A DNA stretch of 64,000 bases from Pseudoalteromonas sp. Scap06 (GTDB lineage: Bacteria; Pseudomonadota; Gammaproteobacteria; Enterobacterales; Alteromonadaceae). Under the pieces are notes generated by a model. It was not told where the DNA came from. It worked only from the letters and a program-made list of their open reading frames with translations, and did not search any database. Location of the stretch: positions 2,100,501-2,164,500 of the forward strand of contig NZ_CP041330.1 in the NCBI RefSeq assembly GCF_013394165.1. The letters run 5' to 3'. Below, in pieces: positions 1 through 64,000 of the stretch. Within the stretch, counting starts at the first letter, position 1. Each line of letters starts with the position of its first letter. The translations under genes were made by a program, and so were the position numbers.

Positions 1-213
1 GTACTTATTTCTGTAGGTTCGGGAGTTATTTACGATATGTATAAAAAGCACCTTGAATTTAAACATAAAGTACAGGACAACAATCAAGACGAACACAAAC
101 AACTAGCTGAGGTAACCGCTCAAGTGAGTGAACTTAAACAACGAGTACAAACACTTGAAGCCATTGTTACCGACTCAAGCTATAACGTAAAACAAGAAAT
201 AAACAAACTTTAA
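1..213 (+). CDS. PspB-like small membrane protein, 3' part only
   Basis: The window opens inside this gene; frame 1 is open from base 1 to the TAA at 211-213. The 70 visible residues are the end of a hydrophobic stretch (VLISVGSGVIYDMY), a charged linker and a heptad-like helix (LKQRVQTLEAIVTD). A short N-terminal anchor followed by a coiled coil with an RVQTLE-type ending resembles phage-shock protein B, which in its family helps relay envelope stress. The length also fits. The start lies outside the window and no psp partner is visible, so the assignment is tentative. It converges on the next gene with only 8 bases between the stops. Confidence 0.5.
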   Translation, partial: VLISVGSGVIYDMYKKHLEFKHKVQDNNQDEHKQLAEVTAQVSELKQRVQTLEAIVTDSSYNVKQEINKL

Positions 214-221
214 TGTATACG

Positions 222-1235
222 TTACAAGTAATTTGGGTATAAATGTGCGTTTTCAGGCTGCTCAATGCCATGGGCAGCTAAAAAACCACCAATTGCTTGA
301 CCACACCCTTGCGGTGCTCTGCCACTGTCTATTTCAAAATTTAACTGATTCGCCTCTTGTTTACCCATTGAGCACAAACTAACTGAACTTGGCGAACGCA
401 TAGAAACACTTAACTCGCCTATTTGCTCCGCCTGTACATGCTTATTAAAACGTGCAAAACCTTGGTATTTAAAATGCTCGCTCACATAATCATTGCTTAT
501 AGCAACCAATGCGGCAATAAAACTATGTAAAAAGCTATTTGTTGTTGTATCCGGTGCTAAGAATGACAAAGTTTTGTTATTAAACTCACTCAGCTGGCAA
601 CTATCGCAATGAAGTTGAACCGTATACACCTGTTCACCGGTGATTATAGCTTGGCAGTTAATTAGCTCTATTTGGTTATCCGCAAACACAAGGCGCTCTA
701 TCAGCTCGTTCAATGAAATATTTTTAAACGATGTACTTTTAACAAGCTCGGGATTTTGTGCCATAACGGGTAAATCATGATGATTATTAAATGGCGTACT
801 AGTTGCGCCTTGGTGTTGCAGCTGAAAAAGCTCTCTAACCTCATGTTCACGCGCCACTTTTAACGCTAAAAATGCAGTTTGAATAAGCTCTGAAGTAGGT
901 AAGTTTTGCTCTACTGGCCAACGGCGACCAAACAATAGTTTTTTTGCTTTATTATCAGCACGGTAATTGTCGGGACTAAGTACTGCTACTTGCAAATAAA
1001 CATCACTGTTTTTTTCAGCTGCTAACACACTAAAGTGGTTGGAAAAACTAATGTCGTTAAGTACTTCATTAACACTGGCCAGTGTATGCTTGTAACGCAA
1101 AAAATGCTGCGGAACAATCCAATTTTTATTAGCCAGTTGCACTAGGGGCGCATACGAAATGGGTTGCTCGTAGCTGTGTTGCCATTTTTGCCCATCACCT
1201 AATAATGACTCAATTTTTATATTGTTATCTGACAT
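222..1235 (-). CDS. Unrecognised 337-residue protein
   Basis: A full-length leftward reading frame starting MSDNNIKIESLLGDGQ. I do not recognise the family. There is no signal peptide or obvious membrane segment, so a cytoplasmic location is likely. Visible landmarks are a basic FGRRWP motif near residue 104, a helix-rich segment around residues 115-140, a C-x-x-C pair (HCDSC) near residue 212 and a glycine-rich end (GCGQAIGGFLAAHG). It could be a lineage-specific protein. It precedes the methyltransferase cluster in the same direction but is separated from it by about 95 bases, so it may have its own promoter. Confidence 0.6.
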   Translation of the reverse strand: MSDNNIKIESLLGDGQKWQHSYEQPISYAPLVQLANKNWIVPQHFLRYKHTLASVNEVLNDISFSNHFSVLAAEKNSDVYLQVAVLSPDNYRADNKAKKLLFGRRWPVEQNLPTSELIQTAFLALKVAREHEVRELFQLQHQGATSTPFNNHHDLPVMAQNPELVKSTSFKNISLNELIERLVFADNQIELINCQAIITGEQVYTVQLHCDSCQLSEFNNKTLSFLAPDTTTNSFLHSFIAALVAISNDYVSEHFKYQGFARFNKHVQAEQIGELSVSMRSPSSVSLCSMGKQEANQLNFEIDSGRAPQGCGQAIGGFLAAHGIEQPENAHLYPNYL

Positions 1236-1330
1236 ATATAAACCAAATAAATCTGCCCAGCGGCAAGATATTAACTATGAAGCACTTTACGAAGTTAATC
1301 ATAAAAAACGATCACACTTTTTGTCAGTAT

Positions 1331-1996
1331 TTAGCGTCCAAATACGTGTTGATACTCTGTTATAACTTTTTGATAGTAAAGTCTATCTTTATTGAGCATT
1401 CGGGTATAATGGTCAAGCAATTGTTGCTGATATTGATGATGTTGAGAGTTATGTATATCCCACATGTTAGCCCCCGTTTTAGTGATAGTGCCCGTGGCAT
1501 TAAAGCTGACTTGTAACACTTCGTAAAAACGCTTATTTTCAACAATAATTTGCTCGCTTTCGAGCTGCAAATTACACGCCTGTAAACCCGCACGTACCTT
1601 ATAAAGGTGCATAATAGGGCAAATAATAAAACGAAGTTGTTTAAGGCTTTGTGGGTTATTAGCAATAATTTGCTGAATTAGCTTTAAACATAAATCGCCC
1701 CCTACTCCAGCAATAACAATTACTTGCTTAGCACCTGTTGGCAGTTTAATTTGAGCAACATCTTCGCAGCGCACTTGCCATGAAGGCAAAGACTTTACTT
1801 GCTCAAATTGTTGTAGCGACTGCTCAAGCGCTTCCATTAACTCTGGAATAATATCAACAAAGTTTATTTGTTTGGCTATGCCGCGCTCAAGTAATGCCAT
1901 ACCTAAAAAGCCATGATCGCAACAACAATCCCAAACAATATCGTGCGGCTGTGTAATTAACGAATTGATGGCGTTTAAACGTTTACTCAGTTTCAT
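1331..1996 (-). CDS. TrmK-like SAM-dependent methyltransferase
   Basis: A 221-residue protein of the COG2384/TrmK type. The SAM-binding motif I reads VWDCCCDHGFLG (residues 21-32, in place of the usual D-x-GCDHG), followed by an acidic end of strand 2 (FVDIIPE) and the family-specific VIVIAGVGGDL around residue 92. TrmK enzymes methylate N1 of adenine 22 in some tRNAs; whether this homologue has that substrate is inference. Its start is 8 bases after the stop of the upstream methyltransferase, so the two are probably cotranscribed. The triple Cys in motif I is unusual but lies in the expected loop. Confidence 0.75.
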   Translation of the reverse strand: MKLSKRLNAINSLITQPHDIVWDCCCDHGFLGMALLERGIAKQINFVDIIPELMEALEQSLQQFEQVKSLPSWQVRCEDVAQIKLPTGAKQVIVIAGVGGDLCLKLIQQIIANNPQSLKQLRFIICPIMHLYKVRAGLQACNLQLESEQIIVENKRFYEVLQVSFNATGTITKTGANMWDIHNSQHHQYQQQLLDHYTRMLNKDRLYYQKVITEYQHVFGR

Positions 1997-2004
1997 TTAA
2001 CTCA

Positions 2005-2934
2005 CTATGTTTTTGTTTTGTACACCAATGCTTTTAAGCTTTTATCGCTATCAATTTCAATAAAGCGATCCGTAGGTTCTAGGCGTTTAACAAACTCAAT
2101 AGCACCTTGAGTATGCTCTTCAATAAGTGCTCTAAAATCGTTTTCTGTAAGCTCAGGGCTATTAGCGCATAACAATAGCTGTGTAGTATCGTTTAAAAGC
2201 TCAGGAAGTCTGCGCAGCACTTTTTGATAGTCTTTAGTTAAAATAAAACTGCCTTTTTGAAAACTGGGCGGATCAACAATAATCAAATCAAACGGTGCTG
2301 CTTTTTTTAGCTTACCAAACGACTTTAAAATATCGTGCGGTAAAAAACTGACCCCACGATCGACATTATTGAGTTGGTGGTTTTGCTTACCCACTTTTAA
2401 CACACCTTTGCTCATATCCATGTTCATCACATGATCTGCACCACCGTGCATAGCCGCAACCGAAAAACCACAGGTATAAGAAAACAAATTTAGTACTTTG
2501 GCGTGCTTACTATTTTGCATAACAAACTCACGGCCTTTTCGCATATCAGGAAAAATACCGGTGTTTTGCTTACTCATTAAATCAACCAAAAAACGCACCC
2601 CGTTTTCGGCTACGCTATGACGAACTGGCAGTTGACCGTGAACAAGGGTGTTATGGCTTTGTAGCCCAGCTCGCTGTTGATACACCAATGCAGTAATTAA
2701 CTCTGGATGATGTTGTTGTGCCCATTGCCATAACGTATCGGTGAGTGCAGCGAGTGTTTCCTCGTCAATTTCACTGTATGACACCAAAAACAAACTTGGT
2801 GGGTAAAAGTCTAAGTTAATATGACTAAGCGCTTCCACACTGTGGCCACGCCCATGAAATACCCGGCAAAGCTCATTATCGGAAAAAGGCGTGTCTGCCA
2901 AAGCATTTATAAGGGGAGTAAAATCGGTTGTCAT
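2005..2934 (-). CDS. Class I SAM-dependent rRNA-type methyltransferase
   Basis: A 309-residue enzyme resembling the methyltransferase domain of RlmI/RlmK-type cytosine-C5 or guanine methyltransferases (COG1092). Seen: the SAM motif VLNLFSYTCGFSVAAMHGGA (about residues 148-167), an acidic residue after strand 2 (NMDMSKG), and the catalytic-type loop LIIVDPPSFQKGSF (DPPSF about residue 222). It lacks the N-terminal PUA domain of RlmI, so the substrate is uncertain. The ATG directly abuts the uvrB stop codon with no gap, which indicates cotranscription and probably translational coupling with uvrB. Confidence 0.75.
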   Translation of the reverse strand: MTTDFTPLINALADTPFSDNELCRVFHGRGHSVEALSHINLDFYPPSLFLVSYSEIDEETLAALTDTLWQWAQQHHPELITALVYQQRAGLQSHNTLVHGQLPVRHSVAENGVRFLVDLMSKQNTGIFPDMRKGREFVMQNSKHAKVLNLFSYTCGFSVAAMHGGADHVMNMDMSKGVLKVGKQNHQLNNVDRGVSFLPHDILKSFGKLKKAAPFDLIIVDPPSFQKGSFILTKDYQKVLRRLPELLNDTTQLLLCANSPELTENDFRALIEEHTQGAIEFVKRLEPTDRFIEIDSDKSLKALVYKTKT

Positions 2935-4929
2935 TTAATTAATCAACTGTTGTTGTAGTTCATGTATTTCGTCGCGCACTGAGGCGGCTTTTTCAAATTC
3001 TAAATCACTGGCATACGCATGCATTTTGGTTTCTAACTGCTTAATTTGCGTTGCAATTTCTTTAGCACTGAGGATTTTTTTAGAGTCTTTACGAATAAGC
3101 TGTAGATTGTCTTGCGGTGAGGCATCTTGGCCTACATCCATTACATCAAGTATCTTTTTAACCAAGGCACTAGGTTCAATACCGTGCTTAACATTATAAG
3201 CATGTTGTATTTCTCGGCGTCGGTCAGTTTCTTCAATGGCTTTGGCCATCGATTTAGTCACTCTGTCACCGTATAAAATAGCGCGGCCATCAAGGTGGCG
3301 CGCCGCACGGCCTATTGTTTGAATAAGTGAGCGCGCTGAACGTAAAAAGCCTTCTTTATCAGCATCTAAAATAGCCACTAGTGCAACTTCTGGCATATCT
3401 AAGCCTTCACGTAGTAAGTTAATGCCTACTAACACATCAAATACACCGGCACGTAAATCTCGAATAATTTCTACCCGCTCTACGGTATCAATGTCAGAGT
3501 GTAAATAACGTACTTTTACATTGTGCTCACTCAGGTAGTCAGTTAAATCTTCAGCCATACGTTTGGTAAGCGTGGTTACCAGCACTCGCTCTTTTGCTTC
3601 AACACATTTGTAAATTTCTGAGAGTAAATCATCAACCTGATCGCCTACTGGGCGAACTTCAATAACAGGGTCAAGTAAGCCGGTTGGACGAATAACCTGC
3701 TCTGCAACTTCGCCGTTGCTGCGCTCTAATTCAAAGTCGCCTGGGGTGGCCGATACATAAATGGTTTGTGGTGCAATGGCCTCAAACTCTTCAAAACGCA
3801 GTGGCCTGTTATCCATAGCTGAGGGCATTCTAAAACCATATTCAACGAGGTTTTCTTTACGGCTTCTATCGCCTTTATACATGGCACCAATTTGCGAGAC
3901 GGTTACGTGCGATTCATCAATAATCATTAATGCATCGTCGGGTAAATAGTCCAGTAATGTTGGCGGTGGATCGCCAGGTGTACGCCCCGATAAATAACGG
4001 CTGTAGTTTTCAATACCAGAGCAATAACCAAGCTCGGTCATCATTTCTATATCGTATTGGGTACGCTGAGCTATGCGCTGCTCTTCTACTAACTTGTTTG
4101 CGCTGAGCAATTGTGCTCTGCGCTCTTTGAGTTCGGCTTTAATTTTTTCTATGGCTTCGAGAATTTTTTCTCGTGGCGTTACATAGTGAGTTTTAGGATA
4201 AATAGTGGCACGTACTATGTGTTTTTCTACCGCACCGGTTAATGGGTCAAAAATACTTAAGCGTTCAACTTCGTCATCAAACATTTCTACACGCACTGCA
4301 TAGGTGTCTGATTCAGCTGGAAATATATCAACCACTTCACCACGAACGCGGTATGTACCGCGACTAAAATCAATATCGTTTCGCGTATATTGTAGCTCTG
4401 CAAGACGGCGCAGCATGTCACGTTGATCGACCTTTTCACCTACTTTTAAAAGCAGCATCATTTTCATGTATGAGTCAGGATCGCCCAAACCATAAATTGC
4501 CGACACAGAGGCAACAATAATGGTATCGCGTCGCTCTAAAAGCGCTTTAGTGGCACTGAGTCGCATTTGCTCTATGTGTTCATTAATAGATGCGTCTTTT
4601 TCGATAAAGGTGTCGCTGGCTACCACATAGGCTTCAGGTTGGTAGTAATCGTAGTAAGATACAAAGTATTCAACCGCATTATGTGGAAAAAATTCTTTCA
4701 TTTCGCCATACAATTGAGCCGCTAAGGTTTTATTATGCGCCATAATAATAGTTGGCCGGTTTAAATCACTAATAATGTTAGCCATAGTGAACGTTTTACC
4801 GGTTCCCGTTGCGCCTAATAAGGTTTGCTGGGCCAGTCCGGCCTCTAAGCCTTCACACAACTGAGCAATAGCGGTTGGCTGATCCCCTGCGGGTTTAAAT
4901 TTTGATACTAGCTGAAAATGATCGCTCAA
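2935..4929 (-). CDS. uvrB: UvrABC system protein B, excinuclease subunit
   Basis: UvrB verifies DNA damage delivered by UvrA and loads UvrC for dual incision in nucleotide excision repair. The 664-residue protein has Walker A GATGTGKT (39-46), the beta-hairpin region [11 protein letters not shown] that clamps DNA, helicase motifs including DESH and the GRAARH motif VI, and a C-terminal UVR coiled coil (about 625-660) that binds UvrC. The start is TTG: the frame has a TAG two codons upstream, no ATG fits, the N-terminus aligns with known UvrB, and a good Shine-Dalgarno (GGAG) lies 8 bases upstream. TTG overlaps the stop of the MATE gene (TTGA), suggesting coupled, possibly dampened, translation. 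Confidence 0.97.
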
Positions 4930-6305
4930 TGACTACACTCCTGTAATGCTTGACTGCTTAACGCTTCAATTTCTTTCATAAACCACTTGTAGGCTACAAG
5001 TGCTGTAAATAAATTACCAATGGCCGCGCCAATAAACAAGCCGATTAAGCCTGCAAGTTCGTTTCCGATATACGCAAAGGGAATATAAAAAACAAACAAT
5101 CGAATAACGCTCAAAACTAAGGCGTTCATGGGTTTGTGTAAAGCGTTAAACGAGGAGTTTGATAAAATGATCACTCCTTGCAAACCATAACTTAAAGGAA
5201 TGGTATAAATAAACAGCTTGATGACATCAACAACAGCTTGCTCTTTACCAAATATTTCACTAATGACACCTGAAAAAATAATTAATACAATATAAATAAC
5301 AAACTGCCACAACATTACAAACTTGAGCGTACCTAGGTAGGCATCTTTTACGCGAGAAAAATGACTTGCTCCAAAATTTTGGCTAATAAAAGGTGGTAAG
5401 GTCATCGACAAAGCTAATACCACTAAACTCGCTATTGATTCTATTCGACTCCCTACTCCAAAAGCTGCCACAGCTTCGGGGCCATGATGAGCAACCAATG
5501 CGGTCATTACCGCCATAGCAACTGGGGTGAGCATGTTAGCACCCGCTGCCGGTAAACCAATTTTTAAAATTTTACGAATTGCACCAACAATGGTTTGTTT
5601 GCCCGCTTTTAAACTGAGCAACTGCTTTTTAAAAATTAATATGTATAAAATAATCGCCACTGCAACTGCCCAAGCTATAACACTGGCAATAGCAGCCCCT
5701 TTAATACCTAATGCGGGAATAGGACCAAAGCCAAAAATAAGCATCGGATCGAGTACAGCATTAATAAGCCCAGCCCCGCCCATAATAATGCTTGGTGTTT
5801 TAGTATCACCACTGGCACGCAGTACTGAATTTCCAATCATGGGGGTAATTAAAAACACACTACCCAAAAACCAAATACTAATATACTGATGAATTAGTGG
5901 AAGTACTTGCTCCCCTGCCCCAAGCAAGGTAAATATGGGGTCAATCAATAAATAGCCACTGGCAGATAAAACCAATACTAATATTACCGCTACCAACAAC
6001 GAAACACTGGCATCAAAACGCGCTTCTTCTATATTGTTACTGCCTAATGCTTTTGCAATAACCGCAGAAGTACCTATACCTAAACCAATTGCTAAACTGA
6101 TTACAGTAAAAGTAACGGGAAATGTAAAACTCACCGCGGCAAGCGGCTCTGTACCCAATAAGCTAATAAAAAAAGTATCAACTATGTTGAACATCATTAA
6201 GGTTATCATCCCAAAAATCATTGGAACGGTCATTTTCTTTAGCGTAGGCAAAATTGGAGCGGTGAGTAAATCAGAGCGAGTATGTGATTGAGAATGTGCG
6301 CGCAT
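4926..6305 (-). CDS. MATE family multidrug efflux transporter
   Basis: A 459-residue polytopic inner-membrane protein with about 12 predicted segments in two homologous MatE halves. The N-terminus carries the family hallmark [24 protein letters not shown], and the helix after it has the [14 protein letters not shown] motif. The family exports cationic drugs or metabolites using Na+ or H+ gradients; the substrate here cannot be read. It is the first gene of a leftward run whose stop overlaps the uvrB start by two bases. Upstream lies the long gene-free stretch, which must hold its promoter. Confidence 0.85.
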
Positions 6306-6609
6306 AAAATAAATAAGCCTCTTTTACTGAACGGCATATTTTAAAGCATCCGAGCTGTTCAAGCCATGCTTTATTAAACCTAAACCATTTAATCCGTTTT
6401 TTATCAAAAAACTGTTATTTTTATGCTGTTGTAAATAAATTTCGCACAAACACATTAAAAACCAAATTAAATACATTTATATAACTTTTGCAACATTTAG
6501 CTTTTAGGTTTTGCTGATTTATTACACAGTTAGCGATAATGCTTTATCGTCACGAAAAATTTTATTTATCGTTTAGGTGGCTATCTAAGCTGAATCATAA
6601 GTCTTTGTT

Positions 6610-6691
6610 TTTAAGAACATAAAAAAAAAGCTTTTTAATACTTGAAATCGTTGTAGCGCCCTACAACGCTGGGGGTGCTGATGTTCTTAAA
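6610..6691. repeat. Nested inverted repeats
   Basis: Outer arms TTTAAGAACAT (6610-6620) and ATGTTCTTAAA (6681-6691) are exact reverse complements. They enclose a perfect hairpin CGTTGTAG (6649-6656) / CTACAACG (6661-6668) with a four-base loop. A third copy of CTACAACG is at 6757-6764. The nested symmetry suggests a structured RNA or a protein-binding site; no function is known to me. Confidence 0.55.
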
Positions 6692-6703
6692 GTTTAATAA
6701 ACA

Positions 6704-6732
6704 GAGTTATCCACAGAAACCGTGGATAACTC
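6704..6732. promoter_or_regulatory. Divergent pair of DnaA-box-like 9-mers
   Basis: Arms GAGTTATCCAC (6704-6714) and GTGGATAACTC (6722-6732) form a perfect 11-base inverted repeat with a 7-base loop. Each arm holds a DnaA box: TTATCCACA at 6707-6715 on the top strand, matching the E. coli consensus, and TTATCCACG on the bottom strand (6721-6729). It could be a DnaA-binding (titration or regulatory) site; there is no dnaA, dnaN or gidA nearby to support a replication origin. Confidence 0.5.
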
Positions 6733-7288
6733 ATTCAACCCCACGTTTATAAAGGGCTACAACGAGGTGCAAATTTAAAGGTGCTGTGATTTTTTTACGT
6801 TATCAATAAGCAAACAACGTTAAATGGAATTGTAACGCCTTGATATGGGATTATTTGTTTATTTAATGCAAATCCACATTCGTGCTTAATAAATAGCCAA
6901 GCCTTTGATTGCTTTATTTTTATACAACTCCATAGCAGTTCTAAAATTATTAGGTTTTTATCAATATTTAAAATAAATATACGTCTTTGATTAAGATTCA
7001 GTTCAACAAACTTTAACGATACAAAATAAAAGTGAGGTATTTATTTTAAATACGTTTATTTAGACTTTGTAAAAATATAGGAAATAGAACAGTTTTTTAT
7101 CACTAAAAGCTACTTTATTTAATTTTACGGCAAGTTTTATTAGCTGAAATTACTCACTTGATTCAAATATTACGCTGTTTTTGTAAAACAATATCACTGC
7201 GCTTTACTTAAATAGTGTTATAAAACGCGCAGATTGCACATAAAAACAACGAATAGACCTCTTTTTTGAATTTATGATCTTTTATATG

Positions 7289-7317
7289 TTGACACTTTGC
7301 TATGCGGTCATTAATAT
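7289..7317 (+). promoter_or_regulatory. Promoter of the tRNA-Asn cluster
   Basis: A consensus -35 TTGACA (7289-7294) is followed after 17 bases by TAATAT (7312-7317), then a GC-rich discriminator (GCCCCG). This arrangement is typical of stringently controlled stable-RNA promoters. It lies just ahead of the first tRNA-Asn. Confidence 0.8.
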
Positions 7318-7343
7318 TTCGCCCCGTTGAAAGGCAAGACGCT

Positions 7344-7420
7344 TCCCCCTTAGCTCAGTTGGTTAGAGCGACGGACTGTTAATCCGCAGGTCCCCCGTTC
7401 GAGTCGGGGAGGGGGAGCCA
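7344..7420 (+). tRNA. tRNA-Asn (GTT), copy 1
   Basis: A 77-base cloverleaf with acceptor TCCCCCT/AGGGGGA, D-arm GCTCAGTTGGTTAGAGC, anticodon GTT in ACTGTTAAT, T-arm with GTTCGAGTC, and an encoded CCA end. It is the first of four identical genes. Confidence 0.97.
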
Positions 7421-7441
7421 AGTTTTTCAGCCATAAACGAT

Positions 7442-7518
7442 TCCCCCTTAGCTCAGTTGGTTAGAGCGACGGACTGTTAATCCGCAGGTCCCCCGTTCGA
7501 GTCGGGGAGGGGGAGCCA
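7442..7518 (+). tRNA. tRNA-Asn (GTT), copy 2
   Basis: Identical in sequence to copy 1 and separated from it by a 21-base spacer. CCA is encoded. Confidence 0.97.
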
Positions 7519-7539
7519 AGTTTATGTTTATGATGTAGT

Positions 7540-7616
7540 TCCCCCTTAGCTCAGTTGGTTAGAGCGACGGACTGTTAATCCGCAGGTCCCCCGTTCGAGT
7601 CGGGGAGGGGGAGCCA
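7540..7616 (+). tRNA. tRNA-Asn (GTT), copy 3
   Basis: Identical in sequence to copy 1. The spacer to copy 2 is also 21 bases but of different sequence, so the genes are homogenised while the spacers are not. Confidence 0.97.
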
Positions 7617-7639
7617 AGTCATAAAAAGTATATTTTAGT

Positions 7640-7716
7640 TCCCCCTTAGCTCAGTTGGTTAGAGCGACGGACTGTTAATCCGCAGGTCCCCCGTTCGAGT
7701 CGGGGAGGGGGAGCCA
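7640..7716 (+). tRNA. tRNA-Asn (GTT), copy 4
   Basis: Identical in sequence to copy 1; last gene of the cluster. An AT-rich 170-base gap follows before the LapD-like gene. Confidence 0.97.
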
Positions 7717-7887
7717 ATTTACTACACTTCCATAGACATCTCCTTAAATTTGCTCTACCATTTCCTATTAAAATAAAAAACTTTTTGATTACAAAAACTA
7801 ACTATTTGATAACTTTCTTTATCAAGCTATAATTATTTTAATAATCATGAGGTTGTGTCCTCCCCTTTGACATATAAAGATTAAACA

Positions 7888-9831
7888 ATGGCAGCATTTA
7901 AAAAACTTATTTTTATACAACTGATGGCTTGGTTGATTCTTGTGACTGCTGGCTGTTATTTTATTAGCCAAAACTTTGATAGTGCCATCGGTAAAGCTCA
8001 AAAAAATGCGCAGGCGACCGTCGAGCAATATATTAAAAACCTATCTGCAACTGACCTCTCTGCTGATAACTTAAAAAATACACTTGCAAGCAGTGAAATC
8101 TTTTCACATTTTACTTTACGTGATTATCAAGGTGCGGAAGTATTTTCAGTTAACAATTCAGCGCAATTACCTGTTATTGCAGAACTTATTCAGTCAAACA
8201 ATAACTCAGTACGCCCTCAGTATGCCACTAATGATAACGCCGATATAAAAGTTGAGTTTAAAATCAACATCACTCATTTGAGTGAGCAGTTTCAAACTGC
8301 TTTTTTTATAATTTTAATTATTAGCACCCTACTCGCTCTAATACCTATTGCATTAATGAAAACCATTGTTAAGCACATTAATGACAATATATGTACGGAC
8401 GTTGCTGATGTCATTGATATTTATATAAACCAAAATCAACTAGGCGATGATTTTGCGACTAAAATTGATTCGCCAGAGTTAGCTAAGTTAGGGAAAAGTT
8501 TAATTCCTAGCTTTAATCGTTTATCGCACTTTTTAAAAAGTAAGAATGACAATATAAAAAATGCTGCACACACAATAAAACGTGAGGCCTACAAAGACGG
8601 TGTGACTGAGTTAGGTAATCGCAATATGTTTGTTGATTACTACGAAAAGAATATTGAAAACACCGAAGTAAGTACATTTGGCTCTTTAGCACTCGTTCGC
8701 TGTAGTGAGTTGCAGTCTATAAATCAAAGCCGCGGTTATCAAAAAGGTGATGAATACATTAAAGCCGTTGCAGATATTATTGTCAGCATCAGTGGCACCT
8801 ATTCCGGCAGCCAAGTTTTTAGAGTAAACAGCTCTGATTTTATAACCATTTTACCAAATACCCCGTTGAAAGAAGCCGAAAAATTTGGTGAGAACTTACA
8901 ATCTCGCTTTACTCAATATATGCAAAACCAAGAGCTTAGCTCGGTTGCAAACACGGGTATTGTGGGGTACGAAAAATCAAAACCTTTGGGTGAGTTACTC
9001 TCTATTGTTGATAATGCAATGAGCATGGCGCAGTCTAAGCAAGCTAATGCGTGGCATGTGCAACGTGATACTGATCTAGTTAATAATGTGAGCGCAGGAT
9101 TTGGTAACCAAAACTGGCGTAAAGTGATTAACGAAGTAATTGAGTCTAAAAGCGTCCATTTGGTGATCCAAAATATTATGCCTTTAGGCAAAAGCATTAA
9201 AGCCTATGCTGAAATTCAAGCCCGCTTCAAAACAGAAGAAAACCAAGCTTTGCCTACCGCTTCATTTTTAGCAATGGCTGAAAAGCTCGATATGGCCATT
9301 GAAATTGACAAGTTAATAATAGAATCGTCTTTGGAAAGAATAAAATCGAGTAATTTATCTGAAAAGTATTTTGGCTTAAATATTACCCCATCTAGCGCGC
9401 ACAGCGACCAATTCATGATTTGGTTAGAGCGCCGCTTACTCAAAGATACCCATATTGCTTCTAAGTTAATTTTTGAAGTGAGTGAATTTGGTCTTCAACA
9501 AAACATTAAAGCAAGCAAACGCTTTATTGATATGGTACATCGCGTTGGTGCCAGAATAACGGTAGAACGCTTTGGTGTGGGACTCACCTCATTTAAATTT
9601 TTCAGAGATTTAAAACCAGATTTTATTAAAATGGATGCAAGCTATACACGTGGTTTGGAAGACGATAAAAACAATCAGTACTTTATGCGTTTAATGGTCG
9701 ACCTTGCCCATAGAATTGGCGTCAGTGTTTTTGCAGAGGGCGTTGAAAGCCAAGAAGAAAAACATATTGTAGAAACATTATGCCTTGATGGCGTTCAGGG
9801 TTATTACATTGAAAAGCCTAAAGACATCTAA
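7888..9831 (+). CDS. LapD-like degenerate GGDEF-EAL membrane protein
   Basis: A 647-residue protein with membrane segments at about 7-26 and 136-156 enclosing a periplasmic domain, then a GGDEF-like (about 230-390) and an EAL-like domain (about 400-645). Both catalytic signatures are broken: the GGDEF position reads RVNSSDF (about 312-318), EAL reads EIQ (about 440), and DDFG reads ERFG (about 560). The layout and length match LapD, a c-di-GMP receptor that sequesters the periplasmic protease LapG to retain adhesins; CsrD is an alternative. No lapG or large adhesin gene is in view, so a receptor role is inference from the lost catalytic residues. Confidence 0.75.
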   Translation: MAAFKKLIFIQLMAWLILVTAGCYFISQNFDSAIGKAQKNAQATVEQYIKNLSATDLSADNLKNTLASSEIFSHFTLRDYQGAEVFSVNNSAQLPVIAELIQSNNNSVRPQYATNDNADIKVEFKINITHLSEQFQTAFFIILIISTLLALIPIALMKTIVKHINDNICTDVADVIDIYINQNQLGDDFATKIDSPELAKLGKSLIPSFNRLSHFLKSKNDNIKNAAHTIKREAYKDGVTELGNRNMFVDYYEKNIENTEVSTFGSLALVRCSELQSINQSRGYQKGDEYIKAVADIIVSISGTYSGSQVFRVNSSDFITILPNTPLKEAEKFGENLQSRFTQYMQNQELSSVANTGIVGYEKSKPLGELLSIVDNAMSMAQSKQANAWHVQRDTDLVNNVSAGFGNQNWRKVINEVIESKSVHLVIQNIMPLGKSIKAYAEIQARFKTEENQALPTASFLAMAEKLDMAIEIDKLIIESSLERIKSSNLSEKYFGLNITPSSAHSDQFMIWLERRLLKDTHIASKLIFEVSEFGLQQNIKASKRFIDMVHRVGARITVERFGVGLTSFKFFRDLKPDFIKMDASYTRGLEDDKNNQYFMRLMVDLAHRIGVSVFAEGVESQEEKHIVETLCLDGVQGYYIEKPKDI

Positions 9832-9847
9832 CCCATCCTAACTCAAA

Positions 9848-9876
9848 TAAAAAAGAGCATTTATGCTCTTTTTTAC
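9848..9876 (+). terminator. Rho-independent terminator
   Basis: A stem AAAAGAGCAT / ATGCTCTTTT with a tiny loop and a T run, shortly after the LapD-like stop. Confidence 0.8.
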
Positions 9877-10071
9877 GTTTTAAAGTGTGCTTTTGCTATT
9901 GTTCAGCCGTTAAAATGCAGACAGCTTTTTAATTGCAAAGCTCTTAGATTTTGGCCCTTTAGAATTAGCCCGTTATTTTACGTTGTTTATTTAACTGATA
10001 ATCACTCAACGTGTTGTTAATCGCAGTAGAAAAAAGGATAATACACGGGATTTTATTAGCGTGAGGCACAC

Positions 10072-10653
10072 ATGACAGAATACGTCTTGTTATTAATTGG
10101 AACAGTGTTAGTTAACAACTTTGTATTAGTACAATTTTTAGGCCTTTGCCCGTTTATGGGTGTATCAGGAAAACTTGATACAGCCATAGGTATGTCTTTA
10201 GCAACTACCTTTGTGCTAACGCTTGCCTCTGTGACCAGTTATTTAGTAAACGAGTATATTTTATTACCACTAGATATCACCTACCTGAAAACAATGAGCT
10301 TTATTTTAGTTATTGCAGTGGTTGTTCAATTTACTGAAATGGTTGTTAGAAAAACCAGTCCAACGTTATACCGTCTACTGGGAATATTTTTACCTTTAAT
10401 AACGACTAACTGTGCAGTACTCGGTGTTGCTTTATTAAACATCAAAGAAGATCACACCTTTTTACAATCTGCCGTTTATGGCTTTGGTGCCGCTGTAGGT
10501 TTTTCATTAGTATTGGTTTTATTTGCGGCATTGCGCGAACGTTTGGCCGCAGCAGATGTGCCCACTCCATTTAAAGGAGCTTCAATCGCAATGATAACGG
10601 CAGGTTTAATGTCAATGGCCTTTATGGGTTTTACTGGATTAGTGAAGTTTTAA
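10072..10653 (+). CDS. rsxA: Electron transport complex subunit RsxA (RnfA)
   Basis: A 193-residue inner-membrane protein with six hydrophobic segments, homologous to RsxE and to NqrD/E. The hallmark [21 protein letters not shown] near the N-terminus includes the conserved Cys thought to contribute to the intramembrane iron centre, and a second copy of the motif is in [12 protein letters not shown]. The Rnf complex couples NADH-ferredoxin electron transfer to ion movement; in E. coli Rsx it keeps SoxR reduced. It is the first gene of rsxABCDGE, with the next start one base after its stop. A Shine-Dalgarno-like GTGAGG precedes the ATG. Confidence 0.95.
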
Positions 10654-10654
10654 T

Positions 10655-11209
10655 ATGACCTTGTTGTACGCTTTAATAGCGCTGGGTTTGCTGGCGTTAA
10701 TTTTCGGATTAATTTTAGGATTTGCAGCTGTTCGCTTTCGCGTTGAAGGTAACCCTGTAGTGGAGCAAATCGATACCATTTTGCCACAAACACAGTGTGG
10801 TCAATGTGGTTATCCTGGTTGTCGCCCTTATGCAGAAGCCATTGCCAATGGCGATGAAATAAACAAGTGCCCACCCGGTGGTGATGCGACAGTTAAAAAG
10901 TTAGCCGATTTGATGGGTGTTGAGGCTAAACCTCTAGCCGGCGGCGAACAAGCAGAGCCAGTTAAAACGGTGGCCTACATTCGCGAAGATGAATGTATTG
11001 GTTGTACCAAATGTATTCAAGCCTGCCCTGTTGATGCCATTGTTGGTGCAACCCGTCAAATGCACACCGTTCTAATTGACGAATGTACAGGCTGCGATTT
11101 GTGCGTTGAACCTTGTCCGGTCGATTGTATTGACATGCTACCCGTTGCACCAACAAAACAAACTTGGAAATGGCAACTAGACGCTATTCCTGTTACCCAA
11201 ATAGATTAG
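10655..11209 (+). CDS. rsxB: Electron transport complex subunit RsxB (RnfB)
   Basis: A 184-residue iron-sulfur subunit. It has an N-terminal membrane anchor (about 4-26), a Cys cluster of the C-G-Q-C-G-Y-P-G-C type (about 48-56) with a later Cys, and two ferredoxin 4Fe-4S motifs ([16 protein letters not shown] about 116-131, [16 protein letters not shown] about 146-161). In the family RnfB receives electrons from or passes them to ferredoxin on the cytoplasmic side. It starts one base after rsxA and is followed after 8 bases by rsxC, so it is clearly within the operon. Confidence 0.95.
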
Positions 11210-11217
11210 AGGTTTGA

Positions 11218-13608
11218 GTGGAAAAGTTACTTGAACAAATAAAAAAAGGCACCGTTTGGGCATTTCCTGGCGGCGTACATCCTCCGCAGCAAAAGTCATT
11301 ATCTAATAATACGCCTATTGCGCGCCTTCCTTTGCCTGAAAAACTCGTTCTGCCTTTAAAGCAGCATATAGGCGCTAGCGGCAAGTTAATTGTAGAAAAA
11401 AGCCAGCACGTATTAAAAGGTCAACCATTAACTAAGCCTTCTGCTAACTGGTCGGTACCTGTGCATGCACCTACATCAGGCACTATTATTGATATTACGC
11501 CTATGCCATCAGCACACCCTTCTGCTTTGCCTGAATTAAGCATTATTATTGAACCCGATGGCAAAGATACCTGGTGTGAATTATCGCCTTTAGCAAACCC
11601 AGCCAATGCATCACACGATGAACTCGTTGATGTTATTCATAATGCGGGGATCTCTGGCATGGGCGGCGCAGGCTTCCCAACCTATGTAAAAGCTGATATT
11701 AAACAACCTATTGAATTTTTGATTGTTAATGCGGTTGAGTGTGAACCTTATATCACGGCTGACGATACTTTAATGCGCGAGCACGCCGCTGAAATAGTCA
11801 AAGGTATTGAGCTAATGCAGCAGCTACTCAATCCGACGCTGTGTATTATTGGTATTGAAGATAATAAGCCTGAGGCTATCACAGCCATGACAGAAGCGGC
11901 GAAGCATAACGAGCATATTTTAATACAAACCGTGCCTACTGCTTATCCCTCTGGCGGTGAAAAACAGCTAATAAAGCTACTGACTAATCGTGAAGTTCCT
12001 AATGGTGGCATTCCTGCTGATATCGGTATTTTAGTACATAACACAGGTACCTTGTACGCCATTGCGCAAGCCGTATACGAAGGCAAACCATTAATAGAGC
12101 GCGTAGTTACAGTAACGGGTAATACTATTCATAAGCCCGGTAATGTATGGGCGCTATTAGGTACTGAGATAAAACACTTACTGGATTGCCAAGGGTTTTC
12201 ACCCGTACCACAACAGCGCGTCGTTATGGGCGGCCCTATGATGGGCTTTACCTTACCCACGGTTCGTATTGGCGTTGTTAAAACAACAAACTGTATACTT
12301 GCTCCAGATCATAAAGAATTAGCAGAGCCAGGCCCAGAAAAAGCCTGTATTCGCTGCAGTGCCTGTGCCGATGCGTGCCCTGCCTCGTTATTGCCACAAC
12401 AATTACAATGGTTTGCTAAATCAAAAGAATACGACAAACTCCAAGAGCATAACTTATTTGATTGTATTGAATGTGGCGCGTGTGCCTATGTTTGCCCAAG
12501 TGAAATACCACTCGTTCAGTACTACCGCGTTGCAAAAGTTGAGATTAAAGAGCAAATTGCCGAGAAGATAAAATCAGATCGCGCTAAAGAACGCTTTGAT
12601 GCACGTAAAGCGCGTTTAGAGCAAGAACAAGCTGAGCGAAAAAATCGCCACAAACGTAAGCCTGTAGCTAAATCTACCGAAGAACAGCAAAAAGTAGCCG
12701 ATGCCCTTGCCCGCGTTAAAGATAAAACCAGCGATGGTGACAATAAATCAGCTGTAGCAGCGGCAATTGCGCGTGCTAAAGCTAAAAAGCAAGGTGGCGA
12801 ACTTGAGCCAGATAACAGTGAAGTTGCAAAAGAACGCGCTGCCCGTAAAGAGCAAGCTCGCCTTTATAAAGAGCAAAAAGCACAAAGTAATGGTGATGAC
12901 GAAGCTGTAGATGACAAAAAGTCAGCAGTTGCAGCCGCTATTGCCCGCGCTAAAGCCAAAAAGGCAGCACAAGCTAATGAGCAAACAGCAAGCGATGACA
13001 CTGCAAGTGAATCACCCGTCGCTGCCGATGATAAAAAAGCTGCCGTCGCTGCCGCTATTGCTCGTGCTAAAGCCAAAAAGGCAGCACAAGCTAATGAGCA
13101 GGCAGCAAGTGATGACACTGCAAATGAATCACCCGTCGCTGCCGATGATAAAAAAGCCGCCGTCGCTGCCGCTATTGCCCGCGCTAAAGCTAAAAAGGCA
13201 GCGCAAGCTGCTGAGCAAACACCAAACGATAGCACAACAAGTGAATCTCCAGTTGCTGCCGATGATAAAAAAGCTGCCGTCGCTGCAGCCATTGCCCGTG
13301 CTAAAGCCAAAAAAGCAGCGCAAGCTGCTGAGCAAACACCAAACGATGACATAGCAAGTGAATCACCTGTCGCCGCCGATGATAAAAAAGCTGCCGTCGC
13401 TGCAGCCATTGCCCGCGCAAAAGCCAAAAAAGCAGCGCAAGCTGATGAATTAGCAAATCAAAGTGAAAACACTGAGCCACAAAGCAACGATGAACCTTCA
13501 GAAGCTTCACAGCAAACAGCTCAAGAAAAAAAGAAAGCCGCCGTAGCCGCCGCGATTGCTCGCGCTAAAGCTAAAAAGCAACAAAAAGAAGGAAATGATC
13601 AGTCATGA
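11218..13608 (+). CDS. rsxC: Electron transport complex subunit RsxC (RnfC) with long repeat tail
   Basis: A 796-residue, GTG-started peripheral subunit that binds NADH and FMN. The core (about 1-440) has the FPGGVHPP start, the GMGGAGFPT flavin/nucleotide region (about 145-155) and two 4Fe-4S motifs (CIRCSACADACP about 379-390, CIECGACAYVCP about 418-429). The last third is low-complexity: seven copies of AVAAAIARAKAKK, most within a 39-residue repeat containing SESPVAADDKK. Ala/Lys tails occur in other RsxC proteins, but the repeat count varies. The stop overlaps rsxD by four bases. A long antisense open frame over the repeat is a by-product of its composition. Confidence 0.95.
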   Translation: MEKLLEQIKKGTVWAFPGGVHPPQQKSLSNNTPIARLPLPEKLVLPLKQHIGASGKLIVEKSQHVLKGQPLTKPSANWSVPVHAPTSGTIIDITPMPSAHPSALPELSIIIEPDGKDTWCELSPLANPANASHDELVDVIHNAGISGMGGAGFPTYVKADIKQPIEFLIVNAVECEPYITADDTLMREHAAEIVKGIELMQQLLNPTLCIIGIEDNKPEAITAMTEAAKHNEHILIQTVPTAYPSGGEKQLIKLLTNREVPNGGIPADIGILVHNTGTLYAIAQAVYEGKPLIERVVTVTGNTIHKPGNVWALLGTEIKHLLDCQGFSPVPQQRVVMGGPMMGFTLPTVRIGVVKTTNCILAPDHKELAEPGPEKACIRCSACADACPASLLPQQLQWFAKSKEYDKLQEHNLFDCIECGACAYVCPSEIPLVQYYRVAKVEIKEQIAEKIKSDRAKERFDARKARLEQEQAERKNRHKRKPVAKSTEEQQKVADALARVKDKTSDGDNKSAVAAAIARAKAKKQGGELEPDNSEVAKERAARKEQARLYKEQKAQSNGDDEAVDDKKSAVAAAIARAKAKKAAQANEQTASDDTASESPVAADDKKAAVAAAIARAKAKKAAQANEQAASDDTANESPVAADDKKAAVAAAIARAKAKKAAQAAEQTPNDSTTSESPVAADDKKAAVAAAIARAKAKKAAQAAEQTPNDDIASESPVAADDKKAAVAAAIARAKAKKAAQADELANQSENTEPQSNDEPSEASQQTAQEKKKAAVAAAIARAKAKKQQKEGNDQS
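12908..13450 (+). repeat. Tandem 117-bp repeats within rsxC
   Basis: A repeated DNA unit encoding DDKKAAVAAAIARAKAKK recurs with exact 117-base spacing (starts of GCCGATGATAAAAAAG at 13024, 13141, 13258 and 13375), flanked by more diverged units upstream and downstream. The near-identity of neighbouring units implies recent slippage or unequal recombination. Confidence 0.9.
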
Positions 13609-14663
13609 AACTAACCATGGCCAGTTCACCCCACAATCATAGTCACAAATCTGTGACACGGTTAATGTTAACTGTAATTGCGGCTTGTATTCCTGGTGTT
13701 ATTGCGCAAGTTGTATTTTTTGGCACCGGTGTCCTTATCCAATTATTATTGGCGTTAGTGTGTGTAAGCGCATTTGAAGCAGCCGTTATGTTAATGCGTA
13801 AGCGCCCTATTTGGCCTGCATTAAGTGATGGCAGTGCATGGCTTACCGGTGTGTTATTAGCAATAAGTATTCCGCCCTTAGCGCCTTGGTGGATTATTGT
13901 TATAGGGTGTTTGTTTGCCATAGTTATTGTTAAACAACTATATGGTGGTTTAGGTTTTAATTTATTTAACCCTGCAATGGCAGCCTATGTGCTTTTATTA
14001 GTGTCGTTCCCTGTGCAAATGACTGCTTGGTTACCCGTTACAGAATTACTTAATACGGGTATTACTTTCAGCCAGCAGTTAAGCTTAATCTTTAGCGACT
14101 TTACCACGTTAGGATACAGCTTAGATCAGCTCCGAGTAGGAATAGACGGCAGCACAATGGCTACCCCACTTGATACCTTAAAAACAGATATTGCTCACGG
14201 ACTAACGGTGACAGAGAGCATGCAAAAGAGCGTATTTAATGAGTGGACTGGCCTAGGTTGGGGATGGGTTAACTTAGCCTTCTTACTCGGCGGCCTTTAC
14301 CTGTTAAAAACAAAAGTAATTAACTGGCATATACCAGTGAGTTTTATTGCAAGCTTAAGCTTATGCGCAGCAATTGGTTATATTGCCTCGCCAGGTACAG
14401 AGCCGGGTGTAGTGTTTCACTTGTTTAGTGGTGCGACTATGCTGGGGGCCTTTTTTATCGCCACCGATCCTGTATCAGCTGCAACCACTAATCGAGGTCG
14501 CCTTATTTATGGTGCAGCAATTGGTTTAATTGTGTATTTAATTCGCACCTTTGGTGGTTTTCCTGATGCAGTTGCATTTGGGGTGTTGCTAATAAACATA
14601 GCGGTACCGCTAATCGATTACTATACACAACCAAGAACCTATGGCCATGGAGCAGTAAAATGA
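13605..14663 (+). CDS. rsxD: Electron transport complex subunit RsxD (RnfD)
   Basis: A 352-residue inner-membrane protein of the NqrB/RnfD family with about ten hydrophobic segments. The motif FSGATMLGAFFIATDPVSA (about 274-292) carries the Thr that in homologues is covalently esterified by FMN. It begins inside the last codons of rsxC (ATGA overlap) and its end overlaps rsxG by four bases, so translation is coupled on both sides. Confidence 0.95.
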   Translation: MKLTMASSPHNHSHKSVTRLMLTVIAACIPGVIAQVVFFGTGVLIQLLLALVCVSAFEAAVMLMRKRPIWPALSDGSAWLTGVLLAISIPPLAPWWIIVIGCLFAIVIVKQLYGGLGFNLFNPAMAAYVLLLVSFPVQMTAWLPVTELLNTGITFSQQLSLIFSDFTTLGYSLDQLRVGIDGSTMATPLDTLKTDIAHGLTVTESMQKSVFNEWTGLGWGWVNLAFLLGGLYLLKTKVINWHIPVSFIASLSLCAAIGYIASPGTEPGVVFHLFSGATMLGAFFIATDPVSAATTNRGRLIYGAAIGLIVYLIRTFGGFPDAVAFGVLLINIAVPLIDYYTQPRTYGHGAVK

Positions 14664-15298
14664 TTATTTCTTCAATGGTAAAAAATGGCGCAATATTGTG
14701 TGGGTTTGCGTTACTAACAACGGGACTCGTTGCCACAATTAATACACTTACCGCTGATAAAATTGCAGAGCAAGAGCAGTTGCAGTTAACTAATCAGCTT
14801 CAAGAAGTATTGCCGCATTCCAAATACAGCAATGAGCTATCGCAAGATTGTGTAATTATATCTGATCCATTACTAGGGCCATACGATAACCAAGTTATTT
14901 ATCGTGCCCGAAAAGATAACGAACCTATGGCATTAGTCATTCGTCATGTCACCCCTAGCGGCTACAGTGGTGATATAAACTTACTCAGTGCAGTATATCG
15001 CGATGGTACCATTGCGGGTGTAAGGGTAACCAAACATGAAGAAACGCCAGGTTTAGGTGATAAAGTTGAAGTAAAAAAATCAGACTGGATCACCACATTT
15101 AATACAAAAACAGTACAAAGCGAAAGCGACGATCGTTGGGCCGTTAAAAAAGACGGCGGCCAGTTTGATCAGTTTACTGGCGCTACAATTACACCTCGTG
15201 CCGTTGTAGGCTCAGTCAAAAACGCGGTACTTTATGCACAAGATAACTTTGATGCTCTGTTCACAGCAGCAAACGCATGCCCAGAGGTAACGCCATGA
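14660..15298 (+). CDS. rsxG: Electron transport complex subunit RsxG (RnfG)
   Basis: A 212-residue subunit with one N-terminal membrane segment (about 8-30) and a periplasmic FMN-binding domain. The flavinylation motif is visible as FTGATITP (about 172-179), where the second Thr is the FMN attachment residue in the family, and [10 protein letters not shown] is the other typical family motif. In Rnf, the flavin of RnfG passes electrons within the membrane complex. ATG overlaps the rsxD stop and the TGA overlaps the rsxE start. Confidence 0.95.
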
Positions 15299-15993
15299 GC
15301 GAATTAAAAACCCTTTACAAAGAAGGCTTATGGGGAAATAACCCCGCCTTGGTACAGTTATTAGGTTTATGCCCTTTACTCGCTGTTACCTCTACAATTA
15401 CTAATGCGCTAGGTTTAGGCTTAGCAACCTTATTGGTATTAGTGGGCTCTAATATTACTGTATCAATAGTGCGTAACTGGGTACCTAAAGATATTAGAAT
15501 ACCTGTGTTTGTGATGATCATTGCCGGTTTTGTAACAATTGTGCAGCTGTTAATGAACGCTTACACTTTTGGCCTTTACCAATCTTTAGGGATTTTCATT
15601 CCGTTAATTGTAACCAACTGCGCCATTATTGGCCGTGCAGAAGCGTTTGCCTCAAAAAATCCAGTGCACTTATCCGCCTTTGATGGCTTGATGATGGGCT
15701 TAGGCTTTATGTTGGTTCTGGTTGTACTTGGCGCTATGCGAGAGCTGGTTGGACAAGGCACATTATTTGATGGTGCCGATTTATTACTCGGGCCTTGGGC
15801 TGCTATATTGCGCATTGAAGTGTTTAGCTTTGATAGCCAGTTTTTACTGGCCATTTTACCACCGGGCGCATTCTTAGGGCTTGGTCTGCTGATTGCCGCT
15901 AAAAATGTAATTGATGCACAAATAAAATCAAAACAAGTCGCACCGCCAGAAGCTGAAAAAGGCCCTCGAGCGCGTGTTACTAGCTTAACTTAA
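15295..15993 (+). CDS. rsxE: Electron transport complex subunit RsxE (RnfE)
   Basis: A 232-residue inner-membrane subunit with six segments, paralogous to RsxA. The conserved [19 protein letters not shown] and [13 protein letters not shown] motifs contain the paired half-channel Cys residues. I chose the ATG at 15295, which overlaps the rsxG stop as ATGA and gives the standard [17 protein letters not shown] start, rather than an ATG 18 bases upstream inside rsxG. It is the last Rnf gene; nth follows after 46 bases, an order common in gammaproteobacteria. Confidence 0.95.
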
Positions 15994-16039
15994 GGGGAAA
16001 GCGCATTAACTTAATAAAAGCTAATGCGTTTTAAGTTAT

Positions 16040-16672
16040 ATGAATAAAGAAAAACGTCACCAAATACTTACTCGCTTACGCGATGACAATCCACATCCTG
16101 AAACGGAGCTTGAATATTCAAGCCCATTTGAGTTGTTAGTTGCCGTAACGCTCTCAGCACAAGCCACCGATGTTGGGGTAAATAAAGCCACTCGTAAATT
16201 ATTTCCGGTTGCTAATACGCCACAAGCCATTTTAGATATTGGCCACGACACACTACGTGATTACATAAAAACCATCGGCTTATTTAATTCAAAAGCAGCC
16301 AATGTATATAAAATGTGCCAAATATTGGTAGATCAGCATAACGGTGAAGTGCCAGAGAATCGTGAAGCTCTAGAAGCCCTCCCAGGCGTAGGTCGTAAAA
16401 CTGCTAACGTAGTATTAAATACAGCCTTCGGCTGGCCGACAATCGCTGTAGATACGCACATATTCCGTGTTTCTAACCGTACTAAACTTGCCATGGGTAA
16501 AGACGTGGTTGCGGTTGAACAAAAACTCGAAAAAGTGATCCCCAAAGAATTTAAAGTCGATGTACATCACTGGCTCATTTTGCATGGTCGCTATACCTGT
16601 GTTGCCAGAAAACCTAAATGTGGCAGCTGTATTATTGAAGATTTGTGTGAGTTTAAAGAGAAAACAGAGTAA
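16040..16672 (+). CDS. nth: Endonuclease III, DNA glycosylase/AP lyase
   Basis: Nth excises oxidised pyrimidines and cleaves the abasic site in base excision repair. The 210-residue protein is full length, with the helix-hairpin-helix LPGVGRKTANVV containing catalytic K120, D138 in AVDTH, and the 4Fe-4S loop C-x6-C-x2-C-x5-C at the end. The gene is intact, yet its last 246 bases (from codon F130) are duplicated five times downstream, each copy starting at the same point. I infer that its present 3' end was delivered by the most recent integrated element and that the 5' part is the resident chromosomal piece. Confidence 0.98.
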   Translation: MNKEKRHQILTRLRDDNPHPETELEYSSPFELLVAVTLSAQATDVGVNKATRKLFPVANTPQAILDIGHDTLRDYIKTIGLFNSKAANVYKMCQILVDQHNGEVPENREALEALPGVGRKTANVVLNTAFGWPTIAVDTHIFRVSNRTKLAMGKDVVAVEQKLEKVIPKEFKVDVHHWLILHGRYTCVARKPKCGSCIIEDLCEFKEKTE

Positions 16673-16702
16673 TTAAAGCCTGCTTTGTGCCATGAGCAGA
16701 CA

Positions 16703-16804
16703 GTGGTAACGCCTCGTTAAGAGGCAATAAAATAGTTGGCTAAAATTAAGCGACGAAGGAGCAAAAGCCAACTGTTTTTTGTCCTTTTAAACGACTTGTT
16801 ATAC
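16703..16804 (-). repeat. Probable integron attC site
   Basis: Read leftward, this starts GTATAACAAGTCGTT and ends TTAACGAGGCGTTACC. The ends are imperfect inverted repeats (TAAC and TCGTT paired with AACGA and GTTA), and inside is an exact pair AGTTGGCT/AGCCAACT (16766-16773 and 16734-16741). The layout of R'', L'', L' and R' boxes, the roughly 100-base size and the terminal GCGTTA are those of an attC. The stop codon of the adjacent gene lies inside the first box, as is common in cassettes. The R boxes deviate from the strict consensus. Confidence 0.6.
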
Positions 16805-17881
16805 GAATTTACCACTCAATTCAATAAGATAATCAGCAAAGCCATCTCTATCTTCTTCAAGACACAAGCCCATCTCATCTAAAAAGGTTACTATTTTTTC
16901 TTTGCTGCCTAGTTTTGCAGCTAGGATATGGTAAAGGTAGAAAATAGATATACCTTTACTCGCGGTATCACCCTCTGCATTAATATCATTAGCTCTAAGA
17001 AAAATATTTTTTTCATTCTCATTAATAGTTAAAATGAGGTCTGATATTTTTGTAATATTAAAATACTGCAAATATTTGAGGTGTCGGCTAACAAATTCTG
17101 AATCTAGCTCTTTCAAATTAAATTTAGCTTGTTCAGCAACTTTTTGATCCAATTTATTTACAACGTCACTCTTATTTAAGAACTCTAAAATTGTGACTAA
17201 ATCAATTTCCACTTCATCAGGTTTGGAGCTAATATTTTCTTCTACGTCATGTTGGTAGTTGGTTAACTCTTCTTTAATCTTAACAAAGCCTTCATCTGCT
17301 AATTCTAAAAGACTTGCTAATCTAGAAAATTGCCTTCTTACATGCTTAGGTACTTCAATTGTTGATTTGTATCCAATGTCATGCTCAATTTCAGCCCACG
17401 CGTGTTGCAGCACGGAGCGAATTTGAATTTCAACTTTTCTTCCGTTAAATCTTTGGTACTCTACCAACCGCTCTCTGTCTTGTGAAATTGAAACAACATA
17501 GTGCAATGATAAGTAGCCAAATCTATCAGGGTCTAAAGATGCTCTTTTATCGATAGAGTTTTTTGCATCGATAGCAAAATTATCTTCAATAATTTTAGCT
17601 ATTTTATCCACCTCATCAGAATAATTTGAAATTATCCTGATTCCAACGATATCTGTAATGTCCTGTATAGAAGTATATTTATCTTTATTGGTTACTTTTC
17701 GAGAGAGGCTATTCCTGTCTTTAACCCTTGATGATACAGAATGAGGCACAATAGCTTCATTGCTTAATAGAGCCGAGATCAGAGCGACCATTGATTGAGC
17801 CATTTCTTCATTTAGAGAAAGTTGCTCATCATACTCATCAATGATTTTAGATAATGACACTGTAGTTCCTTATTCGTATAA
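16710..17881 (-). mobile_element. Probable single integron gene cassette
   Basis: From the G^TTATAC junction (17882/17881, on the bottom strand) to the G^TTACC junction (16710/16709), this contains one gene, a very short leader and a trailing attC-like site, which is the standard cassette plan. A partial second attC-like 3' half precedes the gene. No integron integrase is in the window, so this is either a stray cassette or cargo acquired before the element entered nth. Confidence 0.5.
16799..17860 (-). CDS. RelA/SpoT-domain protein, putative alarmone synthetase
   Basis: A 353-residue protein whose first ~200 residues match the (p)ppGpp synthetase fold: SSRVKDRNSLSRK (about 42-54), DITDIVGIRI (67-76), FGYLSLHYVV (about 113-122) and VEIQIRSVLQHAWAEIEHDIGYK split across 142-164. 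The usual basic residue after GY in the G-loop (GYRS/GYKS) is Leu here. The rest is helical and unassigned. It has no HD hydrolase, TGS or ACT domain, so it is a stand-alone enzyme like small alarmone synthetases or toxic SAS proteins, some of which act in phage defence. A defence role is inference from mobile context. No separate antitoxin gene is visible. Confidence 0.75.
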   Translation of the reverse strand: MSLSKIIDEYDEQLSLNEEMAQSMVALISALLSNEAIVPHSVSSRVKDRNSLSRKVTNKDKYTSIQDITDIVGIRIISNYSDEVDKIAKIIEDNFAIDAKNSIDKRASLDPDRFGYLSLHYVVSISQDRERLVEYQRFNGRKVEIQIRSVLQHAWAEIEHDIGYKSTIEVPKHVRRQFSRLASLLELADEGFVKIKEELTNYQHDVEENISSKPDEVEIDLVTILEFLNKSDVVNKLDQKVAEQAKFNLKELDSEFVSRHLKYLQYFNITKISDLILTINENEKNIFLRANDINAEGDTASKGISIFYLYHILAAKLGSKEKIVTFLDEMGLCLEEDRDGFADYLIELSGKFV

Positions 17882-17950
17882 CAATTTAATAGTGCGCTCA
17901 TCGCGCATATTTCTGACGACGCTACGCTCATTTTTCTGCATAATATAGTT
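17876..17950 (-). repeat. attC-like 3' half upstream of the RelA/SpoT-domain gene
   Basis: Read leftward it ends in TTAAATTGTTATACG just before the gene's ribosome-binding region (AAGGAA). The GCGCACTATTAAATTGTTATAC end resembles an attC L'-R' half. A partly similar stretch (CGCTCATTTTCGTG, about 18031-18050) lies further out, but no convincing 5' half is seen. Confidence 0.35.
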
Positions 17951-18150
17951 TTAACAAATAAGCTAAGGTATTACTATCACTAAGTTTTCTAAAACTTTAA
18001 AAAAAGTTAAATAGAACAATATGCGCGCGTCGCTCATTTTCGTGAATATATGCGCAAAGCAGAGTTTGATCACCCAATTGACTTTTATATTATTCAATAT
18101 CAATGACAGGTTTTCGCTCAAAGCAGTCTTGAAAAAGTAAGTATTTTCGT
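17951..18150. other. AT-rich non-coding spacer
   Basis: No gene seen. It contains a GCGC-rich segment (TATGCGCGCGTCGC, about 18020-18034) that partly repeats motifs at 17893-17940. It ends at the conserved TCTAC box. Confidence 0.5.
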
Positions 18151-18180
18151 TCTACGTTCATTATATTTTGGCTGGCCGAC
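18151..18180 (+). repeat. Conserved junction box at nth copy 2
   Basis: TCTAC (18151-18155), 10 bases, then TTTTGGCTGGCCGAC. The upstream part is not nth sequence, yet it recurs at copies 3, 4 and 6; a likely recombinase recognition arm. Confidence 0.6.
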
Positions 18181-18412
18181 AATCGCTGTAGATACGCACA
18201 TATTCCGTGTATCAAACCGTACCAAGCTTGCTATGGGTAAAGATGTGGTTGCGGTTGAGCAAAAACTCGAAAAAGTGATCCCCAAAGAATTCAAAGTCGA
18301 TGTACATCACTGGCTCATTTTACATGGGCGCTATACCTGCGTTGCCCGTAAACCAAAATGTGGCAGCTGTATTATTGAAGACTTGTGTGAGTTTAAAGAT
18401 AAGACTGAGTAG
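18167..18412 (+). pseudogene. nth 3'-end duplicate, copy 2
   Basis: 246 bases, collinear with nth codons 130-210 plus stop, without insertions or deletions. By my count it differs from nth at 20 positions, and only one change alters the protein (E to D near the end). K120 lies outside it, so it cannot be an active glycosylase. The almost purely synonymous divergence shows that this sequence evolved under selection as a functional nth end until recently, probably in another lineage. Confidence 0.9.
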
Positions 18413-18421
18413 ATTTGAGTC

Positions 18422-18468
18422 AAGATCAAAGTTATACATGTTATACATGTTATACTCTGATCTTTTTT
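18422..18468. terminator. Bidirectional terminator-like hairpin
   Basis: AGATCA (18425-18430) and TGATCT (18458-18463) flank three repeats of GTTATACAT-type sequence and are followed by a T run. It separates the nth copy from the convergent lipoprotein gene. Confidence 0.55.
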
Positions 18469-18535
18469 AGCATTGAAATATCAGTTTATTGAGCAAATAA
18501 ATCTTTTAGCCGCAATATTCTAAAGTTAGTTTGAG

Positions 18536-19162
18536 CTATCCCCTTTTATCATCATATTTAAACGCTTTGTATTCCGATCCGCTCTTTAATCCACAAGAAT
18601 GATTATGTGTATTCTTAAAAGTAATTGGAATCGTTTGGCCACAAGGAAGAACATTATAATTGGGTGGTAAATTTGGTCCACACTTTTGAACATCAAAGTG
18701 CAAGTGAGGGCCCCCACTTTGTCCGGTATTACCACTTAATCCTATAATATCTCCCGCTTTTACTTTATCTCCTTTTGATACAAAAGAACCATTTTCTGTA
18801 AGGTGGAAATATCTTGCTACTGAGCCATCATCATGTTGAATAAAAATATAATTTTCTTCCAAATCTTTATTATTTCCATCTTCAAAAACTTCTCGAACAC
18901 TGACGACCTCCCCCTCTCTAGATGCAACTATCTTAGTACCAATAGGCATTACAAAATCTATTGCAAAAGTACCTACCCCATTATTCGAGGCGCGATAATG
19001 CTCTGTAGCAGCATAAACACTTCTTGTGGTGCCCACTTCGTATGGTAACAAATAGACTGAATTTTCTAGATCTGGAAATACAGTGCAATCGACCACCGGC
19101 TTAGAGCAAGCAACTAAAGAAATAGGAATTAATAAAGAACTTACAACAAATTTTTTCATCAA
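18536..19162 (-). CDS. M23-like peptidase lipoprotein
   Basis: A 208-residue protein with a lipoprotein signal (lipobox LVAC, Cys about residue 19) and an M23/LytM-type beta domain: FAIDFVMPIGTKIVASREGEVV, KVKAGDIIGLSGNTG, and the zinc/catalytic HxH in GGPHLHFDV (about 156-158). The family cleaves peptidoglycan cross-links in the envelope. The first zinc His of the usual HxxxD motif is not in its normal place before IDF (the nearest His is in EHYRAS), so activity is uncertain; it may be a structural or activator-type LytM protein. It is the sole gene of its module, oriented against nth. Confidence 0.75.
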   Translation of the reverse strand: MMKKFVVSSLLIPISLVACSKPVVDCTVFPDLENSVYLLPYEVGTTRSVYAATEHYRASNNGVGTFAIDFVMPIGTKIVASREGEVVSVREVFEDGNNKDLEENYIFIQHDDGSVARYFHLTENGSFVSKGDKVKAGDIIGLSGNTGQSGGPHLHFDVQKCGPNLPPNYNVLPCGQTIPITFKNTHNHSCGLKSGSEYKAFKYDDKRG

Positions 19163-19276
19163 TACTTTCCTCTATAAAATGTATTAGTCGCTTAAAGTAC
19201 AACAAAGGTTTAAAGGTGTTAAAAATTAAACTACCAATCTGAGAAAAAGCAGATACCAAACAAAATTAGTTTTCAA

Positions 19277-19307
19277 TCTACTTTAATTACCTTTTGCCTG
19301 GCCCACA
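19277..19307 (+). repeat. Conserved junction box at nth copy 3
   Basis: TCTAC (19277-19281), 10 bases, then TTTTGCCTGGCCCAC. Same layout as at copy 2 with small base changes in the core. Confidence 0.6.
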
Positions 19308-19487
19308 ATCGCCGAAGACACCCATATCTTCCGCGTTTCTAATCGCACCAAGTTTGCCATGGGTAAAGACGTGGTCGCGGTTGAGCAACAACTCGAAAAA
19401 GTGATCCCCAAAGAATTTAAAGTCGATGTACTCCACTTGCTCATTATTCAAGGCCGTTACATGAGCACCGCCCGCAAGGTTAAATAG
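19293..19487 (+). pseudogene. nth 3'-end duplicate, copy 3
   Basis: An open frame of 65 codons (FAWPTIAEDTHIFRV...) ending in TAG. It keeps the nth frame but stops early: the four-Cys iron-sulfur loop is gone, and the tail reads MSTARKVK. Substitutions such as HHW to LHL affect conserved positions. This is more eroded than copy 2. Confidence 0.85.
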
Positions 19488-19585
19488 CGAACCACTAAAG
19501 TTGGTCAGAATCCCGTTACAGGCTCAAATTGCCTAGATATCTAAGCAAATCCATGCGCCTCACTTCATTTATGAGCACTAACCTC

Positions 19586-19670
19586 TGTATAAGAAAGGCA
19601 CTAATTTTTGGCTTCTAACGTCGGCTATACTAAAAGTCGACGTTAGAAATCTGTGCTCTTTTTTAGTAAA
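19586..19670. terminator. Strong inverted repeat, probable terminator
   Basis: TTCTAACGTCG (19613-19623) and CGACGTTAGAA (19638-19648) are exact reverse complements, flanked by a weaker GCAC/GTGC pair and followed by TCTTTTTT. A terminator is the simplest reading. It lies over 150 bases from the nearest stop codon, so another structural role is possible. Confidence 0.5.
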
Positions 19671-19801
19671 AATATCATGCTACGTTTAATCAATAGTAAC
19701 GGCTAATACCATGTTGATAATTTTGCGAAATAAACTAAATGAAATAAACTAAAATAGAACGACTATCTATCCCTTGTTTTATTCACTCTAAACTTGAACA
19801 A

Positions 19802-20812
19802 TTATTTAATCAATTTGTTATTATTTATCAAAAATTGTGTAACTGTATCAGCAAATTCTTCAGGTTGTTCTACCCATGTCCAATGCCCCGTTTGCTCTAA
19901 AAATTTAAGTGTTGCTGTTCCTTCTGGTAGCATTTTATAAAATCGATAAGCCATTGCTGGTGTAGTTTTCCAATCTTTACGTCCGTTAATAATTAAGGTT
20001 GGAATAGGAAAGTCTTTGAACATTTCTTCTTTAATAATAACGTCTTTTAAAGTGCCAGTAATTTTTACTTCTGGGTCTAAACCAGCCATATCAAAATATA
20101 CCTTGATATTTGAACCATCTCTTTTATCTCTTGAGCGGTATTTTCTTAATTTTGAGCGTTTTTCTGGGTCGTACCAATCAGACATATTACCGATGGCTCT
20201 GTTGTAAAAGGCTTTCATATACTCATGACTGCTTGTTAATGCGCCTTTTGCTCTAATCTCCTCTAGTTTCTCCCACTGTTGTGGAAAAAAAGTTTTTCTT
20301 AAGTACTTGGCGGCATCAACATTCATCTGTTGACTTAGTCCGTCAGCAGATGCGCTTAACATGATCAACTTCGCTACTCTGTTCGGGTAAGTTAATGCAT
20401 ATTGCACCGCTGGGATACCACCATATGAATGACCAGCTAGTACGAGTTCCGGTACATTCAAATGTTGGCGTAACGTTTCTATATCTTCAACAGTGATAGA
20501 TGGTGAGAACTTATCTTGAATCTCTCTTGTCGCTCTGCCTACACCAGTTTCATCAAAATATATAATTTGATACCCGTGTGGTTTTAAAAAGTCTAATGCT
20601 CCCCAAAATATGGTGCGAGAAGCACCGGGACCACCATTAATCATAACAATGGGAGTGCCTTCACCGTCTGCTTCATAGTAAATATGACCAAATTTACTTT
20701 TAACGAAGTTACCTTGACCGTAAGGTTTAGGTAAAGAGGTGTCGGACGCATTGGCTACCAGAACATTAATATGAAGTAAAAATAACAATGAGACAATAAA
20801 TGCTTTTAACAT
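19802..20812 (-). CDS. Secreted alpha/beta hydrolase, proline iminopeptidase-like
   Basis: A 336-residue protein with a signal peptide (residues 1-22) and an alpha/beta-hydrolase fold. Seen: the oxyanion-loop motif NGGPGAS, a nucleophile elbow GHSYGG, an acid in NGRKDWKT and a His in TGHWTW. The GGPG motif is typical of the S33 (prolyl aminopeptidase) group, but that group also includes esterases, so the substrate is open. It lies 41 bases after the serine hydrolase in the same direction, probably in one operon under the upstream ToxR-like regulator. Confidence 0.8.
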   Translation of the reverse strand: MLKAFIVSLLFLLHINVLVANASDTSLPKPYGQGNFVKSKFGHIYYEADGEGTPIVMINGGPGASRTIFWGALDFLKPHGYQIIYFDETGVGRATREIQDKFSPSITVEDIETLRQHLNVPELVLAGHSYGGIPAVQYALTYPNRVAKLIMLSASADGLSQQMNVDAAKYLRKTFFPQQWEKLEEIRAKGALTSSHEYMKAFYNRAIGNMSDWYDPEKRSKLRKYRSRDKRDGSNIKVYFDMAGLDPEVKITGTLKDVIIKEEMFKDFPIPTLIINGRKDWKTTPAMAYRFYKMLPEGTATLKFLEQTGHWTWVEQPEEFADTVTQFLINNNKLIK

Positions 20813-20853
20813 AAGTAATTCCTTTGAATAAATAATTTAAACAGTTGAATTGA

Positions 20854-22293
20854 TTAATCTAATTTTTGGTTAATCAATTCAATTGAGTAAGTTTGATCTT
20901 TACCCGTATTAACTTCAAAGTGGGTACCCTTATCGTCAAACTCAGTAATACCCACTTTATTTACCATCAATAGTCGCTGACCTTGTTCAGTGCTATAGAA
21001 AAAGACGGGCCATTGTTTAATGGCGGCTTTGTTTACGTTAAATGTGTTTAACCAACGCGAGTAATCAGTCATGCTATCCGTTAACAGGCATTTGTTTTCT
21101 TGGCAGCTTGCCGTACCTGTTAGGCTCGTACCGTTATTATTAATGTGATATTCAATGCTAGTTAATGTTTTAGGCTTGACGCTATCAATATAAAGGCCTG
21201 CTAACGCAAACACTAATTTATCAATTGAGGAAATCCAGCTACTATTGGATAAAAAGGCAATACTTAAATCATGCTCGGGATATATTGCTAGCATTGAGCG
21301 AGCTCCTGGTGTAGCTCCAGCATGATGATAAACTTTACGCCCATGTAAATCTTTAGCTATACGCCAACCAAAACCAACGTCAAAGTTTCGACTTGTTACG
21401 GGGTTTCCGTCTTGAGTTGTTGTTGGCGTAAACAGTAGTTGCTGGTAAGGTTTTTGAGTCTTTGCTTTTTTTAAGACTTCTCCCCCAAAAAAGGCTAAAT
21501 CACTTGCCGATGCATAAAGCCCTGCACCAAAAACGCTATACGACTTTTCGCCAAACGCAATTTCACTTCCCCCCATTTTACTTAGTTCATAAAGCCTTGA
21601 ACTGCGTTCATGAAGGTCGTTGATATTCTCTATCGCTGGTGTTTCGTTGCCTGACCAACGGGTAATAAAATTTTCAACACTCACTGTTAATGGTTGTTTG
21701 GTTATTTTCTCGTATAAAGCGCCAGCTAACGTATAGCCATGTGTAGAATAAAGATATTTAGTACCGGGGCGAGATAATAAGTCTCGATCCTTGAGTGTAT
21801 TAACTGCCTCAACAGCTGTATCGAAATGTGCGTCATAAATATCATAATCTTTTATTTGATAATGTGGCATTCCCGAAGTATGTGATAGTAATTGCCTTAC
21901 TGTGATGCTGTGATATTTTTTATTGAGTTCAGGATAATACTGTCCAATGCTGACATCAGGGTTTAGCTGATCATTATTGACTAATTCAGCTAACATGGTG
22001 GCGCCTATAACTTTTGACACACTGGCTAACCTGAACGTGGTATTAGGCTTGGCGGGTAGTTCATTTTTTATATCAGAAAAACCAGTGGCAACAGACGCAA
22101 CAAGTTTATCTTTATACACCACAGCCACTGAAAACCCGGGAACTCCAGTAACTTCATTCAAGCTAGTGAGCAGTTTTGTTAACTGCCATTCATAGCTTTG
22201 TTTATTATAGTGCTGAACTTCATCGTGATTTTTTGCTGTAGATTTTGGCATATTAATAATACATGCCAGTAAAATAAATAATGGTATTTTCAT
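20854..22293 (-). CDS. Beta-lactamase-fold serine hydrolase, class C type
   Basis: A secreted penicillin-binding-protein-like hydrolase of about 479 residues. The nucleophile motif is SVSK in FRLASVSKVIG, the second motif is YST in place of YxN, and the third reads HHAG (replacing KTG), a combination seen in esterase/peptidase-like members. I chose the ATG at 22293: it is preceded by GGAG at a good distance and gives a clean signal peptide (MKIPLFILLACIINM). An ATG seven codons earlier has no good Shine-Dalgarno. The C-terminal ~110 residues form a separate beta-rich region. It probably acts in the periplasm; substrate unknown. Confidence 0.8.
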   Translation of the reverse strand: MKIPLFILLACIINMPKSTAKNHDEVQHYNKQSYEWQLTKLLTSLNEVTGVPGFSVAVVYKDKLVASVATGFSDIKNELPAKPNTTFRLASVSKVIGATMLAELVNNDQLNPDVSIGQYYPELNKKYHSITVRQLLSHTSGMPHYQIKDYDIYDAHFDTAVEAVNTLKDRDLLSRPGTKYLYSTHGYTLAGALYEKITKQPLTVSVENFITRWSGNETPAIENINDLHERSSRLYELSKMGGSEIAFGEKSYSVFGAGLYASASDLAFFGGEVLKKAKTQKPYQQLLFTPTTTQDGNPVTSRNFDVGFGWRIAKDLHGRKVYHHAGATPGARSMLAIYPEHDLSIAFLSNSSWISSIDKLVFALAGLYIDSVKPKTLTSIEYHINNNGTSLTGTASCQENKCLLTDSMTDYSRWLNTFNVNKAAIKQWPVFFYSTEQGQRLLMVNKVGITEFDDKGTHFEVNTGKDQTYSIELINQKLD

Positions 22294-22362
22294 ATCATGC
22301 TCCTTTTTTTTCATTGAGCATGAGTTGTTAAAAAAGCGCGAGTTAATAAAGGTTATGAATGG

Positions 22363-23283
22363 TTATGCTGGGTTAGCAAGCGCCTTTAACACTGACCAGA
22401 TAGGGTCTTTAGCATATTCACGTTGCTGTTTATTTAAATACAATTTCCCAGATGACATTAACGATTCAATGCCATTCAATTGTGATTGTAATGCTTGAAG
22501 TAACGATGACGTTGATGACATAGAAAACGAACTAGTCCGTAATATTGTTGCGGTAGTTGGCTCTACTATGCTTAGCTTTATTGTCGTGTTGTTGTTTACT
22601 TCTATCACTTCAAAATAACTAATTAATGCAAGCCGATCTTTTCTTGCTTGTAATGGTAAGACTAACTCTTTTCGTTGCTTTGATAATATGAGTTGAAGAC
22701 GCTGTTCTTCATTTGCTTGGCTAAGCAAATCATTCCATGTTTGATAAATACTTAACGCATTCTCAGGCATTTCATTAAGGGGGGTATTACTCCATAGCGC
22801 AATCCGATTGTTACTTGTCGCTTTGTCATTATTCGTTGATTGAGTCACGTATATTAATATGATTATTGTCATTAACAGCGCCACAAACGTTATACCGAAC
22901 ACTTTTTTGTTTAACCGAGGAATTTTATCTGTGTGTACGTTGGGTGTCGGTTCAGGAACAAACGTTTGATCGATTGGCATGACCTCTCGCTCAATTAGTA
23001 ATCGGTACCCTTCCCCCCTTACCGTTTGAATTGAAAGGCCTTTTATTGTTGATTGCTCTAGTGACTTTCGTAAAACAAATACTCGCTGTTTTAAAGTGTC
23101 AGGACTAATAACAGTGTTAGGCCAAACACTTGTCATGAGCGTTTTATTTGATACAACGAGTTCTGGTGTTTGTGCCAGCGTGAACAGTAATTTAAAACTT
23201 AACGGATTTAAAGTCACTGATTGATTATCTTTAGTGACAACATATTTTATTTCGTCAAATTTTATCGTTTTACTCTCTGTCAT
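22363..23283 (-). CDS. ToxR/CadC-like membrane winged-helix regulator
   Basis: A 306-residue protein with an N-terminal OmpR-type winged helix (about 8-98; motifs LNPLSFKLLFTLA, ISPDTLKQRVFVLRKSL and IQTVRGEGYRL), a single membrane segment (about 129-148) and a periplasmic C-terminal domain without a recognised fold. The architecture is that of ToxR/CadC one-component sensors, which read an envelope signal and bind DNA directly. It is the first gene of the leftward trio and probably controls the two exported hydrolases beyond it. Confidence 0.85.
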   Translation of the reverse strand: MTESKTIKFDEIKYVVTKDNQSVTLNPLSFKLLFTLAQTPELVVSNKTLMTSVWPNTVISPDTLKQRVFVLRKSLEQSTIKGLSIQTVRGEGYRLLIEREVMPIDQTFVPEPTPNVHTDKIPRLNKKVFGITFVALLMTIIILIYVTQSTNNDKATSNNRIALWSNTPLNEMPENALSIYQTWNDLLSQANEEQRLQLILSKQRKELVLPLQARKDRLALISYFEVIEVNNNTTIKLSIVEPTTATILRTSSFSMSSTSSLLQALQSQLNGIESLMSSGKLYLNKQQREYAKDPIWSVLKALANPA

Positions 23284-23504
23284 GAGGGTTAATTCATCCT
23301 AAAATAACTCATATTATATGTTTCACTAAAATTGTATCAGCTCATCATCAGTGATGAATACAGTTAGGGTTAGCAATCCTGTTTTTTAGTCGAAACTTTT
23401 TTATCTTTAATTCATTAAGGTTTAATATTTCAATTGCTATAAACTTCTTATACCGAATTTGTTATAAATCGGTTAGATTTAAGTACAAGTAAGAATTTCA
23501 ACCA

Positions 23505-23534
23505 TCTACATAGCCACCTTTTGGCTGGCCTACT
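23505..23534 (+). repeat. Conserved junction box at nth copy 4
   Basis: TCTAC (23505-23509), 9 bases, then TTTTGGCTGGCCTAC. Same layout as at copies 2, 3 and 6, one base shorter. Confidence 0.6.
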
Positions 23535-23761
23535 ATAGCCGTGGATATCCATATATTTAGAATATCGAACCGTTCAAAATTGGCCACTGGTAAAATGTCT
23601 ATTTTGTGCAAATGCTGTTAAAAATAGTCCCTGCCGAATTAAAAGTGGACGTTCATCATTGGCTTATTCTGCACGGTCGTTATGCTTGTGTAGCCTGTAA
23701 ACCTATATGTGGTGCGTGCATCATTGAAAACTTGTGTGAGTATAAAGCTGAGACAGAATAA
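23520..23761 (+). pseudogene. nth 3'-end duplicate, copy 4
   Basis: 242 bases aligning to the whole nth 3' end but with a net four-base loss near the middle, causing a frameshift and an early TAA after about 36 codons. The iron-sulfur Cys region is still readable in another frame (tail ending AETE). It shows many more substitutions than copy 2. Confidence 0.88.
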
Positions 23762-23776
23762 TCTTTGTTTTCTACT

Positions 23777-24961
23777 TTAAACTTTAGATTCATTCACTCT
23801 AGACATATTTTGCTTATTTTCACGCTTCAATTTTCGGTACGCAGATGGACTATAACCCACTAATTTTTTAAACGCAGTATTGAATGTCGATTTTGAATTA
23901 AATCCGGCATCGAAGGCAATATTCGTAATTAATTTATCACTATTATCTAAAGCCTTTTTGGCTTCTTCGACTCGAAAACCATTAATAAATTGAAAAAATT
24001 TGGTGTTTAAAAATTGAGAGAGTGTTTCTGAAATATGGTTTTCAGTTTCAGATATGCATTCAGATAGATTTTTTAGCGATAAGTCATCTTGCAAAAACAG
24101 CTTATCTTTTTTCATTGCATGTTCAAGCTTTGACGCTATAAATTGCATTTTTTCAGTACTAAGTAATGCAGCTCTTGTTTGACTTTGAGACGGCTGACTA
24201 GTGTGAGGTATCCCTTTTTCAGAGTCAGTAAGAACTTTTTGGCTTAAAGCCTTATGGATAAAAATAGCCAAAGCTATAACCTCCAATATTGGCAGCACAA
24301 CACCAGAGCCATACCAGTGTATACCCAAGGCACCGAGTGAAAACTCAATGGCATACAATAACCATGTAGCCCCCCATATAAACAATATGGGCCTAAACCA
24401 CACCAATGAACTATGCTCTATTTCAGAAAAGCGCTCCATCAATTGTCGACGATGAACGTTATGAAGCTTTAAGGCTGCCACTAAATAAAAAAGCGTATAA
24501 AAAATAAAAACTGACGTAGTGAATAAACAGGTAAATACTGCAATTTTCCAAAGGTCAGGATCTCTCGTTGAAGGAGTGGCCAGCGCGAGCTTCTCTGCTG
24601 GAGTGATCATAAATATAAAAGGGACCATACCTAATAAAACAATAATAGGACCAGAGAGCGCTAATGTTTTAAGGCTTTTATTGGCGACTTTATCAGCTGA
24701 CATAGAGGCATGTGCATAATAATATAGAGCAGGCCCAAGTAATACACGAAGCGGAAACTGAAGACCTGCTATACCCGGAGCATAAATATATGCGCCAGAA
24801 TGAATAAATAGCTCCCCCGCTAAATGCACCATTAATAACAACAGTAAACCTTTCAGAAAAACATTTTGCTTTTGCTTTGGCCTTTTAAGAACATCAAGCA
24901 AAGCAATAAGTGTCATTCCTATCATGCTAGAATATAATATTGTCGGTAAAAGGTTAACCAT
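23777..24961 (-). CDS. AraC-family regulator with membrane sensor domain
   Basis: A 394-residue protein with about seven hydrophobic segments in the first ~235 residues and an AraC-type double helix-turn-helix at the end (about 275-375; second HTH with ITNIAFDAGFNSKSTFNTAFKK and YSPSAYRK). Membrane-embedded AraC proteins of this type are thought to sense lipophilic or envelope signals; the ligand is unknown. It is separated from the DUF4386 gene by 270 bases in the same direction and may or may not control it. Its 3' end lies 15 bases from nth copy 4. Confidence 0.85.
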   Translation of the reverse strand: MVNLLPTILYSSMIGMTLIALLDVLKRPKQKQNVFLKGLLLLLMVHLAGELFIHSGAYIYAPGIAGLQFPLRVLLGPALYYYAHASMSADKVANKSLKTLALSGPIIVLLGMVPFIFMITPAEKLALATPSTRDPDLWKIAVFTCLFTTSVFIFYTLFYLVAALKLHNVHRRQLMERFSEIEHSSLVWFRPILFIWGATWLLYAIEFSLGALGIHWYGSGVVLPILEVIALAIFIHKALSQKVLTDSEKGIPHTSQPSQSQTRAALLSTEKMQFIASKLEHAMKKDKLFLQDDLSLKNLSECISETENHISETLSQFLNTKFFQFINGFRVEEAKKALDNSDKLITNIAFDAGFNSKSTFNTAFKKLVGYSPSAYRKLKRENKQNMSRVNESKV

Positions 24962-25233
24962 CGAACTTACCTAAGATAAAAGATTTATAATTTCTTTTAA
25001 TTATAAATCTAAACTCTAACTAACACTACCTATTGTCAACTAAGTAGATTTATACTCACTAGCCTCTCCAGTAATTATTTGTGTCATTAGCTAAGCTAAT
25101 TCGTAATAAATAATAGGTGAAGTTAAGTACTTTTATTTCGATAAATAACTTCTGTGCTCTCCTAATTTCTTTATCTACTAATGTTGGGTCCATAGGAAAA
25201 AATAATACCCACCTTAATTAAATTGAAAATATA

Positions 25234-25905
25234 CTATTTTTTCGGACTATTTTCTAAATTAAAGCCTTTAACAAATAACCAAAATGGTAGTAACAACTCA
25301 AATAAAGCCCCTGGAAGGTATAACCATTGTCCGCCCAAATTCATCCCAAAAAAACCAAAAAGTATTTTTAGCAATAAAGCAAAATAGCCAATCATTCCTA
25401 ACACCGAAAATCCACGCGGTACAAGTCGGTATTGATAAAAGTTTGCGCATAGAACAAAGCCACATATTGCCAAAGGGATCATGCCCATTTGAAAGTCATA
25501 ATAGCGCTCAGCTCTAAGAACAGTCGCCATAGTGTGCAAGTAATCAACATTACTAACGGTCGTTTCAACGAGCTCCTTACTTATCCTCATCATTGACAAT
25601 AGAGCGACAGCACCTATTAGTAACATAACTGCTTCAACAAGCCTAAATGCTACATAGCAAACTGCAATACGCTCACTATATTGTTTGATAATGGGGTAAA
25701 TAATTATTGCCATCCCCACAACAGCCGCTGAATTTATGAACTCTAATAGCACTGCCGTGGTTACCGTAAGCTTATTAGCAAAAAGTTGCTCAAGGTAGTC
25801 CGGTGAACTAACCAACTCCGCAATGAGTGAACTAGCCGTCATGTATGAGAATGATGAAATTAGCCATAATACGCCCACTAAACGAGCAGCGGTTAAACTA
25901 GACAT
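25234..25905 (-). CDS. DUF4386-family membrane protein
   Basis: A 223-residue protein with six hydrophobic segments and the DUF4386 look (AARLVGVLWLISSFSYMT start, LLEFINSAAVVGMAIIIYPI, AFRLVEAVMLLIG). The function of the family is unknown; it is frequent among accessory genes. The frame starts ATG with a Shine-Dalgarno-like AAGGAAA upstream. Confidence 0.75.
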   Translation of the reverse strand: MSSLTAARLVGVLWLISSFSYMTASSLIAELVSSPDYLEQLFANKLTVTTAVLLEFINSAAVVGMAIIIYPIIKQYSERIAVCYVAFRLVEAVMLLIGAVALLSMMRISKELVETTVSNVDYLHTMATVLRAERYYDFQMGMIPLAICGFVLCANFYQYRLVPRGFSVLGMIGYFALLLKILFGFFGMNLGGQWLYLPGALFELLLPFWLFVKGFNLENSPKK

Positions 25906-26250
25906 AATGTGTTTCCTTAAAGTTATAAATATTCAAAGTTATTTCTTACCTTTTTTTGGTTTTTAACATTGATTATCGTTTTATAGTTAGGTTGGGCAAT
26001 TTAGCCATTTAGGCGCGCGTTGACGACCAAATGGGCCTATTCGAACGTATTATTTATTAAAATTGTTTTTTATTACTTCCTGTAGGTCATTATTATTTAG
26101 CCTTTTCAATACTCTATATAAACCGCTACACAACTATTGATGATATATATTTCAATATAGTTAATAAGTAATTGTGAGATGACTAGAATGAAGCACTCTT
26201 TGATATAAACTTAGGTCTAATCCAACTAACTATATCTCTCATTTATCAGC
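25906..26250. other. Non-coding spacer in element 4
   Basis: No gene seen. It holds an imperfect inverted repeat around 25998-26040 (GCCATTTAGG ... CCAAATGGGC) with a GCGCGCG centre, and then AT-rich sequence to nth copy 5. The DUF4386 promoter should be in the first part. Confidence 0.4.
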
Positions 26251-26257
26251 ACTATCT

Positions 26258-26425
26258 TTTAGTTGTGCCGACAATCAATGTAAAAAAGTGACCCCAAAAT
26301 AGTTCAAAGTGATTGTACACGACAGGCTCATTTTACATGGCCGCTACGTGTGTACTGCACGAAAGCCCAAATGTGGCAGCTGTATTATTGAAGATTTATG
26401 TGAGTTTAAAGATAAGACTGAATAG
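26258..26425 (+). pseudogene. nth 3'-end duplicate, copy 5
   Basis: Begins TTTAGTTGTGCCGACAATC, a decayed form of the core, then an internal deletion joins it to the KVIPKEF region. The last ~100 bases, including the iron-sulfur Cys segment and the terminal GATAAGACTGAATAG, still resemble copy 2 closely. Several stops interrupt the frame. Confidence 0.85.
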
Positions 26426-26708
26426 CTCCCACCTGTTAAGGTACGAAAGCGGACGTTAGCTTTGGCTTACCCAGTGTCAAGTTGCGACATAGCTGGCTTA
26501 AGTTGTGTCGATTTCCCCCCAAAAAAAGAACTGATAGGTAGCAAACTGATCTTTTAAATAAATTAACCACAAGATGTGCCTAGTAAACTTATAACGATTC
26601 ACTCACTTCTTTTAGCAGCTAAGTGTGCTCGTTGAATGGCTCAGGGGTTATGCTGGCGTAGTAACTGTCTTCAGTAAATTAATGTTACATCTATATTCTT
26701 GCAGGGGG

Positions 26709-27263
26709 TTATGAAGCAACCCCACTCTTGAACGATAAAAAAGCTAAATGTGCTGCCTTACCTGAACTGTAATTATCTAGATGACTCATCTTGTAACCTG
26801 CGTACAATAAACCTTCAAAAAAATAAAAAACCCAATCAACACAGAAGTGCTTACTTAATAACCCCTCATCTTTCGCAAGTTTTATCAATTCTCGTATCTC
26901 GTTATCTTGCTGTTGCATACGAACTTGAAGCTTTTCACTTTTCTGAAACATCTTCTCGAACTTTTGCAAAAAAGCGAATTCCTCGTATAACGGCAAAGTA
27001 TTTTCGAATACAAGCCTAATAGCATCCAATGAGTCTTTAGCTTTATTTTCAACGGACATATTTACTTCGTCAAAGCGGTCTAAACAATATAACGCAATCT
27101 CTTCTTGAAGCGCTTCCTTATGCTTAAATTGGCGGTACACCGTTGCTCTACCAACTTCAGCCCTTTTAGCCACGTCAACTAGCGTTGAATCCTCATTTTG
27201 AATAAACAGTTTTAACCCCGATTGAATAATTTTTTTTCTCGAATTATTTGTTCTTGCATCCAT
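26709..27263 (-). CDS. TetR/AcrR-family transcriptional regulator
   Basis: A 184-residue repressor with an N-terminal helix-turn-helix (about 9-55; STLVDVAKRAEVGRATVYRQFKHKEAL) and a C-terminal ligand domain without a recognised subfamily. It is divergent from the DUF418 gene across an 89-base gap holding two matching operator-like palindromes, so it probably represses both itself and that gene. The inducer is unknown. Confidence 0.88.
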   Translation of the reverse strand: MDARTNNSRKKIIQSGLKLFIQNEDSTLVDVAKRAEVGRATVYRQFKHKEALQEEIALYCLDRFDEVNMSVENKAKDSLDAIRLVFENTLPLYEEFAFLQKFEKMFQKSEKLQVRMQQQDNEIRELIKLAKDEGLLSKHFCVDWVFYFFEGLLYAGYKMSHLDNYSSGKAAHLAFLSFKSGVAS

Positions 27264-27267
27264 TTTA

Positions 27268-27285
27268 TGAGACAGCCTTGTATCA
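27268..27285. promoter_or_regulatory. TetR operator candidate 1
   Basis: Palindrome TGAGACAGCCTTGTATCA, of form TGA-N-ACA-N4-TGT-N-TCA, just upstream of the TetR start. It matches operator 2, whose centre is 35 bases away. Confidence 0.6.
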
Positions 27286-27302
27286 TCTATTAAGTTCCAT
27301 TA

Positions 27303-27320
27303 TGATACAGCAATGTCTCA
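27303..27320. promoter_or_regulatory. TetR operator candidate 2
   Basis: Palindrome TGATACAGCAATGTCTCA, the same TGA-N-ACA-N4-TGT-N-TCA pattern. The two sites are also near mirror images of each other, giving a larger symmetric region between the divergent genes. Confidence 0.6.
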
Positions 27321-27352
27321 AAAGTTAAAAATGAATTCTGTGGAGCAAGAGA

Positions 27353-28426
27353 GTGAATAGACTAATCGGTATTGACTTTGCAAGAGCGTTAGCGCTCTTT
27401 GGTATGGTTATTGTCAACTTTAAGTTAGCCATGAACGCCGATAATGGCACACCACAATTAATAGAGTTTGCGGCTCTATTCGAAGGTCGGGCTTCGGCTT
27501 TGTTTGTTATATTAGCGGGTATAGGTATTGCGTTTTTAACTAAAAAATGTGTTACCAGTGGATCACTTGAACACATCAAGCAAGTAAGAACCTCTTTGAT
27601 AAAAAGGTCTGTTTTACTACTTTTGATTGGCTTGGCTTTTACACCTATTTGGGAAGCCGACATCTTGAAATTCTATGCATTCTATTTTTTGATAGCTGCA
27701 TTATTATTTACTCTTAGCAGCAAGAAACTGCTCAGTGCATCTATCGGTTTTGTTTTTGCATTTCCATTAATGTGGCTATTCTTTGATTACGAAAAAGGAT
27801 GGGATTGGCTTGAGCTTAGTTATTCTGGTTTTTGGACAACTGAAGGAGTGATTAGACACCTTTTCTTTAATGGTTATCACCCAGTTTTACCATGGTGTGG
27901 TTTCTTGCTATTTGGCATATGGTTGGGTAAACAAGATTTATCCAATACTAATGTAAGGAAGTCTTTGTTTACATGGTCTTTAAGTATTTTACTTATTGTA
28001 GAAGCAAGCTTCTATATGCTGAGAATGTGGGCAGGAGATGACCCGTCTATTGGCATGTCAAAAGATGAAATTGAGTTTTTGTTAACCACGTCAATAATAC
28101 CGCCGTTGCCACAATATATGTTTTCAGCTGCAAGCTCTGCCGTTCTTGTTTTGCTGGTTTCTCTAAAACTAGCAAGTGTATTTCCTACCAACCGGTTAAT
28201 TGAGTGGCTAAGCAAAACTGGGCAGTTAACGTTAACTCTGTATGTAGCACATGTCATTATTGGCATGGGAATTCTTGAGGCAACTGGCTTACTCGTTAAT
28301 CAAACCATAGACTTGTCAATATTTTCCGCATTGGTTTTTTGCATAATTAGCATAATTTCCAGTGTGTTTTGGCTCAAGTATTTTAAACACGGGCCTTTAG
28401 AATGGATTTTTAAAAAATGCACTTAG
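27353..28426 (+). CDS. DUF418-family membrane protein
   Basis: A 357-residue polytopic protein starting with GTG and carrying the family hallmark GIDFARALALFGMVIVNF in its first segment. About nine hydrophobic segments follow, with the typical DUF418 end (LTLYVAHVIIGMG and FKHGPLEWIFK). Its function is unknown; family members occur next to regulators in many bacteria. It is the only cargo gene that reads in the same direction as nth. Divergent TetR gene and operators suggest repression by that regulator. Confidence 0.8.
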   Translation: MNRLIGIDFARALALFGMVIVNFKLAMNADNGTPQLIEFAALFEGRASALFVILAGIGIAFLTKKCVTSGSLEHIKQVRTSLIKRSVLLLLIGLAFTPIWEADILKFYAFYFLIAALLFTLSSKKLLSASIGFVFAFPLMWLFFDYEKGWDWLELSYSGFWTTEGVIRHLFFNGYHPVLPWCGFLLFGIWLGKQDLSNTNVRKSLFTWSLSILLIVEASFYMLRMWAGDDPSIGMSKDEIEFLLTTSIIPPLPQYMFSAASSAVLVLLVSLKLASVFPTNRLIEWLSKTGQLTLTLYVAHVIIGMGILEATGLLVNQTIDLSIFSALVFCIISIISSVFWLKYFKHGPLEWIFKKCT

Positions 28427-28568
28427 TAGGCCAAAACATTGTTTTAAAAAACTAAAACTATTGAGGCTGTTAGCTGACTGTTAGCTGTTTAATTAGGGTA
28501 AATAATGCTATGTCGATAGTAACAGTCAGGAAGTTAATAAAAGCATCCTATAGGTATTACCTTTTGCA

Positions 28569-28599
28569 TCTACTTTTATTATCTTTCGGCTGGCCGACT
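28569..28599 (+). repeat. Conserved junction box at nth copy 6
   Basis: TCTAC (28569-28573), 10 bases, then TTTCGGCTGGCCGAC. The core here is identical to that in the intact nth gene over CGGCTGGCCGAC. Confidence 0.6.
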
Positions 28600-28697
28600 C
28601 AAACCTTGATAAGTTTGCTATGGGTAAGAACCTTATTGAAGTAGAAAAGAAGCTCGAAAAAGTAGTGCCTAAAGAGTTTAAAGATAAAGTAGAATAG
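28585..28697 (+). pseudogene. nth 3'-end duplicate, copy 6 (outermost)
   Basis: 113 bases. The core TTCGGCTGGCCGAC is followed by a deletion of the VDTHIFRV segment, then codons aligning to the SNRTKLAMGKDVVAVEQKLEKVIPKEFK region (here diverged, e.g. LDKFAMGKNLIEVEKKLEK), then a second deletion and a terminal DKVE stop. If the model holds, this is the remains of the original chromosomal nth end. Confidence 0.8.
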
Positions 28698-28980
28698 ATC
28701 CGTAAATAAAAAACGTTCATTTAGCACGATTGTTAATAATAAACCTCAATTATCAGGCTTATAAGAATAAGCTCAATGATTAATTCGTATTCCAGTGTTA
28801 CTTTTTTGTTTATTCAAAGTAGGTGTCTAACTTTGGCACCTTTCATTTTTCATACCTTGTAAATCAATTCAAATAAAATCTGTTTATTCGTGATTTGCCG
28901 TAATTATTGGAACATTTCCAAAGTATTAATTTCACAAGTCTTAATTCATTAGTTATGCTACTGAGCATAATAAAATTATA

Positions 28981-30903
28981 GTGCGACCCTCTATGTTACC
29001 CTTACTTCGTATATTACTGATTGAGCAAGACCCTAGCACCTTAAAAGAACTTTCGACGAATCTGTCAAAAGTTATCCCTAATTTTGAGCGAAACGATATT
29101 CATATCGATATTATTGAGTACCTTGAACTTGAACAAGCACTGGAGGGTGTAAAGGAAGATGGTGATATTCAGGCCGTTGTACTTAGTTGGGATGTGCAAA
29201 ATAAGGTTGGTGAACGCACTTATAGTCGTTTTATAGAGCAGCTAAAGGGGATCCGTCTTGAATTACCTGTGTATGTTATTGGAGACGACACAGAGGGGCT
29301 AGAAATTGTTAATGAGTCGGAGGAGATTGAGTCATTCTTCTTTAAAGATGAAGTAATCTCAGACCCTGAAGCAATTTTAGGTTATATGATCAATGACTTT
29401 GATGATCGCTCAGAAACGCCTTTTTGGACAGCGTACCGCCGTTATGTTGGCGAGTCGAACGATTCATGGCACACACCTGGGCACAGCGGTGGTTCAAGCT
29501 TTAGAAATTCTCCCTATATTAAAGATTTTTATCAGTTTTATGGCCGTAATGTGTTTGTGGGTGACTTGTCGGTGTCAGTCGATTCGTTAGGCTCATTATC
29601 AGATAGCACCAATACCATTGGCCGTGCCCAAGAGTCAGCTGCCGCTACGTTTGAGGTGAAGCACACTTACTTCGTCACTAATGGGTCATCCACTTCAAAT
29701 AAAATCATCTTGCAGACACTGCTTCGCAAAGGCGATAAAGTGATTATTGACCGTAATTGCCATAAATCTGTGCACTATGGCATTTTGCAATCAGCCAGTT
29801 TACCCATTTACTTGTCGAGTATTTTAAACCCTAAATATGGGATTTTTGCGCCACCGTCATTGGCTGATATAAAACAAACAATTGAGCAGAACAGCGATGC
29901 GAAATTGCTGGTTCTTACCGGTTGTACTTACGATGGCCTACTGAGTGACCTTAAACAGGTAGTCGAGTTTGCTCATCAACATGGTATTAAGGTGTTTATC
30001 GACGAAGCGTGGTTTGCTTACTCGCTATTTCATCCAAGTTTACGGTATTATTCTGCGATTCATGCTGGCGCTGATTATGTTACTCATTCAGCGCATAAAG
30101 TGGTATCGGCGTTTTCTCAGGCATCGTATATCCATGTAAACGATCCTGATTTTGATGCTGACTTCTTTCGCGAGATTTACAGTATTTATGCCAGTACATC
30201 GCCGAAATATCAGCTTATCGCTTCTCTTGATGTGTGCCAAAAACAATTGGAGATGGAAGGCTATAAGTTACTCAATGCCTTGTTAAATCATGTAGACGAA
30301 TTTAAGCAACAGATGGCATCACTAAAGCAGATTAAAGTGCTTGGTAAACAAGAGTTTACGGAAATATTCCCGCACTTTAGTGATGATAACATGGGCCACG
30401 ACCCGCTAAAAATTCTTATCGACATTAGCGAATTACCCTATTCATTAAAAGATATTCATAAGTATCTGCTGGATGAAATTGGCTTAGAAATAGAAAAATA
30501 CACCCACAGTACTATTTTGGTGTTACTGACTCTTGGCGGCACGCGCTCGAAGATCATTCGCTTATACAATGCGTTAAAAAAACTCGATAGTGGCAAGGTA
30601 AAACTAGCCACATCGACACGACGTTCTCGCTTACCGGAGAATTTACCAGCTATAGACTTAGCCTGTATTCCAAGCGAAGCTTTTTATGGCGAGCGCGAAT
30701 CGGTACCTATTAGCAAAAGTAACAACCGCATTTGCGCCGGTTTAGTTACGCCCTACCCGCCAGGAATTCCGCTTTTGGTTCCGGGGCAACATATTACACA
30801 AGAGCATATAGACTATCTGAAGGAGCTTGCAGGACAAGGGTTAACGATTCAGGGCAGTTTTGATGGCGAAATATATGTCCTTAAAGGTAAAGTTGAGAAG
30901 TAA
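28981..30903 (+). CDS. Orn/Lys/Arg decarboxylase family protein
   Basis: A 640-residue pyridoxal-phosphate enzyme of the class-I decarboxylase group. It has an N-terminal receiver-like wing domain (about 1-130), the central aminotransferase-fold domain with THPG-type HTPGHSGG (about 164-171), TNGSSTSNK, DEAWFA and the PLP lysine in SAHK (about 372), and a C-terminal domain with TPYPPGIPLLVPG. Family members decarboxylate lysine, ornithine or arginine for acid resistance or polyamines; the substrate cannot be told here. The frame opens with GTG; an ATG four codons later (28993) is an alternative. It is the first ordinary chromosomal gene right of the nth array. Confidence 0.85.
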   Translation: MRPSMLPLLRILLIEQDPSTLKELSTNLSKVIPNFERNDIHIDIIEYLELEQALEGVKEDGDIQAVVLSWDVQNKVGERTYSRFIEQLKGIRLELPVYVIGDDTEGLEIVNESEEIESFFFKDEVISDPEAILGYMINDFDDRSETPFWTAYRRYVGESNDSWHTPGHSGGSSFRNSPYIKDFYQFYGRNVFVGDLSVSVDSLGSLSDSTNTIGRAQESAAATFEVKHTYFVTNGSSTSNKIILQTLLRKGDKVIIDRNCHKSVHYGILQSASLPIYLSSILNPKYGIFAPPSLADIKQTIEQNSDAKLLVLTGCTYDGLLSDLKQVVEFAHQHGIKVFIDEAWFAYSLFHPSLRYYSAIHAGADYVTHSAHKVVSAFSQASYIHVNDPDFDADFFREIYSIYASTSPKYQLIASLDVCQKQLEMEGYKLLNALLNHVDEFKQQMASLKQIKVLGKQEFTEIFPHFSDDNMGHDPLKILIDISELPYSLKDIHKYLLDEIGLEIEKYTHSTILVLLTLGGTRSKIIRLYNALKKLDSGKVKLATSTRRSRLPENLPAIDLACIPSEAFYGERESVPISKSNNRICAGLVTPYPPGIPLLVPGQHITQEHIDYLKELAGQGLTIQGSFDGEIYVLKGKVEK

Positions 30904-30989
30904 AAATATCGCGTAATACAGTTTTATGATTAGGAATTGCTTATAATCGTACTTTACAGATTTCAAAGAATAAATTGAGGTAAATTTAA

Positions 30990-31376
30990 ATGCGTTTACT
31001 ACATACTATGTTACGGGTTGCTGATCTAGATAAATCAATTGCCTTTTACACTAATGTGCTAGGTATGAAAGAGTTACGTCGTGCAGATAATGAAGAGTAT
31101 CGCTATACCCTTGCCTTCGTCGGCTACGGTGATGAAACTGATACAACAGTACTTGAACTGACCTATAACTGGGATACTGACAGCTACGATTTAGGTAATG
31201 CCTATGGCCATATAGCGATTGAATTTGATGATATTTATAAGGCCTGTGAGGATATCAAAGCAGCTGGCGGTAACGTTAGTCGTGAACCAGGTCCAGTAAA
31301 AGGTGGCAAAACGGAAATTGCATTTGTTAAAGACCCTGATGGATATGCAATTGAACTTATTCAGAAAAAATCATAA
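30990..31376 (+). CDS. gloA: Lactoylglutathione lyase (glyoxalase I)
   Basis: A 128-residue metalloenzyme converting the methylglyoxal-glutathione hemithioacetal to S-lactoylglutathione. Metal ligands are visible in order: H5 (RLLHTML), E56 (VLELTYN), H74 (YGHIAIE) and E122 (YAIELIQ), matching the nickel-type bacterial enzyme. The length is normal. An AGG-type ribosome-binding site precedes the ATG and a strong terminator follows it. Confidence 0.95.
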
Positions 31377-31404
31377 ATAATCACGGGTAGTATTTTACCC
31401 ATAA

Positions 31405-31430
31405 AAAAAGGTGCCTTGAGCACCTTTATC
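31405..31430. terminator. Bidirectional terminator
   Basis: Stem AAAGGTGC / GCACCTTT with loop CTTGA and flanking A and T runs between the convergent gloA and zinc-finger genes. It reaches into the last codons of the latter. Confidence 0.8.
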
Positions 31431-31692
31431 GTAATTGACTATCTTTACTGCCACGGCGATTAAACGCGTTAGCATTACTTGGTAGCCCTTCTAATTCCGC
31501 TTGGCATGAAATACAGTAGCGCACGCCTGGTAATGCTAACCTTCTTGCTTGTGGTATTCTCTCGTCACACTCATCACAAAGCTCAGCGCTCGCTCCTGAA
31601 ATTAGGTTACTTCTTGCGTATTGCACTGCATCATTAACACTTGCATCTATTTGATCTTGAATTGCGCCATCTCGCGCCCATCCACTTGCCAT
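31426..31692 (-). CDS. DksA/TraR-type zinc-finger protein, YbiI-like
   Basis: An 88-residue protein with a C4 zinc finger (CDECDERIP, then CISC, about 39-65) of the DksA/TraR family, matching YbiI in length and in its MASGWARDGAIQDQIDASVNDAV start. DksA and TraR bind the RNA polymerase secondary channel, but the short YbiI-type members have no established function. It has its own transcription unit. Confidence 0.88.
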   Translation of the reverse strand: MASGWARDGAIQDQIDASVNDAVQYARSNLISGASAELCDECDERIPQARRLALPGVRYCISCQAELEGLPSNANAFNRRGSKDSQLR

Positions 31693-31942
31693 AAATCCTC
31701 CTCATTTTTTGGAAGTTTTATGTAGATTAACAAGTAGAATATTTATAAGCCCTGAATAAAAAACACAGATACTTTTAATTAAGTCTTTTGAGGTTGAACA
31801 ATACTTGAGTGAATATCGTGACTCTAGGCTTTGATAGACCTAAATATTTAATTTAGAGAGGTATTTTATAGACGAACGTAGGAAGTACTTGAACAGAAAG
31901 TTTTTTATCTTAATAACACATACCTACTTTAGAAAAAGTAAG

Positions 31943-32018
31943 TGGCGTCCCCAAGGGGATTCGAACCCCTGTTACCGCCGTGAAAGGGCGGTGTCCTAGG
32001 CCTCTAGACGATGGGGAC
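31943..32018 (-). tRNA. tRNA-Glu (TTC), copy 1
   Basis: Bottom-strand cloverleaf starting GTCCCCATCGTCTAGAGG, anticodon TTC in CCTTTCACG, CCA encoded. It is the last gene of the leftward Ala-Glu array. It is separated from copy 2 by a longer, different spacer containing a hairpin (AGAAAT...ATTTCT). Confidence 0.97.
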
Positions 32019-32198
32019 GCAGAAATTGGTTTGCAAATCACTGATTTGCTATTTCTGCGTAAGATGAGCCGAGCCTGTGAGGCGAATGGCATTATCTTCT
32101 CAGAAACATTTTCTGTGTCACTAGGACAACTGAAAGTTTAGACTCGATTCAGACGAGTTACTTAATAACACTGCACTTCACTATTAGAAATAAGTAAG

Positions 32199-32274
32199 TG
32201 GCGTCCCCAAGGGGATTCGAACCCCTGTTACCGCCGTGAAAGGGCGGTGTCCTAGGCCTCTAGACGATGGGGAC
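32199..32274 (-). tRNA. tRNA-Glu (TTC), copy 2
   Basis: Identical to the other tRNA-Glu genes; leftmost member of the 161-base periodic block. Confidence 0.97.
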
Positions 32275-32359
32275 ACTAAAAAGTGTCACTAGGACAACTG
32301 AAAGTTTAGACTCGATTCAGACGAGCTTTAATAACACTACCCTACTATATAATAGTAAG

Positions 32360-32435
32360 TGGCGTCCCCAAGGGGATTCGAACCCCTGTTACCGCCGTGA
32401 AAGGGCGGTGTCCTAGGCCTCTAGACGATGGGGAC
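32360..32435 (-). tRNA. tRNA-Glu (TTC), copy 3
   Basis: Identical gene, 161 bases from copy 2. The 85-base spacers on either side are also near-identical to each other. Confidence 0.97.
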
Positions 32436-32520
32436 ACTAAAAAGTGTCACTAGGACAACTGAAAGTTTAGACTCGATTCAGACGAGCTTTAATAACACTA
32501 CCCTACTATATAATAGTAAG

Positions 32521-32596
32521 TGGCGTCCCCAAGGGGATTCGAACCCCTGTTACCGCCGTGAAAGGGCGGTGTCCTAGGCCTCTAGACGATGGGGAC
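32521..32596 (-). tRNA. tRNA-Glu (TTC), copy 4
   Basis: Identical gene within the 161-base tandem repeat. Confidence 0.97.
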
Positions 32597-32681
32597 ACTA
32601 AAAAGTGTCACTAGGACAACTGAAAGTTTAGACTCGATTCAGACGAGCTTTAATAACACTACCCTACTATATAATAGTAAG

Positions 32682-32757
32682 TGGCGTCCCCAAGGGGATT
32701 CGAACCCCTGTTACCGCCGTGAAAGGGCGGTGTCCTAGGCCTCTAGACGATGGGGAC
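32682..32757 (-). tRNA. tRNA-Glu (TTC), copy 5
   Basis: Identical gene within the 161-base tandem repeat. Confidence 0.97.
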
Positions 32758-32842
32758 ACTAAAAAGTGTCACTAGGACAACTGAAAGTTTAGACTCGATT
32801 CAGACGAGCTTTAATAACACTACCCTACTATATAATAGTAAG

Positions 32843-32918
32843 TGGCGTCCCCAAGGGGATTCGAACCCCTGTTACCGCCGTGAAAGGGCGGTGTCCTAGG
32901 CCTCTAGACGATGGGGAC
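32843..32918 (-). tRNA. tRNA-Glu (TTC), copy 6
   Basis: Identical gene; right edge of the periodic block. The spacer to its right differs from the repeated spacers. Confidence 0.97.
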
Positions 32919-33060
32919 ACTAAAAAGTGTCACTAGGACAATTGATTAGTTAAACTCACATCCTGAGCTTTAAGGTAATGGCGTAATAGTACAAATAAAG
33001 ACTCGAGCTTTATGTGTTACGCTATTTTCTCGGTAAAACCGCCTTTAACTAAAAGTTAAG

Positions 33061-33136
33061 TGGCGTCCCCAAGGGGATTCGAACCCCTGTTACCGCCGTG
33101 AAAGGGCGGTGTCCTAGGCCTCTAGACGATGGGGAC
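33061..33136 (-). tRNA. tRNA-Glu (TTC), copy 7
   Basis: Identical gene; the first tRNA-Glu after tRNA-Ala in the direction of transcription. Confidence 0.97.
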
Positions 33137-33172
33137 ACAGAAAACTGCTACCCTAGGACAAACACTAAAAAT

Positions 33173-33248
33173 TGGTGGAGCTATGCGGGATCGAACCGCA
33201 GACCTCTTCGCTGCCAGCGAAGCGCTCTCCCAGCTGAGCTATAGCCCC
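33173..33248 (-). tRNA. tRNA-Ala (GGC)
   Basis: Bottom-strand cloverleaf starting GGGGCTATAGCTCAGC, anticodon GGC in GCTGGCAGC, T-arm with GGTTCGATC, CCA encoded. It has the G3-U70 pair that identifies alanine tRNAs. It is the first gene of the leftward array. Confidence 0.96.
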
Positions 33249-33304
33249 AACTTATTCAATACGCTCGGTGATAACCACGTCGTGTATCGCTTAGTGCGGG
33301 GCGC

Positions 33305-33333
33305 ATTCTATGCACCCCCCAAAATAAAGTCAA
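33305..33333 (-). promoter_or_regulatory. Promoter of the tRNA-Ala/Glu array
   Basis: Reading leftward: -35 TTGACT (33333-33328), 17 bases, -10 TAGAAT (33310-33305), then a GCGCCCC discriminator. Strong stable-RNA type promoter about 55 bases ahead of tRNA-Ala. Confidence 0.8.
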
Positions 33334-33944
33334 CAGTTTTTTGTGCGACATTATTTAAATGGTTTAATTTTCAACAAACTGGCTATCATACATGCTAAAA
33401 AGTAGATTTTCATAGTATTAAGTAACCATGAGTTACGTTAAGTGTGCCACATTTGCGTTTGAGTTGAGAATAACGACTTTATAATACTAAAAGTACCTAT
33501 TCAGATCGGACTCAAAAGGTATACATTTATATGCAAATTGAGTTACCACCGCTTTTTGCCTAAAACGGGCCTACTTCCATCATAACCTAGCTGGATTTTA
33601 TTAAATGCTAATTGTAAAGCTTAACTATGCTAAGCGATAAACAACTTGCTAATTTGAGTGGTTTAAACAATTGAATAATATAGGCAGGATGATCTGAACT
33701 AGAAAGTTTAACTTTGATTTCTTGGTTGCAACCCTGGCTCGGTAAATCAATTACCACTAAATTGAATTAATTTTCATCCTTAAAAAGCAACAGAGCCCTA
33801 TCAAGTGAATATGAATGTAGTTACATTAGCGCCCAGCCATGCATGCTTATTGTTCGTTTTATGTTACCTTGTTGATAAAGTGAACACTATTTGCATTGCA
33901 TTGATTATAAAAGCTTCATTCAGCACATTTTTATCATTCAAGTG
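33334..33944. other. Gene-free spacer between divergent tRNA arrays
   Basis: About 600 AT-rich bases between the two divergent tRNA promoters. I see no coding frame of note and no clear repeat. Confidence 0.6.
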
Positions 33945-33972
33945 TTGACACATTTACAAGTCTATCTATAAT
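33945..33972 (+). promoter_or_regulatory. Promoter of the tRNA-Val array
   Basis: Perfect -35 TTGACA (33945-33950) and -10 TATAAT (33967-33972) with a 16-base spacer and a GC-rich discriminator (AGCGCCCC). It lies about 40 bases before the first tRNA-Val. Confidence 0.88.
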
Positions 33973-34014
33973 AGCGCCCCACAACAACGCAGCAATGTGG
34001 TGTTATTTAGATGC

Positions 34015-34090
34015 GGGTGATTAGCTCAGTTGGGAGAGCATCGCCCTTACAAGGCGAGGGTCACTGGTTCAAGTCCAGTATCACCCACCA
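34015..34090 (+). tRNA. tRNA-Val (TAC), copy 1
   Basis: 76-base cloverleaf with acceptor GGGTGAT/ATCACCC, anticodon TAC in CCTTACAAGG, T-loop TTCAAGT, CCA encoded. First of the array. Confidence 0.97.
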
Positions 34091-34121
34091 CATTCTAATG
34101 TGTCGTATCTAAGTTCTATAT

Positions 34122-34210
34122 GGGTAATTAGCTCAGTTAGAAATAATAGAGTGTCATCGTTATTTACAAATAACGGCGAGGTTCACTGGTTAAAGTCCAG
34201 TACTATTTAT
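34122..34210 (+). pseudogene. Degenerate tRNA-Val-like element A
   Basis: Follows the tRNA-Val outline (GGGTAATTAGCTCAGTTAG..., then GGTTCACTGGTTAAAGTCCAG) but has an altered D-loop lacking GG, an enlarged anticodon arm forming a perfect hairpin CGTTATT-TACA-AATAACG, TTA in place of TTC in the T-loop, a weak acceptor 3' side and no CCA. It cannot be an ordinary tRNA. Confidence 0.8.
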
Positions 34211-34238
34211 TTTAATAGTAGCGTTTTAATTTATATGT

Positions 34239-34314
34239 GGGTGATTAGCTCAGTTGGGAGAGCATCGCCCTTACAAGGCGAGGGTCACTGGTTCAAGTCC
34301 AGTATCACCCACCA
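34239..34314 (+). tRNA. tRNA-Val (TAC), copy 2
   Basis: Identical to copy 1. Start of the first 594-base duplicated block's tRNA content. Confidence 0.97.
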
Positions 34315-34362
34315 CATATAAATCTATTGTTATGTTAATAGTCATGTGTAAATTTGTAATAT

Positions 34363-34452
34363 GGGTCGTTAGCTCAGTTACAAAAAATGAGAGCATCACC
34401 GCTATTTACAAGTAACGGCGAAGTTCACTGGTTAAAGTCCAGTACTGTTTAT
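34363..34452 (+). pseudogene. Degenerate tRNA-Val-like element B
   Basis: Begins GGGTCGTTAGCTCAGTTACAAAAAATGAGAG (variant acceptor type), with the anticodon arm expanded as CGCTATTTACAAGTAACG, T-loop TTAAAGT, and an acceptor 3' side ACTGTTT that pairs with the 5' side mostly by G-T wobbles. No CCA. Identical to element D. Confidence 0.8.
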
Positions 34453-34480
34453 TTTAATAGTAGCGTTTTAATTTATATGT

Positions 34481-34556
34481 GGGTGATTAGCTCAGTTGGG
34501 AGAGCATCGCCCTTACAAGGCGAGGGTCACTGGTTCAAGTCCAGTATCACCCACCA
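34481..34556 (+). tRNA. tRNA-Val (TAC), copy 3
   Basis: Identical to copy 1. Confidence 0.97.
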
Positions 34557-34605
34557 CATATAAAATCTATTATTATGTTAATAGTCATGTGTAAATTTGT
34601 AATAT

Positions 34606-34681
34606 GGGTCGTTAGCTCAGTTGGGAGAGCATCGCCCTTACAAGGCGAGGGTCACTGGTTCAAGTCCAGTACGACCCACCA
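34606..34681 (+). tRNA. tRNA-Val (TAC), variant acceptor, copy 4
   Basis: Same body as copy 1, but the acceptor stem is GGGTCGT/ACGACCC. Two base pairs are changed with matching compensation on both sides, so the stem is intact and the gene is probably functional. Confidence 0.95.
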
Positions 34682-34716
34682 TTCTTTGAATGGTGCATAT
34701 TACAAGATGTCTAAAT

Positions 34717-34804
34717 GGGTGATTAGCTCAGTTAGAAAAAGAGAGCATCACCGCTATTTACAAGTAACGGCGAAGTTCACTGGTTAAAGTCCAGTACTAT
34801 TTAT
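34717..34804 (+). pseudogene. Degenerate tRNA-Val-like element C
   Basis: GGGTGAT acceptor start, expanded D-loop (TTAGAAAAAGAGAG), expanded anticodon arm, TTAAAGT T-loop and no CCA. It stands at the position equivalent to element A one 595-base period later but differs from A in the first half. Confidence 0.8.
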
Positions 34805-34832
34805 TTTAATAGTAGCGTTTTAATTTATATGT

Positions 34833-34908
34833 GGGTGATTAGCTCAGTTGGGAGAGCATCGCCCTTACAAGGCGAGGGTCACTGGTTCAAGTCCAGTATC
34901 ACCCACCA
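34833..34908 (+). tRNA. tRNA-Val (TAC), copy 5
   Basis: Identical to copy 1, exactly 594 bases after copy 2. Confidence 0.97.
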
Positions 34909-34956
34909 CATATAAATCTATTGTTATGTTAATAGTCATGTGTAAATTTGTAATAT

Positions 34957-35046
34957 GGGTCGTTAGCTCAGTTACAAAAAATGAGAGCATCACCGCTATT
35001 TACAAGTAACGGCGAAGTTCACTGGTTAAAGTCCAGTACTGTTTAT
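34957..35046 (+). pseudogene. Degenerate tRNA-Val-like element D
   Basis: Identical to element B, exactly 594 bases later. Same loss of D-loop GG, T-loop C and CCA. Confidence 0.8.
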
Positions 35047-35074
35047 TTTAATAGTAGCGTTTTAATTTATATGT

Positions 35075-35150
35075 GGGTGATTAGCTCAGTTGGGAGAGCA
35101 TCGCCCTTACAAGGCGAGGGTCACTGGTTCAAGTCCAGTATCACCCACCA
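35075..35150 (+). tRNA. tRNA-Val (TAC), copy 6
   Basis: Identical to copy 1, 594 bases after copy 3. Confidence 0.97.
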
Positions 35151-35199
35151 CATATAAAATCTATTATTATGTTAATAGTCATGTGTAAATTTGTAATAT

Positions 35200-35275
35200 G
35201 GGTCGTTAGCTCAGTTGGGAGAGCATCGCCCTTACAAGGCGAGGGTCACTGGTTCAAGTCCAGTACGACCCACCA
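35200..35275 (+). tRNA. tRNA-Val (TAC), variant acceptor, copy 7
   Basis: Same variant acceptor GGGTCGT/ACGACCC as copy 4, 594 bases later; last gene of the array. Confidence 0.95.
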
Positions 35276-35299
35276 TTCTTTGAATGGTGCATATTACAA

Positions 35300-35653
35300 A
35301 AATCTAAATCCTCCAGTACCACCTTCCATTTTTAGTATTCATTATCCTCAACTCTTTTAGTTCAGGTTCAGTATTAATTACCATTTAGAAATTCGTTACC
35401 AAGTAATTCTTCGGTTTCAAAAAATCAGTATTCCAATCACATACCAAAAATCTATCTTCCGAGTTTTATTATCTCCAAAATCATTTTGTTTAAACTTACT
35501 TTATTACGCGTGCTATTCATTTACTTTAAATGGGTTTTTAGCTCTTTTAAGATAAAAATATAAACCTTTAGAATTAATTTGCTTAATAAGCTCTCATCTT
35601 CGAGGCGAATCTTTAAATTACCTTGTAAGCGTCTAAACTGTTGATTATAGTCT
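35300..35653. other. Gene-free spacer after the tRNA-Val array
   Basis: About 350 AT-rich bases. It must hold the array terminator and the promoter of the receiver-TPR gene, but I see no clear example of either. Confidence 0.5.
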
Positions 35654-37312
35654 GTGTTAAATTCAATTACGCTTAAGCCAATGTCTAAAAATATTTTCAA
35701 TGAAGCAAAAATACTGATTGTAGAAGAGCAGCCACTTGCTCAAAGCTACATGAAACAGTCGCTCGAAAAAATTGGCTTTGGACATATGCGTTTTGCAGAT
35801 CATGCTCTAGCGGCAAAAGAACAATGCTTACATGAAGAATTTGACTTGGTAATTTGCTCTTTTAATCTAAGCAAACGCCAAGATGGCTACCAGCTTTATG
35901 AAGAATTACGCGCTAAAGCATTAATAAAACACTCTACTGGGTTTATTTTTACATCTGCGGAAACGAGCGGAGAGTTAGTTCACAGTGTATTAGAACTTCA
36001 ACCCGATGACTTTTTAGTAAAACCCTTCTCTGTACAAGAGTTAAGAGTGCGCATAGAGCGTATTCTCAAACGTAAAAGCGACTTAAAAGCTATATACACT
36101 TTAATTGATGACGATAACCAGTCTAAAGCATTGAAACAAATTAATGCCCAACTCGATAAAAGTAATAAATACAGCCCTATTCTACTTAGATTAAAAGGCA
36201 ATATTTTACTGGCGCTAAAACAAAACCAAGAAGCGAAAGATTTTTTTAAGTCAGTTTTGAATATGCAAAAGTTTGCATGGGCAAAAGTAGGATTGGTAGA
36301 AGCCTTAATTGCTAACAATGAGCATATTTTAGCTCAACGCATGCTTAAAACAATGCTTGAACGAAATGAAACGCGTCTTATAGCCTTAGACTTATTAGGG
36401 CGTTTAGAAATAAAACTAAACCAATTTGATTTAGCCCAAGACTTTTTAAGCCAAGCGGCACACATTGCTCCACGTAATATAGACCGTCAAAAATCACTGA
36501 ACAGCGTATCGCTCATTAATAGAGATTATGAAACCAGCTACTTAACTCAAAAAGATATTGCCACTTATGCTAAGTACTCTATGCATGATAGCCCAGACAT
36601 TTATTTAAATGCTGCTCGTGCTGGGATTGATTTTGCATTGACCACAGATCAAACCGACCAAATAAACAGGATCTCTCGTCAAACAAATAAATATATTAAT
36701 GAGTTAAAAACACAATTCCCAACCAGTAATGCGCAAACTCAAATCGATGTGCTCAATGCACGCCTTTATTATTTAAAAGATGAACATAAAAAAGCGAAAC
36801 AGCTCATTGAGCAACTTGATGACAGCGATACTCAAATACGTTCAGTAGATGGTGCCCTAGACAAAGCAAAAGCACTGCATGAATTAGGTTTTCACCAAAA
36901 GGCGCAAGCGCTATTTAGTCAAATAATTGATCATTGCGAACGTCACCCAAGTAGAAGCGATGCTACTTACTTGCGTTATATACAGCAACAGCAAAGTGAA
37001 AGACGTGATATTAAAATGGGGCCGAAAGAGCTCAATAATCATGCTGTTAAGCAGTTTGAGCGCGGCCAATTAAATGTTGCCTTAGAGGCATTCAGCCAAG
37101 CATTTAGAGTCATGCCACACAATCCAAGTATTGCGCTTAATTTATTGCAATGTTTAGTGGATAAGTCAAAAAAACATGGTGACTCTTTCAATAGTCTGTT
37201 GGCCCAAAAGTGCTTTAAACTATTAAAAAAATCCCCCTTAGCAGAAGAGCAATCAGAGCGGTTCGATAAACTACTTCAGATTGCTAAAGAAATGAAACTA
37301 GAGATTAGTTAG
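35654..37312 (+). CDS. Receiver-like plus TPR protein, phosphoacceptor Asp missing
   Basis: A 552-residue protein with an N-terminal CheY-like domain (about 18-140) and tetratricopeptide-like helical repeats to the end (e.g. 165-300 and 465-510). The receiver keeps the acidic pair (VEE, 23-25) and the Lys of VKPFS, but the phosphoacceptor position reads DLVICSFNL with Ser69 where Asp is expected. It is thus a likely pseudo-receiver acting by protein contacts. The frame starts GTG at 35654; ATG at 35681 (MSKNIFNEAK) is an equally plausible start, and I see no decisive Shine-Dalgarno. Partners unknown. Confidence 0.78.
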   Translation: MLNSITLKPMSKNIFNEAKILIVEEQPLAQSYMKQSLEKIGFGHMRFADHALAAKEQCLHEEFDLVICSFNLSKRQDGYQLYEELRAKALIKHSTGFIFTSAETSGELVHSVLELQPDDFLVKPFSVQELRVRIERILKRKSDLKAIYTLIDDDNQSKALKQINAQLDKSNKYSPILLRLKGNILLALKQNQEAKDFFKSVLNMQKFAWAKVGLVEALIANNEHILAQRMLKTMLERNETRLIALDLLGRLEIKLNQFDLAQDFLSQAAHIAPRNIDRQKSLNSVSLINRDYETSYLTQKDIATYAKYSMHDSPDIYLNAARAGIDFALTTDQTDQINRISRQTNKYINELKTQFPTSNAQTQIDVLNARLYYLKDEHKKAKQLIEQLDDSDTQIRSVDGALDKAKALHELGFHQKAQALFSQIIDHCERHPSRSDATYLRYIQQQQSERRDIKMGPKELNNHAVKQFERGQLNVALEAFSQAFRVMPHNPSIALNLLQCLVDKSKKHGDSFNSLLAQKCFKLLKKSPLAEEQSERFDKLLQIAKEMKLEIS

Positions 37313-37402
37313 AGCCTGTTTGGCATTAATGCTACGTTATCGCCTATTTATGGTGAGTAACCACACCACATAGGCGCTGCATTGCCTAAATCCCAAACAG
37401 GC
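37313..37402. repeat. Long nested inverted repeat between convergent genes
   Basis: Outer arms GCCTGTTTGG (37314-37323) and CCAAACAGGC (37393-37402) are exact reverse complements. Inside, CGCCTAT...ATAGGCG and TGGTG/CACCA pair around a small loop. It may be a terminator for both converging genes or an intergenic repeat element. Confidence 0.55.
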
Positions 37403-37436
37403 CGCTGTAAATTTAATCTTGAAAGGTCAACAGGCC

Positions 37437-37877
37437 CTAGAGCTTTTTCATTGCCAGTGCGTTTACACAGTAGCGTAAACCAGTAGGAAGTGGCCCATCA
37501 GGGAAAATATGCCCTAAATGCGCATCACACACATTACAAACAACTTCAACTCGCTCCATGCCATGACTATTATCCATGACATAACCAATCGCTTCCTCAG
37601 TTGCCGGTTGCGTAAATGAAGGCCAGCCGGTGCCACTATCAAACTTTTCATCTGCATCAAATAGTAAATTGTCACAACAAACACACACATACTTACCTGG
37701 CTCTAACAAGGTACAACTACTCGAACTATTTGGTCGTTCAGTTCCCTTTTTACGGGTCACATAATATTGCTCTTCGTTTAACAGTTCGCGCCATTGCTGA
37801 TCTGTTTTAACCACTTTTCGAACCGGTGTTGGATTACCATGGTTGGCAAAATTAACAATATCGTTCCACTTCAACAT
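37437..37877 (-). CDS. msrB: Peptide methionine-(R)-S-oxide reductase MsrB
   Basis: MsrB reduces the R epimer of methionine sulfoxide in proteins, using thioredoxin. The 146-residue protein has the family core GTGWPSF, two zinc CxxC pairs (CVCC about 64-67, CNVC about 113-116), GHIFPDGP and the catalytic Cys in GLRYCVNALAM (about residue 137). The length is normal for the stand-alone enzyme. No msrA is adjacent. Confidence 0.95.
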   Translation of the reverse strand: MLKWNDIVNFANHGNPTPVRKVVKTDQQWRELLNEEQYYVTRKKGTERPNSSSSCTLLEPGKYVCVCCDNLLFDADEKFDSGTGWPSFTQPATEEAIGYVMDNSHGMERVEVVCNVCDAHLGHIFPDGPLPTGLRYCVNALAMKKL

Positions 37878-37959
37878 AACAACCTCATTACGTTATTAAT
37901 TTAACTAGCAATCATTTACTTGTAGTCTAGTACGCCTGTGGCTAATCCCACGATCAACG

Positions 37960-38400
37960 CTATCTAAAGACTATAGTGTGCTTTTCTGTTGCTGTAAGTA
38001 TACGGCTTACATAGGCATGCAATTGGGCTTGACTGCCAGGAATGCTCACGCTTAATTGCCGGTCATTATTACTGTGCACTATTAGTTCATCGTTTCTTAT
38101 TTCTATCGACTCAATATTACTGATGACTAACCAATGCGGGCCATTTTTTTTATCAAACAGCCCTGTTAAACTAAAAACAAATAAGTGCTGCGCATCGCGT
38201 TGAATAAAATTACGCAGCGGATTGCGCATTTTAAACAACGGCGTTAATCGGTAACAACACGAACAAAACACCACAACCCACATTACTAAGGCAGCTTTAA
38301 ACCAAAGGAATTCGCCTAAAGAAAAAAAATAGCCACTCGCTATAATAATGAGCCCTATTAAAGCAATTACTTGTGCTATTTTTTTATTGATACTGTGCAT
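37960..38400 (-). CDS. Hypothetical two-segment membrane protein
   Basis: A 146-residue protein with two N-terminal membrane segments (about 9-28 and 33-50) and a cytoplasmic beta-rich domain (about 60-146) of PH-like look (WLVISNIESIEIRNDELIVHS). I do not recognise the family. It follows the DUF2919-like gene after 8 bases and is the last of a leftward run with ligA. Confidence 0.6.
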   Translation of the reverse strand: MHSINKKIAQVIALIGLIIIASGYFFSLGEFLWFKAALVMWVVVFCSCCYRLTPLFKMRNPLRNFIQRDAQHLFVFSLTGLFDKKNGPHWLVISNIESIEIRNDELIVHSNNDRQLSVSIPGSQAQLHAYVSRILTATEKHTIVFR

Positions 38401-38408
38401 AAGCCCTC

Positions 38409-38905
38409 TTACTTTTTATCAGTTGCTTTTTCTGTCGGCTCGGGCCAATCACTAAAGAAAACACTTAAGTAACGACTTTTTGCCAAATACCACAACACCC
38501 ATAATACAATCACCATTTGCACAGCTAAAAACAATGAGAAGCGATAATGGCTATGGGCTGCCTGAATACTTAACCACGACAAATCAATTAATGCACACGC
38601 AATCAGCGGCCAACGCATATACCGCCAAATACGCGCCAAGCGTTGTGTTGCTTGATGCGAGTCTCTTGGTCTGCGTAAACAAAATAAAATAGTGGGTACA
38701 ATCGCTACAGCACCGATCGCTATAGCAATAAAAAAATCATCTTTTGACTTAAAAAACAATGACATTAAATCAAGCTCAGGTCGACGACTCAACGCGGCAA
38801 TCACCCAAATAAAATAGGCCCGCAGTAACACTAAAATACTCAAGTGGAATGCGAATGGTGTACGATAGCTTCCATATTTATCCCAGTATTCAGGTCCATA
38901 TCGAC

Positions 38906-38909
<4 letters not shown>
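38409..38909 (-). CDS. DUF2919-like membrane protein
   Basis: A 166-residue inner-membrane protein with four hydrophobic segments and an N-terminal YWDKYGSYRTPFAFHLSILVLLRAYF that resembles the DUF2919 (YfeZ) family. Function unknown. Its start overlaps the stop of the DUF3392 gene by four bases, so the two are translationally coupled. Confidence 0.65.
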
Positions 38910-41342
<2,433 letters not shown>

Positions 41343-42089
41343 TTACGCAGAAAATGCGCGAACCTGCTCAACATATTGACGAATACGCTCTACCGTCATT
41401 TCGTTTCGCTCAGCATCCAAGATTTCAGCTCCAAATTCATCTGCTAGCTTCTTAGCGGCGCTGTGCAGCATATTAAACGCAGCAAGGCCATCGCCATCAC
41501 ATGGTAGAGTCATAAATAAGCTCACGCCTGCGGTACTAAACTGTTCCATATTATCAATATCGAACGTGCCAGGGTTATACATATTTACCAGTCTAAATAA
41601 CACCGGCCCTTGGCCTGCAGGGTCTAGATGGCGATTAAAAAAGCCTTCTTCTGAATATTTAAAACCTAGCGTGTTAACTGCTGGCAGTAATTTACTGCCT
41701 TGCATGGTCAGTCCTTCTGGCATTTGAATATGCACAATCACAAAGTCTGAAACATCTTTAGGGGCGTCTTGTTGTGTATCAACAGCCTCTTCGGTTACCA
41801 CTTCAAGGTCATCTTCAATAGCTGTATCAGCTGGGCTAACATCTATTTGTGGCTCATCAGCACTGAAGTTTAACTCACTCATTTGTGGCTCTTCTCGTTG
41901 CGCTAACGTTGGCTCTTGTGGCTCAGTATGCACAGATGAAGGCTGCTGTTCTTGAACAGGTTCAACTCGCTCGCTTGCAGGGAGTTCAGCATTCTCTTTT
42001 TTTCTTACTGACCACAAACCGTGTATTAATAAGCCACCAATGACAAACACACTGATCACAATTAAAACCCATCTTAATTCTTCGGCCAT
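41343..42089 (-). CDS. zipA: Cell division protein ZipA
   Basis: ZipA anchors FtsZ to the inner membrane at the division site. The 248-residue protein has one N-terminal membrane segment (about 6-26), a Glu/Pro/Gln-rich unstructured linker (about 30-105) and a C-terminal FtsZ-binding domain (about 108-245; DFVIVHIQMP, GFFNRHLDPAGQGPVLFRLVNM and the FMTLPCDGDGLAAFNMLHSAAK region). Architecture and neighbours (smc before, ligA after) support the call. Confidence 0.93.
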   Translation of the reverse strand: MAEELRWVLIVISVFVIGGLLIHGLWSVRKKENAELPASERVEPVQEQQPSSVHTEPQEPTLAQREEPQMSELNFSADEPQIDVSPADTAIEDDLEVVTEEAVDTQQDAPKDVSDFVIVHIQMPEGLTMQGSKLLPAVNTLGFKYSEEGFFNRHLDPAGQGPVLFRLVNMYNPGTFDIDNMEQFSTAGVSLFMTLPCDGDGLAAFNMLHSAAKKLADEFGAEILDAERNEMTVERIRQYVEQVRAFSA

Positions 42090-42162
42090 CCCCTCACCTT
42101 TTATTATTAATATGCCTAACTGCCATCATTTTACCCAAAACAACTAGCAAATGACTATAAAA

Positions 42163-45100
42163 TTATGCATGTGCAAGTTGCACCGCTTGTTCAATATCTA
42201 CAGCAACCATGCGCGACACGCCTGGCTCTGCCATGGTTACACCCGTTAATCTACCCGCCATTTCCATTGCAATTTTATTATGGCTTATATAAATAAACTG
42301 CACAGATTGTGACATTTCTTCAACCAATCGGCAAAAACGGACCACATTGGCATCATCTAATGGGGCATCTACCTCGTCCAGCATACAGAATGGAGCTGGA
42401 TTGAGCCTGAATATAGAAAACACCAATGATAATGCGCTCAGCGCTTTTTCTCCACCACTTAACAAATGAATTGTCGAATTTTTTTTACCCGGAGGTCTTG
42501 CCATTATACTAACACCACTTTCGAGTAAATCGTCACTGGTTAATTCTAAGTAAGCACTGCCGCCGCCAAATACTTTTGGAAAAAGCTGGCCAAAATCGTG
42601 ATTCACTTGATCAAAGGTAGACTTAAAGCGCGTTTTAGTTTCACGATCTATTTTATGAATAGCGCCTTCTAAAGCTGTCAATGCCTGGGTTAAATCATCC
42701 AGCTGATTATTTAAATAATCACTTCTTTGCTTAGCTTGTTCAAATTCATCAATGGCTGCAAGGTTAACGGCTCCTAATTGCTCTAGCTGATTACTGACTC
42801 CAGCAAGTTGATTTTGCGCTGCGTTTAATGACAACTCTGCAGGAAGCTCTGCTAAAACCTGTTTTAAATTTTGATTAAGCTCGCTAAGTGGCTCAAGTAC
42901 CGCTTGCGCTTTTATTAATAGGCTTTGCTCTTCAATGCTCAGCTTCTGGTGTTGCTCTTGTAATGCCACCAGCTCAGTTTGTGACGTTTTTAAACTCGCT
43001 TGTTTGGTTTGTAATTCTTGTTTTGCTTGAGCTAACTGCTGTTGAATATCCACAAGGGTTTGTTCGCCTTGTTGGTGCTGTACTAATAATTGTTCAATAG
43101 TTAGTGCAAGCTCTTGCTCAGGAATAAGTAACGCCTCAATTTGCTCTATTAGCTCTTGCGTTCCTTCTACAGCCATTGTTAATGCTTGTTCGGCATGGTT
43201 CAACTTGGTTTGACTGAGCTGCCACTCACTACGCACTTTTTGCTCATTAAGGTCTGCCTGATGTGCTTGCGTTCTATATTGTTCAGCATTATTCAAAACT
43301 TGTTTGTAACGTTCATCACTATTTATTCGTGTGCTATCGGCTTGGTTAAGCTCTACAGCTAAGGCCTCTAACTGCTCTGCAAGCTGTTCATTTTTATCAA
43401 GCTCTTCGCCCAACAATTCGCTTAACTGCTGCTGTTGTTCTAGCAGTGGCTGACGTTGTTGTTGTAATTTCGTCACCTGTTGCTGATGTTGATCAGCTTG
43501 CGCTTTGAGCATTTCACCACGCGTTGTTGCTACAGCAAGTTGTTGTGCTAATTGATGAATAGTGTCTTTGCGCTCGTTTTGCTGCTCGGTTATTAATGCA
43601 GCCTGCGCTTGATGTTCTTCAAGTGTGGAGTGTGCGTCCGTCAATGCCTGTTGTTGTTGCTCAAGTAAGGTTTCTTGCTGTTTGAGCTTTTTGTGCATTA
43701 ATAATAAGGAGTTTTCTGCATTTTTTTCGCCACTAAGATGCCAATTTCGACCATGTAACGCTCCTTGCTTGTCCATCACTGCAATATAACTGGCATCGTT
43801 AAGATGGTGAGCTTCACCCTCGGCATCATAAGCAATATGGTTTAATAACTCTGGGTAGATACCAGCGCTAATAAAGGCAGCAATACTATTGCTTGCCACA
43901 GACTGTGAGGGTATTTGCCACGTGCTATTTTCTGCTTTACCTGGTGAAATATGAATGTGCTCAAGTGATGACAGCGCCTGCTCTACTAAAAACTCATAAC
44001 CAGGCTGAACAGTTAACTGCTTGAATAAAGTTAAAGTTTTATCGCTGTTTTTTTCAAGTCCAAGGGTAGTTTTTAGCCCTGCTATACCGGCTTTTAGTTC
44101 ATTAACTTGCTGAGATAAATGCTGCCATTGCTGCTGAGCTTCATCAAGCTGTTGCTGCTGTATTGCCTGAGCACTTTGACCTCTACTATGAGCAGTTTGC
44201 GCGTTAGCCAGCTGCTCTGTTAGCGTTTGTCTGTGCTGCTGTTGCTGAATTAATTGCTGCTCTATCTCACTGCGTTTTAACTCATCTATTTGATCATCAA
44301 GCTGCGTTAGTTGTTGCTTAACATAACTGATTTTCTGTTCTGTATGTTTTACTGCATTTGCATGCGCTAGCTGCTGATTATTTAATTTTTGATAGTCTTC
44401 TGTTAGTGATTGCCACTGTGATGTGTCGGTATTTTTAATCTCCAACAGCCGATTAACCTCATCGGTAAGTTCTATAACCTGCTCGCTACACATTAAGTTA
44501 TGCTCTACAGCCTGTTGCAAGTTGTCATCTAACTCTTGGCAAAGACTTTGTTGCTGCGTTTTGACTTCTTCACTTTGGTTTTTTTGTTGCTCTAACTTGG
44601 CTAAATTTTGTTTCAGTGAAAGCGTTTGTTGCTTAATGCTAATCTGCTGCTGTTCACTGCGAGTCAATTCGGTATGCGTAAGGTGCTGCTGTTGCTGTGC
44701 ATCATCGAGTTTATCTTGTTGAGCTTGCACTTGAGCATCAAGGCTTGCCAGCACATCATCATGGCCTGAATGCGCCGTTTTAAAGAAGCTGATTTGGTCA
44801 TCCAGCTTTTTTATTTGCGCACTTTTATCGAGCTGTTGTTGATGCAGTTTTTGCCATTTTAATACCGCTATTTGCCCCTTTAAGGTGCGCTCTTTGGATT
44901 TAAGTTCGCGATATTTTTTAGCCTCAACCGATTGTACCGCCAGTTTATCAAGCTGGTTTTGTAACTCTTGACGAACATCAAGCAGTCGCTCTAGGTTTTC
45001 TCGGGTGCTTTTTATGCGTGTTTGCGTTTCGCGGCGACGCTCTTTGTATTTAGAGACCCCTGCGGCTTCTTCTAAGAAAACACGTAGCTCTTGCGGTTTG

Positions 45101-45564
45101 CTCTCTATTAAACGTGAGATCATCCCTTGTTCAATAATAGCGTAGCTTCGCGGCCCAAGGCCCGTGCCTAAAAATATGTCGGTAATATCACGTTTTCGGC
45201 ATTTACTGCCGTTTAAAAAGTACAATGACTGGCCATCGCGAGTCACCAAACGCTTAATAGCCACTTGGTTACGATCAGCAAAAGTATTGGGTAACTTACC
45301 CTGGGTATTATCAAATATTAATTCAACGGAGGCTTGCGAAATGGGCTTGCGGTTAGTAGAGCCATTAAAAATGACATCGGTCATGGCATCGCCACGTAAA
45401 TTTTTAGCTGAGCTTTCACCAAGCACCCATCGCACCGCATCAATGACGTTTGATTTGCCACAGCCATTAGGGCCGACAACACACGTCATTTGGTCAGGAA
45501 ATGGAATTTTAGTGGGCTCTACAAACGATTTAAAGCCCGCTAATTTAATAGTGCTTAAGCGCAT
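42163..45564 (-). CDS. smc: Chromosome segregation protein SMC
   Basis: SMC is the ATPase arm of the condensin-like complex that organises and segregates chromosomes. The 1133-residue protein has Walker A GPNGCGKS (31-38), an N-terminal head with Q-loop, two long Gln/Glu-rich coiled coils around a hinge (about 480-620), and the C-terminal head with signature LLSGGEKALSAL and Walker B FCMLDEVDAPLDDANV. The ScpA and ScpB partners are not in the window. The high Gln content of the coils produces many spurious antisense frames. Confidence 0.95.
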   Translation of the reverse strand: MRLSTIKLAGFKSFVEPTKIPFPDQMTCVVGPNGCGKSNVIDAVRWVLGESSAKNLRGDAMTDVIFNGSTNRKPISQASVELIFDNTQGKLPNTFADRNQVAIKRLVTRDGQSLYFLNGSKCRKRDITDIFLGTGLGPRSYAIIEQGMISRLIESKPQELRVFLEEAAGVSKYKERRRETQTRIKSTRENLERLLDVRQELQNQLDKLAVQSVEAKKYRELKSKERTLKGQIAVLKWQKLHQQQLDKSAQIKKLDDQISFFKTAHSGHDDVLASLDAQVQAQQDKLDDAQQQQHLTHTELTRSEQQQISIKQQTLSLKQNLAKLEQQKNQSEEVKTQQQSLCQELDDNLQQAVEHNLMCSEQVIELTDEVNRLLEIKNTDTSQWQSLTEDYQKLNNQQLAHANAVKHTEQKISYVKQQLTQLDDQIDELKRSEIEQQLIQQQQHRQTLTEQLANAQTAHSRGQSAQAIQQQQLDEAQQQWQHLSQQVNELKAGIAGLKTTLGLEKNSDKTLTLFKQLTVQPGYEFLVEQALSSLEHIHISPGKAENSTWQIPSQSVASNSIAAFISAGIYPELLNHIAYDAEGEAHHLNDASYIAVMDKQGALHGRNWHLSGEKNAENSLLLMHKKLKQQETLLEQQQQALTDAHSTLEEHQAQAALITEQQNERKDTIHQLAQQLAVATTRGEMLKAQADQHQQQVTKLQQQRQPLLEQQQQLSELLGEELDKNEQLAEQLEALAVELNQADSTRINSDERYKQVLNNAEQYRTQAHQADLNEQKVRSEWQLSQTKLNHAEQALTMAVEGTQELIEQIEALLIPEQELALTIEQLLVQHQQGEQTLVDIQQQLAQAKQELQTKQASLKTSQTELVALQEQHQKLSIEEQSLLIKAQAVLEPLSELNQNLKQVLAELPAELSLNAAQNQLAGVSNQLEQLGAVNLAAIDEFEQAKQRSDYLNNQLDDLTQALTALEGAIHKIDRETKTRFKSTFDQVNHDFGQLFPKVFGGGSAYLELTSDDLLESGVSIMARPPGKKNSTIHLLSGGEKALSALSLVFSIFRLNPAPFCMLDEVDAPLDDANVVRFCRLVEEMSQSVQFIYISHNKIAMEMAGRLTGVTMAEPGVSRMVAVDIEQAVQLAHA

Positions 45565-45632
45565 TTTATTGTTATTACCGATTTATTATTGTTTTTTACT
45601 ATAAGTAACTTAACGCATAAATAGCTAAAAAG

Positions 45633-46364
45633 TTAAGCTTGGCGTTTAAAATTATCTAAAATAATACCCGTGGCCATTGCTACATTAAGCGACTCTGCAC
45701 CGCCAAAAGCCGGTATGGTTATTTTGTTGCTCACTAATTTTGCACACTGCTCGCGTATTCCATGTGATTCACTGCCCATAAGCAATACACCTTGGCCACT
45801 AAATTTAGTGCTATGCACACTTTGGCCATCTAAAAATGCACCATAAATAGGCATGTTTAATGTAGATAAGTATTCAGGCAATTCAACTTGGCTTACCGAT
45901 ACGCGAACGAACGACCCCATTGTGGCGCTAATTGTTTTTGGGTTATACGGATCGGCACTGTCAGTGCTAGCAACAATATGTTTTATACCGTACCAATCAG
46001 CCACGCGAATGATGGTACCTAAATTCCCAGGATCAGATACGCCATCTAAGGCTAATATTAAACTGTTTTCATCTGGTAATACGGTGCTTGGCATATCAAT
46101 AATTGCAATAGCCGCATTATTACTTACCAAAGTACTGGCCTTTGTTAGCTGCTCTTCATCTGCTGTAATAAAATGCGTTTGAGGGTATGCGCTTTGGTTA
46201 TTATCAATAAAGCTTTGCGTTGCAAATACATCGTTTACTTTTAATGGGCTATTTAATAACTCCAGTACGTTTTTTTCGCCTTGTACAAGGTATTGATTAA
46301 ATTGCTTGCGATACTTTTTTTGGCCAAGCTGGCGAATAAGTTTAAGTTGGTTTTTTGAAATCAT
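45633..46364 (-). CDS. SpoU/TrmH-family RNA 2'-O-methyltransferase
   Basis: A 243-residue SPOUT enzyme with an N-terminal substrate-binding domain (KNQLKLIRQLGQKKYRKQFNQYLVQGEKNV) and the three SpoU motifs: SDPGNLGTIIRVADWYG (about 111-127), VLLMGSESHGI (about 189-199) and IPAFGGAESLNVAMATGI (about 213-230). The family forms trefoil-knot dimers that methylate ribose in tRNA or rRNA. It is probably an rRNA enzyme related to RlmB, but the target is not readable. It is transcribed leftward toward smc. Confidence 0.88.
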   Translation of the reverse strand: MISKNQLKLIRQLGQKKYRKQFNQYLVQGEKNVLELLNSPLKVNDVFATQSFIDNNQSAYPQTHFITADEEQLTKASTLVSNNAAIAIIDMPSTVLPDENSLILALDGVSDPGNLGTIIRVADWYGIKHIVASTDSADPYNPKTISATMGSFVRVSVSQVELPEYLSTLNMPIYGAFLDGQSVHSTKFSGQGVLLMGSESHGIREQCAKLVSNKITIPAFGGAESLNVAMATGIILDNFKRQA

Positions 46365-46538
46365 GACAGCCCCATTAAATTATCTGCACAGTATACCAGA
46401 GGTGACTTAAAGTGCAGCCCCATAAACAGTAAAAGCAATAAAAATAGCCTACTTACAATCAGCTAGCTAATTATAAAGATTGTTTTTTTTATCTAAAAAA
46501 GGTAAATTTACAAAAAACTACATGGATATATTTTTAAA

Positions 46539-47627
46539 ATGGAACCAGTACACCCAACTTCATCTGAGTCAAATCAAACACCCCCTGCTATTTTTAGCGG
46601 TAAAGTACAATTTAGCGGCAAAGCCGGCGAATTTTTTGGCATATGGAGTGTTAATATACTACTTAGTATTATTACTCTCGGAATTTACTCTGCATGGGCA
46701 AAAGTGCGCACCTACCGTTATTTTTACGGTCATACGCGTATCGACGGCCATAGCTTTGACTATCTAGCGACCCCAATACAAATTTTAAAAGGGCGCATTT
46801 TAGCGGTCATCGCATTTTTAATTTACACCTTACTTAGCAGCCTCGCACCGGCAATAGGCCTTTTATTTGCTATTGGCTTTTTATTTTTATTGCCGTGGAT
46901 CATCAACCAAGGTCTGCGTTTTAATATGCGTATGACTCGCCATCGTAATGTACGCTTTGCCTTTTCAGGTAATTACGGCGATGCATTTATTAACTTCGTT
47001 TTATTGCCTATTGCAAGTGTATTCACATTACACCTATTACTGCCGTATGTATTAAAGCGAATTGATCAATATATGCATGAAAACATCAGCTATGGAAATA
47101 AACCACTTACAGTAAATCTTCAGGGCGAACGCTATTACATCGCAGCACTTATTACCCTAGGAGTTGCAATAGGTGGCTTAGTTATTTTTGGCTTCTTTGC
47201 TGGTGCAAGTGCCTTAACTATCGATAACTTAAACACACAAAACTTTAGCCTTTCGACAATTGTAGTGCCGCTATTAATTGCTACGTTGTATGTTGCGTTT
47301 TTAACACTGGTAGGCGCTGTTTATCATTCGCTTATTCGAAATCATATTTTTAATAACAGTGAATTTACAGAAGTAGCTACCTTTGATTCGAACTTAAAAG
47401 CCATTGACTATGCCATCTTACTATTTACCAATGTATTGGCAATTATATTTACCTTAGGACTGGCCTACCCTTGGGCTAAAGTACGCAGAGCAAAGCTGTT
47501 AGCATCGGTTACTGAAGTCACTATTTATAGCGGCGCACTTTCGTTGATTGATGTTGCACAAAATGAGCAGTCATCATTTGCTGAAGAAGCGGCCAATGTG
47601 TTTGATATTGATATTTCACTCACCTAA
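46539..47627 (+). CDS. YjgN/DUF898-family membrane protein
   Basis: A 362-residue polytopic protein with about seven hydrophobic segments and the DUF898 motif GKAGEFFGIWSVNILLSIITLGIYSAWAKVR, repeated in diverged form near the end (LALIFTLGLAYPWAKVRRAKLL type). Function unknown. Its stop overlaps the ATG of the M48 protease (TAATG), so they form a coupled pair; such a DUF898-protease pairing hints at a shared membrane-quality role, which is inference. Confidence 0.85.
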   Translation: MEPVHPTSSESNQTPPAIFSGKVQFSGKAGEFFGIWSVNILLSIITLGIYSAWAKVRTYRYFYGHTRIDGHSFDYLATPIQILKGRILAVIAFLIYTLLSSLAPAIGLLFAIGFLFLLPWIINQGLRFNMRMTRHRNVRFAFSGNYGDAFINFVLLPIASVFTLHLLLPYVLKRIDQYMHENISYGNKPLTVNLQGERYYIAALITLGVAIGGLVIFGFFAGASALTIDNLNTQNFSLSTIVVPLLIATLYVAFLTLVGAVYHSLIRNHIFNNSEFTEVATFDSNLKAIDYAILLFTNVLAIIFTLGLAYPWAKVRRAKLLASVTEVTIYSGALSLIDVAQNEQSSFAEEAANVFDIDISLT

Positions 47628-48667
47628 TGAGTAATTATCCTATTTTTGGCTGTTATTATTACCCTAATAGCAGCCAACATATTAAAAGCTATGCACACCT
47701 TTCCCATGAGCAAATAACACTTGTTGACTCTGAGAATACGACGTTACTTGCATCAAAAATAGACAATTGCCAACTTGATAGCCCGTTACCTGGCATGGCG
47801 TCAGAGTTAAATTTTGCTGATGGTGGGCGATTTATTCCTCAAGATTTAGAATTTAGGTGGCCATTCGCGCTTAAAGAGCATGGACTCAGTGAACGCTTAG
47901 AAAAAAATAAGATTCTTATTGTTGCATCCGTGCTGCTAATTCCCCTATTACTTTGGTTAATTTTATACCGCTTAATACCATCAGTAGCCGTTTATAGCGT
48001 TAACTTAGCACCTGCCTCGACAATTGAAACGATGGGAGAGCAAACGCTCAGTGTAATAGAAAAAGTCGCATTGGAACCTTCTCAACTTTCCACTAATAAG
48101 CAATCAGAAATACAGCAACAATGGCGTTTAATGCTTAACTCGCTCAATTTAGACAGTGCAAAGTTTAGGCTATCTTTTTATCAGTCTGATTATTTTTCAG
48201 CTAATGCGTTTGCTCTTCCAAATGGTCGGGTTGTAGTAACTGACGAACTTGTTGATCTATTAAAAAATGATCCTGATGCCCTGCGTGCTATTTTACTTCA
48301 TGAAATTGGTCATGTTCAGCACCATCACAGCATTCGACTTGCGGCACAAGCTGCAGCGAGCACCGTTGTATTTGCAGTTATTTTTGGTGACTTAGAAGGT
48401 ATATTAGAAGTCGTGCTTGGCTCTGGTTCATCTTTTTTACAACAAGCGTTTTCGCGAGATATGGAACAAGAAGCCGATATATATGCGATTAAAAACCTTT
48501 TAAAATTAGGCTATTCTAACCACGACTTTGCTGATGCAATTGAAGCACTGGAAAAGAATTTACAAGCGCAAGAAGGGAGCTATGATGATGCTTGGTTAAA
48601 GTATTTATCAACGCACCCAAGTTCCCAAGAGCGAATAGAATATGCGAGGCAATATAAACCACAATGA
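47627..48667 (+). CDS. M48-family membrane metalloprotease
   Basis: A 346-residue protein with one membrane segment (about 94-113) and an M48 zinc-protease domain (about 165-345): zinc motif HEIGH (in LLHEIGHVQHHH) and the third ligand in QEADIYAI. A hydrophobic stretch after HEIGH is typical of HtpX/Oma1-like enzymes. It is coupled to the DUF898 gene before it and overlaps the next small gene by ATGA. Substrates unknown; probable envelope proteolysis. Confidence 0.9.
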   Translation: MSNYPIFGCYYYPNSSQHIKSYAHLSHEQITLVDSENTTLLASKIDNCQLDSPLPGMASELNFADGGRFIPQDLEFRWPFALKEHGLSERLEKNKILIVASVLLIPLLLWLILYRLIPSVAVYSVNLAPASTIETMGEQTLSVIEKVALEPSQLSTNKQSEIQQQWRLMLNSLNLDSAKFRLSFYQSDYFSANAFALPNGRVVVTDELVDLLKNDPDALRAILLHEIGHVQHHHSIRLAAQAAASTVVFAVIFGDLEGILEVVLGSGSSFLQQAFSRDMEQEADIYAIKNLLKLGYSNHDFADAIEALEKNLQAQEGSYDDAWLKYLSTHPSSQERIEYARQYKPQ

Positions 48668-48954
48668 CCCCTGAACTAAATTTATTGTTATTAGTTATCA
48701 TTATGATAACGCTTGGCTACGGATTTATTTATCCGCGCTTTGCAGGCAGTAGCTTTAAAAAAGTATCGGTGCAAGATTTATTTGCAACGGGCATTACACT
48801 ATTAATTGCATCTAGCCTTTATTACAACTCGGGCGTGCAATTTAGCTGGTTAGTATTTGAAGTTAATTGGTTTTGGTTTACTTTTTTAACTTACGTCATA
48901 ATCGAAATTCCGGTGTTTTTTATTTATGCTAAAAAGCACAATATGCAGTTTTAA
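48664..48954 (+). CDS. Small hypothetical membrane protein
   Basis: A 96-residue protein with three hydrophobic segments (about 5-22, 38-54, 60-88) and no recognised family. It is translationally coupled to the M48 protease gene (ATGA overlap) and ends its operon. Confidence 0.7.
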   Translation: MTPELNLLLLVIIMITLGYGFIYPRFAGSSFKKVSVQDLFATGITLLIASSLYYNSGVQFSWLVFEVNWFWFTFLTYVIIEIPVFFIYAKKHNMQF

Positions 48955-48972
48955 TAGTCTTTTATTTTCATA

Positions 48973-49002
48973 CAAAAAAAGCGCCAAATTGGCGCTTTTT
49001 AA
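48973..49002. terminator. Bidirectional terminator
   Basis: Stem AAAAGCGCC / GGCGCTTTT with loop AAATT and flanking A and T runs between convergent transcription units. Confidence 0.88.
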
Positions 49003-49018
49003 ACTGCATTAACACATA

Positions 49019-49942
49019 TTAATATTTATGCTTAAATGCCCACAAATGCAGTAATTCACTGGCAATCGTTGCAGCGGCAATGGCGGTAAGCTCACTTTGG
49101 TCGTACGACGGGGATACTTCAACCACATCCATTCCCACCATATTAACCCCTTTCAGTGCGCGTAAGATTTTAAGCACTTTATCAGAGGTTAAACCACCAC
49201 ACACGGGTGTGCCCGTACCTGGTGCAAAGGCGGGGTCTAAACAATCTATATCAAAGGTTAAGTAAACCGGTAAATCACCCACTCGCTCAATAATCTGAGC
49301 TGCAATATCATTCGCATGCAGATCATTGGCTTGCATGGCATCAATCACTGCAAACTCATGCCTGCTTTGATCAAAGTCAGTACGAATGCCTAGCTGAATA
49401 CTGTGATTAACATCAATTAACCCTTCCATTGGCGCATGATAAAACATGGTGCCGTGATCAAAACGCGAGCCGTTGCTATAGGTATCGGTATGCGCATCGA
49501 AGTGAACTAATGCCATTTTGCCATGAATTTTTGCATGTGCGCGCAATAGTGGTAACGTTACGAAATGATCGCCACCCAAGCCTAATAATGTTTTACCTTG
49601 GCGAAGTATTTGCTCTGCCGCCATTTCTAATTGCGCGGTAAAATATTCAGGGTCGCCTACCGGATAAGTAAAGTCGCCAGCATCCGCCACGGTTAAGCGC
49701 TCAAACAATGGAAATGTCCATGGGTATTTTGTATCTTCCCATGCTAAATGTACCGATGCTCTGCGAATAGCATCAGGCCCTAAGCGGGCACCAGGGCGCC
49801 CTGAAGTGGCCAAATCAAACGGTAAACCCAGTACCACTACATCGGCTTCAATCGCGTTAATGTTTTGTACCATAGGACGACGTAAAAACGTCATCCCATT
49901 TGAGTACAGTGAGTGGTCAACACAACCAAACAAGCTAGACAT
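49019..49942 (-). CDS. speB: Agmatinase
   Basis: Hydrolyses agmatine to putrescine and urea, the second step of the arginine-decarboxylase route. The 307-residue ureohydrolase shows the manganese-binding motifs GGDHF (about 125), HFDAHTDTY (about 147-155) and [18 protein letters not shown] (about 228-245). It sits 3 bases after the speA stop and clearly forms an operon with it, making a complete arginine to putrescine pathway. Confidence 0.96.
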
Positions 49943-49945
49943 TGC

Positions 49946-51859
49946 TTATAACTCTTCTAAATAAGTGTAGCCATCAAGGCCGCTTTGCAACTCGTCTAAA
50001 ACGCTTTGCTGTTCATCTGGTGCAATTTTTGCGCTCACTAACTGCGCATATGACTGCTGAAAACCTTCAACATCTAAATGTACATAACGCATCATATCAG
50101 CCACAGTATCACCATGATTAATTTCTGTAATGCTAGCAATACCTTGCTCATCCATATTGACAATAGCACTGTGCGTATCACCAAATAAGTTATGCATATC
50201 GCCTAAAATCTCTTGATAGGCACCTACTAAGAAAAAACCCATTAAATAAGGTTTATCTGCTGTGAACTCAGGTACTGGTAACGTACTTTCAATACCTTGA
50301 CCATCAACATAGTGCTCTAAAGCGCCATCTGAATCACAGGTGATATCTAGTAACACAGCCCGCTTTTGTGGAGCTTGCGTTAAACCACTTAAAGGCAATA
50401 CCGGAAACACTTGGTCAATACCCCACGCGTCAGGCAATGACTGAAACAATGAGAAATTGACAAAAAACTTGTCCGCTAAACGCGCATTCAGATCATCTAT
50501 AATCGGTCGATGAAAACGGTTTTTGTTATCCATTAATTTATTAAGTTCATAACACACGCGTAAGTTTATTTGCTCTGCCCATGCACGCTGAGTTAAATCT
50601 AATAATCCCATCGCAAACTGGCTATGCGCTTCAGCTAAATCACCTTGGCTGTCGTGAAAAATCTCAATTAATGCACGGTCATCAGTAAGCACATGCAATT
50701 GTTGCCATGAAATCCACATATTTTTAAGTAATTGCGGCGCATCATCAGCTGGCGCTTCTATTTCTTCCGGTGTATACGTTTCGGTGCCAATTACATTGGA
50801 AATTAGTACCGCGTGATGCGCTGTTAATGCTCTTCCCGACTCTGAAATAATGGTAGGAAAAGGCTGTTCATACTGCTTACAAATATCACCTATGGTGTAC
50901 ACAATATTATTTGCGTATTCAGCTAAACTGTAGTTCATTGAGTTGTGTGATTGACTGCGTGTGCCGTCGTAATCAACCGCTAAACCGCCCCCTACATCAA
51001 GGCACTCTACGTGTGCACCCAACTTACGTAATTCACAATAAAAACGAGCAGCTTCACTTACACCTAAGCGTACATCACGAATGTTGGCCATTTGCGACCC
51101 TAAGTGAAAATGCACAAGCTGTACTAAATCAAGCTGATCAGTTTCTTTTAAACGGTTTACTACATACAGCACTTGCGAAGCAGACAACCCAAACTTCGAT
51201 TTTTCACCGCCACTTGCTTGCCATTTTCCTTTGCCCTGCGATGCTAAACGCACACGAATACCAATACGCGGTTTTACATTAAGTTCTTTGGCTTGGCTAA
51301 GCACCATGTCCAGCTCAGACAATTTCTCAAGTACGATATACACTTTATGACCCAGCTTTTCGCCAATCAGCGCTAAGCGCACATATTCTTTATCTTTGTA
51401 GCCATTACACACAATCACCGCACTGGTTTTTTCAGCCAATGCTAATACGGTTAATAACTCTGGCTTGCTGCCTGCTTCTAAACCTAGCTGTTTTTTTTCT
51501 ACTTGTGCTTGACTGGCAACAATTTCTTCAACGACTTCGCGCTGTTGATTTACTTTAATCGGATAAACTAATAAATAGTCTTTTGGATACCCATAGCTTT
51601 CTATTGCGGTATTAAATGCGCCACATAAGCTATGCACACGATGGTGTAATATTTGTGGAAAACGAACGAGTGCTGGCAAACTTAAGCCTTTTTCTTCAAG
51701 CTGCTTAGCAATGTCTGTTAGTGCAATGGTTTGCTGTGGGGCATCAGCCTTTGGCGCAACATACACATCACCTTGATCATTAATACCAAAAAAACCTTGG
51801 CTCCAATGACGAACGTTGTAGCTCGTACGAGCTTGTTCTAGTGATGTTGTCTCTTTCAT
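49946..51859 (-). CDS. speA: Biosynthetic arginine decarboxylase
   Basis: Converts arginine to agmatine; PLP-dependent fold-III enzyme. The 637-residue protein has the PLP lysine in VYPIKVNQQ (about 103), the glycine-rich phosphate-binding segment [13 protein letters not shown], and the substrate/Cys region DITCDSDG (about 510-517). The length matches E. coli SpeA. First gene of speA-speB. Confidence 0.96.
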
Positions 51860-52003
51860 TTATCTTTCTCTTTTATTTATGAATGCCAAACCGGCTAGTT
51901 GCCGCGCATTAAAAGAAAAATAGTGATTCATGTCCAACAAGTATTTCTACTCGTAACGAGTTAGGATTGAAATTGATAAATAAAAGCTTCAAACAAAGCA
52001 ATA

Positions 52004-52462
52004 TTAGCTGAGCGCAAGCTCCATAAATAAGCTATTCGGGTTTTCTGTGTATTCACCAAAAGGGGCACATTGCACAAACCCTAAATTCTCATAAAGATGG
52101 ATTGATTGTATTTGCTTTGGTCCTGTTTCTAGTTTTATGATTGGGATTTCTTCTTCGCCTGCATAGTGCAATAAAATTTGCATAATACGCCGCGATAAGC
52201 CTTTTCCGCGATAGCTAGGTTTTACGTAAAGCCGTCTAATTTCGCCATACCAGCTACCATCAAATTGCTTTACTATCGCGCCACAGGCAACTATTCCGTC
52301 TTGATTTTTTAACCCTACAGCGTAAACGCCCGGTAGGCCAAGCTCATTAACTGTAAGCGCTTGTGAAGTTGCTACAGGATATAATGAGCTAATAAGTCGA
52401 TCTATGTCAGCAAATACGTTGATCACATCCTGATCACAAGGGTCTAAGTCGACTAACTGCAT
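52004..52462 (-). CDS. GNAT-family N-acetyltransferase
   Basis: A 152-residue acyltransferase with the acetyl-CoA loop RRLYVKPSYRGKGLSRRIMQ (about 91-110; R/Q-x-x-G-x-G/A type reads RGKGLS) and the LYENLGF motif near residue 130. Substrate unknown; its closeness to the polyamine operon is suggestive only, as it is separated by 140 bases. Confidence 0.85.
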   Translation of the reverse strand: MQLVDLDPCDQDVINVFADIDRLISSLYPVATSQALTVNELGLPGVYAVGLKNQDGIVACGAIVKQFDGSWYGEIRRLYVKPSYRGKGLSRRIMQILLHYAGEEEIPIIKLETGPKQIQSIHLYENLGFVQCAPFGEYTENPNSLFMELALS

Positions 52463-52612
52463 GGTTTATCTCAAGGTTATGCTTAAATATATTTAAACTA
52501 TACCGTATCGATAGGAATGAACAACCTACTTAGGCTAAGTTATTTTTAGTGGGTTAGTTTATTGCTAGGATAATAAATAGCTCAATAACAAGGTGAGAAT
52601 ATGATGTACCCA

Positions 52613-52641
52613 GAAAAAGAGCGCTTATTAGCGCTCTTTAT
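52613..52641. terminator. Terminator of the BCCT gene
   Basis: Stem AAAGAGCGC / GCGCTCTTT with loop TTATTA and flanking A and T tracts, just beyond the BCCT stop codon. Confidence 0.85.
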
Positions 52642-52647
52642 CAATTA

Positions 52648-54207
52648 TTAAAGCCCTTGTTCGTCTGCCATTTTCTTAACTATTTGTGGTGCTGTCCACA
52701 ACGAAGGTAGTAACACAAACGAAACTGGCACCGCAGTGACCACAATAAACGACTGCAAGGCTGAAATTCCGCCCTCGCCTATAGAAATAAGCAACGCCGC
52801 CATCACCCCCATCATAATCCCCCAAAACACTCGAATAGACGTTTGTGGGTGATCGGTACCCGTCATTACCATAGATACCGAATACGTCATTGAATCACCT
52901 GTTGTTGCCACAAAAATAGTGGTCAGTACTAAAAATAACACCGACACAACAAATCCCATAGGTAACTGCTCAGTGATGGCTAACAATGCCGCTGGCAAAT
53001 TAAGCCCAGCAAAAGGCTCTGATATAACGCCAGGATTATTTAATTCAAAAAAGATGCCTGAGCCGCCAACAATAGTAAACCAAAAACACGTGATCACAGG
53101 GGCAACCACAGAAATAAGTAAAATCATTTCACGAATAGTACGTCCACGGGATATACGTGCAACGAACATAGCCATTAATGGGCCATAACCTAAAAACCAG
53201 CCCCAAAAGAATACAGTCCACCAGTCTAGCCACGGTTTATCGGCACGAAATGTAGCCATAGGAATAAAGTTATCTAAATACAAACCAAAGGAATGAATGT
53301 AACTGTCGATAATAAACGCAGTTGGCCCCATTAGTAATATAAACAACATCAGCAACACTGCCAGTACAACATTAAAACGGCTTAGTAGCTGAATACCTTT
53401 GGTAACCCCACTTACCGCTGAAAGTGTGTAAATTCCAATTAAGCTAAATAAAATAACCACCTGCGTGGTGTAGGTATCAGGAATGGCAAACAATTTTTCT
53501 AGACCAAAACTCACTTGTAAACCTAAAAAACCAATAGGACCAACAGTGCCAGCAACCACAGCGAGTACACAACATGCATCAACAATAGTACCAAGCGCAC
53601 CTTTCATTGCGCGATCGCCAAATACGGGGTAAAGCAAAGTGCGTGGTTTAAGCGGTAAGCCTTTTTCGTAATGGAGATGCATATAAACAATACCGGTCAA
53701 ACTACCTAAAATAGCCCAGGCTAAAAAGCCCCAGTGCATAAAGCTTTGTGCAAGAGCATTGTAGGCGGCATCCTTTGTGCCGGTTTCACCACCAAATAAC
53801 GGGGGCGGAGAAATAAAGTGTGCCATTGGCTCTGCTGCGGCCCAAAATACACCGCCACCTGCAAGCAAAGTACACATAATTATACTTATCCATTTGAAGG
53901 TAGATATTTCAGGGGTTTTTAAACCGCCGAGCACCACTGAACCGGTGCGGCCTACGGCTAAAAATATGCCAATCACAAAGGTTAATAACAGCAGAACTTG
54001 CCAAAAGGCGCCAAATATTTTGGTGGAGAAGGCAAAGGCAGAGTTTATCCAATCCGACATCAGTTTTATGTCGTACAGTGCCAGCGCGGCAAATAAAACT
54101 AATATACCGCCACTGATTAAAAAAACGGGTATATCAACCCCTTCCAGAAACTTTACTCGGGGAGAGTGTATTTCACCCGACTTTAAAGCTGCTTTCGTGG
54201 TATTCAT
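52648..54207 (-). CDS. BCCT-family betaine/choline/carnitine transporter
   Basis: A 519-residue inner-membrane transporter with about twelve segments. Family hallmarks include GGGVFWAAAEPMAHF near residue 125 (the GxxxW-AE box), MHWGFLAWAILG (about 157) and the WTVFFWGWFLGYGPLMAMFVARISRGRTIREM segment (WWxxW-type region, about 331-360). The family moves quaternary ammonium osmolytes such as glycine betaine, with Na+ or H+, or by exchange. Substrate here unassigned. It stands alone with its own terminator. Confidence 0.92.
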   Translation of the reverse strand: MNTTKAALKSGEIHSPRVKFLEGVDIPVFLISGGILVLFAALALYDIKLMSDWINSAFAFSTKIFGAFWQVLLLLTFVIGIFLAVGRTGSVVLGGLKTPEISTFKWISIIMCTLLAGGGVFWAAAEPMAHFISPPPLFGGETGTKDAAYNALAQSFMHWGFLAWAILGSLTGIVYMHLHYEKGLPLKPRTLLYPVFGDRAMKGALGTIVDACCVLAVVAGTVGPIGFLGLQVSFGLEKLFAIPDTYTTQVVILFSLIGIYTLSAVSGVTKGIQLLSRFNVVLAVLLMLFILLMGPTAFIIDSYIHSFGLYLDNFIPMATFRADKPWLDWWTVFFWGWFLGYGPLMAMFVARISRGRTIREMILLISVVAPVITCFWFTIVGGSGIFFELNNPGVISEPFAGLNLPAALLAITEQLPMGFVVSVLFLVLTTIFVATTGDSMTYSVSMVMTGTDHPQTSIRVFWGIMMGVMAALLISIGEGGISALQSFIVVTAVPVSFVLLPSLWTAPQIVKKMADEQGL

Positions 54208-54611
54208 TTATCGCTCCTAATGGTTTTTTACAGTTACCGACATAGCGACATACCATGACATAACCCTAAACCATAGTTACAACGAACAAAAAAGCAACTC
54301 AAAAGCAAGTTTTAAGTACCTGTCGTGTTTACGCTTAGATAATGTCACAACAAGTAGACTTATTGCCAATTAATGGCTAGTTTAACGCGTTAAAAACACT
54401 AAACCAATGCCACAGCAATGATTTGTGCAACTGTTACAAAATAGTAAAAAACTCATTACACTTAGCTAGCAAACAAACAAAAAGTATACATTTCTGTCTG
54501 AGCTAAAACGCAGTAAGTTAGCAAACGTTACTCCCCAATTAGAGGTTAAACAAAGCGACTTATCGATTGGGGTAACTAAACTTGTCGCCTCAGTTAGTAA
54601 CAAGCACGATG
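54208..54611. other. Intergenic stretch with inverted repeat
   Basis: About 400 bases between two leftward genes. The right part has an inverted repeat, GTTACTCCCCAAT (54527-54539) and ATTGGGGTAAC (54566-54576) with one unpaired base, which could be a terminator-like or regulatory structure for the GGDEF-EAL gene transcript. The left part should hold the BCCT promoter. Confidence 0.45.
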
Positions 54612-56879
54612 TTATTGGTGCTCTTTATGCCATTTTAAGTAATTGCTGTGTGTTAATGGTTTTGCAAATAAGAACCCTTGCACTGCGTTTACACCCATAG
54701 ACTTTAATACATGTAGTTGCTCAGCACTTTCGACCCCTTCGGCTACAATATTAATATCTAAACTATGACCTAAACCAATAATAGACTGAACAATGCTTTG
54801 TCCCGATGCGTTATCCAACACTTTATCAATAAAGCTTTTATCTATTTTTAGTTCGTCTATCGGTAAAACACTCAAGTGCTTTAAACACGAGTAGCCAGTA
54901 CCAAAGTCATCAATTGAAAATACAAATCCCTGCGACTTTAGCTCTTTCATTTGCTTTACCGTACTCATTAAATCACCCGCTAACATGGACTCAGTGATCT
55001 CTAATTTAATTTGTGAGGGTAATACATCATACGTCTCAATCGCTTTAAACAATTCTCCTTTTAAAGTAGAAGAATTAAACTGACACTGGCTAATGTTAAT
55101 AGACACATTAAACTGGGTTTTCAGTATGTTATGAGCTCGAAGTGTTTCCAGTAAAATACAAATATCGCGCAATACAATGTTTTGTAACTTTTGAATTAAG
55201 CCAAATTGCTCGGCAATCGGAATAAACGAATTAGGAGAGATTAGTCCTTTGGTTGGGTGATTCCATCGTATGAGTGCTTCTGCACCAATAATACTGCCAT
55301 CAATTGATAATTGAGGCTGAAAGTAAGCACAAAATTCATCACATGCAATCGCTCTGACTATATCTGTTTCAAGCTCAGTTTGATTTTCCAGTAAGGTTTG
55401 CAATGCAGGATCGTAAAAGCTACTGCTATTTCCACCCTTCATTTTAGAGCGGTACATAGCGGTATCTGCAAATTTTAAAATATTTTCGCTAATGGCATTG
55501 GCGTTATTAATTAAACATATACCAATACTGCAGCTTACTTGAAACGCCAAATCCCCTATCTCAAACTTGTCATAAAAAACGCTTTGTACCACTTTAGCCA
55601 TTAATTCTGATTCAAGACTCGCTTGCTTATGGCTATCTCCTACATTCTCAATGAGTATAATAAATTCATCACCGCCAACACGGGCAAGGGTATCTGTTGG
55701 GTTTAAAACACGCGTTAGTCGCTGTGATAGCTCAACCAGTATTTCATCACCGGCATTGTGCCCTAATGAGTCGTTTATACGTTTAAAATTATCTAAATCT
55801 AAAAATAAGAGTGCGCCCGTGTGATCAGACTGCTTAATTTGTTCAACATACATACTGAGTTTATCATTGAGCATTCTGCGGTTCGGGAGGTTTGTAAGCG
55901 GGTCAAAAAATGCTAACCGTTGCACTTCCTCTTCTGCCGCTTTACGAGTAGAGATATCTCTGGCCATCCATACTACATGTCGCTGAGAGGGATTATTAGG
56001 TTGGTAACTTTCAAGCGGGGCTGTTCGCCCTTCAAATGTAAGTTGCTTACCTTTTATATTTAGCTGATACTCAAACACTTGAACTTCATTAGTTTGAAGC
56101 GTTTTGGCAATTACCTCCATAATAGGATTAGAATCCTCGGGAGGCATAATATCTCTGACATTTCGATTAATCACATGCTCTTTGCTTAAATATAAACTTT
56201 CATTAGCAGTGCCGTAAACGTTGGTATACTCCCCTTCTTCACTCAAAATGAGGGTTAGATCGGGAAGTACTTTTGCGAAGGCTTTAAACTTTTCATTACT
56301 TTGCTGTAATTCTGCAAGTAACACTTTTGATTTTAGTGACTCTGTGTGCTTTTCTAAAGCAATACTGGTGAAATCAACAAAAAAGTCTATTAACTCTAAA
56401 TCTTGAGTTGTCGGTGACTTGGCACTGTCATGATAAATTGCAAAAGTGCCTAATATGTCTGATTGTGTTGAAATAATAGGGGTTGACCAGCACGACCTTA
56501 AATCAAAACTCAATGCCAACGCTTTATAGTTTTCCCATAAGGGTGATGTTGCAATATCTGAGGCTATTACTCGCTTTTTTTCATACACTGCAGTACCGCA
56601 TGAGCCAACACTGGGGCCGATATGTACGCCATTAATTGCCTCACAGTAACCCTTTGCAATATTCGGGGCCGCACTATGAAATAGCTGTTCACCTTTGAGT
56701 GTTAATATAGAGCACTTTGCAGAGGAGTCTTCAATAAGCTCCTCAATAGATAAACAAATATTTTCAAGTACTTCATCAAGTGGCGCACCCAAGGCTATTT
56801 TAGATAATATATTTTGTTGCTGAGAAAGCAGCTTTCTGAGTCTCATTATTTCAATCAAATTATATTCCTCAACAGTCAC
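54612..56879 (-). CDS. GAF-PAS-GGDEF-EAL c-di-GMP signalling protein
   Basis: A 755-residue cytoplasmic protein without membrane segments: GAF domain (about 20-180), PAS domain (about 198-315), GGDEF (about 325-485) and EAL (about 500-750). Both catalytic signatures look intact: RVGGDEFIIL, GAEALIRWNHP and DDFGTGYSCLKHL. It could therefore both make and degrade c-di-GMP, with the GAF and PAS domains sensing a ligand or redox signal. The balance of activities cannot be told from sequence. It contrasts with the degenerate pair in the LapD-like protein at 7888. Confidence 0.93.
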   Translation of the reverse strand: MTVEEYNLIEIMRLRKLLSQQQNILSKIALGAPLDEVLENICLSIEELIEDSSAKCSILTLKGEQLFHSAAPNIAKGYCEAINGVHIGPSVGSCGTAVYEKKRVIASDIATSPLWENYKALALSFDLRSCWSTPIISTQSDILGTFAIYHDSAKSPTTQDLELIDFFVDFTSIALEKHTESLKSKVLLAELQQSNEKFKAFAKVLPDLTLILSEEGEYTNVYGTANESLYLSKEHVINRNVRDIMPPEDSNPIMEVIAKTLQTNEVQVFEYQLNIKGKQLTFEGRTAPLESYQPNNPSQRHVVWMARDISTRKAAEEEVQRLAFFDPLTNLPNRRMLNDKLSMYVEQIKQSDHTGALLFLDLDNFKRINDSLGHNAGDEILVELSQRLTRVLNPTDTLARVGGDEFIILIENVGDSHKQASLESELMAKVVQSVFYDKFEIGDLAFQVSCSIGICLINNANAISENILKFADTAMYRSKMKGGNSSSFYDPALQTLLENQTELETDIVRAIACDEFCAYFQPQLSIDGSIIGAEALIRWNHPTKGLISPNSFIPIAEQFGLIQKLQNIVLRDICILLETLRAHNILKTQFNVSINISQCQFNSSTLKGELFKAIETYDVLPSQIKLEITESMLAGDLMSTVKQMKELKSQGFVFSIDDFGTGYSCLKHLSVLPIDELKIDKSFIDKVLDNASGQSIVQSIIGLGHSLDINIVAEGVESAEQLHVLKSMGVNAVQGFLFAKPLTHSNYLKWHKEHQ

Positions 56880-57155
56880 TTACGCTAAATACGCCGCTAT
56901 ATTCTATATAATAATTTATTATAGTCTTTTGACTATACATAATATTGAAATTAGCATCTATGGTAATTTTGTCTATTGCCGAGCATTTTATTTCATTAAG
57001 CACTTTCGAAGAATTCAAAGCAATTGCCCAAGCTAACAATTTATTATCATTCTATTTGAAATTCCATTTATTAAATACTTTGTTACTTAAAAGTACTGTT
57101 TAAAATCATCAGGCTATTTATAATAGCTAAAATATAAATAATTGGTGAGGTTAGT

Positions 57156-57884
57156 GTGCAAATAACACAAGGTATGGAATATTTTTTTTCCGGGTTTAAG
57201 TTAATTAGTCAAAAAGGGCTAAAACGCTTTGTGCTTATACCCCTACTTATTAATATTTTATTATTTGGTAGCTCCTTATTCTTTTTATTTGGCTGGCTTA
57301 GTGATGGCTTTAACGCTGTAAATTCAATGCTTCCAGAATGGCTTAGTTGGCTCGAATGGTTAATGTGGCCAATTGCTGTACTGGTGGTGCTGTTTAGTTA
57401 CAGTATGTTATTTACCGTTATTACTAATTTTATAGCCGCCCCTTTCAATGGCTTACTAAGTGAAAAGGTTGAGCTATACTTAACTGGTCAAAAAATTAAC
57501 GATGACGGATTAGCTGATTTAGTAAAAGATGTGCCGCGAATGCTGGGCCGAGAATGGACTAAGCTTTGCTACTACCTCCCACGCGCAATCGGCTTTTTTA
57601 TTCTATTGTGGGTGTTACCGGTAATAGGCCAAGTGCTCTGGGTGCTTTTTACCTGCTGGATGTATGCGGTGCAATATAAAGATTATGCTTTTGATAACCA
57701 CAAAATCAGCTTTACCCAAATGAAAAATGATCTAAAAAGCAAACAAGGCTTATCTTACGGGTTTGGTTTTGCAGTGATGCTGCTAACCGCTATCCCATTT
57801 ATAAATTTAATTGTGATGCCTGTGGCAGTATGCGGCGCTACGCGGCTATGGGTTGAGCATTACCGTCCACAATATCGTAGTTAA
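57156..57884 (+). CDS. cysZ: CysZ-like sulfate transporter/regulator
   Basis: A 242-residue inner-membrane protein of the CysZ/EI24 family with four hydrophobic helices; hallmarks GMEYFFSGFKLISQKGLKRFVLIPLLINILLF and FIAAPFNGLLSEKVE. In E. coli CysZ imports sulfate for cysteine synthesis. The length matches. No cys genes adjoin; it is a single-gene unit with a strong terminator. Confidence 0.88.
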   Translation: MQITQGMEYFFSGFKLISQKGLKRFVLIPLLINILLFGSSLFFLFGWLSDGFNAVNSMLPEWLSWLEWLMWPIAVLVVLFSYSMLFTVITNFIAAPFNGLLSEKVELYLTGQKINDDGLADLVKDVPRMLGREWTKLCYYLPRAIGFFILLWVLPVIGQVLWVLFTCWMYAVQYKDYAFDNHKISFTQMKNDLKSKQGLSYGFGFAVMLLTAIPFINLIVMPVAVCGATRLWVEHYRPQYRS

Positions 57885-57885
57885 A

Positions 57886-57914
57886 ATAAAATGGGCCAGC
57901 CGGCCCATTTTTTT
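57886..57914. terminator. Terminator between cysZ and rlmM
   Basis: Stem AAATGGGCC / GGCCCATTT with loop AGCC and a T run. It lies between convergent genes and has A/T tracts on both sides. Confidence 0.88.
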
Positions 57915-57929
57915 ATACTCGCCAATAGA

Positions 57930-59015
57930 TTAACTATATAAGCTTTGTGGTACTTTAATTACGTTTAAGTGCACCGTTATTTCTTCACGATCATGGTACA
58001 AATGCTTAGCTTGTAATTCGTAGCTAATACTAAACTTCGCCATTTCTTCTCTAATCATTTTTAGACATTCATACACACTATCAAAGCGTTTTTTCATCGG
58101 TAATTTTAGATTGAAAATAAGCTCTTTTGCATAGGCATTTACTGCCCAGTCAATCATCAAGTTAGTTACTTTCGTTGGCTTTTCTACCATATCGCAAACT
58201 AACCAAGTTATGTTTCTTTTTTCTGGACGGTATTTAAAACCATCCTCCCTAAAATGTTTTACTTGTCCTGTTTCCATTAAACTTTCATTCATTGGGCCAT
58301 TATCTATCGCGCTAACAAACATACCACGGCGAACCAACTGATAAGTCCAACCACCTGGGCAAGCACCTAAATCAACGCTGCGCATCCCAGCTTGTACTCT
58401 TGACTCACGCTGCTGCTCAGGAATAAATACATTAAATGCTTCATCTAACTTAAGGGTTGAACGGCTTGGGCCATCGTTTGGCATACGTAAACGCAGAATC
58501 CCCATAAAGAAAGGTGAGTTGTTATAGCTATAAGAGTGACCCACATACGCAGTATTATTAGCTAAAAACAGCACATGCATTACTGGACGATTGGCTTTTG
58601 GTTCACGCAATACGGTGTTTTGTTTCTCGAGCGCTTTTTTAAGCGGAGTTGATATTTTTTTACAAAAAGTCAGTAACTCTTTGCCCTCGTTGGTATCGGG
58701 TGTTTCTACTCGTAGTTCAGAGCATAAAGTAAAGTCTTTTGCGGCATCTACAATAGCGCCCACTCTATCCTCTAATGGCATATTTTCTATCAGGTTACCG
58801 GCAAACCATTGGCGTGCAAATACCATATTTTTAAAATCAACTTTTTTGATTATTTCGTCGCTGTGCTGCGCTTCAAAACATTCATAAATAACATAACCGG
58901 TATTTGGTTTTGCTTTTACATACCCTGCAAACCCTTGCTCGGCGGCGTGAAACGTTATTTCAGCAGCGGCATCGCTTTCAAAACCACTACGACAGTAAAT
59001 CACAACACTAGACAT
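57930..59015 (-). CDS. rlmM: 23S rRNA 2'-O-ribose C2498 methyltransferase RlmM
   Basis: RlmM methylates the ribose of C2498 in 23S rRNA. The 361-residue protein has an N-terminal THUMP-like domain (about 1-165) and a Rossmann MTase domain with SAM motif DLGACPGGWTYQL (about 217-229). The K-D-K-E tetrad residues fall around K (SRSTLKLDEA), D (VCDM), K and E near the end (REEITVHL). Length as in E. coli. It is followed by the DUF423 gene reading the same way from upstream. Confidence 0.94.
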   Translation of the reverse strand: MSSVVIYCRSGFESDAAAEITFHAAEQGFAGYVKAKPNTGYVIYECFEAQHSDEIIKKVDFKNMVFARQWFAGNLIENMPLEDRVGAIVDAAKDFTLCSELRVETPDTNEGKELLTFCKKISTPLKKALEKQNTVLREPKANRPVMHVLFLANNTAYVGHSYSYNNSPFFMGILRLRMPNDGPSRSTLKLDEAFNVFIPEQQRESRVQAGMRSVDLGACPGGWTYQLVRRGMFVSAIDNGPMNESLMETGQVKHFREDGFKYRPEKRNITWLVCDMVEKPTKVTNLMIDWAVNAYAKELIFNLKLPMKKRFDSVYECLKMIREEMAKFSISYELQAKHLYHDREEITVHLNVIKVPQSLYS

Positions 59016-59032
59016 ATTAACCCTTAAACTCT

Positions 59033-59401
59033 TTAAAACTTAAATCGTGCAACTTGCACTAAAATAACTATCCAACCAATAATAAAACACAGTCCACCTA
59101 GAGGTGTAATTGGGCCCAGCCACTTTAAGCCGGTTAAAGCCAGTAAATATAAGCTGCCACTAAATAACAGTGTACCCGCTATAAAAAAACCACCTGCCAT
59201 GCTTAAGTTAATGCCCCACTTTATTAAGATTGCCACTGCAATCAGTGCCAGCCCATGTACCATTTGATACTCGGCGGCGGTTTTAAAAATACCAATAGCG
59301 TAATCTGATAAGCGACTTTTTAAACCATGGGCAGCAAATGCGCCCAGTATCACTGAAAGCATACAAAAAAAGCTGCCTGCGAGTAAAAATAGTTTAATCA
59401 T
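59033..59401 (-). CDS. DUF423-family membrane protein (YgdD-like)
   Basis: A 122-residue protein with four hydrophobic segments and the DUF423 hallmarks ILGAFAAHGLKSRL and ITPLGGLCFIIGW. Function unknown. E. coli ygdD also lies next to rlmM and gcvA, so the neighbourhood is conserved. Its start overlaps the hydrolase stop by 8 bases, which suggests coupling. Confidence 0.9.
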   Translation of the reverse strand: MIKLFLLAGSFFCMLSVILGAFAAHGLKSRLSDYAIGIFKTAAEYQMVHGLALIAVAILIKWGINLSMAGGFFIAGTLLFSGSLYLLALTGLKWLGPITPLGGLCFIIGWIVILVQVARFKF

Positions 59402-60050
59402 GTTTTTCCTCTTTTACATTCTCAATGGTGCTTTTGATAAAGTTAGCCGCCTGCATTGCTGCAACATTAAGGTTTTGTTGCTCGGTTATACCACTTTTTT
59501 TACGTGGTTTTAGTGAGTGGTCACCATCAGTTAACCATATATACTGCGGCTGTTTTGGCATTGCCATTGTGGCAAGCTCTTCACGGGTGCCAAAGGTGTC
59601 TCGTTCACCTTGTAGTACTAAAAAAGGACATGGTATGTCTGCAAAGTGATCTGTTCGGAGCTTTTCTGGCTTGCCCGGTGGATGAAACGGATAACCAAAC
59701 GCAAGTACACCTAAAACAGTATGCGAGGCTGAGCAAGCAAGCATAGACGCCATGCGCCCGCCCATTGATTTACCCCCTATAAATAGCGGTAAATTTGCAT
59801 CAGCTTGAGTAAGTATATGCTCAAAATATGTAAGTAATTTTGGTGCTCGCTCTGGTGGGCGACGTTTATTGGTTTGTTTAGCAATTTGCATGTATTCAAA
59901 ATCAAACAGCCCAACGTCAATACCATACTCACTGAGCTGTTTGGCCATGGTTTGCATAAACTCAGAATCACTGCCAGCCCCTGCACCATGCGCAAATATA
60001 AACTGTGCGATTGCAGGTTGCTGACTGCTTTTAACCCATTCAATGCTCAT
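59394..60050 (-). CDS. Alpha/beta hydrolase of the KANL3/TEX30 type
   Basis: A 218-residue cytoplasmic alpha/beta hydrolase: FAHGAGAGSDS near the N-terminus, a nucleophile elbow GKSMGGRMASMLA (Ser about 93), LQGERDTFG for the acid and GDHSLKPRK for the His. The family is widespread, with unknown substrates. It shares one base with the gcvA stop region (end to start at 60050), and probably forms one unit gcvA-hydrolase-DUF423-rlmM. Confidence 0.85.
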   Translation of the reverse strand: MSIEWVKSSQQPAIAQFIFAHGAGAGSDSEFMQTMAKQLSEYGIDVGLFDFEYMQIAKQTNKRRPPERAPKLLTYFEHILTQADANLPLFIGGKSMGGRMASMLACSASHTVLGVLAFGYPFHPPGKPEKLRTDHFADIPCPFLVLQGERDTFGTREELATMAMPKQPQYIWLTDGDHSLKPRKKSGITEQQNLNVAAMQAANFIKSTIENVKEEKHD

Positions 60051-60955
60051 TAATATTCTTGCTCCTGCTCAACTAGGCTTAACATCCAATCTTTAAATGA
60101 CACAATTTTACCTAATTCATTTTGCGACTCACGGATCACCAAGTAATAGGCGTTTTTACTTTCTAAACTGTGATTAAACGGGATCACTAATCGACCTGCA
60201 TCAATATCTGGTTTTGCTAAAACACTATTACCAATTGCAACACCTTGGCCATGTACCGCAGCTTGCAGCACCATAGATGAATGACTAAAAATAGGCCCTT
60301 GATTAACTTGTACGTTGCGAACACCCGCGGTTTTCATCCACGTTTTCCAGTTTTTACGAGTGGTGTCATGCAACAAGGTATGGTTTGCTAAATCACTTGG
60401 TTGATTAAGCGCTCTAGGGCCACTTAACAATAATGGGCTACACAGTGGCACTAAGTATTCAGTGTGCAATTTATAAGCTTGTACGCCACTCCAATGACCG
60501 CGACCATAATAAATTGAAATATCAACATCGTCTGTTAACGAGTTTTCGTCCTGATCTTGGGCTTTAATTCGCACATCAATTTCAGGGTGTAACTCGTTAA
60601 ATAAGCTCAATCGAGGAATAAGCCATTGAATCGCAAAGCTCGGGGTTAAACTCACTGTTAGCGAGCCTTTTGCACCACGGGCTAGTAGCTTTTCGGTTGC
60701 GTCAATTAGCTGAGTAAAAATCTCTTTAATATCTAAAAAGTAGCCTTGACCTTCTTCGGTTAGAAGTAACGAGCGATTTTTACGCAAAAACAACTTTAAC
60801 CCTAAGTGCTCTTCGAGGGTTTTAATTTGATGACTTACCGCAGCCTGCGTCACATACAACTCTTCTGCGGCTTTAGTAAAGCTTAAATGACGGGCTGCAG
60901 CTTCAAAAGCTTTTAGCGCGTTTAATGGAGGAACTCGTCTTGACATGGCAACCAA
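60050..60955 (-). CDS. gcvA: LysR-family regulator GcvA
   Basis: GcvA controls the glycine-cleavage operon in response to glycine and purines. The 301-residue protein has the characteristic N-terminal RRVPPLNALKAFEAAARHLSFTKAAEEL and helix-turn-helix (about 20-45; VTQAAVSHQIKTLEEHLG) followed by a two-lobed effector domain. The gcvA-ygdD-rlmM neighbourhood is the same as in enterobacteria, which supports the name; the gcv operon itself is not in view. An ATG two codons later (MSRRVPP) is an alternative start. Confidence 0.88.
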   Translation of the reverse strand: MVAMSRRVPPLNALKAFEAAARHLSFTKAAEELYVTQAAVSHQIKTLEEHLGLKLFLRKNRSLLLTEEGQGYFLDIKEIFTQLIDATEKLLARGAKGSLTVSLTPSFAIQWLIPRLSLFNELHPEIDVRIKAQDQDENSLTDDVDISIYYGRGHWSGVQAYKLHTEYLVPLCSPLLLSGPRALNQPSDLANHTLLHDTTRKNWKTWMKTAGVRNVQVNQGPIFSHSSMVLQAAVHGQGVAIGNSVLAKPDIDAGRLVIPFNHSLESKNAYYLVIRESQNELGKIVSFKDWMLSLVEQEQEY

Positions 60956-61022
60956 GCTTAGAATTAGTTTTTCTTATGCGGTGAATTATATACCTATGCT
61001 GGGAAAGAGTATATTCAAGCCA

Positions 61023-61050
61023 CAAAAAAAGCGACCTAAGTCGCTTTTTA
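61023..61050. terminator. Terminator after kdsA
   Basis: Stem AAAAGCGAC / GTCGCTTTT with loop CTAA and flanking A and T tracts, between the kdsA stop and the gcvA promoter region. Confidence 0.88.
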
Positions 61051-61067
61051 ATGAGTTAATCACTTTT

Positions 61068-61931
<864 letters not shown>

Positions 61932-63185
61932 TTATGGTGCAACTGCTTGCATCATTAATCCACAAATATACGCCATATATGTACCTACACCATAGCCTAG
62001 TACCGCTAATAAAACGCCTACCGGTGCCAGTGATGGATGAAACGCAGCGGCGACAACAGGGGCCGAGGCCGCGCCACCAACATTGGCCTGTGAGCCAACA
62101 GCCATGTAAAATAATGGCGCTTTAATTAGTTTAGCAACAATCAGCATTAAGCTGGCATGAGTTAGCATCCAAATAGCACCAAGCACAAAATACATCGGTG
62201 AATCAAAAATCGCCATCACATTCATATGCAGGCCAATTGATGCTACTAAAATATATAAAAATGCTGATGCCACTTTAGACGAGCCAAAGGCTTCGATATG
62301 ACGCACTTTAGTGAACGATAAACTAATGCCAATCGTGGTCGATATAACAATAAGCCAAAAGAACTTACTATTTAAGCTGTATTCTTTTGCCCATGCATAG
62401 TTATTGGCAAAGAACGGTCCTAAAATATCAGCACAAAAATGTGCTAAACCAGTAATACCAAAGGCAATAGCAATAATCATCATGTAATCATTCAGCGTTG
62501 GCATACGGGCATGCTCTGCATGGTATTTTTCAACACGCTGTTTTAAATCTTCAATCGCAGTGGTATCGGCCCCCGCTTTGGCATCAATCGCTTTATGGTT
62601 AGCCGCCATTAATAATAATACCGCCATCCATAAATTAGCCACAATTACATCAACAGTGACCATAGCAGAAAAAATATCACCGCCAACTTCAAACATTTCT
62701 TTCATAGACGCTTGGTTTGCGCCGCCGCCAATCCAGCTGCCAGCAATAGTTGTCATACCGCGCCAAACCGCATCTGGGCCATGTCCACCCACTGCTTCAG
62801 GGTAGACGGCACTCATGATTAAAATAGCTAATGGGCCACCAATCACAATACCAGCGGTTCCTGTTAAGAACATAATTAATGCTTTAGGACCTAGGTTAAT
62901 AATCGCTCTTAAATCAATGCTAATGGTTAATAAAATTAAACACGCAGGTAATAAATACCGCGAGGCAACGTAATACACACTCGATTGCGAGCCATCAACA
63001 ATACCAAAGGTATTTAGCAACGATGGTAAAAAATAACACAGCAATAATGCAGGCACATATTTGTAAAATGCGACCAGCCCTGGGCGCTGACTTGACGAGG
63101 TTTTAAAAATAAAGCCTAAAATAATCGCTAGTAAGCCAAGTACAACAGCATCATTGGTGATTAAGGCAGTTTGGGGATCAGCCAT
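61932..63185 (-). CDS. DUF819-family membrane permease
   Basis: A 417-residue polytopic protein with about ten to eleven hydrophobic segments, resembling YjcL/DUF819. Motifs include WIGGGANQASMKEMFEVGGDIF and the glycine/alanine-rich SQANVGGAASAPVVAAAFHPSLAPVGVLLAVLGYGVG end. The function is unassigned; the fold is thought to relate to ion or solute permeases. It lies between the SirB1 gene (20 bases upstream) and kdsA (9 bases downstream), implying one leftward operon. Confidence 0.85.
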   Translation of the reverse strand: MADPQTALITNDAVVLGLLAIILGFIFKTSSSQRPGLVAFYKYVPALLLCYFLPSLLNTFGIVDGSQSSVYYVASRYLLPACLILLTISIDLRAIINLGPKALIMFLTGTAGIVIGGPLAILIMSAVYPEAVGGHGPDAVWRGMTTIAGSWIGGGANQASMKEMFEVGGDIFSAMVTVDVIVANLWMAVLLLMAANHKAIDAKAGADTTAIEDLKQRVEKYHAEHARMPTLNDYMMIIAIAFGITGLAHFCADILGPFFANNYAWAKEYSLNSKFFWLIVISTTIGISLSFTKVRHIEAFGSSKVASAFLYILVASIGLHMNVMAIFDSPMYFVLGAIWMLTHASLMLIVAKLIKAPLFYMAVGSQANVGGAASAPVVAAAFHPSLAPVGVLLAVLGYGVGTYMAYICGLMMQAVAP

Positions 63186-63205
63186 AACGTTTCCTATTTT
63201 TATTT

Positions 63206-64000
63206 TTAATGGTGGGTCTTATGATTATCTTCAAGTTCTTCGATTTGATGTTGGATGACTTCAATAGCAGGGTCGTCGGGACACTCATCAACAAAAAATT
63301 GTAAATCATCTCGTGCCATTTTAGGGCAGCCTAGCTGATTTAGTAAATAGCCTCTGTCGCGTCGCTCATAGGGATCATCCCCTAGCATTTCCATTAACAA
63401 ATCAACGCAAGTTAACGCATGACCAAATTTGTTCTCACTAATAAAAGACCATTTTTGTTGCGCTAAAAATAATTTATATACTTCGTCTTCAAAAATAAGC
63501 TCAAGAGGCTCTTGCTCTTGTGCATTATCTTCGTTGGTATTTTCAGGAATGATATACCAGCTTTGTTGACCACTACTTGGCTCAACAATGTACCCTTCAT
63601 CATCGCTCATTGCGACGTGAATGCCCACTTCGCCTTGAGTTATGCTTACACTAGCATCAAGTTTTGCATGCTGTAAAAAATGGCATAACAAAATAGCTAA
63701 GGTCGTGGGTGTACCACTGCGCATAGATAAGGTGTAGCTAATACTGTTTAGCTTGTACTCAGGTACTTTAAGGCTTGACGCACTAAATAACCACTGACTG
63801 TAAAAGCAATCAAGTAGTTGTTCTAAACGATCATGTGCATCGCGTGTTTGCGAACAAATAGTCTCTATTTGTTGCTCAAACTCAGTCAATATTTCAAGAC
63901 TTGGTGTTAAGTCTATTTGAGGGTCCCATTTAGCTTCTGCTTTAATACAACGATATATTGCCGGTGGCAAAAAATCATCGTAGGCATCTTCTATATAAGA
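63206..64000 (-). CDS. SirB1-family protein, start beyond the window
   Basis: The visible 264 codons run open to the right edge: codons upstream of the TTG at 63970 (SYIEDAYDDF) continue the frame without a stop, so the true start is outside. The protein has a transglutaminase-like SirB1 domain (YTLSMRSGTPTTLAILLCHFLQHAKLDASV, then GEVGIHVAMSDDEGYIVEPSSG) and a C-terminal TPR-like region (about the last 70 residues). E. coli YchA/SirB1 lies beside kdsA as here. The biochemical role is unknown. Confidence 0.85.
   Translation of the reverse strand, partial: SYIEDAYDDFLPPAIYRCIKAEAKWDPQIDLTPSLEILTEFEQQIETICSQTRDAHDRLEQLLDCFYSQWLFSASSLKVPEYKLNSISYTLSMRSGTPTTLAILLCHFLQHAKLDASVSITQGEVGIHVAMSDDEGYIVEPSSGQQSWYIIPENTNEDNAQEQEPLELIFEDEVYKLFLAQQKWSFISENKFGHALTCVDLLMEMLGDDPYERRDRGYLLNQLGCPKMARDDLQFFVDECPDDPAIEVIQHQIEELEDNHKTHH

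Follow-up and report, generated by a model that had tools for sequence, protein, structure and literature searches.

Composite SCC islands of staphylococci target the 3' end of rlmH with serine recombinases and occur as tandem elements, some of which lack recombinase genes; they rebuild only a short 3' end of the gene. A long element-borne 3' end that restores a housekeeping enzyme is found in phage 21 and e14 in icd of E. coli, which use a tyrosine integrase and are not known to form arrays of cargo modules. Integron cassette arrays are made of ordered, small and unrelated units that carry diverse cargo and share a common recombination site. Integrase-less, att-bounded units that accrete in tandem at a gene end are described, as CIMEs and accretion islands (ICESt1/CIME type), in an IME review that also mentions recent work showing that IMEs with site-specific serine recombinases disrupt dispensable genes (PMC5704250). 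The strand-biased circularizing elements (SEs) known from Vibrio are small integrative elements, likewise of marine gammaproteobacteria, and encode tyrosine recombinases (PMC9345347).

The nth array described here is a new variant of accretion islands, in which integrase-less, att-bounded units lie at a site that is also used by related integrase-bearing elements. It differs from CIMEs in its serine recombinase family, in a repeated gene end of 245-273 bp, and in modules that recur near-identically without a neighbouring integrase, with up to eight displaced ends per locus. In contrast to SCC, the nth islands exchange the part of an enzyme that contains D138 and the FeS region (PF10576, nth residues 187-203), one att half-site is translated, and the target is nth. 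The long replaced end, which in combination with the lack of an integrase was initially thought unusual, is not unique given the precedent of phage 21 and e14 in icd. Despite their likeness to integron cassettes, the units of the window (the whole stretch of 64,000 nucleotides of Pseudoalteromonas sp. Scap06 that was analysed) are not accompanied by intI, mostly share a 17-bp arm at the ends where cassettes would carry attC, are anchored at a fixed site inside nth, and each have a fragment of nth behind them; an integron integrase was flagged at nth in one fetched locus, G021, which has no displaced ends (regex scan and NCBIfam). Islands with a large serine recombinase (LSR) next to its own att site resemble serine-recombinase IMEs and integrative plasmids, but they rebuild nth. 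Unlike the Vibrio SEs, the window modules have no detected recombinase: none of their nine cargo proteins matches a recombinase Pfam family at E<=0.001, no tyrosine recombinase (paired, SE type) is among them, and the genome contains no relative of the nth-associated recombinase at E<=1e-8. The earlier statement that no integrase is encoded is therefore correct for the window array, but not for its relatives, which carry one.

In a gap-free alignment, the nth protein of the window matches E. coli endonuclease III (2ABK) over residues 1-209. As the initial annotation had recognized, and as a search of the own genome and DNA repeats confirm, downstream of the intact gene lie five displaced copies of its 3' segment, separated by five unrelated cargo modules (Table 1). 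The displaced copies have a common start, the core TTYGGCTGGC at codons 130-132, which is located between K120 and D138, residues with catalytic roles (numbered via the 2ABK alignment). When an 81-aa query starting at F130 was searched against the own genome, significant further copies were confined to the array, with a single weak match elsewhere (E 0.07), and DNA repeats of 245 nt at 92% and 68% identity exclude chance as their source. The copies are more decayed with greater distance from intact nth. Two details had to be revised: the decayed core belongs to copy 4 (TTTTAGTTGTGCCGAC) rather than copy 5, whose core (TTTCGGCTGGCCGAC, 28584-28598) is intact and has lost about 31 bp directly after it; and conservation does not begin at FGWP, because the 17-bp arm directly 5' of the core is also conserved, being diverged at copy 3 and unrecognisable at copy 4. 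Several window modules recur in other genomes of our survey (G numbers): module 2 in G001 (95.5%) and G025 (83%), module 5 in G105 (99.7%), G100 (98.8%) and G102 (94.0%), and the right-terminal ~300 bp of module 1 in G105 (95%).

Table 1. Features of the nth array and its flank (positions in the window)
Feature	Position	Strand	Remarks
Intact nth (endonuclease III)	16040..16672	+	210 aa; Pfam HhH-GPD
Core TTCGGCTGGC in intact nth, B.B' type site	16427..16436	+	
Module 1	16673..18166		RelA/SpoT-domain protein 16799-17860 (-)
P half-site + core, module 1	18150..18175	+	1 mismatch to consensus
Displaced nth 3' end, copy 1	18167..18411	+	complete, 99% aa
Module 2	18412..19292		M23 peptidase 18536-19162 (-)
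P half-site + core, module 2	19276..19301	+	2 mismatches
Displaced nth 3' end, copy 2	19293..19537	+	80% aa, in-frame TAG
Module 3	19538..23519		alpha/beta hydrolase 19802-20812 (-), beta-lactamase-fold protein 20854-22314 (-), Trans_reg_C regulator 22363-23283 (-)
P half-site + core, module 3	23504..23528	+	diverged arm
Displaced nth 3' end, copy 3	23520..23762	+	71-72% aa, frameshifted
Module 4	23763..26257		AraC-family regulator 23777-24961 (-), DUF4386 protein 25234-25905 (-)
Displaced nth 3' end, copy 4	26258..26425	+	73% aa (residues 30-81), core decayed, internal deletion
Module 5	26426..28584		TetR 26709-27263 (-), DUF418 protein 27353-28426 (+)
P half-site + core, module 5	28568..28593	+	0 mismatches
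Displaced nth 3' end, copy 5	28585..28697	+	66% aa (residues 12-46), most decayed, truncated 3' side
Orn/Lys/Arg decarboxylase (PF01276)	28981..30903	+	flanking gene

Repeated tandem entry at nth, as initially proposed, is supported by the distribution of displaced ends across the genus. Of 103 Pseudoalteromonas genomes in which the nth locus could be read, 41 contain them, at one to eight copies each; among 104 loci of these genomes, 63 have none, 27 one, eight two, two three, one four, two five and one eight. Several such genomes, for example G000, G100 and G102, are assembled in two contigs. With filled and empty sites defined by the flanking Orn/Lys/Arg decarboxylase, empty sites in G085, G087 and G005 have 224-596 bp between nth and the decarboxylase. 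Strains with zero, one and several modules, empty sites, alternative modules and a shared start point of the copies were thus all found. To the right of the module, the filled/empty sister pair G076/G072 is colinear from core to decarboxylase (97.8% over 1676 bp), which shows insertion at the core, and comparison of the LSR island of G069 with the empty site of G005 also delineates a precise unit.

At most right junctions the modules end in a half-site, ATCTACYTTNATTATCTTT plus core. It was found within three mismatches in 44 of 73 displaced copies, as opposed to 8 of 3000 random control windows from the same loci; at up to five mismatches it is recognisable in 52 copies, leaving 21 in which it is not (>5 mismatches). 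Across 40 distinct arms, information is high from position -17 to the core and near zero beyond -17. A pattern search of the genus returned 64 matches, compared with 15 for the reversed control, and by our reading only nine of the 64 lie away from nth loci, all with three mismatches. In the clearest shared modules (G279_3/G100_1, G050_1/G102_5 and G000_2/G001_1) the right boundary coincides exactly with the core; exceptions are the related sets G000/G100/G105, G018/G076 and G027/G029, which share the right segment wholly or partly.

The integrase-bearing relative whose search had been suggested was found. The candidate integrase is a 553-aa LSR that adjoins a displaced nth end in all five Pseudoalteromonas genomes carrying it (at least 76% identity), with about 50-70 bp between that end and its start codon. 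Homologues in two other genera, at 67% (G388) and 54% (G470), likewise lie beside a displaced end, and a close homologue is absent from the window genome and from 103 of 108 genus genomes. The LSR has an N-terminal resolvase catalytic domain with the Y-x-R-x-S motif, for which the fetched loci were scanned by regex; three LSR homologues contain the Resolvase domain PF00239 (E 7.5e-14, 1.2e-15 and 1.4e-18), the zinc ribbon PF13408 was reported in three and exceeded the cut-off in one, PF07508 (Recombinase) was not reported at E<=0.001, and NCBIfam gave one weak sub-threshold match only, to XisF. LSR islands contain two inverted half-sites, one (P) before the displaced end and the other (P') inside nth, where this inverted repeat of P is translated as an insertion, LKDNEGRY, next to Asp138. 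Cargo includes a Mob_Pre relaxase in G470 and a Rep_3 initiator in G069. The islands also carry their own nth 3' end of 273 bp, and in five of five scored loci with a divergent island-type end it is the displaced copy, not the intact end, that more closely resembles the nearest relative. An attP-like site with inverted half-sites around a short core is hence adjoined by an LSR gene, and the LSR is the likely integrase for the nth site.

Judging from sequence comparison, the LSR-less small modules are mobile as well. They span 0.8-9 kb, carry functionally diverse cargo and reappear in nearly identical form with no integrase beside them. A 2.08-kb module that ends at the core (G279_3/G100_1) shows 99.8% identity between two genera, compared with 70.3% for their nth 5' parts; for G050_1/G102_5 the values are 95.9 and 80.9, for G012_2/G075_8 they are 92.2 and 77.9, and in 16 of 20 chosen pairs the modules are more alike than the nth 5' parts. 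The identity of nth 3' ends, in turn, is flat regardless of nth 5' identity. An LSR-less 2.1-kb module in G279 has an island-type left end, whereas the left tails of small modules in Pseudoalteromonas are nearest to ordinary nth. In 25 scored loci with ordinary ends (11 further loci with only partial copies were excluded), the nearest relative is closer to the displaced copy in seven and to the intact end in eight, with ten ties, and so there is no overall sign that small modules replace the nth end. The initial proposal that each element brings its own nth end is supported for LSR islands but not for small modules. In most pairs the left nth segment has not been inherited as a whole together with the cargo; its stop-proximal part alone stays with shared cargo, and left boundaries are gradual, inside the 245-bp segment. 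No circular form was seen.

Our findings show that nth is a landing site in Pseudoalteromonas and relatives at which small unrelated gene packets insert in series, the 5' part of the gene being the host's and the part from the core onward replaceable. How might the modules enter? We favour, at a probability of roughly 0.6, a serine integrase specific for nth that acts in trans and integrates modules site-specifically one after another, while homologous recombination reshuffles the left end of nth. In this scenario, nth would be the attachment gene for a family of mobile elements, and the LSR would recombine an element site with the core between the Lys120 and Asp138 codons; an LSR island would supply a 3' end that rebuilds the gene and pushes the old end downstream. 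Small modules would be non-autonomous and moved by an LSR of the nth-associated family. Since their left junction is again ordinary nth, integration would regenerate a usable target, and modules might pile up with the newest beside nth. Homologous recombination in nth, by allele exchange or by module loss between direct repeats, may reshuffle the left segment, and decay of displaced copies may render old modules harder to lose. Because a close LSR homologue is missing from the window genome and most genus genomes, action in trans would need transient or lost helpers. Moreover, with left tails of ordinary nth a module circle would carry P.B' and not P.P', and we know of no serine integrase that joins a P.B' site to attB efficiently.

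Alternatively, the small modules may be decayed LSR islands, CIME-like remnants that each arrived with an LSR of their own, which was later deleted, and whose nth end was converted to the native type, without any action in trans. The half-site is shared by islands and small modules, and two big LSR-less islands resemble deletion derivatives: G105 retains just the final 300 bp of a unit resembling module 1, and G046 continues directly into a complete G018-type module. Accretion beside decayed CIMEs is described in the IME review (PMC5704250). We nevertheless consider this origin unlikely. Decay from an ICE or IME that keeps both attL and attR does not fit left junctions that, in Pseudoalteromonas small modules, are plain rather than LSR-type nth. 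Apart from the LSR loci themselves, the fetched genus loci contain no LSR remnant at E<=1e-3 (weaker matches in G096 and G099, E 0.86 and 0.93, both lie within nth), a cargo ORF in small modules occupies the position of the LSR within about 500 bp of the arm, and LSR-less modules are near-identical across species and genera. An outright duplication or misassembly of nth, conceivable for the exactly repeated pieces in G045, is practically ruled out, given that intervening cargo is unrelated between most modules, that arrangements with different cargo recur in 41 of 103 genomes, and that the empty/filled pair G072/G076 refutes it.

Could modules instead spread only by homologous recombination between nth repeats, through transformation or conjugation, the original site-specific events being ancient? 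Gradual left boundaries, a shuffling of nth 3' ends within the genus that does not follow the 5' part, and the lack of overall end replacement would be accounted for; homologous crossovers, however, would scatter over 245 bp, whereas the clearest right boundaries fall at the core itself and the 17-bp arm is conserved but not the sequence beyond it, which makes such an exclusive route improbable. It is similarly improbable that a second recombinase, tyrosine or serine and perhaps an integron integrase, moves the small modules, and that convergence or capture brought the LSR islands to the same site. Its candidates are a 207-aa Phage_integrase-family protein within the G105 island and an N-terminally truncated integron integrase directly after nth in G021 (TIGR02249, 318 bits, cut-off 265), although G021 lacks a displaced end; an attC-like hairpin in module 1 (z -2.5) would also suit it, but is located away from the unit boundary. 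LSR-type nth ends with a different right arm beside the same core (G279 and G197) and a window genome without LSR are consistent with such an enzyme, yet the half-site motif is common to LSR islands and small modules, and the islands show its inverted partner.

A more far-reaching, tentative possibility, which we hold to be somewhat less probable than not, is that the locus does for serine integrases what the integron does for its own integrase, as a chromosomal cassette platform that extends across the family and uses half of a DNA-repair gene as its base. Each cassette would bring a single integrase half-site together with an nth 3' end, and recombination of a cassette (P.B') with the chromosome (B.B') would yield the same two site types in a closed, reversible reaction. 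Arrays might then grow and shrink without limit, using integrase from visiting phages, plasmids or IMEs, and these helpers would hide their second half-site in the repaired enzyme as a translated insertion.

The nth locus is a gene-capture locus, occupied in at least 41 of the 103 Pseudoalteromonas genomes examined, and is also in use outside this genus, by LSR-less modules in at least one relative (G279) and by LSR islands in two further genera. With dozens of cargo types, it keeps an ordered record of gene acquisition. A serine integrase also emerges from it as a candidate for site-specific recombination, for which attP and an attB within a housekeeping gene can be predicted. In addition, islands exchange the D138-bearing half of this DNA-repair enzyme, and a putative integrase binding site is translated as an insertion beside that aspartate. 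If the modules do move in trans, the usual view that serine integrases require a complete attP and work in one direction only would no longer hold.

As the initial annotation had described, the 3' segment of the window's nth gene recurs five times as a displaced copy downstream of the intact gene, with mutually unrelated cargo modules in between. The copies start at a common core, TTYGGCTGGC, and it is in copy 4 that this core has decayed, not in copy 5 as had been reported. If the newest module is the one nearest to intact nth, decay is expected to rise with distance, and the displaced copies are indeed more decayed the farther they lie from the intact gene.

Features of the nth array and its surroundings (window positions; cargo assigned with Pfam)
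Feature	Position	Content or neighbour
Intact nth	16040-16672	upstream neighbour rsxE
Hairpin in module 1	16700-16815	just past intact nth; bottom strand, z -2.5
Module 1 cargo		RelA/SpoT-domain protein
Module 2 cargo		M23 peptidase
Module 3 cargo		hydrolase, beta-lactamase-fold protein, Trans_reg_C regulator
Module 4 cargo		AraC, DUF4386
Module 5 cargo		TetR, DUF418
Orn/Lys/Arg decarboxylase	from 28981	gene bounding the array downstream
tRNA genes	31943-35275	seven tRNA-Glu and seven tRNA-Val in runs, one tRNA-Ala between

Repeated insertion, as initially proposed, predicts strains with zero, one or several modules and empty sites that join nth to the decarboxylase, and the genus Pseudoalteromonas holds both. 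A readable nth locus was present in 103 of 108 genomes, giving 104 loci because G034 was counted twice; this genome has two complete nth loci on separate contigs (L144, L145) with downstream intervals of equal length. No intact locus was scored in G008, G010, G015, G064 and G091, and matches of 38-41% in G007 and G040 were left out as paralogues. Displaced copies numbered 0 at 63 loci, 1 at 27, 2 at eight, 3 at two, 4 at one, 5 at two and 8 at one, and these counts are lower bounds, since many draft contigs stop near nth. Without a module, nth and the decarboxylase are separated by 224 bp (G085), 526 bp (G087) or 596 bp (G005), and the empty locus of G072 is colinear with the displaced side of the one-module locus of G076 from core to decarboxylase (97.8% over 1676 bp). 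We regard serial site-specific accretion at nth as close to certain. In a wider sample of the family, 25 of 147 genomes had at least three nth 3' matches, a manual count that includes split matches and possible paralogues, and four had none; G279, from another genus, carries an array of three modules. At one genus locus (L071, G045), pieces of a module and of the tail recur exactly (905 and 1381 bp at 100%), separated by partial nth ends; this reflects either a recent duplication or a misassembly.

Window Nth aligns without gaps to E. coli endonuclease III (2ABK) over residues 1-209, which places the core (F130-G131-W132) between the two catalytic residues, K120 and D138, and upstream of the FeS motif (residues 187-203). 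It was possible to anchor 53 of the displaced copies starting close to the core; they yielded 40 distinct arms, whose information content is about zero before position -17 and high between that position and the core (ATCTACYTTNATTATCTTTYGGCTGGC). This 17-bp half-site is typical of displaced copies though not universal, because it occurs in 44 of 73 with at most three mismatches and in 52 with at most five, as against 8 and 10 of 3000 random windows from the same loci. A pattern search of the 108 genomes returned 64 matches in 42 genomes, compared with 15 for the reversed pattern; by manual reading nine of the 64 lie away from nth, each with three mismatches, and all three matches in the window genome fall within the array.

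A motif scan of the genus loci revealed a 553-aa large serine recombinase (LSR) adjoining displaced nth ends. Five genomes (G008, G015, G035, G069, G070) encode it with 76-100% identity, every copy adjoins a displaced end, with roughly 50-70 bp between start codon and core, and the remaining genus matches reach at most 38%. Across the order, matches at E<=1e-60 occur in 3 of 394 genomes. Homologues adjoin a displaced nth end in G388 (67%), of the same family but another genus, where intact nth is about 65 kb away, and in G470 (54%), of another family, as part of a 9.7-kb element; in G220 a 37% homologue is found with intact nth on a different contig. Pfam assigns the recombinase a Resolvase domain and, above cut-off in one of three proteins, a zinc ribbon. 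The half-site very probably belongs to this nth-specific LSR family. The initial statement that no integrase is encoded thus holds for the window array, and for the whole window genome (4.13 Mb, two contigs), where a search found no LSR, but not for relatives, whose LSR islands are the integrase-bearing elements at nth that had been proposed as a check. Islands also carry a Rep_3 initiator (G069), RND-pump (ACR_tran) and multicopper-oxidase genes that can be read as metal resistance (G105), or a Mob_Pre relaxase together with a type III restriction system (the G470 element). The big islands of G105 (L046-L047) and G046 (L045) have an LSR-type nth end and no LSR, and look like deletion derivatives; in the former, a module-1-like unit is reduced to roughly 300 bp at its right end, and the latter continues into a complete module of the G018 type.

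In LSR islands, intact nth bears a divergent 3' end of 273 bp (about 60% aa identity) starting FGW-LKDNEGRYF. Its DNA, GGCTGGC-TAAAAGATAATGAAGGTAGAT, is an inverted repeat of the arm, which the half-site pattern also matched at six loci on the opposite strand. The island attP thus comprises two inverted half-sites, one of them translated in frame beside D138. From attL and attR of G035 and G069, the exchange can be placed within CTGGC. At E<=1e-36 this end occurs in 10 of 394 genomes of the order, including G388 and G470. It also forms the first bases of a 23-kb tailed-phage fragment from IMG/VR (L218/L219) with terminase, portal and tail-tip genes, within which no Resolvase-family match was found; prophages thus probably use nth as a site too.

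Who brings the new nth end? If the element supplies it, the displaced copy should be the one that more resembles the nth of the nearest relative. This was so at all five scored loci with island-type ends (G069: 93.8 vs 70.5). At 25 scored loci with ordinary ends, the displaced copy was closer in seven (G025, G039, G043, G050, G076, G100, G103), the intact one in eight, and ten were ties; 11 further loci with partial copies only were left unscored. The proposal that each element brings its own nth end therefore stands for LSR-type islands, where the left nth segment travels with the cargo (100% among G069, G070 and G105), but not as a rule for small modules, for which co-travel of the whole left segment is unsupported.

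Of 71 core-to-core intervals, 66 are below 10 kb (0.83-9.0 kb, median 2.15 kb), or 51 non-redundant modules after manual removal of 15 near-duplicates. No LSR remnant was detected at E<=1e-3 in the genus loci beyond the LSR loci themselves. Twenty pairs were hand-picked from the module similarity comparison, and in 16 module identity exceeds that of the nth 5' parts (for example G050_1/G102_5, 95.9 vs 80.9; G012_2/G075_8, 92.2 vs 77.9, decarboxylase 80.7; G000_5/G102_3, 94.0 vs 83.0; G036_1/G043_1, 88.9 vs 72.7), with the reverse in G012_1/G077_1 (76.6 vs 84.5), G004_1/G039_2 (71.2 vs 77.6), G039_3/G049_1 (88.5 vs 90.4) and G011_2/G086_T (81.1 vs 85.9). The clearest case is the cross-genus pair G279_3/G100_1, with modules 99.8% identical over 2081 bp and nth 5' parts at 70.3%. 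Judged from such comparisons, small modules are mobile without an LSR of their own. Among 107 cargo proteins, which match 119 Pfam families, the 25 families listed are led by AraC-type regulators (10), beta-lactamase fold (6), Trans_reg_C (6), DJ-1/PfpI (4) and BD-FAE (4); seven PADLOC models matched one protein apiece. G081 (L139) and G001 (L090) have a 3.9-kb cargo block in common (88%) in opposite orientation, and the first module of G102 (L041) spans 9 kb with eleven ORFs on one strand, the usual module having one to three genes.

How might such modules enter? In G279_3/G100_1 the right side diverges immediately past the core, and on the left the final ~120 bp of nth are near-identical and the preceding part is not; further pairs from unrelated hosts show this asymmetry less cleanly. 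Homologous (Campbell) integration as the primary event is disfavoured, as in the clearest common modules the similarity between right segments breaks off at the core; hosts that are related (G000/G100/G105, G018/G076, G027/G029) have all or part of the right segment in common. These boundaries were taken from alignments, because in the binned comparison the start was extrapolated for copies matching only from beyond residue 1, which shifts the right-segment bins of G000_5, G100_2, G105_2, G068_1 and similar rows. The final part of nth is conserved anyway (84-86% between random genome pairs), and outside the best pair this makes the seeming co-travel of the tail less telling. Between random pairs, nth 3' identity stays flat (~73-86% per bin) across nth 5' identities of 65-90%, which implies genus-wide shuffling of nth 3' ends. 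Entry of all small modules with an LSR-type end followed by conversion back was rejected, the left tails compared in Pseudoalteromonas being closer to ordinary nth than to the LSR-type end; the exception is G279, where, among three LSR-less modules, those of 2.1 and 6.0 kb have the LSR-type end on the left and a different arm on the right. This second arm class (GGCACTAACCTGCTC...AATTATA...ATCAACGGCGATAATGCCGTA) precedes displaced ends at L204 (G279) and L206 (G197), in modules with an LSR-type left end, and suggests that an integrase of different specificity also acts at this core.

We envision site-specific joining at the core combined with recurrent homologous recombination within nth. Given left tails of ordinary nth, a module circle would carry arm, core and ordinary nth, and its integration would regenerate the target. 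Overall, we favour an nth-specific serine integrase acting in trans, with serial integration and homologous reshuffling of the left nth end (probability roughly 0.6). Action of the LSR in trans on LSR-less modules, which we consider slightly better than even, is the weakest point: the window genome lacks an LSR, circles were not found, the module site combines one half of attP with one half of attB, and end replacement by small modules is unsupported as a rule. The circular or free forms that the initial annotation had suggested seeking did not appear in plasmid and viral searches: LSR relatives in 18 plasmid records all fall at or below 60% identity, viral contigs gave no LSR match, an LSR-type nth end is matched in 68 plasmid records, with 60-80% identity in two and less than 60% in the other 66, and 12 phage records match ordinary nth at 39-65%, two of them annotated as nth. 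A closed, reversible cassette platform on nth (P.B' x B.B', with B.B' the ordinary core site), a serine-integrase counterpart of the integron, is conceivable but somewhat doubtful. A second recombinase also stays in play, given an integron integrase in G021 and an attC-like hairpin in the window. The former (L136:17576-18226), which scores 318 bits for TIGR02249 (cut-off 265), is N-terminally truncated and lies directly after nth at a locus without displaced ends; the module 1 hairpin resembles an attC site, and an origin of the RelA/SpoT cargo as an integron cassette is possible.

The initial annotation called the arrangement unusual and possibly undescribed. Searches of the open PMC library returned no paper presenting nth, in its title or abstract, as such an integration locus, and passages of PMC5704250 and PMC12884075 do not mention nth; accretion of integrase-less units is already known from the cis-mobilizable elements (CIMEs) treated in PMC5704250, which the small modules at nth resemble in this respect. 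The features that look new are a serine integrase whose replaced gene end spans 273 bp, a half-site translated within Nth, and the recurrence of near-identical modules without an integrase.
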